A DNA stretch of 40,230 nucleotides from Candidatus Eisenbacteria bacterium (GTDB taxonomy: Bacteria > Eisenbacteria > RBG-16-71-46 > SZUA-252). Within the stretch, counting starts at the first letter, position 1. Each line of letters opens with the position of its first letter. Position numbers and translations under genes: made by a program. The stretch spans positions 1 through 40,230 of the forward strand of contig DASTBC010000121.1 in NCBI GenBank assembly GCA_035712245.1. The letters run 5' to 3'. The notes under the pieces are model-generated. The model was not told the DNA's origin. It made no database searches and worked only from the letters and a program-made list of their open reading frames with translations. Below are positions 1 to 40,230 of the stretch, piece after piece.

Positions 1-184
1 TGTACGCATAGGGAAGCGCGAGCGCTCCGAACTCGTGGAGGAACATCGCGTCCCGATGAACCTTGGCGATCGTGTAGGCGCCGAGGAGGGTCGCGATGAG
101 GGCGCCCATGAGGACGAGGATGCGCTGCTCGTCGGGCTCGAGTCCGAGGCGCCGAGCGAAGGCGTCCGGCAGGCGTAGCGGGAT
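1..184 (-). CDS. N-terminal fragment of a multi-pass transporter (nucleotide transporter/MFS-like), start unresolved
   Basis: The gene runs leftward off the window, so only its first ~60 residues are visible. The fragment holds a charged start (RLPDAFARRLG), then a hydrophobic segment (LVLMGALIATLLGAY) followed by TIAKVHRDAMFLHEFGALAL. That layout, with a TIAK-x-x-RD-x-x-F motif after the first membrane helix, resembles the start of NTP/NDP-exchange (ATP:ADP antiporter-like) and related MFS-type carriers; this is from memory of the family. The frame has no ATG, GTG or TTG between an upstream stop and the first helix. An ATC codon at 184-182 sits 5 nt after a perfect GGAGG (194-190) and is the best-placed initiation site if this frame is intact. 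Otherwise an indel separates it from the ATG at 284. The membrane protein call is firm; the substrate is not. Confidence 0.5.
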   Translation of the reverse strand, partial: MPLRLPDAFARRLGLEPDEQRILVLMGALIATLLGAYTIAKVHRDAMFLHEFGALALPYAY

Positions 185-194
185 ACGGGCCTCC

Positions 195-284
195 TTACGA
201 AAGGCGGACCCCGAGAGCGGAACGATGAGACGGGATGATGGAACGAGTGGGGGTCCGGCCCGCCGGCGTTCGCGGAGAGTCCAT
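195..284 (-). other. 29-codon ORF with good RBS just upstream of the transporter frame (leader peptide or frameshifted N-terminus)
   Basis: An ATG at 284 follows GGGAGG-AAACC, a strong ribosome binding site. It opens a 29-residue ORF that ends at TAA (197-195). The next five bases after the stop are GGAGG, which would serve the downstream transporter frame. The peptide is Arg/Ser/Pro-rich (starts MDSPRTPAGR) with no recognisable motif. Either it is a short leader whose termination delivers ribosomes to the transporter RBS, or it is the true transporter N-terminus thrown out of frame by one base. Confidence 0.35.
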
Positions 285-667
285 GGTTTCCTCCCGCGAA
301 CGCCTGACGTGCCCGACCTGCGGCTAGCCGTGCTTCTCTATGTCAACGGCTCCGATCCGCCGCGTGATCCGCGGCGGTACGGGCACCGGACCTGACCTGA
401 CTCATAGCTAGATCGGTGCCATGCTCCTGCCGGACGGCGTCATTCCCGCAACTTCAAGGAATCCAATTCTTTGAACACGAGGGGCGAGCGCCGGAGCGGA
501 CATCGGTTCCCGTTCAGGACAGAAATTTCTACAAAGCTGTCCCTGGGCGTTCGCTCTCCCGACGCGGCGACCGCCCGGTGACGGGCTCCGCTGTCACCCT
601 TCTTGCAGCGTTGTCACCCTTCTTGCAGAGAGCGTCCGGTGTTCCTGATCTTTCCTTGGAGTACACG
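285..667. other. 383-bp divergent intergenic region
   Basis: This region separates the leftward transporter from the rightward iron permease, so it should carry promoters for both. It contains a perfect 8-bp inverted repeat with a 5-nt loop (357-364 and 370-377, CCGCCGCG/CGCGGCGG). It also has a 6-bp inverted repeat GGACAG/CTGTCC (517-522 and 537-542) around an unusually AT-rich 14-nt centre, and a 17-bp tandem direct repeat at 592-628. I could not identify a convincing -35/-10 pair. No protein-coding gene is evident. Confidence 0.6.
592..628 (+). repeat. Two tandem 17-bp direct repeats at 20-bp spacing
   Basis: TGTCACCCTTCTTGCAG occurs at 592-608 and again, identical, at 612-628, separated by CGT. 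The pair lies 40 bp upstream of the iron permease start. The 20-bp period puts both copies on nearly the same DNA face, as for a regulator binding as a tandem pair. A slippage duplication is the alternative. Confidence 0.75.
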
Positions 668-1228
668 ATGAGAGGGCACGAGATGAACCGATCTTCCCTG
701 TGGAGTCACATCAATCAAGCGGCGGCGCGATTCTCCACGCGCGTCACCGCCTGGAGCGGCGGCACGCTCGCGTTCGGAGCCGCGTTCTCGCTGATCCTGC
801 TCTGGCTCGTCGCCGGACCTCTGTTCGGCTTCTCGGACTCCTGGCAGCTCGTCATCAACACGACGACCACGATCGTGACCTTTCTCATGGTGTTCCTGAT
901 CCAGCGCGCCCAGAACAAGGAGGCTCGCGCGACGAGCATCAAGCTGAACGAGATCCTCGCGGCCATCGAAGGCGCCAGCAACCGGCTGATCGACGTCGAG
1001 GATCTCTCGGAGGAGGAGCTGGACACGCTGCACCGCCACTTCCAGTCGCTCGCGCGCATGGCGAAACAGGACAGCAATCTCACCCGATCCCATTCGGTCG
1101 AAGAGGCGAAGGCCCGGCATCACGTGAAGAGCCGCCGCGCGCGCGCGGGAGCCGGGAACGGCCGCGCGAGAAACTCGCGTCGGCCAGGGCGCCACGTTGC
1201 CACCACGGGGCGAGCCGGATCCACGTGA
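668..1228 (+). CDS. Low affinity iron permease family protein
   Basis: This 186-residue inner-membrane protein has two hydrophobic segments, at about residues 27-50 and 60-80. The second reads INTTTTIVTFLMVFLIQ followed by RAQNKE, which is the hallmark of the low-affinity iron permease family (Pfam Iron_permease). After it comes the usual acidic stretch (DVEDLSEEELDTL). Family function is poorly tested, and iron transport is inherited from yeast Fet4 similarity. The chosen ATG has GGAG 6 nt upstream; a second ATG at 683 is possible. The C-terminal ~45 residues are an Arg/Ala-rich basic extension not typical of the family. The stop overlaps the next gene's GTG start by 4 bp, so the two are probably translationally coupled. 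Confidence 0.85.
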   Translation: MRGHEMNRSSLWSHINQAAARFSTRVTAWSGGTLAFGAAFSLILLWLVAGPLFGFSDSWQLVINTTTTIVTFLMVFLIQRAQNKEARATSIKLNEILAAIEGASNRLIDVEDLSEEELDTLHRHFQSLARMAKQDSNLTRSHSVEEAKARHHVKSRRARAGAGNGRARNSRRPGRHVATTGRAGST

Positions 1229-2343
1229 CCATCGTCGAGCGTCTCCAGGCGAGAGGCATCCGGCGCACGGGTTCGCCGAAGAGCGGGTTCCGCTACCGGC
1301 TCCCAGGAGGAGGCAGCCCGTCGTCCGAGGATCTCGAACGGATCCGCGCGCTCAAGATCCCTCCCGCATGGACCCACGTCGTGATTCACCCGTCGCGATC
1401 GGCCATGGTGCAAGCCGTCGGGAAGGACCGGGCGGGACGCTGGCAGTACCTCTATCACGAGGCGCAGACGGCCCGGCGCGAGGAGCGGAAGCGGGAGCGG
1501 CTCCTCCGCTTCATCGAAGCGCTCCCGAAGGCGCGCAGGGCCATGCGGCGCGATCTGGCGCTCCCAGGGCTTCCGCGCCCGAAGGTGCTCGCCGGGATCC
1601 TGCGAATCCTGGCGACCTGTTTCCTGCGGCCGGGCAGCGAATCCTACGCGGCCCAGAACGGGAGCTTCGGCATCGCCACCCTGCGCCGCGGGCACGTGAG
1701 CGTGAGCGGAAACCGGATTCGCTTCGACTTCCCGGGCAAGTCCGGTAAGCGACAGACGCGGGAGATCACCGACCGGCGGCTCGCGCGCCTCATCCGGGAT
1801 CTCCTCCGGTATCCGGGCGAGGTGTTCAAGTTCCGCTCCGAGAGCGGCGACCTGGTCGACGTCCGCCGGCAGCACATCAACGAGTACATCAAGGCGACGA
1901 TGGGGGAGCGGTTCAGCGCGAAGGATTTTCGCACGTGGGCCGGCTCTCTGCTCGCCGCGTGCGCCCTCGCGCGGGAGGGCGCCGTCCCGGGCGCGAGTCC
2001 GACCGAGCGCAAGCGCCGGATCGCCGCCGCGATCCGCGAGGTCGCCCACCACCTGGGGAACACCCCTGCGGTTTGCCGCTCCTCGTACGTCTTTCCAGCC
2101 GTGCTCCGGCGCTTCGAAGAGGGGCGCGTCATCCCGCACACGCTCGACAGCGTGGCGGAGCTCGCCGAGGGAGGCCGGATCCGCGTGGAGCGGTGCGAGC
2201 AGGCGCTCCTCCGGTTGCTGCGTGAAGCCGGCTCGAACCGCGGCGCCGCCAAGAAACGCCGGGCGCCCGTCGCGCGGAGGTCCCATGAGCCGGATCGATC
2301 TCTTGATCCTCCGGAATCCGGGCGCGTCGCGGTTTCCGGCTGA
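1225..2343 (+). CDS. DNA topoisomerase IB (poxvirus/bacterial type)
   Basis: This 372-residue enzyme relaxes supercoils by nicking one strand through a 3'-phosphotyrosine. The N-terminal clamp contains IPPAWTHVVIHP (residues 45-56), typical of bacterial TopIB. The catalytic set is visible: Arg near 154 (ATLRRGHV), Lys near 171-175 (FPGKSGK), Arg236 in KDFRTWAG, His275/276 in VAHHLGNT, and the nucleophile Tyr288 in CRSSYVFPAV. The start is the GTG overlapping the permease stop (GTGA). The C-terminal ~40 residues are basic and low complexity. Its 3' end overlaps the next gene by 59 bp. Bacterial TopIB genes are sporadically distributed and often sit with stress or repair genes, as here. Confidence 0.93.
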   Translation: MTIVERLQARGIRRTGSPKSGFRYRLPGGGSPSSEDLERIRALKIPPAWTHVVIHPSRSAMVQAVGKDRAGRWQYLYHEAQTARREERKRERLLRFIEALPKARRAMRRDLALPGLPRPKVLAGILRILATCFLRPGSESYAAQNGSFGIATLRRGHVSVSGNRIRFDFPGKSGKRQTREITDRRLARLIRDLLRYPGEVFKFRSESGDLVDVRRQHINEYIKATMGERFSAKDFRTWAGSLLAACALAREGAVPGASPTERKRRIAAAIREVAHHLGNTPAVCRSSYVFPAVLRRFEEGRVIPHTLDSVAELAEGGRIRVERCEQALLRLLREAGSNRGAAKKRRAPVARRSHEPDRSLDPPESGRVAVSG

Positions 2344-3919
2344 GGATCTCCGGGCCGCACTCGAGAAGGCCGTTCCTCCCGGCACTGCCCGCCACGATGC
2401 GGTGCTCCCGAACGACGAGGATCGAGCCACGTTCGCGTCGCGCGAGATCACGAGGGCGGTCGAGGCCGGGTGCCGCCGCGTCGTCGCGATCGGCGGGGAT
2501 GGAACGGTCGGCCTGATCGCGGGCGCCGTGGTGCGCTCCGTGCCGCGGGGCCTCTCCGTCTCCCTCGGGATCGTCCCCGCGGGCACGGCCAACGTGCTCG
2601 CGCGTGAGCTGGGAATCCCACTCGGCCTCGAGGAGGCGATCGCGGTCGCGGTGGGCGAGGGGGAGACGATCGCGATCGACGCGATCGAGGCCGGAGAGCG
2701 GTTCGTGTTCACGCAGGTCGGAATCGGCCCCGACGCGCTCATGATCCGCAGCACCCCGCGCGAGGAACAGGAGCGGCGCGGGCGATGGGCCTACGTGCGC
2801 GCGTTCCTGCGCCTCGCGTTCCGGTACCGCCCCCGCCGCTTCACGATGATCGTGGACGGGACCGAGTTCCGGGCGCGCGCGTGGCAGGTGATCGCGGCGA
2901 ACGCGGGGAGCGCCGCGTCCCCTCCGTTCCAGTGGGGCCCGGGAATCGATCCGACGGACCGCACGATCGACCTCTGCGTGTACGACGTCCGACGGGCGAG
3001 GGACTACGTCGTCCTCTTCTGGAGAGTCCTGCTCGGCCGGCACCGCCGGGATGCCTCGACCCGGTTCTTCCGGATCCACGAGGAGGCGACGATCGACTCC
3101 GACCTTCCGAGCCTCGTTCAGGGTGACGGCGAGATCCTCGGCCGGACTCCCATCCGGTTGCGCGTCGTCCCCGAGGCGCTGCGCGTGGTCGTCGCGGGAC
3201 CGGTCGCGGACACCGTTCCGCTCGCCGACCTGCCGCGAGGTGCCGGAGCCACCGTGGAGCGGCAGGCGGCCGCCGCCGCGGTGGCGACGGAAGGAGCGAC
3301 GGTCACCCAGGACGTGCGCACCATGGTGGCGACGCGCTACTCGCGAGCCTGGGTGCTGCAGGGACTCCTCCGCCACCCGGTGGCCGCGCTCGAGGCGTTC
3401 GACGCCGCCCTCTTTCTTCGCGCGAACGGGATGTTCCTGGGTCCGGTGTTCGACCGCGTGCTCACGACGACGTCCCGGCTCATGCACTACGGCGAGGGCT
3501 GGGCCCTCGCCGTGCTCGCGTGGATGGCGATCGACTTCCAGGAAGGGCTGCTCGTCGGTCTGGAGGCGCTCCCCGTTCTCTGGCTCACCATGCTCACCGT
3601 GAACTTCCCGCTCAAGAAGTTCTTCCGCCGCCGCCGGCCCTTCACCGCGTTCGTGAAGGCGCGAGTGCTGGGTCCGCGTCCCAGTGACTTCTCCTTTCCT
3701 TCGGGGCACTCGGCCGCCGCGTTCGCGGGAGCGTTCCTGCTCACCTCGCACGCGCCGGCCCTGTTCCCCGTCTTCTACTTCATCGCGACGGTCGTCGGTC
3801 TGTCGCGCGTCTACCTCGGAGTGCACTATCCGAGCGACGTGGTGATCGGAGCGGCCGCGGGCACCGCGCTCGCCGCGCTCTACCGCGCGTTGCTCCACGC
3901 GATCCTCGCGCTCGGCTGA
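2285..3919 (+). CDS. Diacylglycerol kinase-like lipid kinase fused to a PAP2-family phosphatase
   Basis: This 544-residue protein has two opposed enzymatic domains. Residues 1-310 are a DAGK catalytic domain of the DgkB/YegS type: the ATP-binding loop GGDGT is at 70-74 and PAGTANVLARELGIP at 98-112. Residues ~370-544 are a membrane PAP2 phosphatase: motif 1 KKFFRRRRP, motif 2 PSGHS at 472, and motif 3 SRVYLGVHYPSD with its catalytic histidine, among several hydrophobic helices. By family knowledge the first half phosphorylates diacylglycerol or a similar lipid and the second removes a lipid phosphate. The ATG has GGAGG 4 nt upstream inside the topoisomerase gene; an upstream in-frame GTG at 2222 is less likely. 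Both active sites look intact. Confidence 0.9.
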   Translation: MSRIDLLILRNPGASRFPAEDLRAALEKAVPPGTARHDAVLPNDEDRATFASREITRAVEAGCRRVVAIGGDGTVGLIAGAVVRSVPRGLSVSLGIVPAGTANVLARELGIPLGLEEAIAVAVGEGETIAIDAIEAGERFVFTQVGIGPDALMIRSTPREEQERRGRWAYVRAFLRLAFRYRPRRFTMIVDGTEFRARAWQVIAANAGSAASPPFQWGPGIDPTDRTIDLCVYDVRRARDYVVLFWRVLLGRHRRDASTRFFRIHEEATIDSDLPSLVQGDGEILGRTPIRLRVVPEALRVVVAGPVADTVPLADLPRGAGATVERQAAAAAVATEGATVTQDVRTMVATRYSRAWVLQGLLRHPVAALEAFDAALFLRANGMFLGPVFDRVLTTTSRLMHYGEGWALAVLAWMAIDFQEGLLVGLEALPVLWLTMLTVNFPLKKFFRRRRPFTAFVKARVLGPRPSDFSFPSGHSAAAFAGAFLLTSHAPALFPVFYFIATVVGLSRVYLGVHYPSDVVIGAAAGTALAALYRALLHAILALG

Positions 3920-3948
3920 CGCCGGCGCCGCTCGAAAGGAGTCCCGCC

Positions 3949-4821
3949 ATGCCTCAGAAGACACAGCCCAAGAAGAAGCTCCGTCCGCCGCAGGCGCAGC
4001 GGCGGCGTCCGGGGCTGGAACGTCCCATGAAGCCTCGCCCGCGCGCGGAGGAGCCCGAGGAGCGCGGTTCCGGAAAGCTCGGCGGGAAGGCCGCCGTCAT
4101 CACGGGAGGCGACAGCGGCATCGGGCGCGCCGTCGCGATCGCGTTCGCGCGGGAGGGCGCCGACGTCGCGATCGTGTACCTCGACGAGCACGAGGACGCC
4201 CGCGAGACGCGGGAGCTCGTGGAGCGCCATGGCCGGCGCTGCCTGCTCTTCGCCGGTGACGTGGGGGAGGAGTCGTTCTGCCGCGACGTCGTCGAGCGGT
4301 CGGTGCGGGAGCTGGGCCGGCTCGACGTGCTCGTGAACAATGCCGCCGAGCAGCATCCCCGGGAGAGCATCGAGGAGATCTCCGAGGAGCAGCTGACGCG
4401 CACGTTTCGCACCAACATCTTCTCGTACTTCTTCATGACGAAGGCCGCGCTCCCGCATCTTCCGGAAGGCGGCACGATCGTGAACACGACCTCGGTCACC
4501 GCCTACCGGGGCAGCGGCCATCTGCTCGACTATGCGTCGACGAAGGGCGCGATCGTCGCGTTCACGCGCTCCCTCTCGCAGAGCCTCGCCGACCGCGGCA
4601 TTCGCGTGAACGCCGTGGCGCCCGGGCCGATCTGGACCCCGCTCATCCCATCGACGTTCCCTCCCGAGAAGGTGGCGGAGTTCGGCTCGGACGTGCCCAT
4701 GGGGCGAGCGGGCGAGCCCAAGGACGTCGCGCCCAGCTTCGTGTTCCTCGCCAGCCGCGATTCCGCATACATGTCCGGGCAGGTGCTCCATCCGAATGGA
4801 GGAGAGATCGTGAACGGATAA
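3949..4821 (+). CDS. Stress-type short-chain dehydrogenase/reductase (YhdF/YhxC-like)
   Basis: This is a 290-residue cytosolic NAD(P)-dependent oxidoreductase. After a 40-residue Lys/Arg/Pro-rich N-terminal arm it has the Rossmann glycine motif TGGDSGIGRA, the NNAAEQ structural motif, the catalytic Ser in TTSVTAY, and Tyr-x-x-x-Lys in YASTKG. The C-terminus ends with the family pattern SGQVLHPNGGEIVNG. The Pro-rich arm plus these motifs match the general-stress SDR group found beside osmotic or desiccation genes. The true substrate is unknown. ATG is preceded by GGAG at 8 nt. It stands 29 bp after the lipid kinase fusion and is probably co-transcribed with it. Confidence 0.88.
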   Translation: MPQKTQPKKKLRPPQAQRRRPGLERPMKPRPRAEEPEERGSGKLGGKAAVITGGDSGIGRAVAIAFAREGADVAIVYLDEHEDARETRELVERHGRRCLLFAGDVGEESFCRDVVERSVRELGRLDVLVNNAAEQHPRESIEEISEEQLTRTFRTNIFSYFFMTKAALPHLPEGGTIVNTTSVTAYRGSGHLLDYASTKGAIVAFTRSLSQSLADRGIRVNAVAPGPIWTPLIPSTFPPEKVAEFGSDVPMGRAGEPKDVAPSFVFLASRDSAYMSGQVLHPNGGEIVNG

Positions 4822-4910
4822 ACGCTCATGAGCGGCACACGTGATGCTTGAGTACCGAGCAACGCCGGTCCGTGAGAAGTCCGACTCGGAGCGGAACGAA
4901 GGAGGCTCGC

Positions 4911-5138
4911 TTGAAACCTTGGAATCGGTTCCGTGCGGCCCTGATGGCGGTGGTGCTCTCGATGGGAGCACGAGTTGCGACGGCGCAGCAGGATCCCGCG
5001 TCGCCGGATCAGGGGGGAGCGGTCGCGGTGGGGGCGGAGACATGGTACACACAACCTTGGGTCTGGATCGTGCTTGGAGTCGCGCTCCTGCTCGTCATCC
5101 TGGCCCTCTCGAGTCGCGGGCGCGGGACGCGGGCCTGA
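4911..5138 (+). CDS. Small membrane protein with signal-like N-terminus
   Basis: I predict a 75-residue protein from a TTG start that sits 5 nt after a perfect GGAGG (4901-4905). The upstream ATG of the same frame (4848) lacks such a site. The product starts with KPWNRFR, then a hydrophobic signal-like stretch ending ATAQQ. It has a short Gly/Asp linker and a second, strong membrane segment (WVWIVLGVALLLVILAL) before a basic tail. I do not recognise a family. Its 3' half is overlapped by the start chosen for the receiver-domain gene. Confidence 0.6.
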   Translation: MKPWNRFRAALMAVVLSMGARVATAQQDPASPDQGGAVAVGAETWYTQPWVWIVLGVALLLVILALSSRGRGTRA

Positions 5139-5485
5139 GCGAGGTCGAGCCCATCCTCGTGGTGGACGACGACCCCGACTCCGCGGACAGCCTCGCCCTG
5201 CTCCTCTCCCACTGGGGGCACCGCGTCGCGGTCGCATACGACGGCCGCAGGGCCCTCGAGATCTATGATCGCGAGCGCCCGGGCCTCGTGCTCCTCGACG
5301 TCGCGCTCCCCGGTATGAGCGGGTACGAAGTGGCGGAGCGCATGAACCGCCACCCGCATCGCGCGCTCCTCGTCGCGCTGACCGGATACGAAGAGCTCCG
5401 CGGAGAGTCGGAGCTCGGCTTCGCCGCGCACTGGATCAAACCGGTCGATCTGACCGCCCTTCGCGGGCTCCTGCGGCGGCTCTGA
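5042..5485 (+). CDS. Stand-alone response regulator receiver protein
   Basis: The conserved part (about residues 34-147) is a complete receiver domain: acidic pocket VVDDDPDSAD, phospho-acceptor Asp in VLLDVALPGMSGYE, Thr in VALTGYEEL, and Lys in HWIKPVDL. There is no output domain, so it would act by protein-protein contact like CheY or Spo0F. The start is uncertain. ATG 5042 has GGAG just upstream and gives 147 residues but overlaps the preceding small gene by 97 bp. A CTG at 5135 overlapping that gene's stop would give a receiver with almost no extra N-terminus. The closest partner in the window is the hybrid kinase at 31889, whose own receiver resembles this one in the GYE and WIKP/VVKP motifs. 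Confidence 0.8.
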   Translation: MVHTTLGLDRAWSRAPARHPGPLESRARDAGLSEVEPILVVDDDPDSADSLALLLSHWGHRVAVAYDGRRALEIYDRERPGLVLLDVALPGMSGYEVAERMNRHPHRALLVALTGYEELRGESELGFAAHWIKPVDLTALRGLLRRL

Positions 5486-5627
5486 CCTGGCGGGCCGATC
5501 GCGTGGCATGGCCGCGCTCCCTGGCCTCGATCTTGCTCGCCCTCTTACGATGTACCTCCGCACGCGCGTTGGCGCGTTCGAGGTGCGGACAAACGACGCG
5601 CTCCGTTTGCGAGGGGAGGGTGGCCCG

Positions 5628-6050
5628 ATGGAGTGGCTACTACTGATTTGCGCTGTAATTGTAACAATCGCGGTTGTCGTGATCGCCGTGTCGGTGGTCC
5701 GGCTCTCGCAGCGTCTCACACGCGTGAGCGAGGAGATGCAGCTCTGGCTGGTGCAGGTGCGCCAGGTCACGGGCGAGGCCCGGGAAGTGGTCTCGTCCCT
5801 GCGCGGCGTGGCCCAGCCGGTGCAGCGCGCAGTGGATCGCTTCGGGAAAGTGGGAGAACGCTTCGCCCAGCTCGGAGAGCGCACCGTCCGGATGTCCGCA
5901 CTGTTGCTCGAGGAGGTCGAAGCGCCCGTTCGAAACGTCGTCGCGATCACGCGCGGCGTGAGGACGGGCACGGCGCAGTTCCTGGAACGGCTCACGAGCC
6001 GTTTCCGTCATGGTCGCCCCGCGACCGATGGAGGGATCCGATATGAATGA
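5628..6050 (+). CDS. DUF948-family membrane-anchored coiled-coil protein
   Basis: This 140-residue protein begins with one membrane helix (LLLICAVIVTIAVVVIAVSVV). A long amphipathic helix with regularly spaced hydrophobics follows (LTRVSEEMQLWLVQVRQVTGE onward). This is the DUF948 architecture, a family of unknown function usually encoded next to YtxH, as here. ATG has GGAGG 8 nt upstream; longer in-frame starts at 5508 and 5550 lack a site. The stop overlaps the YtxH start by 8 bp, which supports joint translation. The bases around the start codon are locally AT-rich compared with the rest of the window. Confidence 0.8.
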   Translation: MEWLLLICAVIVTIAVVVIAVSVVRLSQRLTRVSEEMQLWLVQVRQVTGEAREVVSSLRGVAQPVQRAVDRFGKVGERFAQLGERTVRMSALLLEEVEAPVRNVVAITRGVRTGTAQFLERLTSRFRHGRPATDGGIRYE

Positions 6051-6384
6051 GTACCCGTACGGAAGCGACATGGGTCACGGCTCGTCGAACATGACCGGCT
6101 TCTTCATGGGAGCCTTGGTCGGAGCCGGCCTCGCGCTTCTCCTGGCTCCCGCGTCGGGCGGAGATGTGCGCCGGCGCCTCGTGGACACCGCTCGGCGCTT
6201 CGGCGACACCGCCCGCGAGAAGATGGACGAGGTCACGCATCACTCCGAGCAGGGACGAGGGAGCAGCGGCGGCCGCGAGTCGTACATGCAGGGACGTGAA
6301 GGCGGTGCCGGAGTCGGCGGCGCGACCGGCTCGAAGCCAGGCCAGCAGGGCGGACGACCGGGGACCCCCGGGCAGCCCACGTAG
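6043..6384 (+). CDS. YtxH domain-containing protein
   Basis: This 113-residue protein has a Tyr/Gly/Asn-rich start, then a glycine-containing hydrophobic hairpin (FFMGALVGAGLALLLAPASG). The family tail motif GGDVRRRLVDTARRFGDTA follows, and then a low-complexity Gly-rich C-terminus. The GxxxGxGxAxLxAPxSG pattern defines YtxH, a small membrane protein family linked in Bacillus to general stress but biochemically undefined. ATG is 7 nt after GGAGGG. It overlaps the DUF948 gene, its usual partner. Confidence 0.85.
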   Translation: MNEYPYGSDMGHGSSNMTGFFMGALVGAGLALLLAPASGGDVRRRLVDTARRFGDTAREKMDEVTHHSEQGRGSSGGRESYMQGREGGAGVGGATGSKPGQQGGRPGTPGQPT

Positions 6385-6517
6385 CGAAGACAGGAAACTC
6401 GGGCGCGACCCGTCGAGGGCGCGCCGTACCAGACAGCCCCCGCGAGGTCCTTCGGCGCCGTGCCTCGTGCACGGTCCGGAGGACTTCGACCGGGGGCGTT
6501 TCCTTGAGGAGCACGTC

Positions 6518-7438
6518 ATGAAACCAAAAAACCATCACGAATCGCGAAATCCGCGGAACCGACTCCACCGAGTGGCTGGGCGCCTTCTAGGCGTGCTGGC
6601 GGCCGGCCTGCTCACTCTTGCCCCGAACCTCGCGGCGCAGACGCGTGTGACTCCGGGCTTCAACCTCTTCTCCCCCGAGCAGGACGTCCAGGTGGGGCGC
6701 CAGTCCGCCGCGCAAGTGGAGCGGCAGATCCCGCTGGTGCGCGACGCGAGGGCGACGGAGTACATCAACCGCATCGGACGGCGGCTCGCCGCGAACGCTC
6801 CGGGCCCGAAGTTCCCCTACACCTTCAAGGTGGCGAATCTCTCCGACGTGAACGCGTTCGCCCTGCCCGGCGGGCCCATCTACGTGCACCGCGGGCTCAT
6901 CGAGCGGGTTCGGAGCGAGGGGGAGCTGGCGGGAGTGCTGGCGCACGAGATCGCGCACGTGGGGCTCCGGCATCCCACGAATCAGGCTTCCAAGGCGTAC
7001 GTCGCGCAGGCCGGTCTGGGAATCATCGGAGCCCTCCTCGGGGACCGGGAAGCGTCCACGGGCACGCAGATCATGCAGGCGGTCGGAGGCCTCGGGCTCA
7101 ACGCGATCTTCCTGCGCTATTCACGGAAAGCCGAGACCGAGGCGGACATCGCGGGGACGCAGATCCTGGCGCGGTCCGGCTACGATCCGATGGACATGGC
7201 CCGGTTCTTCCAGTACCTGAGGTCGCTCTCCGGAAGGGAGCCTTCACGGATCCAGAGGTTCTTCAGCGACCATCCGTCTCCGTCGGATCGCGAGGCGCGA
7301 ATTCGCCAGGAGGTGGCGCTCCTCGGCTCGGCCCAGGCACGCGCGCCGGTCGGAGGGCTCGCCTCCGTCCAGTCCTCGCTGCGACGGCTTCCTCCGGCGC
7401 GCTCCCTCCAGGCCGCGACGGGGTCCGCGCTGCGCTGA
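6518..7438 (+). CDS. Secreted M48-family zinc metalloprotease
   Basis: This 306-residue protein has an N-terminal signal peptide (basic start, hydrophobic LLGVLAAGLLTLAPNLA, likely cut near AAQT). An M48 peptidase domain follows, with zinc motif HEIAH at 143-147 and a third ligand Glu in ETEAD near 206-210. The DVNAFALPGGPIYVHRGL segment before the zinc motif is typical of the BepA/YfgC-like subgroup, which acts on outer-membrane protein folding in Gram-negatives. The TPR repeats of BepA are absent; a 50-residue Ala/Arg/Ser-rich tail takes their place. ATG follows GAGGAG. 133 bp upstream separates it from YtxH; that gap holds a 6-bp hairpin at 6458-6474. Confidence 0.9.
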   Translation: MKPKNHHESRNPRNRLHRVAGRLLGVLAAGLLTLAPNLAAQTRVTPGFNLFSPEQDVQVGRQSAAQVERQIPLVRDARATEYINRIGRRLAANAPGPKFPYTFKVANLSDVNAFALPGGPIYVHRGLIERVRSEGELAGVLAHEIAHVGLRHPTNQASKAYVAQAGLGIIGALLGDREASTGTQIMQAVGGLGLNAIFLRYSRKAETEADIAGTQILARSGYDPMDMARFFQYLRSLSGREPSRIQRFFSDHPSPSDREARIRQEVALLGSAQARAPVGGLASVQSSLRRLPPARSLQAATGSALR

Positions 7439-7451
7439 CTTCCAGCCTGAG

Positions 7452-10361
7452 CTAGAGGCCCGCTCCGAGGGTGTAGTCCGGCTCCCGATGGGCCGGCGAG
7501 GCGTCCGGCTTCGCCGGCGCGTCGGGGGAGGCCTTCCGATCGGGCCGGGGCCCGGCCCGGTCCGGGACCGCGGGCTTGCCAGAGGAGTTGGCTTCGGCCT
7601 CTCGCGGAACCTGGGTCGGATCCTGGGACGGAGCCTCCGGCTCCGCGGTCTTCGGCGGCTCCGCAGCCTTCCCTCCAGGGACGCTCGCCACCGTCCTGGG
7701 GCTCGCGATCGGCTCCCGGGCGGGGACGCCCTCGGGGACGCCGCGCAGGTCCAGATCCCGCTCGATCGACGGCGCGAGGAGCTGCATCACGGCGAGAGGC
7801 AGGGAACTCGTGAACTTGAACCGGTCCGCTTCGGGGCCGTTGACGAGGGCGGTGAGAACTCCGTAGTAGCGGTCCCCCAGGCAGAACGCGAACGTGGCGG
7901 TGCGGCTCACCGCGCGGGAGGCGATGAGGCGCCTCCCCCTGCCGAACGTCTCGTGACGGTTATCCCCGGTCCCCGTCTTGCCCGCGAGCCAGGCCGGTGC
8001 CCCGGTCGTCGAGTCGACGAACGTTCCCCGGAGCCGCATCGCGGTCCCCGAGTCGACGACACCCGCCAGCACCCGGCGCGCGACTCGCGCCACGGCGGGC
8101 TCCAGCACGATCTCCGAAGGCCGCGCGGGCGGCGGCTCGAACGAGGTCTCGTACGGAGTTCCCTGAGCGAAGGTCAGACGCCGCACCATGCGCACCTCGC
8201 CGCGAACGCCGTCGTTCATGAGGAGGCCCATGAGGTCGGCGAGCGCCGCCGGGCGGTCGCCCGAGCTGCCGATCGCCGTGGCGTACGACGGGACGAGGCT
8301 GCGGAACGGGAACCCGACGTGGCGCCAGTAGGGCGTCATCCGCGCGAAGGCGTCCCGCTCGATCTTCGCGCGGAGCCTGAGATCCTGCGCGCGCCGGTTC
8401 CGCGTCCGGAAGAGCCACCCCATCTCCTCGGGCGGGCCCTCCTCGTCGGCCACCTGGTGGAGCATCGTGAGCCGCTCCGGCGAGACGTCCCGGTCCAGCA
8501 CGGCGCGCGTGTCGTACGGCAGGCGCGCGGCGTGATAGCGGACGAGATCGCGCATGAGACGGATGAAGACGAGGTTCGTCGAGCGGGCCGAGGCGTCCCG
8601 TAGCGTGAGCATGCGGCTGTCGTCGTCGGAATCGAAGTTCCGGAAGCTCATGAACCCGCCGCCGGTGTAGAAGAGTTCCCACGGGTTGGCCGAGTACTCG
8701 CGGTCGAGCGACCGCTCGAGAAGCTCCTCGCGGCCGATCCGCGGTTGGTCGAGCATCGTCTGAGCCGCCCACTCCGTGATCGGATCGCCTCCGTCCGCGG
8801 CGAGCGCGGCGAGCTCGAGAGGCTCGCGAGAGGAGAGCTCGTCGTGGAGCCTCGAGACGAGCTCCAGGTAATGGACGAGCGTCCGGAGCTTGGCCGTGCT
8901 TCCGAGCTCCATCTTCATTCCCTCGGTCATGTCGAACGGCTGGTTCGAGTTGTCCGCGTGCACGCGCACGACGTTCCCCTGAGGCGTCCGCTCGCAGAGC
9001 AGGAGGCTGTAGACCACCCTGGAAGGATCCCCGCGGCCCAGCAGGCGGTCGCCGCGCAGTCCCTTGGCGCTCACGAACGAGGTGTCGCCGAGCTGGCGGA
9101 AGAGGAGCGTGGCGTCGCGCTGGAGGCCCGGGAGCACCGTCGTCCCCACGTTGAGGTGGAGCCGGTCCAGCTCGTAGTAATCCTTGAGGTCGAGGAGGCT
9201 CACGAGGTCGTCACGGATCCGCTGCGCCCCGCGCCCTACCGCCACGGGCTTCACCCGGCTGCCGGGCTTCTTGGCGAACCGGAGCGGCTGTTTCCGCAGG
9301 GCTTCCGCGAGGTCCGGCTCGAGGATACCCTCGCGCGCCAGGAGGACCGTGTACGCGTTCACCCGGTCGTTCAGGGCGTCGCGATCGGCGATGAGATAGC
9401 GTGTGGGTCCGCGCACCGCGCAGAGGAGCGCCAGCATGGGCTTGACCGCCCGCGCCCGGGTGCGGAGCGACTTGCTCCGAAGCGCCCGGTAGGTCTTCTG
9501 CGGATCCAGGCCGAACCAGACCTGGAGCCCCTCCTCGAGGCCCGAGACCTCCCCGAAGCCGGGTGCGCCGGCGAGGGGCATCGTGTTCACGTAGTCCAGG
9601 ATGATCCGCTTCCGGGCATCCGTCGTGACGGGACCGTCGCGGTACACCCGGAGGCTCGCGCTCAGCATCTGCCGCAGCTTGTCGACCCCCGAATCCGTCC
9701 GTCCGCCCGGAGAGTGGCGGTACTTCTCGAGCTGCACCGCGAGGGTGCTCCCTCCTTCGACGTCGAACGGGAGCCCCAGGCGGCTCGCCGTATAGAGAAG
9801 CACGGCCTTCCCGAACCGAGTCCAGTCGATCGCCGGATTCCGATACGGGTCCTCCGTCTGGCCCAGCTCCCGATTCTCGATGAAGAGGAGCGTGCGGACG
9901 ACCACGGGAGGAATCTTCTCGAAGTCCTCGACCCCCCGCCAGGCTGCCGTGGCGTCGTACATGGCCGTCCCGTCGAATCCCTCGATCGTGAGGCCGGCGG
10001 CCGAGCTCTCCGCGTAGGGCGGAGGAATGCCGAGCTTGGTGGCGAGCGTGAGCGCCCGGGAGTGTCTCGCCTGGGCCACGAGGGAGTAGCCGCGCTCTTC
10101 GAGTTGATCCGCGAACGCCGGAATCCGGGAATAGCCTCGCCGGCGGTCCATCGGACCCGAGGCCGGGAAGACGATCCGGTCGCTCTTTCCGGGCTCGACC
10201 GCATAGTCCAGGGCGGACGCGATCTTGGAGAAGAGGCGTGCCTCGAGAGCCGCGGTGCGGAGCTCGTAGCCAGCTCCGATGGAAGCCACCGCGAGGAGCG
10301 CGTAGAGAGGCCAGCGTGGCTTCCTGTGTGCGTGCATGGGTGGTGAGATCCGCTCCTTCAT
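7452..10361 (-). CDS. Class A penicillin-binding protein with divergent glycosyltransferase motif
   Basis: This 969-residue bifunctional cell-wall synthase has an N-terminal membrane anchor at ~17-33. A GT51 transglycosylase region includes EGGSTLAVQLEKYRHS at 202-217. The penicillin-binding transpeptidase has Ser488-x-x-Lys491 (GSTAKLRTL), Ser594-x-Asn596 (STN) and Lys795-Thr-Gly (AGKTGTGDN). The first GT51 motif, usually EDxxFxxHxG, reads IENRELGQTEDP around 161-171: the catalytic Glu162 is kept, but the Asp, Phe and His are not. The last ~100 residues are a Pro/Ala/Glu/Lys-rich disordered tail. The ATG is weakly preceded by GGGAG; ATG 10337 is an alternative. Its 3' end faces the M48 protease gene with 13 bp between stops. 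Confidence 0.9.
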   Translation of the reverse strand: MKERISPPMHAHRKPRWPLYALLAVASIGAGYELRTAALEARLFSKIASALDYAVEPGKSDRIVFPASGPMDRRRGYSRIPAFADQLEERGYSLVAQARHSRALTLATKLGIPPPYAESSAAGLTIEGFDGTAMYDATAAWRGVEDFEKIPPVVVRTLLFIENRELGQTEDPYRNPAIDWTRFGKAVLLYTASRLGLPFDVEGGSTLAVQLEKYRHSPGGRTDSGVDKLRQMLSASLRVYRDGPVTTDARKRIILDYVNTMPLAGAPGFGEVSGLEEGLQVWFGLDPQKTYRALRSKSLRTRARAVKPMLALLCAVRGPTRYLIADRDALNDRVNAYTVLLAREGILEPDLAEALRKQPLRFAKKPGSRVKPVAVGRGAQRIRDDLVSLLDLKDYYELDRLHLNVGTTVLPGLQRDATLLFRQLGDTSFVSAKGLRGDRLLGRGDPSRVVYSLLLCERTPQGNVVRVHADNSNQPFDMTEGMKMELGSTAKLRTLVHYLELVSRLHDELSSREPLELAALAADGGDPITEWAAQTMLDQPRIGREELLERSLDREYSANPWELFYTGGGFMSFRNFDSDDDSRMLTLRDASARSTNLVFIRLMRDLVRYHAARLPYDTRAVLDRDVSPERLTMLHQVADEEGPPEEMGWLFRTRNRRAQDLRLRAKIERDAFARMTPYWRHVGFPFRSLVPSYATAIGSSGDRPAALADLMGLLMNDGVRGEVRMVRRLTFAQGTPYETSFEPPPARPSEIVLEPAVARVARRVLAGVVDSGTAMRLRGTFVDSTTGAPAWLAGKTGTGDNRHETFGRGRRLIASRAVSRTATFAFCLGDRYYGVLTALVNGPEADRFKFTSSLPLAVMQLLAPSIERDLDLRGVPEGVPAREPIASPRTVASVPGGKAAEPPKTAEPEAPSQDPTQVPREAEANSSGKPAVPDRAGPRPDRKASPDAPAKPDASPAHREPDYTLGAGL

Positions 10362-10662
10362 CTACTTGGATGCTCCCAGGCCGTAAACGGCGATGGAACC
10401 ATGTCCGGTTGGGCGTACGAAAACGCCCATCCGACGGGAAGTTTGTACAACGATCCAAGAACCCTGTTCCTGGCGCCGCGGTATCTCCTGCCGCCGCGAA
10501 CCACCCAACCGGGTTCCACAGCGCCAGGTACGGCGGCTGCGGAACTTCCGGGCCCCCCACGAGCACAGCGCCCCCTCCATGCAAGAGCATGTTTCATGCA
10601 TGGCGCGCGACCGCAGACCGTCGAGTCCGGGCACGGACCGCCAGGATGAAGGAGGAGAGCGC
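10362..10662. promoter_or_regulatory. 301-bp divergent control region with several dyads
   Basis: It separates the leftward PBP from the rightward Hsp20. An 11-bp inverted repeat with one mismatch (10406-10416 and 10423-10433, core GGGCGT-ACGAAA-ACGCCC) is the strongest element. Others are CCGTAAACGG (10381-10390), TTGTACAA (10443-10450) and CCATGCA...TGCATGG near 10577-10603. This would fit regulator binding for a stress-inducible hsp20. No CIRCE (TTAGCACTC) element is present and no -35/-10 pair is clear. No coding sequence is evident. Confidence 0.5.
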
Positions 10663-11517
10663 ATGGAACGGGATCGTTCGAAGATGGGGGAGCCCACGAG
10701 GCGGACGGAAGAGCGGGGTCGCTGGAGAGACGCGGCCACGCGCGATCAGGAGAACGTGGAACGAGAGATGGGAGGCACCATGGACCGAGATCGGACGGAA
10801 CGAGACCGCCTGGAGCGAGAGCGCCTGGAGCGCGACCGCCTGGAACGGGAGCGGATGGAGCGGGAGTCGCGAGGCGAGGTGACGGGACGCGGAACGGGCG
10901 GCGGCTCCTCCCTCGCCATGCGCGATCCCCTGCTCGCCTCCCATTTCGACTTCATGCGTCAGTTCATGCGGGAGATGAGCCGGATGTTCGAAGGGTGGCC
11001 GTTTTCCTCACGAGCGATGTTCTCTCCCGGGAGTTCCCCCGGGTACGGATCCACCGGGCAAGGGGCGGGATACGGGTACGGAGCCGCTCCGGGCGGGCAG
11101 GGCTCGCTGGCCGGCTGGCCTCCGATCGAGGTGGAGGAGCGCGATGGACGCATGGTGGTCCGGGCCGAGCTGCCGGGCATCGACATGCAGGACGTCCGGG
11201 TGCGTCTCGAAGGGAGCTATCTCGTGATCGAGGGGGACCGGCGCGACAACCGGGAGCGCAAGGGCGAAGGATTCTTCGAGAGCGAGTGGAGCTACGGCCG
11301 CTTCTCGCGCCGCATTCCCGTTCCTCCGGGCGTGACGCAGGAGATGGTCGGGGCGACCTGCGGGAACGGAGTGCTGGAGCTCACGATCGACGTCCCCACG
11401 CAGGATGTCCGGGAGATCCCGATCCGCGCCGGGCGGTCGGGAAGCGAGGAGGACTTCGACGAGCGCCGTCGCGAGCGGGGCCGGGACCGGGATCAGCCGG
11501 CTCGCACCCAGCACTGA
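10663..11517 (+). CDS. Hsp20 small heat-shock protein with charged-repeat N-terminal arm
   Basis: This 284-residue protein is longer than the usual ~150-residue bacterial Hsp20. The alpha-crystallin domain spans about 154-254 (IEVEERDGRMVVRAELPGI, then WSYGRFSRRIPVPPGV and the strand GVLELTIDVP). It is an ATP-independent holdase that binds unfolding proteins. Residues 1-85 are an extra arm, highly charged. Residues 41-70 repeat a five-residue R-L-E-R-(E/D) unit, encoded by near-identical 15-bp DNA units at 10783-10872. A Gly/Tyr/Ser linker and an Arg/Glu-rich tail flank the core. The C-terminal I-x-I motif that docks oligomers is plausibly EIPIR at 251-255. ATG follows GGAGGAGAGC. Confidence 0.88.
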   Translation: MERDRSKMGEPTRRTEERGRWRDAATRDQENVEREMGGTMDRDRTERDRLERERLERDRLERERMERESRGEVTGRGTGGGSSLAMRDPLLASHFDFMRQFMREMSRMFEGWPFSSRAMFSPGSSPGYGSTGQGAGYGYGAAPGGQGSLAGWPPIEVEERDGRMVVRAELPGIDMQDVRVRLEGSYLVIEGDRRDNRERKGEGFFESEWSYGRFSRRIPVPPGVTQEMVGATCGNGVLELTIDVPTQDVREIPIRAGRSGSEEDFDERRRERGRDRDQPARTQH

Positions 11518-11549
11518 GCAGAGGCCCGCGGGGCGGAAGGAGGGTGGCG

Positions 11550-12392
11550 GTGGGGAAGCGCACGGAGGCATGGAGTCCGGAGCAGGTCGTCGAATCGGGA
11601 CGTGCGAGAGTTCTGATCCTGGTCGCCCATCCGGACGACGAGTGGCTGGGCGCGGGATCCCTCCTTCCCATCCTGCGCGACCGGTGGATCGTTCAGGTCA
11701 CGGACGGAGCCCCGCGGGACCTGAAGGACGCGCGGCGTCTCGGGTTTCGGGCGCGGGCCGAGTACGCCCGCGCCCGGCGCCGCGAGGCGCTCGCCGCCCT
11801 TCGCCATGCCGGCATTCCCCGGACGCGCAGGATCGAGCTCGGATTCGCCGACCAGGAAGTCGTTCTGGGACTCAAGGACCTGGTCCGCCAGCTTCAAGCC
11901 ATCCTGGAACGCCTCCGGCCCGACGTCGTCCTGACCCACTCGTACGAGGGCGGGCATCCCGATCACGACGCGATCTCGTTCGCCCTGGCGTTCGTGGCGC
12001 GCCGCATCGCGTGCGAGGGAGGCATCGCGCCGGAGCGGATCGAGATGGCGGGCTATCACTCGAGGGCGGACGGCGGAATGGAAGCGGGAGTGTTCCTCCA
12101 CCCCAACCTGGCGGCGCGCACCCGCCCGGAGGAACGCGTCCGCCTTCTCACGGCTCGGGAGCGAGCGAGGAAGCGGAACGCGCTCCGGCAGTTCGCGTCC
12201 CAGCGCTCCATGATCGACCTCTTCCCGCTCGAGACGGAGCGCTTCCGACAGGCTCCTCCGTACGACTTTCGCAGGCCGCCCCATCCGGGGAGCCTGCTCT
12301 ACGAGCGGCTCGCGCTCGGGCCCGGCGGGGACCGGTTCCGGCGAGAGGTCGAGAAGGTGCTCGCGATCGGACCCTCCTGGCGTGCCGCATGA
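11550..12392 (+). CDS. PIG-L family N-acetylsugar deacetylase
   Basis: This 280-residue zinc-dependent deacetylase of the LmbE/PIG-L fold removes acetyl from N-acetylglucosamine-type sugars in known members (PIG-L, MshB, BshB). The metal motif AHPDDE is at 26-31 and the second metal histidine is in HPDHD at 136-140. The GTG at 11550 has GGAGG 6 nt upstream and is preferred over GTG 11544, which is too close to the site. The stop overlaps the next gene's ATG (ATGA). The gene opens the rightward deacetylase-glycosyltransferase-exporter group, so a glycoconjugate intermediate is the likely substrate rather than a free metabolite. This is inferred from context only. Confidence 0.88.
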   Translation: MGKRTEAWSPEQVVESGRARVLILVAHPDDEWLGAGSLLPILRDRWIVQVTDGAPRDLKDARRLGFRARAEYARARRREALAALRHAGIPRTRRIELGFADQEVVLGLKDLVRQLQAILERLRPDVVLTHSYEGGHPDHDAISFALAFVARRIACEGGIAPERIEMAGYHSRADGGMEAGVFLHPNLAARTRPEERVRLLTARERARKRNALRQFASQRSMIDLFPLETERFRQAPPYDFRRPPHPGSLLYERLALGPGGDRFRREVEKVLAIGPSWRAA

Positions 12393-13444
12393 ACGCGCGC
12401 ACCCTGACGGTGCTCCTGGTGGCGTATCCCTTCGCTCCGGTGAGTCGCGACGCGGTCGGAGGCGCCGAGCAGGTCGTCGCCGCGCTGGACCGTGAGCTCA
12501 CGCGCGGGGGCCATCGGTCGATCGTCCTCGCGCCTCGCGGCTCCCGCGTGGACGGCACCCTGATCCCGTTCGACGTCCCCCGGAGCCTGGTGGACCAGGA
12601 TCTCCGCGATCGGGTCTACGACCTGGTGCGGGAATCGATCGCGACGCTCGTCGAGGATCGCGCGATCGACGTGGTGCACTACCACGGATACGACTTCTGC
12701 CGGTATCTCCCCCCCGAAGGCGTGACGATGCTGGCCACGCTGCACCTGCCGATCGACCTGTATCATCCCGTGGTCTTCCGCCTCGGACGTCCCCGCACGT
12801 ACCTTCACTGCGTGAGCCGCTCCCAGCGCGCCGCCTGTCCGGAGTGCGACCAGCTCCTTCCCGAGATTCCGAACGGAGTGCCCGTCGTGGAGCTGGACGG
12901 CCCGCCGGCGCGGAAGCGGTCCTTCGCCATATCTCTGGGGCGAATCTGCCCCGAGAAGAACGTGCACGCCGCACTCGACGCGGGAAGGCTCGCCGGAGTG
13001 CCCGTGCTGCTGGGAGGGAAGGTCTTCCCGTACGAGTCCCACCAGCGTTACTTCGACGACGAGGTGCGGCCGAGACTGGACCGCTTGCGTCGCTTCCTCG
13101 GGCCCCTCGGGTTCCGCGCGAAACGCCGCCTTCTCTCCGCGGCGCGCTGCCTTCTCGTGACGAGCGTTGCGGCGGAGACCTCGTGCCTCGTGGCGATGGA
13201 GGCGCTCGCGTGCGGAACGCCCGTCGTCGCGTTCCCAGCCGGAGCGCTCCCGGATCTGATCGAGCCGGGCGTCACGGGGTTCCTCGTGCGCGACGAGGTG
13301 GAGATGGCGGAGGCGATCCACGACGCGGCGGCGCTCGATCCCGAGGCATGCAGGCGGGCGGCAAGGGAGCGCTTCTCGCTCGACCGGATGTTCTCCGGCT
13401 ACATGAGGGCGTACCTCGGCCTCGCGGCCGCGCGAAGCGCCTGA
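12389..13444 (+). CDS. GT4-family glycosyltransferase
   Basis: This 351-residue GT-B fold enzyme has an N-terminal acceptor half with GGAEQVVAALDREL (helix after the first strand). The donor-binding half has ISLGRICPEKN and the nucleotide-sugar motif ETSCLVAMEALACGTPVVAF, followed by GVTGFLV. These are standard GT4 features. A Cys-containing loop CVSRSQRAACPECD in the middle is unusual for the family; its CxxC spacing could bind metal, but this is untested. Start ATG overlaps the PIG-L stop by 4 bp, so deacetylation and glycosyl transfer are probably consecutive steps. Donor and acceptor are unknown. Confidence 0.88.
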   Translation: MNARTLTVLLVAYPFAPVSRDAVGGAEQVVAALDRELTRGGHRSIVLAPRGSRVDGTLIPFDVPRSLVDQDLRDRVYDLVRESIATLVEDRAIDVVHYHGYDFCRYLPPEGVTMLATLHLPIDLYHPVVFRLGRPRTYLHCVSRSQRAACPECDQLLPEIPNGVPVVELDGPPARKRSFAISLGRICPEKNVHAALDAGRLAGVPVLLGGKVFPYESHQRYFDDEVRPRLDRLRRFLGPLGFRAKRRLLSAARCLLVTSVAAETSCLVAMEALACGTPVVAFPAGALPDLIEPGVTGFLVRDEVEMAEAIHDAAALDPEACRRAARERFSLDRMFSGYMRAYLGLAAARSA

Positions 13445-13571
13445 TCCGGGGCGCGCTCGAGACCCCGGCGGCGCGATTCAACTTGCGTGTACCAAGCTTC
13501 CCTGATAGACGAGCGTCCATGGGTCCCATCGCGACGTTGTCGTCGCGCGGTTCCGGAGAAAGACGGCACGC

Positions 13572-15380
13572 TTGAGCCGGTCCCGCTCCGGATCCCTTCG
13601 TCGTTCCCGCTTCGGCGCGGCGCCATTTCTCCGGGCCGCGCGGCTCGCCCGTCCCTTCCGCGGCCACATCGCCGCCGCCGCGCTCGCGACCATGGTGCTC
13701 GCCGCGCTCCAGGCGGCCGAGCCCCTCCTGCTCAAACACATCTTCGACCGGATCGGCGCCCCGGACGCCGCGAAGGCGCTTCTCGCCGGGGCGCTCCTCC
13801 TTCTCGGGATCGGCGTCGCCCGCGAGCTGGGAGACGCGGTCGCGAACTGGCTCGTCTGGAGGACACGGCTCGGCATCCACGAGCGGCTCCTCGAGGAGAC
13901 GGTCACGCGGCTCCATCACCTCCCCCTCGAGTACTACCGGAAGGACGCCGTCGGCGGCGTGCTCACGCGGCTCGACCGGAGCATCCAGGGTCTCGTGGAG
14001 GCCGTGACCAAGGTCCTCTTTCACGCGTTCCCCGCGGTCGTGTACCTCGTGCTCGCGGTGCTCGTGATGACCCGGCTCGACGGCAGGCTCGCCGCGCTCG
14101 TGCTCCTCTTCGCGCCCCTCCCCGCGCTCCTCCAGGCGCACGCCGCGCCGAACCAGATCCGGCGCGAGCGGGCGCTCCTCACGCGCTGGGCGTCCATCTA
14201 CTCGCGGTTCGGGGAGGTGCTCGCGGGGATCGTGACCGTGCGAAGCTTCGGGATGGAGGAATCGGAGAAGCGGCGGTTCCTCTCGAGCGTGGCCGAGGCA
14301 AACCAGATCGTGGCGCGCGGCGTCGGACGCGACTCGGGCTTCAATGCCGCCGCGAACCTGACCGTGCTCGTGGCCCGGGTGGCCGCGGTCGCCGCGGGCG
14401 GGCTGCTCGCGATCCGGGGAGAGATCACGGTGGGCACGGTGGTCGCCTTCCTGGGGTACGTGGGCGGGCTCTTCGTCCCGGTGCAGGGCCTGAGCGGGAT
14501 CTACCAGACGCTGCAGCGGGCCCGCGTGTCCCTGGAGGAGATCCTCGCGATCCTCGACGCGCCGGGGCGCGTGACCGATCGCCGCGGCGCGCGATCTCCG
14601 GCCCGGGCGCGCGGGGAGATCGAGCTCGAGGAGGTGCGGTTCTCGTACCATCCGGCGGCGCCTCCGGTCCTCGACGGCGTCACCCTTCGGGTCGCGCCCG
14701 GGGAGACCGTGGCGCTCGTGGGCCCGAGCGGTTCCGGCAAGTCCACCCTCGCCTCGCTCGTGCTTCGCCTCCACGAGGCGGAGCGGGGGACGGTGCGCGT
14801 CGACGGCATCGACATTCGCATGCTCCGGGAGCGCTGGATCCGCCGCCACGTGGCCGTCGTGCTTCAGGAGCCGCTCCTCTTCGACGACACGGTCGCCGCG
14901 AACATCGCGTATGGAAAGCCGGGCGCTTCGATGCGACAGATCGAGGCCGCGGCCCGCGCGGCGCACGCGCACGAGTTCATCTCGAGGCTCCCCGACGCCT
15001 ACGGCACCCGGGTGGGCGAGCGCGGCGCCAGGCTCTCGGTGGGAGAGCGGCAGCGCGTGACGCTGGCGCGCGCGCTCGTGAAGGACGCGCCGATCCTCGT
15101 CCTGGACGAAGCGACGTCGGCGCTCGACGCCGAATCGGAGGCCCTCGTGCAGGAAGCCCTGGAGCGCCTGATGCGCGGCCGGAGCGTGCTCGTGATCGCG
15201 CACCGTCTCGCGACCGTGGCGCGGGCGGACCGGATCGCGGTGCTCGACGGCGGACGCGTGGCGGAGACGGGCACCCACTCGGAGCTGCTCCAGCGCGAAG
15301 GGATCTACGCGTCGCTCGTGCGGCGCCAGACCCGGGGATTGCTGCCGCTGCACCTTCCGGCGGGTCGAAGCGCCGCCTAG
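13572..15380 (+). CDS. ABC exporter, fused permease-ATPase (MsbA-like half transporter)
   Basis: This 602-residue type IV ABC half-transporter would work as a homodimer. An N-terminal transmembrane domain covers ~25-320, with several hydrophobic helices and YYRKDAVGGVLTRL in the coupling region. The nucleotide-binding domain has Walker A GPSGSGKST from 384, a signature LSVGE at 488 (Val replaces the usual Gly), and Walker B ILVLDEAT at 508-515. The switch His is in VIAHRLATV. TTG is the only reasonable start upstream of the first helix; GGAG lies about 13 nt away, so the RBS is weak. It sits between a glycosyltransferase and the large sugar cluster, so a lipid-linked glycan or small glycoside is the likely cargo. 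Confidence 0.92.
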   Translation: MSRSRSGSLRRSRFGAAPFLRAARLARPFRGHIAAAALATMVLAALQAAEPLLLKHIFDRIGAPDAAKALLAGALLLLGIGVARELGDAVANWLVWRTRLGIHERLLEETVTRLHHLPLEYYRKDAVGGVLTRLDRSIQGLVEAVTKVLFHAFPAVVYLVLAVLVMTRLDGRLAALVLLFAPLPALLQAHAAPNQIRRERALLTRWASIYSRFGEVLAGIVTVRSFGMEESEKRRFLSSVAEANQIVARGVGRDSGFNAAANLTVLVARVAAVAAGGLLAIRGEITVGTVVAFLGYVGGLFVPVQGLSGIYQTLQRARVSLEEILAILDAPGRVTDRRGARSPARARGEIELEEVRFSYHPAAPPVLDGVTLRVAPGETVALVGPSGSGKSTLASLVLRLHEAERGTVRVDGIDIRMLRERWIRRHVAVVLQEPLLFDDTVAANIAYGKPGASMRQIEAAARAAHAHEFISRLPDAYGTRVGERGARLSVGERQRVTLARALVKDAPILVLDEATSALDAESEALVQEALERLMRGRSVLVIAHRLATVARADRIAVLDGGRVAETGTHSELLQREGIYASLVRRQTRGLLPLHLPAGRSAA

Positions 15381-15409
15381 GCCGGCCATCCTCCGCCCAA
15401 TTCGCATGA

Positions 15410-15429
15410 GCCGCGCAGCGCTGAGCGGC
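15410..15429. terminator. Possible shared terminator between convergent genes
   Basis: The 63-bp gap between the ABC exporter and the leftward glycosidase contains GCCGC (15410-15414) and GCGGC (15425-15429) around a 10-nt loop. CCTTCGTTCTT follows on the plus strand. The stem is short and the T tract is interrupted, so this is a weak call supported mostly by its position between two gene ends. Confidence 0.3.
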
Positions 15430-15443
15430 CCTTCGTTCTTGGG

Positions 15444-16331
15444 CTACCGCGCGTATCGCCGCGTCATCGCCGCGCAGAAGTCGGCGAACTCGGACACATC
15501 GCGCGGGGGGCTCGTGTGGTCCGGCTTCACGCCGCAGGACTCCGGGGTGAAGCAGAAGGTGAGCGTCACGTCGAAGTCCTCGAGCGCGCGCATCTGGCGG
15601 TCGAACCACGCGAGCGCGCCCGGGCGCAGACTGTCGGCCCAGCTCAGACCCGTGCGAAGGTGCCGCACGCCGAGCCGCTTCAGCCAGCGCGCCATGTCGT
15701 CGAGCCGCGGATCCTCGAAGTGGATCCACTGGCAGATTCCGAGGTCGGGCACGTGCCGCTCGAACTCGCGAAGCGCGAGCTTGGGCGTGCCGTCCTCCCG
15801 CAGGAGTCCCATGTAGAAGTGCCGGTAGTAGGACGATCCCTCCGCTTCACGGTGCCGCGTCGTCGCCGGCCACGCCTTCGGAAGGTCGTAGAGGCTGTAC
15901 CAGTGGACGCGGGGGCTCCGGCCGCGCAGGAGCTCCGCGGTGCGGCGGAGCCCGAACTCCTGCACCTCCTCGGCGCCGAAGGTGGACACCCCCACCTCCG
16001 AGATCCACACCGGGAGGTCGGTCACCGCGCGGACGGCGGCGAGACGCTCCGGCCACTCGTGAATCGACCAGTGATTCCAGTCGAGGGGGAATCCGTGCAC
16101 GGCCACCGCGTCGACGGAGTCGAGCGCGCCCTGCCGTTCCATGCGCCGGATGAACTCCGGATCGATGGGCGAGATGCCTCCGAGCACTCGGGTGAGCCGA
16201 GGCGCCTCGGATCGCACGGCGTCCGACGCCGCGCGCGCCATGCGCGAGAAGACCGCCCACTCGGGGTCGGCCTCGAAATCCCAGTGGGAGAGATTGTTGG
16301 GCTCGTTCCAGATCATCACGGAGTCGATCAC
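15444..16331 (-). CDS. GH-A clan glycosidase (beta-xylosidase/GH39-like) with circularly permuted domain order
   Basis: This 295-residue protein begins directly at what is normally the fourth barrel strand: VIDSVMIWNEPN, with acid/base Glu10. It continues through strands ending in ISEVG (nucleophile Glu112) and VHWYSLYD (~142-149). Only then come elements that open normal GH-A barrels: GVRHLRTGLSW (221-231), DVTLTFCFTP (254-263) and EFADFCAAMTRRYA (281-294), where it stops. In ordinary homologues RRYA-type helix ends run straight into the WNEPN strand, so the two halves are swapped and the set looks complete. The GTG has a perfect GGAGG 6 nt upstream and overlaps the nucleotidyltransferase stop (GTGA), which fixes the start. 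It probably cleaves or transfers a pentose or hexose unit within this pathway. Confidence 0.75.
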   Translation of the reverse strand: MIDSVMIWNEPNNLSHWDFEADPEWAVFSRMARAASDAVRSEAPRLTRVLGGISPIDPEFIRRMERQGALDSVDAVAVHGFPLDWNHWSIHEWPERLAAVRAVTDLPVWISEVGVSTFGAEEVQEFGLRRTAELLRGRSPRVHWYSLYDLPKAWPATTRHREAEGSSYYRHFYMGLLREDGTPKLALREFERHVPDLGICQWIHFEDPRLDDMARWLKRLGVRHLRTGLSWADSLRPGALAWFDRQMRALEDFDVTLTFCFTPESCGVKPDHTSPPRDVSEFADFCAAMTRRYAR

Positions 16332-17074
16332 GCCGCGCCTCCGTTCCCGTGCAGGTCGAGGTTCAGGAGCCCGATCGCCTCGCGGTATCCGTGGAGCGTT
16401 CCCACGTCGATGTAGACCGAGCCCGCGCGCACTCCGCGGGCGCTCCCGCCGCCCGCGAGGTAGGCGTTCACGAGCGTTCCGAAATACTCGTCTCTCGGCT
16501 CGCGCGTCTTCCAGAGCGCATGGAGCCGGTGGAGCACGTGTCCGGGCATCGTGAACGCGCCCCAGACCCACCCCGTGCGCGCGTCGGGGCACTTGACCTG
16601 CACTTCGAGCACGCGCGACGCGGCGTCGACGCGCACCGCGTCGAAGAGCTCGGGGTTCTCGACCGGGAAGAGGAGGAACGCGAGCTCGCCCTCGGGAAGC
16701 GAGGAGAGCCCGTGCTCGGGAAACCAGATCGTGTCCGGGAGCCCGACCGCGACGCGCTCCTCGTCGCCGATGAAGGGCGCGGCGCGAAAGATGGCGTCGC
16801 AGAGTCCGGCGGGCTCCGGCTGGACCGTGAAGCAGACGTGCGCCGGACCGATCCGGCCGCCGTAGTACTCCAGGATGTCCGATTTGCCCGGGGAGATGAC
16901 GAAGCACAGGCGCGTCACCCCGGCGAGGAGCATTCGCTCCACGAGGTATTCGCTCACCGCGCGGGGCCGCTCCACTCCCTGGTCGACGCGGCTTCCGACC
17001 GGCAGCAGCTCCTTCGAGAAGGCGAGCGGCTGGATCCGGCTCCCGGCCCCCGCCGCGGGAATGATGCCCCACAT
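16328..17074 (-). CDS. Sugar-phosphate nucleotidyltransferase
   Basis: This 248-residue protein has the nucleotidyltransferase start IIPAAGAGSRIQPLAFSKELLPVG, in which the glycine-rich loop and Arg bind the NTP phosphates. It resembles glucose-1-phosphate thymidylyl/uridylyltransferases (RmlA, GalU). A conserved VGLPDTIWFPEHGL segment supplies the base and metal contacts, and VYIDVGTLHGYREA closes the domain. It would activate a sugar-1-phosphate as an NDP-sugar for the glycosyltransferases around it; which nucleotide and sugar cannot be read from sequence. ATG lies 1 nt after the preceding gene's stop, with GGGAGGA inside that gene's 3' end. Confidence 0.85.
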   Translation of the reverse strand: MWGIIPAAGAGSRIQPLAFSKELLPVGSRVDQGVERPRAVSEYLVERMLLAGVTRLCFVISPGKSDILEYYGGRIGPAHVCFTVQPEPAGLCDAIFRAAPFIGDEERVAVGLPDTIWFPEHGLSSLPEGELAFLLFPVENPELFDAVRVDAASRVLEVQVKCPDARTGWVWGAFTMPGHVLHRLHALWKTREPRDEYFGTLVNAYLAGGGSARGVRAGSVYIDVGTLHGYREAIGLLNLDLHGNGGAA

Positions 17075-17075
17075 G

Positions 17076-18167
17076 TCAGGCTCCTCCCTCCCCGGCCACG
17101 GCGCCGGCCGATTCGAGCAGGGAGACGAGCTCCGAGGCGCGCCGGTCGGCGGTGTGCTGCGCGAGCGCGCGCCGGCGCGCCGCGTCTCCGATCGCGTCGG
17201 ACTCCGCGGGGCTCATGCGAAGCGCGCGCGCCACGTCCTCGGGGCCGTCGGCGAGGACGATCTCCGTTCCGGGCGTGAAGAACTCCTCCAGACCGCTCCA
17301 GCGATCCGTCAGAATCGCCGTCCCGCACGCCGCAGCTTCGAAGAGACGTCCCGAGGGGCAGTGTCCGGCCGCGAGCATGGGGCCCCGCGTGACGTTCAGC
17401 GTGAACCGGGACGAGCTGTAGAAGGCGGCGTGTTGCGGCGGTGGCACGTGACGGACATACCGGATGTTGGGCAGCCAGGGAAACTCGGCCGGATACTGGG
17501 ATCCTCCGAGGACGAAGCGGCACTCCGGGAGTCGCCGCGCGGGCTCGAGAAAGAGACGCTCGAGCGCCTCCTGCCGGTCCTCGGAGTACGTCCCCAGATA
17601 CGAGAGATCGCCTTCGAGGCGCGGGTCGCGCCGCGCGGGACGGTGCACGCACGGATCGACGCATCCATAGAGCGGCGCGACGCGACGGGCGCCGAGCCGT
17701 TCCCGGATCTCCTCCATCGCGGGCCCTCCCGCGTAGCTCAGGACGAGATCGAACGCCGCAAGCCCCTCGGAAGGGATGTACGCCACCGGCAGCCCCGTGC
17801 GAATCCTCTCGAGCGTCACGGGAGCGTCGAGATCGTAGAAGACGCGGGAGACCGAGCGGGGGGCCTGTCCCATCAGCGCGGCCGCTTCGATCGCGTCGGG
17901 ACAGTACGACGTGACCACGGCCACGTCCGCGGTCCGCAGGGACTCGACGGCCCGATCCCGCACCGAGTCCCACGAATCGTAGAGCGTGAGGGACGCGCCG
18001 GGGGGGTGGGGAAGGTCGCGGTGCTCTCCGTAATAGGGTGTGTCCCGCTCCAGGAACTCGACGGCGTGTCCCTGGGCGTCCAGAGCCCGGCACAGCCCCC
18101 TCCACAGCGTGGCGTGGCCGTTCCCCCAGGACGAGCTGATCGTGAGCCCGAACACCACGAGATTCAC
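17076..18167 (-). CDS. CgeB-like glycosyltransferase, first gene of the leftward operon
   Basis: This is a 363-residue GT-B-type protein. It starts NLVVFGLTISSSWGNGHAT, then FLERDTPYYGEHRDLP, YLGTYSEDRQ, SRFTLNVTRGPM and PSGRLFEAAACGTAILTDRWSG, the donor-site motif of the Glyco_trans_1_2/CgeB group. It is a clear paralogue of the rightward gene at 25286, sharing the SSWGNGHAT start, YLGTY-EDR and RLFEAAACGT segments. GTG is preceded by GGAGG at 8 nt. Two tandem 12-bp repeats abut the ribosome site. It leads an operon with the nucleotidyltransferase and glycosidase. Confidence 0.85.
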   Translation of the reverse strand: MNLVVFGLTISSSWGNGHATLWRGLCRALDAQGHAVEFLERDTPYYGEHRDLPHPPGASLTLYDSWDSVRDRAVESLRTADVAVVTSYCPDAIEAAALMGQAPRSVSRVFYDLDAPVTLERIRTGLPVAYIPSEGLAAFDLVLSYAGGPAMEEIRERLGARRVAPLYGCVDPCVHRPARRDPRLEGDLSYLGTYSEDRQEALERLFLEPARRLPECRFVLGGSQYPAEFPWLPNIRYVRHVPPPQHAAFYSSSRFTLNVTRGPMLAAGHCPSGRLFEAAACGTAILTDRWSGLEEFFTPGTEIVLADGPEDVARALRMSPAESDAIGDAARRRALAQHTADRRASELVSLLESAGAVAGEGGA

Positions 18168-18445
18168 GAATCGCGCCTCCCGTCAGAACTTCCGTCAGAA
18201 CTTCTTTCACTTTTGTAGAACATTTTGCCCCCCGAAGGCATGGCCGGGTGGGGCTCGGGGCCGAGGACCGGCTACGAACCTTGTAGGTAGGTCGCGCCCC
18301 GCCCGACCGTTCGTACCGTGGCCTTGTCTATGCTTCCGCAAGGAACGTGCTCGCGATGGCCGCTCGGCCGCCGCGACGGGAAGCGCGGTCCGTGAGGGCC
18401 GTCGACAGCGGCTCGGACATCACGGAACGTGGTGAAGCGGGGGAG
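18168..18445. promoter_or_regulatory. Divergent promoter region of the sugar cluster
   Basis: This 278-bp region lies between the two divergent operons. The part at 18190-18233 is far more AT-rich than its surroundings (CTTTCACTTTTGTAGAACATTTTG) and is the likely promoter core for the leftward operon. A TACAAA-like -10 is possible there, but no good -35 is seen. Near the rightward operon a small dyad CTCGG-GG-CCGAG (18254-18265) is present. Codons at 18347-18445 are in frame with the decarboxylase, so part of this could be coding if translation starts early. Confidence 0.45.
18181..18204. repeat. Perfect tandem 12-bp repeat next to the leftward operon RBS
   Basis: CGTCAGAACTTC occurs twice back to back, 18181-18192 and 18193-18204. 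Read on the minus strand, the repeats end directly before the GGAGG of the glycosyltransferase at 17076. That places them in the 5' leader or at the promoter's downstream edge, where a repressor or translational regulator could act. Confidence 0.8.
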
Positions 18446-19576
18446 ATGACAGAACGCCTCCAGACGGATCGCATGGGCCGGCCGATGACGTTTCTCATCG
18501 CCGGCGCCGCGGGCTTCATCGGAAGCCACCTGACGGAGCGCCTGCTCTCGCGCGGCCACACGGTGGTCGGGGTGGACAGCTTCATCACCGGAAGCTGGCG
18601 CAATCTCACTTCGCTGCTGGATCACCCGCGCTTCATCCTCCTGGAGCACGACGTCGTGGATCCCCTCGAGTGGGACGGCCCGCTCGACTGGATCCTCCAC
18701 TTCGCGAGCCCTGCGTCGCCGCCGAGGTACCAGCAGAACCCGATCCAGACGCTGCGCAGCAATGCCGAAGGAACGTACCGGCTGCTCGAGCTCGCGCGCG
18801 CGAAGCGCGCGCGCTTCCTCTTCGCGAGCACGAGCGAGGTGTACGGCGATCCGGCGCAGCATCCGCAGCGGGAGGATTACTGGGGAAACGTGAATCCGGT
18901 GGGCGCCCGGAGCATGTACGACGAGGCGAAGCGGTACGGGGAGGCCATGGTCGTGAACTACCACCGCGCGCGCGGCCTCCCGGTGCGCGTCATCCGGATC
19001 TTCAACACCTATGGTCCGCGCATGCGTCAGGACGACGGCCGCGTCATCGTGAACTTCATCGGCCAGGCGCTGGCAGGACGTCCGCTCACCGTCTACGGCG
19101 ACGGAACCCAGACGAGGAGCTTCCAGTTCATCGACGACCTGGTGGAGGGAGTCTGCCGTGTCCTGCGCACGAACTACTCGCAGCCCATCAACCTCGGCAA
19201 CCCGGAGGAGTGCTCGATGCTCGAGCTGGCCAAGATCGTGCGCGAGCTGACGGGGAGCGATTCCTTGATCACGTACGAGCCCCTTCCGAAGGACGACCCC
19301 AAGCGGCGGCGTCCCGACATCTCGCTGGCCTCGTCGATTCTCGACTGGAGTCCCCGGTCCTCGCTGCGCGAGGGGCTCGCGGCGACGATCCGGTACTTCC
19401 AGGCGCTGATCGGGCTGGACGCGCTCCGCCCGGAGCCGGCGGCCTCGCCGGGCGCGGGCCCCATCGCGGGAGAGGAACTCGCGCAGGGGGCCGGAGGCTT
19501 CCCGGCCGCGCGGGGCCACGCTCGCGGCAGGAACGGATCGGCATGGCCCGCGCGCCCCCGCGGGAGTCAGACATGA
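18446..19576 (+). CDS. UDP-glucuronate decarboxylase (UDP-xylose synthase)
   Basis: This NAD-dependent extended SDR converts UDP-glucuronate to UDP-xylose, supplying a pentose donor. It has the Rossmann motif GAAGFIGSH, then ASTSEVYGDPAQHPQ, YWGNVNPVGARSMYDEAKRY (Tyr-x-x-x-Lys catalytic pair) and RIFNTYGPRM. This combination is diagnostic of the UXS family. The start is uncertain: ATG 18446 gives 376 residues with a GGGGGAG directly against it. ATG 18473 and 18485 are closer to the usual family N-terminus, and 18356 is also open. A ~45-residue Ala/Gly/Arg-rich C-terminal tail follows the normal fold. First gene of a seven-gene overlapping operon. Confidence 0.92.
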   Translation: MTERLQTDRMGRPMTFLIAGAAGFIGSHLTERLLSRGHTVVGVDSFITGSWRNLTSLLDHPRFILLEHDVVDPLEWDGPLDWILHFASPASPPRYQQNPIQTLRSNAEGTYRLLELARAKRARFLFASTSEVYGDPAQHPQREDYWGNVNPVGARSMYDEAKRYGEAMVVNYHRARGLPVRVIRIFNTYGPRMRQDDGRVIVNFIGQALAGRPLTVYGDGTQTRSFQFIDDLVEGVCRVLRTNYSQPINLGNPEECSMLELAKIVRELTGSDSLITYEPLPKDDPKRRRPDISLASSILDWSPRSSLREGLAATIRYFQALIGLDALRPEPAASPGAGPIAGEELAQGAGGFPAARGHARGRNGSAWPARPRGSQT

Positions 19577-20694
19577 GCGCGGAGCGCGTCCTCATCACCG
19601 GCGGCGCCGGCTTCATCGGTTCCCACCTCGCCGATCATCTCCTCGCGCGAGGGCACCGCGTGCGCGCGCTCGATTCGCTCGTGCCGCAGGTGCACGGGGA
19701 GAGCGGAACGCGTCCGTCCTATCTCCATCCGGACGTGGAGCTCCTCACGGGCGACGTGCGCGATCCGGTGGTCGTGCGCCGCGCGCTCACGGGGGTGGAC
19801 TCCGTCGTGCACCTCGCCGCACGGGTGGGCGTGGGTCAGAGCATGTACCAGATCGCGGAGTACGTGTCCGCGAACGACATGGGATCCGCCGTGCTCCTCG
19901 AGGCGATCGCGGCGCACCCCGTGCGGCGCCTGGTCACCGCCTCGAGCATGAGCGTGTACGGGGAAGGGCTCTATGCCGACCCGGCCGGCAACCCCGTCGA
20001 GCATGCGGAGCGGGGTTTGGAGTCGCTCCGGCGAGGCGAGTGGGAGGTCACGGACTCCGGGGGATCCCCGCTCCGTCCGGTTCCGACGCCCGAGACGAAG
20101 CGGCCGGCCCTGAGCTCGGTCTACGCGCTCACGAAGTACGACCAGGAGCGGCTCGCGCTGCTGATCGGGAGCGCCTACGGCGTTCCGTCGATCGCGCTCC
20201 GCCTGTTCAACGTGTACGGCACGCGCCAGGCGCTCTCGAACCCGTACACCGGCGTGCTCGCGATCTTCGCGGCCCGCCTCCTGAACGGGAAGCCCCCCGT
20301 GGTGTTCGAGGACGGCCTCCAGCGCCGCGACTTCGTCCATGTCGCGGACGTGGCGCGCGCCATCCGGCTCGCGCTCGAAGCGCCGGAGACGGTTTCGGGC
20401 GTGTTCAACGTCGGGAGCGGCGCGTCGGTGACGGTGCTCGAGATCGCCGGGCGGCTCGCCGAAGCGCTCGGACGCACGGGACCGGACCCCGAGATCACGG
20501 GGCAGTATCGGGTGGGCGACATCCGGCACTGCTTCGCGGACATCACGAAGGCGAGGGAGGTGCTCGGCTACGAGCCCGAAACGCCCATGGACCGGGGGCT
20601 CGAGGATCTCGCGAGGTGGCTCGAGCGGGAACAGGCCTCCGACCTCGTCTCCGAGGCGCGCGAAGAGCTCGCGACGCGCGGGCTCACGTTTTGA
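19573..20694 (+). CDS. NAD-dependent sugar epimerase/dehydratase (dTDP-L-rhamnose 4-epimerase-like)
   Basis: This 373-residue extended SDR has Rossmann motif TGGAGFIGSH, catalytic Tyr/Lys in SVYALTKYDQE, and RLFNVYGTRQALSNPYTGV followed by FEDGLQRRDFVHVADVA. A long insert with YGEGLYADP, a GEWE segment and PVPTPETK before the Tyr motif matches what I recall of dTDP-L-rhamnose 4-epimerases and close relatives. A UDP-glucose or UDP-glucuronate 4-epimerase is the alternative. Its start overlaps the decarboxylase stop (ATGA). The C-terminus ends in a charged helix. Confidence 0.82.
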   Translation: MSAERVLITGGAGFIGSHLADHLLARGHRVRALDSLVPQVHGESGTRPSYLHPDVELLTGDVRDPVVVRRALTGVDSVVHLAARVGVGQSMYQIAEYVSANDMGSAVLLEAIAAHPVRRLVTASSMSVYGEGLYADPAGNPVEHAERGLESLRRGEWEVTDSGGSPLRPVPTPETKRPALSSVYALTKYDQERLALLIGSAYGVPSIALRLFNVYGTRQALSNPYTGVLAIFAARLLNGKPPVVFEDGLQRRDFVHVADVARAIRLALEAPETVSGVFNVGSGASVTVLEIAGRLAEALGRTGPDPEITGQYRVGDIRHCFADITKAREVLGYEPETPMDRGLEDLARWLEREQASDLVSEAREELATRGLTF

Positions 20695-21827
20695 CGCAGC
20701 GGTCGGGAAACGGCTCGGATCCGGACGGGACCGCCGCGCGCGGACGCCCCGCGGTGCCGGCGGATCGCGACGGTCCGATTCTCGTGACCGGGGGGGCCGG
20801 ATTCGTCGGCGCGAACCTCTCCGACAAGCTCCTTCGTGAAGGACGCGACGTGATCGTGCTGGACGCGTTCGTTCGCGAGGGCGTCGAGGCGAACGCGCGC
20901 TGGCTCACGCGGCGGCATGGCGGCCGGGTCCGATTCGTCCGCGGTGACGTGCGCGACGCGCGCCTCGTCGGGGAAGCGGCGCGGGGAGCCGCCGCGGTCT
21001 TCCACTTCGCGGCGCAGGTCGCGGTCACCACGAGCCTCGCGGACCCCGCGGACGACTTCAGCGTGAACGTGGGAGGAACGCTGAACGTGCTCGAAGCGCT
21101 CCGGCGCGACCCCGACCCGCCGCCCTTCTTCCTCACGTCGACGAACAAGGTGTACGGGTGCTTGGGAGAGGTCTCGCTCCATGCGCGAGGCGAGCGCTAC
21201 GTGCCGGATCGGCCCGCGCTCGCGGAGCGCGGCATCGGGGAGGACGCTCCGCTCGACTTCCGCACGCCGTACGGGTGCTCCAAGGGCGCCGCCGACCAGT
21301 ACACGCTCGAGTACGCGCGCTCGTTCGGGCTCCCGGCGGTGGTCTTCCGGATGAGCTGCATCTACGGGCCGCGCCAGTTCGGAACCGAGGATCAGGGATG
21401 GGTCGCGCACGTCGCGCTCTGCGCGCTCCACGAGAGGCCGCTCACCATCTACGGAGACGGGATGCAGGTGCGGGATCTCCTCTTCGCCGAGGATCTCGTG
21501 GACGCGTTCCTGCTCGCCTGGCAGCACGCGGGAAGGCTCCGCGCGCGCGCGTTCAACCTCGGCGGCGGTCCGGCGAACGTCATGAGCCTTCTCGAGCTCG
21601 TGCGCCTCCTGGAGGAGCGGGGAGCGCGCCCGGGGCCGGTTCGGTTCGACGCCTGGAGGCCCGGCGACCAGAAGTACTACGTCTCGGACACGACGTCCTT
21701 CCGGTCGGAGACCGGATGGTCCCCCCGCGTGGGGGTGGGGGAAGGGCTCGACCGGCTCTGCCGCGCGCTCGAAGAACAGGCGGCGGACGAGCCCGAAGCG
21801 ACGGCGGCCCTGGGGGCGAACGGATGA
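20691..21827 (+). CDS. CDP-paratose/tyvelose 2-epimerase-like NDP-sugar epimerase
   Basis: This 378-residue extended SDR has VTGGAGFVGANLSDKLL at ~30-50, the catalytic Tyr-x-x-x-Lys in TPYGCSKGAADQY, and the STNKVYG and YGPRQFGTEDQGWVAH motifs characteristic of CDP-paratose 2-epimerase (RfbE/TyV) relatives. Those enzymes invert C2 of a CDP-dideoxyhexose; whether the local substrate is CDP- or UDP-linked is unknown. TTG is chosen as start because it overlaps the upstream stop (TTGA), as at every other junction in this operon. It adds a ~25-residue polar leader. GTG 20753 is the alternative. Confidence 0.82.
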   Translation: MTQRSGNGSDPDGTAARGRPAVPADRDGPILVTGGAGFVGANLSDKLLREGRDVIVLDAFVREGVEANARWLTRRHGGRVRFVRGDVRDARLVGEAARGAAAVFHFAAQVAVTTSLADPADDFSVNVGGTLNVLEALRRDPDPPPFFLTSTNKVYGCLGEVSLHARGERYVPDRPALAERGIGEDAPLDFRTPYGCSKGAADQYTLEYARSFGLPAVVFRMSCIYGPRQFGTEDQGWVAHVALCALHERPLTIYGDGMQVRDLLFAEDLVDAFLLAWQHAGRLRARAFNLGGGPANVMSLLELVRLLEERGARPGPVRFDAWRPGDQKYYVSDTTSFRSETGWSPRVGVGEGLDRLCRALEEQAADEPEATAALGANG

Positions 21828-22924
21828 GCCTCCGGGTCCTCGTCACGACCGATACCGTGGGCGGCGTCTGGACGTTCGCGATGGAGCTCGCCTCCACGCT
21901 GAGCCGCGCCGGATTCGACATCGAGCTCGCCACGATGGGCGGACCGGTCTCCGGCTCGCAGCGCGCCCAGGCCGAGAGGATCCCCCGGCTGCGCCTTCAC
22001 GAGAGCCTCTACCGCCTGGAGTGGATGGAGGAGAGCTGGCTCTCGGTGACCGAGGCGGGTGAGTGGCTCCTCGATCTGGAGCGCCGCCTCGCTCCGGACC
22101 TCATCCACCTGAACGGCTACGTGCACGCGGCGCTGCCATGGCGCGCCCCCGTCGTGGTGACGGCGCACTCGTGCGTCCTCTCCTGGTGCCGTGCCGTCCA
22201 CGGCGACGTGGCGCTACCGGCCTGGGACCGGTACGCCGACGAGGTCCGCCGCGGCGTCCAGGCGGCGCGGATCCTCGCGGCGCCGACGCGCGCCATGCTC
22301 GACGAGATCGCGATCCACTATGGCGAGCCCGCGGAGGGCCGCGTGATCCCGAACGGGAGGACCCCGCACGGGTTCACGAGCGGAACGAAGGGGCGCCGGA
22401 TCCTGACCGTCGGACGCGTCTGGGACGAGGCCAAGAACATCCTGGCGCTCGACCGGGTGGCGTCGGACCTCGACTGGCCCGTCCTGGTGGCGGGATCCCG
22501 CCGTCATCCGGACGGGGGCACGGTCGCCCTGCGCGCCGCGAAGAGCCGGGGTGTTCTCGGTCCCGAGGAGCTCGCGAGCGCGTACGCGTCCGCGTCCATC
22601 TTCGCGCTTCCCGCGCTCTACGAGCCCTTCGGCTACGCGCCGCTCGAGGCGGCGCTCTCGGGATGCGCGCTCGTGCTCGGCGACATCCCGAGCCTGCGCG
22701 AGGTGTGGGGCGACGCGGCGTGCTTCGTTCCTCCGCGGGACGAACGGGCGCTCCTCCACGCGCTTCGCCGGCTCATCGCGGAGCCGCGTGTTCGCAAGGA
22801 GTACGCGAGGCGAGCGCGCGCACGCGCCATGGAGTACACCCCCGAGCGGATGACGATCGGGTACATGGAGGCGTACCGGGACGCGCTCGAGGATCCCCTC
22901 GAGCTCCTCGGAGTCCGGGCGTGA
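21824..22924 (+). CDS. GT4-family glycosyltransferase
   Basis: This 366-residue GT-B enzyme has N-terminal TTDTVGGVWTFAMELASTL, then HLNGYVHAALPWRAPVVVTAHS in the acceptor half. The donor half has LTVGRVWDEAKN and the GT4 donor motif ALYEPFGYAPLEAALSGCALVLGDIP. The EPFGxxxLEA pattern with its glutamates is the canonical GT4 nucleotide-sugar site. ATG overlaps the epimerase stop by 4 bp. It is probably an early step in building the glycan, followed by the three CgeB-like enzymes downstream. Confidence 0.88.
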   Translation: MSLRVLVTTDTVGGVWTFAMELASTLSRAGFDIELATMGGPVSGSQRAQAERIPRLRLHESLYRLEWMEESWLSVTEAGEWLLDLERRLAPDLIHLNGYVHAALPWRAPVVVTAHSCVLSWCRAVHGDVALPAWDRYADEVRRGVQAARILAAPTRAMLDEIAIHYGEPAEGRVIPNGRTPHGFTSGTKGRRILTVGRVWDEAKNILALDRVASDLDWPVLVAGSRRHPDGGTVALRAAKSRGVLGPEELASAYASASIFALPALYEPFGYAPLEAALSGCALVLGDIPSLREVWGDAACFVPPRDERALLHALRRLIAEPRVRKEYARRARARAMEYTPERMTIGYMEAYRDALEDPLELLGVRA

Positions 22925-24111
22925 GCGCCCTCGCGGACAGGAGCGCCGGCGCCGCGGAGCGCTCCGGCCGCGCGCTTCGGTTCGTCTGGTTCGTCCACTC
23001 GCTGCGCTCCGACTGGAATCACGGAAACGCGCACTTCCTGCGCGGGGTCATCTTCGAGCTCGGCCGCCGCGGCCACGAGGCCGACGTCTACGAGCCCGAG
23101 GGGGCTTGGAGCCTGGCGCAGCTCCTCGAGGAGCACGGACCCGCCGCGGTGAAGGCCTTCGAAAGCGCTTACCCGGGCCTTCACAGCAGGACGTACCGTC
23201 TCGAGGGGATCGACCTCGACCGGGTCCTGGACGGCGCCGACGTGGTGATCGTGCACGAGTGGAACGACCCGGCGCTCCTACGCAGGCTCGGGGACGCACG
23301 GAGGCGCATGCCGTCGCTCCGCCTCTTCTTCCACGACACGCATCATCGCGCCGTCACGAAACCCGAGGAGATCGGGCAGCTCGACCTCTCGGAGTTCGAC
23401 GGCGTGCTCGCGTTCGGTCGGATCCTGAGCGATCACTACCGGGACCGGGGATGGACGCGGGCGGCATGGACGTGGCACGAGGCCGCGGATCCGCGCGTGT
23501 TCCGTCCTCATCCGGGCGTGGAGCGGAGCGAGGACCTCGTGTGGATCGGCAACTGGGGAGATGGCGAACGCGCGCGTGAGCTTTCCGAGTACCTGCTCGG
23601 CCCCGCCCGCGCGCTCGGGCTCCGCGCGACCGTGTACGGCGTGCGCTACCCGGACGAGGCGCGCCGCGCCCTCGACGAGGCCGGGATCCGGTATCGCGGG
23701 TGGCTCCCGAACTTCGAGGCGCCGGCGGTCTTCGCGCGCCACAAGGCGACCGTGCACGTTCCCCGGTGGCCGTACGCACGCGCCCTCCCGGGCATTCCGA
23801 CGATCCGCGTCTTCGAGGCGCTGGCCTGCGGGATCCCGCTCGTGTGCGCCCCGTGGGAGGACGCGGAAGGACTCTTCACGCCGCACCGCGACTACGAGGT
23901 CGCGCGAAGCGGCGCCCGGATGCGGGAGCGGCTCCGGGAGCTGATCCACGAGCCGGAGCGCGGCGCTGCGCTCGCGGAACACGGGCTCGCGACGATCCGG
24001 AGCCGGCACACGTGCGCGCATCGCGTGGACGAGCTTCTCTCGATCGTACGGGAGACCTCCGGGACGCCCGGGCGCGCCACCGCCGCGGCGGACGCGGAGG
24101 CTCGCGCATGA
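22921..24111 (+). CDS. CgeB-like glycosyltransferase
   Basis: This 396-residue protein has, after a ~20-residue polar leader, RFVWFVHSLRSDWNHGNAHF, equivalent to the SSWGNGHA start of its paralogues. It continues with VDVYEPEGAWS-type early motifs, VWIGNWGDGERARE, YRGWLPNFEAPAVFARHKAT and the donor-site IRVFEALACGIPLVCAPWED. It is the most divergent of the four CgeB-like genes here. GTG overlaps the GT4 stop. The product would transfer a sugar, but the family has little biochemistry: CgeB itself modifies the Bacillus spore surface. Confidence 0.8.
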   Translation: MSALADRSAGAAERSGRALRFVWFVHSLRSDWNHGNAHFLRGVIFELGRRGHEADVYEPEGAWSLAQLLEEHGPAAVKAFESAYPGLHSRTYRLEGIDLDRVLDGADVVIVHEWNDPALLRRLGDARRRMPSLRLFFHDTHHRAVTKPEEIGQLDLSEFDGVLAFGRILSDHYRDRGWTRAAWTWHEAADPRVFRPHPGVERSEDLVWIGNWGDGERARELSEYLLGPARALGLRATVYGVRYPDEARRALDEAGIRYRGWLPNFEAPAVFARHKATVHVPRWPYARALPGIPTIRVFEALACGIPLVCAPWEDAEGLFTPHRDYEVARSGARMRERLRELIHEPERGAALAEHGLATIRSRHTCAHRVDELLSIVRETSGTPGRATAAADAEARA

Positions 24112-25289
24112 GCGCCCCGCGGTCCTTCGCGTTCTTCGGCTCGAGCCTCGTCTCGTCCTACTGGAACGGAGCGGCCACGTACTACCGGGGGCTGATCCGG
24201 GCCCTCCACGAGCTCGGTCATCGCGTCACGTTCTACGAGCCGGACGCCTATGGACGGCAGCAGCATCGAGACATCGACGACCCGCCGTGGGCGCGGGTGA
24301 TCGTGTATCCGCCCACCGAGGCCGCCGCCGCCCAGGCGCTGGAGTCGGCGCGAGGCAGCGACGTGCTCGTGAAGACGAGCGGCGTGGGCGTGCTCGATGC
24401 GTTCTTGGAATCCGCGGTTCTCGACCGCGCGCGGGCCGGGGCGCTCGTCGGGTTCCTCGACGTCGACGCCCCCGCCACGCTCGAGCGAGTGGAGCGGACT
24501 CCGAACGATCCGTTCCGCGGGCTGGTGCCCCGCTATGACTTCGTCTTCACGTACGGGGGCGGCGCCCCCGTCGTGCGCGCGTACACGGCGCTCGGCGCGA
24601 GGGTCTGCGTCCCCATCTACAACGCGCTCGATCCCGACACGCACCATCCCGTCCCGCGCGAGCCGCGGTTCGAATCCGACCTCGCCTTCCTGGGGAATCG
24701 GCTTCCGGACCGCGAGCATCGCGTGGACGAGTTCTTCTTCCGCTGCGCGCGCCGCATGCCCTGGCGGCGGTTCCTCCTCGGCGGGAGCGGGTGGGAGGGG
24801 AAGCCTCTCCCGAACAACGTGACCTGGATCGGACACGTCCCCACGGCGGATCACAACGCGCTCAACGTCACGCCGCTCGCGGTCCTCAACGTGAGCCGGG
24901 ACAGCATGGCCCGGTTCGGATTCTCGCCGGCGACGCGCGTCTTCGAAGCCGGGGGGGCGGGAGCGTGCCTGGTCACCGATGCGTGGGAGGGGATCGAGCT
25001 CTTCCTCGAGCCGGGACGCGAGGTGCTCGTGGCGTCTTCCGGAGAGGATGTGGCCGATCACCTCCGCTCGCTCGCGCCGGAGCGCGCGCGAGAGATCGGA
25101 CGGGCGGCGCGACGGCGGGTTCTGGCCGAGCACACCTACGCCCGCCGCGCGCGCGAGGTCGAGGCGGTGCTGGACGGCCGCCTGGGATCGCGCGAGGCAG
25201 CGCCGGGTTTCGCGGCCGATCCCCAGGTCACGAGCGCGCCGGTCACGAGCGGGCCCACCACCGCCGCGCCCGCGACGCGGCTGCCATGA
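24108..25289 (+). CDS. CgeB-like glycosyltransferase
   Basis: This is a 393-residue protein. Its start FAFFGSSLVSSYWNGAATYYRG aligns with the other CgeB-like genes, then VTFYEPDAYGRQQHRD, GFLDVDAPATLERV and FVFTYGGGAPVVRAY. The donor region is RVFEAGGAGACLVTDAWEGI. The VDAPVTL/TYxGG motif pair is shared with the genes at 17076 and 25286. The last ~35 residues are an Ala/Thr/Pro-rich tail with a repeated VTSGPTT-like composition, likely disordered. ATG overlaps the upstream stop. Confidence 0.82.
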   Translation: MSAPRSFAFFGSSLVSSYWNGAATYYRGLIRALHELGHRVTFYEPDAYGRQQHRDIDDPPWARVIVYPPTEAAAAQALESARGSDVLVKTSGVGVLDAFLESAVLDRARAGALVGFLDVDAPATLERVERTPNDPFRGLVPRYDFVFTYGGGAPVVRAYTALGARVCVPIYNALDPDTHHPVPREPRFESDLAFLGNRLPDREHRVDEFFFRCARRMPWRRFLLGGSGWEGKPLPNNVTWIGHVPTADHNALNVTPLAVLNVSRDSMARFGFSPATRVFEAGGAGACLVTDAWEGIELFLEPGREVLVASSGEDVADHLRSLAPERAREIGRAARRRVLAEHTYARRAREVEAVLDGRLGSREAAPGFAADPQVTSAPVTSGPTTAAPATRLP

Positions 25290-26398
25290 CCCGGGACCGG
25301 CTCCGCATCGTCATCCTCGGGCTCTCGATCACCTCGTCGTGGGGGAACGGGCACGCGACCACCTACCGCGCGCTCGTGAAGGGGCTCGCCCGCCGCGGGC
25401 ACGACGTCCTCTTCCTCGAGCGGGACGTGCCGTGGTACGCATCGCAGCGAGACCTCGACCGGCCGCCGTACGGGCACACCGTCCTCTACGATTCACTCGA
25501 GGATCTCGAGAGACGGCACGAGGGGAACGTGCGGGACGCCGATCTCGTGATCGTGGGATCGTACGTGCCCGACGGCATTGCCGTGGGCGAGTGGGTGCTG
25601 CGCGTCGCGCGCGGCACGCGCGCGTTCTACGACATCGACACGCCGGTCACGCTCGCCCTCCTCGAGCGCGGCGCCTCGGAGTACCTGACGCCGGCTCTCG
25701 CGCGGCGGTACGACCTCTACCTCTCGTTCACCGGCGGGCCGACGCTGGATCGCCTCGCGCGGGAGCACGGCGTGGAGCGGGCGCGTCCCCTCTACTGCTC
25801 GGTGGACCCCGAGCTGTACCGTCCGACGCGCGAGGAGCCGCGATGGGATCTCGGCTATCTCGGCACCTACGCCGAGGACCGGCACGCGGGGCTCTGCCGC
25901 CTCCTGCTCGACCCCGCGAAGCAGTGGACGCAGGGGAGGTTCATCGTCGCCGGTCCCCAGTACCCGGAAACCATGGCATGGCCCCCGAACGTCGAGCGGA
26001 CGCACCACGTCGCTCCGTGCGATCACGCCCGCTTCTACGGCAGGCAGCGGTTCACCCTGAACCTCACGAGGGCCCCCATGATCGAGGCCGGGTACTCGCC
26101 CAGCGTGCGGCTCTTCGAGGCGGCCGCCTGCGGGACGCCCATCGTGAGCGACCGCTGGGCGGGGCTCGAGGAGGTGCTCACGCCCGGCCGGGAGATCCTG
26201 ATCGCCGAAGGGTCCGGTGACGTTCTCGGCATGCTGCGCGAGCTTCCCGAAGCGCGAAGGCGCGAGATCGGAGAGGCGGCGCGGGACCGCGTGCTCCGGT
26301 CTCACACGGGGGAGCACCGCGCGGACCAGCTCGCGGGCTACGTGCGCGAGGTCGTGCCCCGGGGCTCGAGTCCCGCGGCGTCCCCGTCCGCTTCGTAA
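25286..26398 (+). CDS. CgeB-like glycosyltransferase, last gene of the rightward operon
   Basis: This 370-residue protein is clearly paralogous to the leftward gene at 17076. Shared segments are LSITSSWGNGHATTYRA, DIDTPVTLALLERG, YLSFTGGPTLDRL, YLGTYAEDRHAG, FTLNLTRAPM and RLFEAAACGTPIVSDRW. It ends with a Ser/Pro/Ala tail whose last 61 bp overlap the oppositely directed Gfo/Idh/MocA gene. ATG overlaps the previous stop. Confidence 0.86.
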   Translation: MTRDRLRIVILGLSITSSWGNGHATTYRALVKGLARRGHDVLFLERDVPWYASQRDLDRPPYGHTVLYDSLEDLERRHEGNVRDADLVIVGSYVPDGIAVGEWVLRVARGTRAFYDIDTPVTLALLERGASEYLTPALARRYDLYLSFTGGPTLDRLAREHGVERARPLYCSVDPELYRPTREEPRWDLGYLGTYAEDRHAGLCRLLLDPAKQWTQGRFIVAGPQYPETMAWPPNVERTHHVAPCDHARFYGRQRFTLNLTRAPMIEAGYSPSVRLFEAAACGTPIVSDRWAGLEEVLTPGREILIAEGSGDVLGMLRELPEARRREIGEAARDRVLRSHTGEHRADQLAGYVREVVPRGSSPAASPSAS

Positions 26399-27492
26399 GC
26401 GAGGTCGAGCAGCTCCGCCACGTTCGTGAGGCGCTCCGCCTCCTCGTCGAATCGCGGCGACCGCGCGAGACGGGTGGCCCAGTTCGTCACCGCCGCGCCC
26501 TGCCAGTCCCGCGAAGGCTCCGCGAGAGTCTCCCGCGACGTGCCGCGGAAGCGCTCCACCGTGAAGTCGTAGAACGAGCCGTTCCGGTTCGTCCACGCCG
26601 CGCCCCCCTCGGTTCCAAAGACGGAGAGCCCGATCACGGCGTCCTGTCCCGCGGGCAGGTTCCAGGAGCACGCGATGCGAATCACGGCGCCCGATGCGAG
26701 GTCGATCTCGACCAGAGCCTGATCCTCGACCCGGTCCCGGCGGCCGTGGAGGCGCTCCCCCTTCGCGTGAAGCCGGCTCGTCACGCGGCGCGGATCGGGG
26801 AAGTCGAGGAGCCACGCGCTCAGGTCGAGGAGGTGGATGCCGAGGTCCATGAGACATCCGCCTCCGGCGCGTGCGGGGTCGTAGAACCAGGGCTTGTCGG
26901 GTCCGTACGCGTTGTGGAACACCGCGTCCACGAGGACGGGCCGACCCAGCGCCCCCGAGCGCACGAGATCCCGCATCTCCCGCATCCCGCGCACGTGCCG
27001 GTAGCAGAGGTCCGTTCCGAGGAGCCTGTCCCGGAGGCGCGCCTCGCGGACCACCGCCGCCGTCTCCGCGGCGTTCCGTCCGAGAGGCTTCTGGCAGAAG
27101 ACCGCCATCCCGCGGCTCAGGAACGCGAGGCACTGCTCCGCGTGGAGCGCGCTCGGCGTCGCGATGACGACCCCATCCAGATCCGCCTCGAAGAGGAGCG
27201 CGGGATCGTCGCTGTAGGCCGCGTCGCGGCACGAGCACCGCGCGTCGCGCGCGCGGCCGAGCGAGGAGTCCACGACGCACGCGATCTCGGCCTTGCCGCT
27301 CCTCGCGACCGCTTCCAGCCGGTTCTGACCGATCCATCCGACGCCGAGGAATCCAAGGCGGGGGAGGGCGCGTGGTGCCGGCCCCCGGCTCCCGTCGAGC
27401 TCGCTCGAGGCGGGAGCCCCGCGGGGCCACGTGCCGAAACGCCCCGCGCCGGAGGGCGGCGCGCCCATTCCCTGCGTCCGTGCCGCGCTCAT
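26338..27492 (-). CDS. Gfo/Idh/MocA-family sugar oxidoreductase
   Basis: This 384-residue protein has a ~40-residue disordered leader before the NAD(P) motif LGFLGVGWIGQNRL. Conserved landmarks are VIATPSALHAEQ, the cofactor/substrate Lys in CQKPLGRN (Gln replaces the usual Glu of EKP) and GGGCLMDLGIHLLD, which carries the catalytic Asp and His. The family oxidises or reduces a ring carbon of sugars, NDP-sugars or inositols. ATG overlaps the zinc dehydrogenase stop. Its 3' end overlaps the convergent glycosyltransferase by 61 bp. Paired with the adjacent dehydrogenase, it fits a keto-sugar or cyclitol oxidation/reduction step. Confidence 0.87.
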   Translation of the reverse strand: MSAARTQGMGAPPSGAGRFGTWPRGAPASSELDGSRGPAPRALPRLGFLGVGWIGQNRLEAVARSGKAEIACVVDSSLGRARDARCSCRDAAYSDDPALLFEADLDGVVIATPSALHAEQCLAFLSRGMAVFCQKPLGRNAAETAAVVREARLRDRLLGTDLCYRHVRGMREMRDLVRSGALGRPVLVDAVFHNAYGPDKPWFYDPARAGGGCLMDLGIHLLDLSAWLLDFPDPRRVTSRLHAKGERLHGRRDRVEDQALVEIDLASGAVIRIACSWNLPAGQDAVIGLSVFGTEGGAAWTNRNGSFYDFTVERFRGTSRETLAEPSRDWQGAAVTNWATRLARSPRFDEEAERLTNVAELLDLAYEADGDAAGLEPRGTTSRT

Positions 27493-28496
27493 GCCGAGAC
27501 CACCGCTTTCAGGAAGGACTCCGGCCTCGTGTGGATCGCATCGAGCGCGCCACCGAGCTCGGAGAGGGAGAACCGGTGCGTGACGAGGAACCGGTGGTCG
27601 AGCGCGCCCGAACGCACGGCCTCGACGCCGAGCCGCATCCCTTCGATGTAGACCTCGGGTCTTCGCTCGTGCGCGTTGATCACGTCGATGCCCCGCCAGT
27701 TCCACGTCTGCATGTCCACCCGCCTCGGCCCGTCCTGGTGGTAGCCGGCGATCACCAGCCGCCCCCCTTCGGCCGTGAGCGCGGTCGCGAGATCGAGTCC
27801 CTCCTGGTGGCCGACGGCCTCGAGCACGCGGTCGCAGCCGCGGCCGCGCGTCGCCTCGAGGATCGACGCCGCCGCGGAACCGTCCATCGGGATGGTCTCG
27901 GTGGCGCCGCAACGGCGGGCGATGTCGCGCGCGAAGGCGCGGCGCGAAACCGCGAAGACCCGCGCTCCCGTGCGGGACGCGAGCTGGACCAGGAGCGCAC
28001 CGAGGAATCCCACGCCGATCACCGCCACGTCCTGTCCGGGACGGACGTCCGACCGGCGGAACACGTTCATGGCGCACCCGAGCGCTTCGCCCGGAAGCGG
28101 ATCGTCGTCGAGCTCGGGAGGCAGCGGAACGACCGAGGGGGCCTTCGCGACGTCGTACTCGGCGAACGCGCGATACGACAGGAGCGTCACGCGCGCGCCG
28201 ACCTCGAGCTCCTCGACGTCCTCGCCGAGAGCCTCGATGCGCCCCCATCCCTCGTGCCCGGGCGCACCGGGCTCGCAGGGATACTGGAACCACGCTCGCC
28301 CTTCCCACAGGGCGCCGTGGGAGCCACAGACGCCGCTTCCTTCGAGCCTCACCAGGACCTCTCCGGGTCCAGGCTCCGGCCGATCGACACGGAGAACGGA
28401 CGCGCTTCGCGGTCCCTGGATCTGCGCGGCCCACATGGTGCCGCGCGCGGGCGCCGCGGGAGCGGAGGCGCGCTTCGATCGGGTCACGGGCTTCAT
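27489..28496 (-). CDS. Zinc-dependent medium-chain alcohol dehydrogenase
   Basis: This is a 335-residue MDR enzyme. Catalytic zinc ligands are visible as Cys in SGVCGSH, His-Glu in PGHEGWG, and probably Cys in GEALGCAMN. The NAD-binding motif is VAVIGVGFLGALLVQLA. The four-cysteine structural zinc loop of classical alcohol dehydrogenases is missing, as in several sugar and cyclitol dehydrogenases. A 20-residue basic leader precedes MWAAQIQGP, which could be an internal start. Start and stop overlap both neighbours by 4 bp (ATGA), so it is tightly co-expressed with the Gfo/Idh/MocA enzyme and the 600-residue protein. Confidence 0.88.
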   Translation of the reverse strand: MKPVTRSKRASAPAAPARGTMWAAQIQGPRSASVLRVDRPEPGPGEVLVRLEGSGVCGSHGALWEGRAWFQYPCEPGAPGHEGWGRIEALGEDVEELEVGARVTLLSYRAFAEYDVAKAPSVVPLPPELDDDPLPGEALGCAMNVFRRSDVRPGQDVAVIGVGFLGALLVQLASRTGARVFAVSRRAFARDIARRCGATETIPMDGSAAASILEATRGRGCDRVLEAVGHQEGLDLATALTAEGGRLVIAGYHQDGPRRVDMQTWNWRGIDVINAHERRPEVYIEGMRLGVEAVRSGALDHRFLVTHRFSLSELGGALDAIHTRPESFLKAVVSA

Positions 28497-30295
28497 GCCA
28501 CGCGCTCCCTCTGCTCGAGGCCGGTTCCGAGGAGGCGCAGGAGCGTCTCCCGCCATCGCTCGAGCGCGCGCTCGAGGATCTCGCGCTCGAGCGGATCCCG
28601 CTCCGCCTCCGCGAAGAACCGGCACTGGCCGAGCCGGTGCGCCGCATAGGCCACGAGATATCCGGGGAGACACGCGCCGGCGCGAAGCCCCGAGCGCGCT
28701 TCGAGGTCCGCGACGAACGCGGCCGCGCGCTCTCCGGGGAGATCCCATTCGAGGATGGTGCCCGCCACGTCCCAGGGCAGGGGCTGACGTCCGACCCACG
28801 TGTGGTCGAGATCGTGTCCGCCCGCGTCCGTCTTCACGAGCCGCCCCTCCGGCGTGCGGATCCACTCGTGCGGCGCCATGCGTCCGTCGCCCGCGGCGGG
28901 CATGTGGCGCCCGGGGGCGCCGCTTCCCTCGAGGATGTCGAGCGCGGCGGACGCACTGTCGCGATCGAGCGCCTCCGCCACGTTCACGCGCACCATGTCG
29001 GTGAGGCGCCGCCTCGCGTCGCGCGCCTCGCGCGGCGGCAGCGGCCCGCGAGCGGACGCCACGAGATACGCGGACACGCACGCGAGCGCCTCGGACGGAG
29101 CGTCCGAGCTCGTGCACGGCACGCCGGCAATCCAGTCGGTCGCGACGAACCCCAGCGAGACCCCGAGCGGGGCGGAGACCCACCCGTGCCGTGCGAGCTC
29201 CGAGAGGCGCCGGGCGGCCGCGTCCGCCATGGAGGCGCGCCCTCGAGGGGCGGTGGCGAGTCCCGCGTACTTGAAGAGGACGCGCCTTCCGCTCGCGCCC
29301 GTCACGAGGAGCTTGGGCCGCTCGAGCGCGCGGATCACGGCGGGCCATTGCGACGGGGCTTGGAACAGGAGCGCCCGCCAGGCGCCGTGGCTCCAATCCT
29401 CGCACGGGCCGGGCTCGTCGCCACGCAGGGCTTCGATTCCTCCCCAGAGCGCCTGCGCGAGGCCGGGCACGCCTCCCTCGGGCGCGCCGTGCCCCGCGAC
29501 GTACGAGGCGTGCGATCGGAAGCGCCGTCGAGCCGAGGCGGACGCGGCGATGCCGGGTCCCGCCGCGTGCGCGGGAACGAAGTCGATGGAGGCGGGGTCG
29601 ATCCCGGACGAACGCAGCATGTCCGCCGCGGCGAGCATCGACGAGCCGGAAAGGCCCGGGCCTTCGTCCACGACGATTCCGCGCGACGCGGGCGGCACGC
29701 GCCCCTCCACGCGCCGCGCGAGGGGATGCCCCACGGGACGCGCCGTCTCCCGCCGCGCGCGGAAGCCGCGGGCACGGAGCGCGGCGGCCACGACCGCGGA
29801 CAGCGTGGTCCCGATGCTGCGCACCCCGAGCACGAGCACGTCGCGTTCGGCGTCCTCCTCGTGCTCCTCGGCCCAGCGCCGGGCGCAGGCGCGATAGGAG
29901 TCCGGAAGGAGGCAGTAGTACGCGAATCCTTCCGGAATCCGGACGAGGAGCGACTCCTGCGAGGGAGGGACGAGCGCGAGAAACCGGCGCGCACGGCGAA
30001 GGTCCTCGCGGGCGCGCCGCGCCGCCCGAGGATCCACGGGGTCCGAACCGAGGAGGCGCTCGAACGCATCGGCCGCGGCGTCCGACGCCGCCCGGGCCGC
30101 GCGCGCCGGGCCGTCCGGCGCCTCCGCACCGCTCGATGCGTCCTGGAGCGCCTGCTCGATCTCGCCGAGATGGATCAGCGCTCGTCGAACGGCTTCGCAA
30201 CCCGGCTCGCCGATCGCGAGATCGATCTCGAAGCACGCGTTCTCGAGCGCGTGGCGGCGCGACACCTCCCGGACCGCGTCTCCGTACACGATCAT
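28493..30295 (-). CDS. Two-part protein: phosphoribosyltransferase-like domain plus kinase-like (APH-type) region
   Basis: This is a 600-residue protein of unknown function. Residues 115-250 look like a type I phosphoribosyltransferase: PEGFAYYCLLPDSY, then VLVLGVRSIGTTLSAVVAAA (pyrophosphate-loop position), then IVVDEGPGLSGSS at 207-219, which matches the PRPP-binding loop. Residues ~320-600 resemble an aminoglycoside-phosphotransferase-type kinase: VLFKYAGL (lysine lobe), WIAGVP, GDGRMAPHEW (469-478) where a catalytic loop would lie, and KTDAGGHDLDH (488-498) where the metal Asp would lie. Residues 1-110 are helical and unrecognised. I recall similar conserved hypothetical proteins but no assigned function. 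It is coupled to a histidine phosphatase upstream and the dehydrogenase downstream. Confidence 0.65.
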   Translation of the reverse strand: MIVYGDAVREVSRRHALENACFEIDLAIGEPGCEAVRRALIHLGEIEQALQDASSGAEAPDGPARAARAASDAAADAFERLLGSDPVDPRAARRAREDLRRARRFLALVPPSQESLLVRIPEGFAYYCLLPDSYRACARRWAEEHEEDAERDVLVLGVRSIGTTLSAVVAAALRARGFRARRETARPVGHPLARRVEGRVPPASRGIVVDEGPGLSGSSMLAAADMLRSSGIDPASIDFVPAHAAGPGIAASASARRRFRSHASYVAGHGAPEGGVPGLAQALWGGIEALRGDEPGPCEDWSHGAWRALLFQAPSQWPAVIRALERPKLLVTGASGRRVLFKYAGLATAPRGRASMADAAARRLSELARHGWVSAPLGVSLGFVATDWIAGVPCTSSDAPSEALACVSAYLVASARGPLPPREARDARRRLTDMVRVNVAEALDRDSASAALDILEGSGAPGRHMPAAGDGRMAPHEWIRTPEGRLVKTDAGGHDLDHTWVGRQPLPWDVAGTILEWDLPGERAAAFVADLEARSGLRAGACLPGYLVAYAAHRLGQCRFFAEAERDPLEREILERALERWRETLLRLLGTGLEQRERVA

Positions 30296-30954
30296 CGGAG
30301 CCCCGGGATCGCCGCGTCGGGCGCGCGCAGGACCCTCGACCGGACGATCCGTCCGTGGCCGGGCTCCGGGCCCTCGTTCATCGCGACCACGCGCCACGTG
30401 CCGCCCTCGTGCACGAGCGTGCTGACGGAGGCCGGATCGACGTCGAAGCGGGGCAGGTGGTCCAGGTCGGTTCCCAGGGCGCTCGCGAGGACCGCCTTGA
30501 TGACATCGCCATGGCTCACGAGGATGATGGTTTCCCCGAGATGATCCCGACGGAGTCGATCGGCCGCGGTGAGCACCCGCTCGCGGACTTCCCGCATGGA
30601 CTCGCCTCCGGGGACCGGAGCCTCGCCCCGCGCCGTGTGGAACCGGGTCCACGCGGGATCGGCCGCGAGGTCATCGAACGCGCGCCCGGTCCAGGCTCCG
30701 AAGTCGATCTCGGTGAGCTCCGGCAGCACCTGGGGCGTGCATCCGTTCGCGCGCGCGATCGCGGCGGCGGTCTCCATGCAGCGCTCGAGCGGACTCGTGT
30801 AGAGCCGGTCGATGCGCGCTCCCGCGAGCCACGTTCCCAGCCGGCGCGCCTCGAGCGCGCCGCGCGCGTTCAACGACACGCCCGGCATGCGGCCGGCGAG
30901 CCGGGCCCCCAGGAGATCGTGCGAGGCGTGGCGGACCCAGAGGAAGGCCGTCAT
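30292..30954 (-). CDS. Histidine phosphatase family protein
   Basis: This 220-residue cytosolic protein has the phosphohistidine motif as RHASHD (the family's usual RHG with Gly changed to Ala). It also has LYTSPLERCMETAA, EIDFGAWTG and the second catalytic His in ILVSHGDVIKAVL. Members remove phosphate from sugars, nucleotides or cobalamin precursors. It heads the second leftward operon and its stop overlaps the 600-residue protein's start (ATGA), so it may dephosphorylate that protein's product. Start ATG 30954 is chosen; ATG 30966 four codons upstream is equally open, and neither has a strong ribosome site. Confidence 0.88.
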   Translation of the reverse strand: MTAFLWVRHASHDLLGARLAGRMPGVSLNARGALEARRLGTWLAGARIDRLYTSPLERCMETAAAIARANGCTPQVLPELTEIDFGAWTGRAFDDLAADPAWTRFHTARGEAPVPGGESMREVRERVLTAADRLRRDHLGETIILVSHGDVIKAVLASALGTDLDHLPRFDVDPASVSTLVHEGGTWRVVAMNEGPEPGHGRIVRSRVLRAPDAAIPGLR

Positions 30955-30995
30955 CGGCGCCGGCATTCCCGGGGGTTCGCTCGAGCCGTACGAGG

Positions 30996-31637
30996 TCAAC
31001 GCAGGTACGCGTAATTGGGAGCGATGCGATCCTCGTCCCGGCTCGTTCGCCGATCCCGGAACGCACGACTCGCGCCGTACACGAGCGCCACCGCTCCGAG
31101 AGCGCCCGCGAAATACTGGACGGCCCGGGGCCAGCGGTTGGGGAGCCAGGAGGGCCCGCCCTCGCCCTTGCGGGACATCCCCCCCTGGAGCGCGGGGACG
31201 TGCTCCCCGGTCTCGTGCTCCTCGAGGCGATTCTCCACGTCCACGACTCCCGGCACGGACTGGACGGCGGCGATCAGGGACTGGGTCTCGCTTCGCAGGA
31301 TGGGCCCCGAGAGGGTGACCGCGCCGCCGATCGATTCCACCTCGACGGCGCCCGGATGGGAGACGACCCGGCCGAGCCTCGCGCGGACCCGCTCCTCGAT
31401 CACCGTGTCGGGCGCGCCTCCGCTTCTCAGCCGGGAGGCGGCGTCGGCGATCCGCCCGCGCGCGCGGTTCCGGAGGTCGCGCCCCGCCTTGCCGACGACG
31501 CGGCTCGAGCGATGCCATGCGCGCACACCCTTGTCACGCACGCGAGCGCGTCTCCGTCCGCCTTCGGACGGGTCCATCAGGTACATGAGACCCGCTCCGA
31601 GCATGAGTCCTCGGGTGAACGTTCCGGATATCTTCAT
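30996..31637 (-). CDS. BON-domain membrane-associated protein
   Basis: This 213-residue protein starts with a YtxH/YMDP-type N-terminus (GLMLGAGLMYLMDPSEGGRRRA), common in stress-associated BON proteins. A BON domain follows (about 85-145: IEERVRARLGR, then VEVESIGGAVTLSGPIL and SVPGVVDVENRL), a fold thought to bind membranes or ligands. A second hydrophobic helix follows near 175-190 (AGALGAVALVYGA) and a basic tail. ATG has GGAGG 5 nt upstream. It lies 41 bp before the phosphatase gene on the same strand, so read-through into the sugar operon is possible. Confidence 0.85.
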   Translation of the reverse strand: MKISGTFTRGLMLGAGLMYLMDPSEGGRRRARVRDKGVRAWHRSSRVVGKAGRDLRNRARGRIADAASRLRSGGAPDTVIEERVRARLGRVVSHPGAVEVESIGGAVTLSGPILRSETQSLIAAVQSVPGVVDVENRLEEHETGEHVPALQGGMSRKGEGGPSWLPNRWPRAVQYFAGALGAVALVYGASRAFRDRRTSRDEDRIAPNYAYLR

Positions 31638-31888
31638 GAGAGCCTCCTTGCGTCGTTGCGGCGTGGCCGTGTCGCCGATCGAGATGCGATCTCGCGATGG
31701 AGCGCACGAGCAACGCCCGTGCCGTCTGTCGTGAGAACGTTGCGCTTGCGGGCCCACGCCTTAGGAGACGCTCGTAGCGGTTGTCGCGCGAGTGTCTTGT
31801 AATTTCTTCCGGCGGGTTCTGATTCCCTTGACAGGAGTCGCACGCGGGAGGACCGTTTAGGGAGCAAACTCAGTTCACCGGAGACCCC

Positions 31889-34456
31889 ATGGACACACCG
31901 ACGCGCCCGCCGGCTCCTCCCGGCGGTTCTCGTGATTCCGAGCAGTTCGCCGACCTTCCTCCGCTCTGGCAGATGGAGCGGCTCCAGACCGTCTACCGCC
32001 TGACGGACGACGTGAGCCGCGCGCGCGGTCTCGAGGAGATCTACGAGGCCGCCCTCCGTGGGCTCGAGCGCGCGCTCGCGACCGAGCGCGCGTCCATCCT
32101 CCTCTTCGACGACGACGGCGTGATGCGCTTCAAGGCGTGGCACGGTCTCTCGGACGGATACCGCCGCGCGGTGGAGGGGCACTCCCCCTGGTCCCGCGAC
32201 GCGTACAATCCGCAGCCGGTCGTCGTGGCGGACACGGAAGAGGACGAGTCGGTGCGGAGCTACCTGGAGCTCTTCCGGTCCGAGGGGATCCGCGCGCTCG
32301 GGTTCATCCCGCTCCTCTCGCGAGGGCGGCTCATCGGGAAGTTCATGGTGTACTTCGGACGGCCCCACCCGCTCGACGAGGAAGAGCTCCGGCTCGCGCA
32401 GACGATCGCGAGGCACGTAGCCTTTGCGGTGGAGCGCCGGCGCGACGAGGAACGACTCGCTCTCTACCGCGAGATCTTCGCCCACTCGAGCGAGGCGATC
32501 GCGATCCTCGACGCGGACGGGGAGTACACGGAGCAGAATGCGGCGCACCGGAGGCTCCTCGGGTACGAGGACGAGGATCTGGCGGGCCGCACGCCCGCGA
32601 TCCACCTGGGACAGGTAGCGTTCCGCGACGAGATGCGCGTGCTCGGCGAGGACGGAATCTACCGGAAGGACGTGGTGTCGATCTCCAAGTCCGGGCAGCC
32701 GCTCGACCTCGAGCTCTCCGCATTCGCGGTCCTCGACGAGTCGGGGAAGCCGCGGTGCTTCGTCGGGGTCAAGCGCGACATTCGTGCCCGGAAGCGCACG
32801 GAGGAGGCCCTCCAGTTCCTCGCCGGCGCGAGCGCCGCGCTCGACCGCTCGCTCGAATACGAGGAGACGGTCCGGCGCCTCGCGTCGCTCACGGTGCCGC
32901 GGCTCGCCGACTGGGCGGTCCTCGAGGTGCTGGACGAGTCCGGCACGCTGCGCCCCGGCGCGGTGGTCCACCGCGATCCCGCGCTCGACGAGACGGTGTC
33001 ACGCCTCTTCGAGGTGCTCTCGGTGCCGGCGCGCGCCGAAGGCGTGCGGCGTGTTCCTTCCTCCCCCGCGCGGCGCACGCGCGCCGCGGAGATCCTGGGC
33101 GACGCGACGGCGTCGGATCCGAGAACCGGACCGCTCCTCCAGCGACTCGGCCTCGTCGCGGCGCTCGCGGTGCCGCTGCGCGCACGGGGACGCCTGCTCG
33201 GGCTCCTGACCCTCGTCTCCTCGGAGCGTCTCTACGAGGAGCGCGACCTGGCGCTCGCCGAGGACTTCGCCAATCGAGGGTCCATGGCGCTCGACAACGC
33301 GAGGCTCTACCGCGAAGCGCAGGAGTCGGACCGCCGCAAGGAGGAGTTCCTGGCGGTGCTCGCGCACGAGCTGCGCAATCCGATGACGCCGCTCCTCACC
33401 TGTCTGGAGCTCATGCGCACCGGCGAGGCCGACCCGGAATCCCTCGCGCGCTGGCGGGAGATCATGGAACGCCAGGTGCGGAATCTCACCCGCCTCGTGG
33501 ACGATCTCCTCGACGTGTCGCGCATCACGCGCGGGAAGATCGAGCTCCAGAAGGAGGGCGTCGATCTCCGGAGCGTGGTCGAACGCGCGGTCGAGGTCGT
33601 GCGACCCCTGATGCAGAGCCGGTCGATCCAGCTCGAGGTCTCGGTGGGACCGGGGCTCTCGCTCGAGGCGGATCCGCTCCGACTCGAGCAGATCCTCGCG
33701 AACCTCCTCCACAACGCGGTCAAGTACACGCCCGAGGGAGGGCGTGTGAGCGTTCGGGGGGCGCGCGAAGGCCGGATGGTCTCGGTCCAGGTCGAGGACG
33801 ACGGTGTCGGCATCGATCCGGACCTCCTGCCCCGCCTCTTCGACCTCTTCATGCAGGGAAACCGCACCTCCAGCGGGCTCGGGATCGGGCTCACGCTCGT
33901 GCGGACGCTCGTGGAGCTGCACGGCGGGACGGTGCGGGCCTCGAGCGGAGGTCCGGGGAAGGGGAGCCAGTTCGAGGTGCGCTTGCCGATGGGGGAGGCG
34001 ACGGACGAAGCGCCGGCGATCGTCACGAGGATCGCCGCGCGGCCGGGCGTTTCACGCCGTGTCCTGGTCGTGGACGACAATACGGACGCCGCGCTCCTGC
34101 TGGGCGAGGTCCTCCGGATGCGAGGCCACGACGTGCACCTCGCGCACGACGGCGCCTCGGCCCTCGCGCTCGCCGCGAAGATCGCTCCCGAGATCGTGCT
34201 CCTGGATCTCGGCCTCCCGGACCTGGACGGCTACGAAGTGGCCGCGCGGCTCCGGAACGAGCTCGGACTCAAGGAGAGCCTGATCGTCGCGGTCACGGGA
34301 TTCGGACAGGAGCACCATCGCGCGCGTAGCGCGGAGACGGGTTTCTCCCACCACGTCGTGAAGCCGATCGACCTCGACCAGCTGGACCGCATCCTCGAGC
34401 GGCACGCGAGCGAGGCGGCCGCGCGCTCCCGGAAGGTGGAGGAGGCGCCGGCCTAG
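31889..34456 (+). CDS. Hybrid sensor histidine kinase (GAF-PAS-GAF-HisKA-HATPase-REC)
   Basis: This 855-residue protein has no membrane helix, so it senses cytosolic or diffusible signals. Domains in order are GAF (~45-190), PAS (~200-315, ending GVKRDIRARK), GAF (~325-475), and HisKA with phospho-acceptor His493 in AVLAHELRNPMTP. HATPase_c (~590-705) has N-box NLLHNAVKYTPEGG and G-boxes VEDDGVGI and GLGIGLTLV. The C-terminal receiver has phospho-acceptor Asp773 in LLDLGLPDLDGYE and Lys in VVKPIDL. The phosphate should move on to a phosphotransfer protein or the lone receiver at 5042, but no partner is adjacent. ATG has GGAG 6 nt upstream. The 251 bp upstream hold a 6-bp hairpin at 31680-31694 and no convincing promoter. 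Confidence 0.93.
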   Translation: MDTPTRPPAPPGGSRDSEQFADLPPLWQMERLQTVYRLTDDVSRARGLEEIYEAALRGLERALATERASILLFDDDGVMRFKAWHGLSDGYRRAVEGHSPWSRDAYNPQPVVVADTEEDESVRSYLELFRSEGIRALGFIPLLSRGRLIGKFMVYFGRPHPLDEEELRLAQTIARHVAFAVERRRDEERLALYREIFAHSSEAIAILDADGEYTEQNAAHRRLLGYEDEDLAGRTPAIHLGQVAFRDEMRVLGEDGIYRKDVVSISKSGQPLDLELSAFAVLDESGKPRCFVGVKRDIRARKRTEEALQFLAGASAALDRSLEYEETVRRLASLTVPRLADWAVLEVLDESGTLRPGAVVHRDPALDETVSRLFEVLSVPARAEGVRRVPSSPARRTRAAEILGDATASDPRTGPLLQRLGLVAALAVPLRARGRLLGLLTLVSSERLYEERDLALAEDFANRGSMALDNARLYREAQESDRRKEEFLAVLAHELRNPMTPLLTCLELMRTGEADPESLARWREIMERQVRNLTRLVDDLLDVSRITRGKIELQKEGVDLRSVVERAVEVVRPLMQSRSIQLEVSVGPGLSLEADPLRLEQILANLLHNAVKYTPEGGRVSVRGAREGRMVSVQVEDDGVGIDPDLLPRLFDLFMQGNRTSSGLGIGLTLVRTLVELHGGTVRASSGGPGKGSQFEVRLPMGEATDEAPAIVTRIAARPGVSRRVLVVDDNTDAALLLGEVLRMRGHDVHLAHDGASALALAAKIAPEIVLLDLGLPDLDGYEVAARLRNELGLKESLIVAVTGFGQEHHRARSAETGFSHHVVKPIDLDQLDRILERHASEAAARSRKVEEAPA

Positions 34457-34723
34457 CGCGAGCGCGGCGGCTTCCGGCCGGGTGCGCGGTTCCCGCGAGT
34501 CCTGGCCGCCACGGCGGCGCGAAGGTCGACCCCCAAGCGCTCCATCTCGCGAGGTCCTCCTCGTTCCCGGCGGCTCGCCCACGAGCGTGATCCGGGGCGG
34601 GAGGAATTGAAGCGCGCTCACGCCCACCGTACGATCGTTCCTGAGAACCAGGATACGGGACGCCGCGCCTCGACGTGGGGTCCGTGACGTATTCCCCTCA
34701 CACGTCACCCGGAGGCCGTTCCG
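34457..34723. promoter_or_regulatory. 267-bp region upstream of DNA ligase with three dyads
   Basis: Nothing here looks coding. Three inverted repeats precede the ligase: ACGATCGT (34630-34637), GTTC-CTGA-GAAC (34637-34648), and GTGACGT/ACGTCAC (34684-34690 and 34702-34708, 11-nt spacer). The last ends 2 nt before the ligase GGAGG (34711-34715), so it could be an operator or a leader hairpin limiting ribosome access. The middle one has the half-sites of a LexA-type box but in the opposite arrangement (GTTC-N4-GAAC instead of GAAC-N4-GTTC). Confidence 0.5.
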
Positions 34724-36304
34724 ATGCTCCTCGGCGAACTCGTCGCGACGTCGGCTCGCGTGGGCGCCTCGTCCCGACGGCTCGAGAAGATCGGGCTCCT
34801 CTCCGAGCTCCTGCGCCGTGCCGAGGCGGACGAGATCGAGATCGCGGTGGCGTTCCTCGCCGGCCGCCTCCGCCAGGGACGGATTGGAATCGGTGGCGCG
34901 GCGCTCCAGTCCGCTGCCGGCGGAGCGTCACGGGAGCCCGTCCTGACGCTCTCCGAGGTCGACGAGACCATGAGCCGGTTCCTGGCCCTCTCCGGCCGCG
35001 GCTCGGTCTCCGCGCGCTCCTCGTTGCTCTCCTCGCTCTTCTCGCGCGCCACGCGCGAGGAGTCGGACTTCCTGGCTCGGCTCCTCGTCGGCGAGGTCCG
35101 GCAGGGTGCGCTGGGCGGCCTCATGGAGGAAGCCGTCGCGCGCGCGTCCGGGATCCCCGTCGCGGAGATCCGGAGGGCCCATTTCTTCGCGGGCTCGCTC
35201 GAGACGGTGGCGCGAGCTGCGCTCACCGAGGGACGCGCGGGACTCTCGGGCTTTCGCGCCGACCTCTTCCGCCCGCTCGCGCCGATGCTCGCCCAGCCGG
35301 GAGGAGACCTGGACGAGTCCCTTCGATCGCTCGGCGAGGCGGCCCTCGAGTACAAGCTGGACGGAGCCCGGATCCAGATCCATCGTCTCGGAGACGACGT
35401 GCGCGTCTACTCGCGGCGGCTCCATGACGTGACGCCGGCCGTGCCCGAGATCGTGGAGGTGGCGCGCGCGCTCCCCGCCCGTGAGATGATCCTGGACGGG
35501 GAGGCGATCGCGTTGCGTCCCGACGGAACCCCGCATCCCTTCCAGGTCACGATGAGCCGGTTCGGACGCAGGCTGGACGTGGCGCGCTCGCGCGAGACGC
35601 TTCCGCTTCGCGCGTTCCTGTTCGACGCGATCCGGCTGGACGGCCAGGACCTGCACGACCTGCCCGCCAGGGAGCGGTTCCGCGCGCTCCGCTCCGTGGC
35701 GGAAGGCCTCGCGGTGCCGCAGCGCGTGACCTCGGATCCGGCCGAGGCCGAGGCGTTCTTCGATGAGGCGCTGCGCGCCGGGCACGAAGGGGTCATGATG
35801 AAGGGGCTCGATTCCCGCTACGAGGCGGGACGGCGCGGCGGGGGCTGGCTCAAGATGAAGCCGGCCCACACCCTCGACCTGGTCGTGCTCGCGGCGGAGT
35901 GGGGACACGGCCGGCGCACGGGGTGGCTCAGCAACCTCCACCTGGGAGCGCGCGATCCGGGGAGCGGGAGCTACGTGATGCTGGGAAAGACCTTCAAGGG
36001 GATGACGGACGAGATGCTCGAGTGGCAGACGCGCCGGTTCCGGGAGATCGAGACGGACACCGACGGGACCACGGTCCACGTGAGGCCGGAGGTGGTGGTC
36101 GAGGTGGCCTTCAACGACGTGCAGGCGAGCCCGCAGTATCCGGCAGGGATCGCGCTCCGGTTCGCGCGGGTGAAGCGCTACCGCCCCGACAAGACTCCCG
36201 CCGAGGCGGACACGCTGGATCGCGTGCTCGCGCTCGCACACCCCGGAACGAAGCGGCGCGCCGGATCCGCCGAGCGCGCCGCGGCCGGGGAGGCCGCGCC
36301 ATGA
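34724..36304 (+). CDS. ATP-dependent DNA ligase
   Basis: This 526-residue enzyme is of the archaeal/eukaryote-like LigB type. An N-terminal helical DNA-binding domain (~1-185) includes LARLLVGEVRQGALGGLMEEAVA. The nucleotidyltransferase domain has the adenylated lysine Lys211 in EYKLDGARIQIH, then YSRRLHDVT, ILDGEAIAL, LFDAIRLDG, HEGVMMKG and LKMKPAHTLDLVV. The OB domain ends with PEVVVEVAFNDVQ and LRFARVKRYRPDK. All six ligase motifs can be found. It seals nicks using ATP, an accessory repair ligase in bacteria that also carry NAD-dependent LigA. ATG has GGAGG 8 nt upstream, and the stop overlaps the next gene (ATGA). Confidence 0.95.
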   Translation: MLLGELVATSARVGASSRRLEKIGLLSELLRRAEADEIEIAVAFLAGRLRQGRIGIGGAALQSAAGGASREPVLTLSEVDETMSRFLALSGRGSVSARSSLLSSLFSRATREESDFLARLLVGEVRQGALGGLMEEAVARASGIPVAEIRRAHFFAGSLETVARAALTEGRAGLSGFRADLFRPLAPMLAQPGGDLDESLRSLGEAALEYKLDGARIQIHRLGDDVRVYSRRLHDVTPAVPEIVEVARALPAREMILDGEAIALRPDGTPHPFQVTMSRFGRRLDVARSRETLPLRAFLFDAIRLDGQDLHDLPARERFRALRSVAEGLAVPQRVTSDPAEAEAFFDEALRAGHEGVMMKGLDSRYEAGRRGGGWLKMKPAHTLDLVVLAAEWGHGRRTGWLSNLHLGARDPGSGSYVMLGKTFKGMTDEMLEWQTRRFREIETDTDGTTVHVRPEVVVEVAFNDVQASPQYPAGIALRFARVKRYRPDKTPAEADTLDRVLALAHPGTKRRAGSAERAAAGEAAP

Positions 36305-37755
36305 GCGGCTTCTTCCGGGGCCGCACGTACGACGATTTCCTCTTCCGCCCCCAGAAGGGGCGGGTGCGCTCGCGCGGCGCCGTGTCGCTCACGTCGCGGC
36401 TCACCGAGGGGATCGGGCTCGAGCTCCCGATCGTCTCCGCGAACATGGACAGCGTCACCGAGTCGGACATGGCGCGCGTCATGGCCCTCGAAGGGGGGAT
36501 CGGCATCGTGCATCGTGCCCTCCCCATCGAAGAGCAGGCCCGCGAGGTGGAGCGGGTCAAGCGGAGCCACGGCTGGATCGTCGAGGAGCCGATCCGGCTC
36601 CCGCGCACGGCGACGGTTCGCGAGGCGCGCGAGACGACGCGCCGGCATGGCGTGACGGGACTCCTGATCGAAGAGGAGCGCGGCAGCGGCGTGCTCGCCG
36701 GGCTTCTCTCGAAGCGCGACATGCCGTGGGAGGGCGAGCACGAGCAGGAGCCGGTGGAGCGGTTCATGACGCCGGTCGCGCGTCTCCACACCCGGCGGCC
36801 GGGCGTGAGCCCCGAGGAGGCATCGCGCCTTCTCTACGAGCACAAGATCGAGAAGCTCCCGCTCGTGGACGAGCGCGGACGCATCCAGGGACTCATCACG
36901 AAGAGCGACATCCTCCTCTCGCGGGAGCGGCCCGGCTCGACGAAGGACCGGAAGGGGAGGCTCGTGGTCGCGGCCGCGGTCGGCGCGCGCGGCGACTACC
37001 TGGAACGCGCCGAGGCGCTCCTCGCCGCGGGCTCCGACGCGATCCTCGTGGACATCGCGCACGGACACTCGGAGGTGATGGAGGAGGCGGTCCGCGCCCT
37101 CCGCTCCCGGTTTCCGGAGGTCGAGCTGATCGCCGGCAACGTCGGGACCGAAGAGGGAGCGAGGTTCCTGCTCGAGCTGGGCGTCGCCGCGATCAAGGTG
37201 GGGATCGGCCCCGGGCGGGGCTGCAGAACGCGTCTCGAGACGGCGGCCGGGGTTCCGCAGCTCCAGGCGATCCACGAGACGTGGCGCGCCGTGGGGAGCC
37301 GCGTTCCGGTGATCGCGGACGGAGGCGTCCGGAACGACAAGGACATCTTCCTCGCGCTCGTGTGCGGCGCGTCCTCGGTCATGCTGGGAAGCCTCCTCTC
37401 CGGAACGGACGAGGCTCCGGGGCACGTGATCGAGGATCCCGCGACGCGCGAGAAGCGGAAGATCTATCGAGGCATGACGTCGCCGCAGGCGGTCTTCCAG
37501 GCCCTCTACGACGACGTCGATCCCGAGGAGATGGACCAGGCCCTGGACCAGCCTGCCGAGGGCCAGGAGATGCAGGTCCCGTATCGCGGCGGCGTGCGGG
37601 ACGTCCTCCATCGCATCCGCGGACACCTGCAATCGGCGGTGAGCTATGGAGGCGAGAGCTCGCTCGAGGCGGTGCGGCTGCGCGTGCTGGCCGACCCCGA
37701 GCGCTATCTGATACCCCTCTCCGGGGCGTCGGCGCGGGAGTCCTTCGACCGGTAG
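36301..37755 (+). CDS. IMP dehydrogenase/GMP reductase-like enzyme with CBS domains
   Basis: This 484-residue TIM-barrel enzyme carries an inserted CBS pair (about 92-205; MTPVARLHTRRPGVSPEEA, then LPLVDERGRIQGLITKSDIL). Barrel landmarks are TYDDFLFRP, PIVSANMDSVTES, DIAHGHS, IAGNVGTEEGA, VIADGGVRNDKDI and YRGMTSPQA. The catalytic loop is GIGPGRGCRTR with Cys308, where typical IMPDH has GSICTTR. The mobile flap before VPYRG lacks the catalytic Arg-Tyr pair of IMPDH. This could make it a GMP reductase-like (GuaB1-type) enzyme rather than a true IMPDH. ATG overlaps the DNA ligase stop, linking purine supply to repair in expression. Confidence 0.88.
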   Translation: MSGFFRGRTYDDFLFRPQKGRVRSRGAVSLTSRLTEGIGLELPIVSANMDSVTESDMARVMALEGGIGIVHRALPIEEQAREVERVKRSHGWIVEEPIRLPRTATVREARETTRRHGVTGLLIEEERGSGVLAGLLSKRDMPWEGEHEQEPVERFMTPVARLHTRRPGVSPEEASRLLYEHKIEKLPLVDERGRIQGLITKSDILLSRERPGSTKDRKGRLVVAAAVGARGDYLERAEALLAAGSDAILVDIAHGHSEVMEEAVRALRSRFPEVELIAGNVGTEEGARFLLELGVAAIKVGIGPGRGCRTRLETAAGVPQLQAIHETWRAVGSRVPVIADGGVRNDKDIFLALVCGASSVMLGSLLSGTDEAPGHVIEDPATREKRKIYRGMTSPQAVFQALYDDVDPEEMDQALDQPAEGQEMQVPYRGGVRDVLHRIRGHLQSAVSYGGESSLEAVRLRVLADPERYLIPLSGASARESFDR

Positions 37756-37770
37756 CCCTTCGCGAGGTGA

Positions 37771-38906
<1,136 letters not shown>

Positions 38907-38984
38907 TCCCGGGGGCGTTCTTGTGCCTAAGATGCCGCCGTCGTCCTGTGGCAGGGAAGGGGTTCGTACCAGGGAGGTGGCGGC

Positions 38985-39668
38985 ATGGCACGGGAAGGAA
39001 GCTCGCGCGCGGTACCCCTCAAGCAGCTGATCGGAATCCCCCTCAACGTCCTGATGTTCCTTCTCCTCATGGTCATGGGGTGGGTAAGCTGGGCGGGGTT
39101 CTTCGAGCACCCCGTCCGCGTCGGCGTCGTGGTGATCCATCTCCTCATGCTGCCCGTCATGACCCTCTGCACCGCGGGGAGGAGCAAGGGGACGAAGCAC
39201 GCGCCGGACTGGAAGCCGTTCTTTCCGCTCCTCATGTTCCATTCGCTCTTCACCGCGTGGGTGATGCCGTACATGGACGCGCGGAACCTCTGGGTGCTCC
39301 CCGGAGGGGACGGGCTCCGGTGGGTGGGACTCGTGCTCCTCGCGGCGGGAGCATTCCTGCGCATCTGGCCGATGATGACGCTCGGAGAGCGGTTCGCTTC
39401 GGTCGCGGCGATCCAGGAGGGGCACAAGCTCCACACGGGCGGCGTCTATCAGTGGACGCGCCATCCCTCGTACGTGGGCATCCTGCTCATGGACCTCGGC
39501 TTCGCGGCGATCTTCCGGAGCTCGGTGGCGGTGCTCCTCCTCCCGATCGTCTTCTACATGTTCAAGAAGCGGATGGACATCGAGGAATCGCTTCTCCTGG
39601 ACGAGTTCGGGGAGGAGTATCGTGATTACATGAAGCGCTCGGCCAGGCTGGTGCCGGGCGTGTACTGA
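38985..39668 (+). CDS. Isoprenylcysteine carboxyl methyltransferase-like (PEMT/ICMT family) membrane protein
   Basis: This 227-residue protein has five or so membrane segments. The conserved C-terminal half is HKLHTGGVYQWTRHPSYVGILLMDLG, then EESLLLDEFGEEYRDYMKRSARLVPG, which contains the RHPxYxG and E...F...Y..Y motifs that bind S-adenosylmethionine in this family. Bacterial members have no proven prenylcysteine substrate, and lipid or isoprenoid methylation is possible. ATG follows GGGAGG. 78 bp separates it from the BrkB-like gene. Confidence 0.88.
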   Translation: MAREGSSRAVPLKQLIGIPLNVLMFLLLMVMGWVSWAGFFEHPVRVGVVVIHLLMLPVMTLCTAGRSKGTKHAPDWKPFFPLLMFHSLFTAWVMPYMDARNLWVLPGGDGLRWVGLVLLAAGAFLRIWPMMTLGERFASVAAIQEGHKLHTGGVYQWTRHPSYVGILLMDLGFAAIFRSSVAVLLLPIVFYMFKKRMDIEESLLLDEFGEEYRDYMKRSARLVPGVY

Positions 39669-39691
39669 GAGACTCCCGAACAGGAGACCCC

Positions 39692-40230
39692 ATGCTTCGA
39701 ACCACACGCTGGATCGCGCTCGGCTTGGCTCTCTCGCTGGTGCAGGGATGCGCCGCGTCCTCGGAGCTCGCCGCCCTGCGCCATGTCGACTTCGCGTTCG
39801 ACCACATCTCGCATCCGATGGTCGTGGGGATTCCGCTGTCGCGGATCTCCAAGTACGAGGACCTGACTCCGTCGGACTTGACCCGCCTGGGGGTTGCCGT
39901 GGCATCGAACGACATGCCCTTCGATCTCACCGTGCATGTGGCCGCGCGGCACTCGAAGGAGAGCACCGTCAACGCGCGGCTCCTGGCGATGGACTGGACC
40001 TACCTCGTGGACAACAAGAAGATCGTCGAAGGCAAACTCTCCGAGGCCCTGCAGATGACGATCCCACCGGGGGAGTCGCGTGACGTTCCCGTGAAGGTCA
40101 CGTTCAATCTGGTGGAGGCGTTCGAAGGCGCTCCCGACGAGCTCGTCCAGACCGCGCTCGTCCTGTCGGGGCAGCAGCCGAGCGGGCGGAAGCGAACCCT
40201 CGAGATCTCCCCCACGCTGGAGACCCCGGC
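39692..40230 (+). CDS. Lipoprotein, possibly with LEA/WHy-like domain (3' end cut by window)
   Basis: The window holds the first 179 residues. The signal is lipoprotein type: basic MLRTTRW, hydrophobic core, and lipobox LVQGC with Cys20 as lipidation site. The mature part is beta-rich, with VDFAFDHISHPMVVGIPLSRI, then ASNDMPFDLTVHVAARH and LSEALQMTIPPGESRDVPVKVTF. The alternation of a paired-strand segment about natural variation and a PPGES-DVPVKV edge recalls LEA-2/WHy domains, which protect proteins in desiccation. This is a tentative fold guess. ATG has GGAG 5 nt upstream. No stop is reached. Confidence 0.7.
   Translation, partial: MLRTTRWIALGLALSLVQGCAASSELAALRHVDFAFDHISHPMVVGIPLSRISKYEDLTPSDLTRLGVAVASNDMPFDLTVHVAARHSKESTVNARLLAMDWTYLVDNKKIVEGKLSEALQMTIPPGESRDVPVKVTFNLVEAFEGAPDELVQTALVLSGQQPSGRKRTLEISPTLETP

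Follow-up and report, generated by a model that had tools for sequence, protein, structure and literature searches.

A fusion protein with predicted phosphoribosyltransferase-type and choline kinase-type folds, encoded in a glycan gene cluster conserved across bacterial phyla

What is the role of a 600-residue protein that belongs to no named family, is encoded among sugar genes and appears to join two different enzyme folds in one chain? The question is raised by a gene located in the window, by which we mean the whole stretch of 40,230 nucleotides of Candidatus Eisenbacteria DNA analysed here (Table 1). The gene forms a single unbroken frame on the minus strand, at the coordinates given in a preliminary description of this DNA; the plus strand across the same positions is likewise open, and homologues were found for the minus-strand protein only. 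It is part of an ATGA-coupled operon: its start overlaps the stop of the histidine phosphatase gene (30292-30295) and its stop overlaps the start of the zinc dehydrogenase gene (28493-28496), both by exactly 4 bp as previously noted, and a third 4-bp ATGA overlap links the zinc dehydrogenase and Gfo/Idh genes, provided that the ATG at 27492 is the start. The window protein gave no Pfam match even at E 10, no NCBIfam match above cut-off and no PADLOC match. Comparison of 18 family members with NCBIfam and Pfam returned scattered chance-level matches only, except for one Choline_kinase match (E 0.11, one member), which fits the evidence on the second half presented below.

Table 1. Features of the fusion gene and its neighbourhood (window coordinates; residues are those of the fusion protein).
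Feature	Position	Strand	Basis
Putative PRTase-kinase fusion protein, 600 aa, no named family	28493..30295	-	Open frame; 18 full-length homologues aligned
N-terminal helical region, residues 1-108	29972..30295	-	Alignment; helices in low-confidence model
Predicted type I phosphoribosyltransferase-fold domain, residues 108-262	29510..29974	-	AF2 model of residues 106-300; fold search
G-x-R-S-x-G, putative pyrophosphate-loop equivalent, residues 156-163	29807..29830	-	18/18
R-P-x-G-x-P-x-x-R, conserved loop between strands, residues 186-194	29714..29740	-	Alignment
DEGPGLSGSS, putative PRPP-loop equivalent, residues 210-219	29639..29668	-	Invariant, 18/18
Predicted choline-kinase/APH-fold domain, residues 300-600	28496..29398	-	LicA by profile and fold search
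Altered catalytic loop D470-G-R472-M-A-P-H-E477-W ... K488-T-D490	28826..28888	-	Gap-free against LicA HIDLVPENF...LID
Histidine phosphatase (branch 1), upstream neighbour, 4-bp overlap	30292..30954	-	PF00300, E 1.5e-51
Zinc-dependent dehydrogenase, downstream neighbour, 4-bp overlap	27489..28496	-	PF00107
Gfo/Idh/MocA oxidoreductase	26338..27492	-	PF01408
GT4-type and three CgeB-like glycosyltransferases (PF13524), convergent neighbours	21824..26398	+	Pfam; synteny
UDP-xylose-synthase-like SDR and two NAD-dependent sugar epimerases/dehydratases	18485..21827	+	NCBIfam; synteny
Beta-xylosidase-like protein, nucleotidyltransferase, fourth CgeB-like glycosyltransferase	15444..18167	-	Sequence, NCBIfam, PF13524 (glycosyltransferase)

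The fusion gene is present in a single copy in the window's genome, and among the 58 relatives searched only one genome of the same family (G004) carries another copy, at 48% identity. Homologues at about 31% identity are found on the Acidobacteria contigs QHVR01000128.1 and JAICJP010000096.1, and about 90 plasmid records contain a homologue. Most of these are pSymB-type replicons of Sinorhizobium, including that of S. meliloti 1021, the other carriers being Rhizobium, Ensifer, Ciceribacter, Azospirillum and Roseomonas. In 89 of 90 plasmid matches the alignment spans 80% or more of the Azospirillum query, so both halves travel as one protein. A Comamonadaceae protein matching the C-terminal part only was considered as a single-domain relative and rejected, since it looks like a decayed fragment; on the plasmid concerned (CP099606.1, L023 14046-14312) this short C-terminal remnant, probably a decayed copy, lies beside a UDP-glucose dehydrogenase gene. 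No relative of the fusion protein was detected in the viral contigs searched, those homologues that are annotated bear the label 'hypothetical protein', and literature searches with locus tags and family names returned nothing relevant to the family. The alignment used below comprises 18 full-length members with 27-48% identity to the window protein, most of which begin with M-[IL]-V-[YF]-G-D.

The preliminary description had proposed that the sequence IVVDEGPGLSGSS, found as claimed at residues 207-219, is the 5-phosphoribosyl-1-pyrophosphate (PRPP) loop of a type I phosphoribosyltransferase (PRTase). VDEGPGLSGSS is conserved throughout the alignment, and a relaxed motif of the DEGPGLSGSS type occurs once in the six-frame translation of the window (80,456 residues); this single occurrence, together with the invariance of DEGPGLSGSS in 18 homologues of such low identity, indicates that the motif is not a product of chance. 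Two further loops are conserved upstream: a G-x-R-x-x-G loop (G-x-R-S/T/N-x-G) found in every member, which by eye resembles the GIRRRG of the PyrR encoded in the window's genome, and a loop in which R186, P187, G189 and P191 are invariant. An AlphaFold2 model of residues 106-300, built from three sequences (pLDDT 65, pTM 0.62), was compared with PDB folds. The top match was PyrR of Mycobacterium tuberculosis (E 3e-3, probability 1.00), and type I PRTases accounted for 47 of the top 50 matches, as counted by reading the list. These model-based comparisons show in outline that the first half adopts a type I PRTase fold. The earlier proposal thus stands as regards the fold, but not as regards the strict PROSITE PRPP signature (PS00103), which none of the 18 members satisfies, all having Asp-Glu instead of [DE]-Asp and one extra residue. 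Note that about half of the PF00156 proteins from the relatives also fail PS00103, so this failure is compatible with membership of the PRTase family.

Sequence-level searches with the first half were negative: the Pfam PRTase models, including PF00156, matched none of the 18 members, a PDB sequence search with this half alone retrieved no match and hence no solved relative, and hhalign comparisons with alignments of PyrR, HPRT, PRPP synthase and APH proteins built from related genomes gave nothing significant, probably due to the shallowness of the profiles. In the combined PRTase alignment from the hhalign comparison both loops are in register. The Ter-associated PRTase_2 family (PF15609) was also considered and rejected as an explanation, as it has no match in the window's genome at E 1e-3. 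What the first half has in common with type I PRTases such as PyrR, HGPRT and XPRT is therefore the modelled fold, an acidic loop between a strand and a helix, and the G-x-R-x-x-G loop, whereas it differs from them in the lack of a PF00156 match, in its fusion to a kinase-fold domain, and in its loop, DE-GPGLS-G, which is one residue longer and has Glu as the second acid. It could be argued from the missing profile match and from the family-wide invariance of Asp-Glu and the extra loop residue that the fold uses a different donor or ligand in place of PRPP, for instance a pathway intermediate such as a sugar phosphate or cyclitol phosphate; however, the family agrees with PRPP enzymes in the position of the loop, in the strand and helix on either side of it and in the pyrophosphate-type loop, and we regard this alternative as quite improbable. 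We infer instead that the first half binds PRPP; the window's genome also codes for a PRPP-synthetase-like protein (locus L044).

For the second half, a profile search against all PDB sequences gave the choline kinase LicA as the best match (E 0.0058), and the full-length profile aligned collinearly with LicA. A fold search with a low-confidence full-length model (three sequences, pLDDT 42) was led by glucosamine kinase and LicA with probabilities of 0.84 to 0.99 (0.96-0.99 for LicA), followed by many phosphoribosyltransferases. Profile and model together thus point, in outline, to a choline-kinase/APH fold, with no PF01636 or PF01633 match above cut-off in this half. Each half consequently resembles the fold anticipated in the preliminary description, the first by fold comparison and the second by fold and profile, although searching the halves separately by profile gave LicA for the second half and yielded no significant PRTase match for the first. 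The segments FKYAGL, GDGRMAPHEW and KTDAGGHDLDH, previously quoted as APH-like landmarks, are all present. With LicA and the APH-fold small-molecule kinases the second half shares the collinear profile alignment, the fold match, a beta3-type Lys (K342, invariant in 18/18) and an Asp at the DFG position (D490, 18/18), the Asn-to-Asp spacing of 13 being retained. It departs from them in its catalytic loop: no member has HxDxxxxN, the HxD catalytic Asp falls on position 472, which is Arg in 17 members and His in one, and the metal-binding Asn is replaced by E477 in all 18. The kinase-like character of this half accordingly holds for the overall fold and not for the canonical catalytic residues. 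Assignment as a choline kinase was rejected, the likeness to LicA being one of fold only.

Kinase activity of the second half is doubtful given the missing HxD Asp, and its loop represents either an unusual active loop or a non-catalytic domain. Were it the latter, the domain would be a pseudokinase that binds the acceptor or serves as a scaffold, leaving catalysis to the PRTase half alone. The near-universal Arg and the universal Glu at the two key positions speak for such a role. However, W478 is the same in all 18 members, and so are D470, E477, K488, D490, H494 and H498; the invariance of these last six exceeds what is expected for a dead site and favours a functional one, where Mg could still be held by E477 and D490, and we consider a pseudokinase unlikely. 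The reverse arrangement is about equally unlikely in our estimation. Here the PRTase-fold half would only sense PRPP, as does the PRTase-like PurR of Bacillus, and control an ATP-using half that phosphorylates a cyclitol or sugar. The non-canonical PRPP loop, the retention of the fusion in full-length members and the invariant K342 and D490 would be in keeping with a regulated kinase, but a half devoid of the HxD Asp is less likely to be the main catalyst, and three separate conserved PRTase loops seem more than a sensor needs. In plants, fusions of uracil phosphoribosyltransferase (UPRTase) and uridine kinase unite PRTase and kinase activities in a single chain, the kinase being a P-loop enzyme. 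A comparable nucleotide-salvage enzyme, unrelated to the glycan cluster, would have the same two activities by name, and some copies of the fusion gene indeed lie away from any cluster. However, the Walker A motif is absent from all 18 members, the order of the halves and the kinase fold differ, and sugar genes are neighbours in distant groups, all of which makes a salvage function highly improbable.

The sugar-cluster context noted in the preliminary description was correct and proved much stronger than first seen, synteny being kept across phyla. Searches of 17 loci with the window genes (tblastn) revealed a common gene set in Acidobacteria, Rhizobiaceae, Azospirillum and Roseomonas, some of whose genes are lacking from some of the loci. 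It comprises a GT4-type and three CgeB-like glycosyltransferases, in an order common to Acidobacteria and rhizobia, two epimerases and a UDP-xylose-synthase-like enzyme, together with the Gfo/Idh oxidoreductase, zinc dehydrogenase, beta-xylosidase-like protein and histidine phosphatase. The alphaproteobacterial clusters add inositol-3-phosphate synthase, a TIGR04290 methyltransferase, and a TIGR04295 radical SAM protein or a pyruvyl transferase. The rhizobial and Acidobacterial cluster with the TIGR04290 methyltransferase and the TIGR04295 B12-radical SAM protein houses the fusion family, and literature searches found no paper on it; in contrast, no protein of the window's genome matches TIGR04290 above cut-off. 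In nearly all clusters a phosphatase gene adjoins or lies near the fusion gene. In the two Acidobacteria contigs the gene directly upstream of it encodes a PAP2-type phosphatase instead (L003 8871-9785 and L004 2381-3295, 96% identical to each other).

The preliminary description had also suggested that the protein performs a committed step, which is not borne out by all copies. G004 keeps the fusion and phosphatase genes without neighbouring glycosyltransferase genes, and two copies on Azospirillum plasmids (A. ramasamyi, L018 13665-15425; A. lipoferum, L019 11644-13458) have no glycosyltransferase cluster within 12-14 kb, nor was any other cluster gene detected near them by tblastn of the window genes. 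As to the product, the zinc dehydrogenase scores near the scyllo-inosose 3-dehydrogenase IolM (98 bits, well below cut-off), and the top NCBIfam model for the Gfo/Idh/MocA oxidoreductase is the inositol 2-dehydrogenase IolG (88 bits, below cut-off). Because inositol/inosose dehydrogenase models give both enzymes their highest or nearly highest scores, and in view of the neighbouring genes, the cluster probably makes a cyclitol-containing oligosaccharide. All nine genomes that were searched from the window's family have an inositol-3-phosphate synthase gene, and this gene is thus uninformative as a pathway link within this lineage.

Phosphoribosylation and dephosphorylation are paired in butirosin biosynthesis (BtrL/BtrP) and in cobalamin biosynthesis (CobT/CobC). 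The fusion gene shares with these pairs the proximity of a PRTase-type gene to a phosphatase gene; the window histidine phosphatase itself scores 165 bits with TIGR03848 (cut-off 203.85) and 122 bits with the CobC model (cut-off 162.9), below cut-off in both cases. By analogy, phosphoribosyl transfer followed by dephosphorylation is the scheme we prefer, although the histidine phosphatase could simply act on an inositol phosphate. In our leading explanation, which is a tentative one, the protein would be a fused enzyme of the conserved cyclitol/sugar oligosaccharide pathway. The type I PRTase domain would bind PRPP and transfer 5-phosphoribose to a pathway intermediate, at either a hydroxyl or an amine group, the acceptor probably being an inositol-derived cyclitol or its glycoside. 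The 5-phosphate would then be removed by the neighbouring phosphatase, i.e. the histidine phosphatase or, in the Acidobacteria loci, the PAP2 phosphatase, and the second half, with its rebuilt catalytic loop, may hold ATP-Mg or the acceptor and act on the same intermediate.

We count in favour of this explanation the PRTase fold matches and conserved loops, the LicA match with invariant K342, E477 and D490, the pathway neighbours and nearby phosphatase, the ATGA coupling and the PRPP-synthetase-like protein. Counted against it are the absence of a significant PRTase profile match, the failure of PS00103 in 18/18, the derivation of the folds from three-sequence models, the missing kinase catalytic Asp and the fusion copies without a cluster nearby. 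A bolder statement, possible if rather doubtful, is that this undescribed bifunctional family pairs a PRPP-dependent transferase with an ATP-using domain whose catalytic loop, with D-x-R-x4-E-W replacing HxDx4N, is new, and that the two together assemble a cyclitol glycan, ribosylated or phosphorylated, in soil bacteria and legume symbionts. We found neither a name nor a domain annotation nor a paper for the family, yet it resides in a cluster conserved between phyla, and one of its genes is carried by pSymB of S. meliloti 1021, the model symbiont of alfalfa, in which gene removal is routine. Working out its function would add a fusion enzyme to those known to use PRPP and would probably also show what a widespread but uncharacterised glycan cluster makes.

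Several further genes of these loci deserve mention. A PIG-L type deacetylase could be part of the pathway, as its gene is found in the window cluster (11700-12392) and, with 47% identity, directly downstream of the G004 copy on the opposite strand (L005 10632-11807). The rhizobial cluster is bordered by stress-type genes, DUF1003 and Hsp20 (L012 7439-7990; L013 7799-8353 and 26783-27259), and an Hsp20-like gene is located at 10393-11517 of the window; the cluster product may be stress-related. Finally, G004 has a separate APH-like kinase gene (L005 5612-6931), some 1.2 kb upstream of its paired histidine phosphatase and fusion genes.
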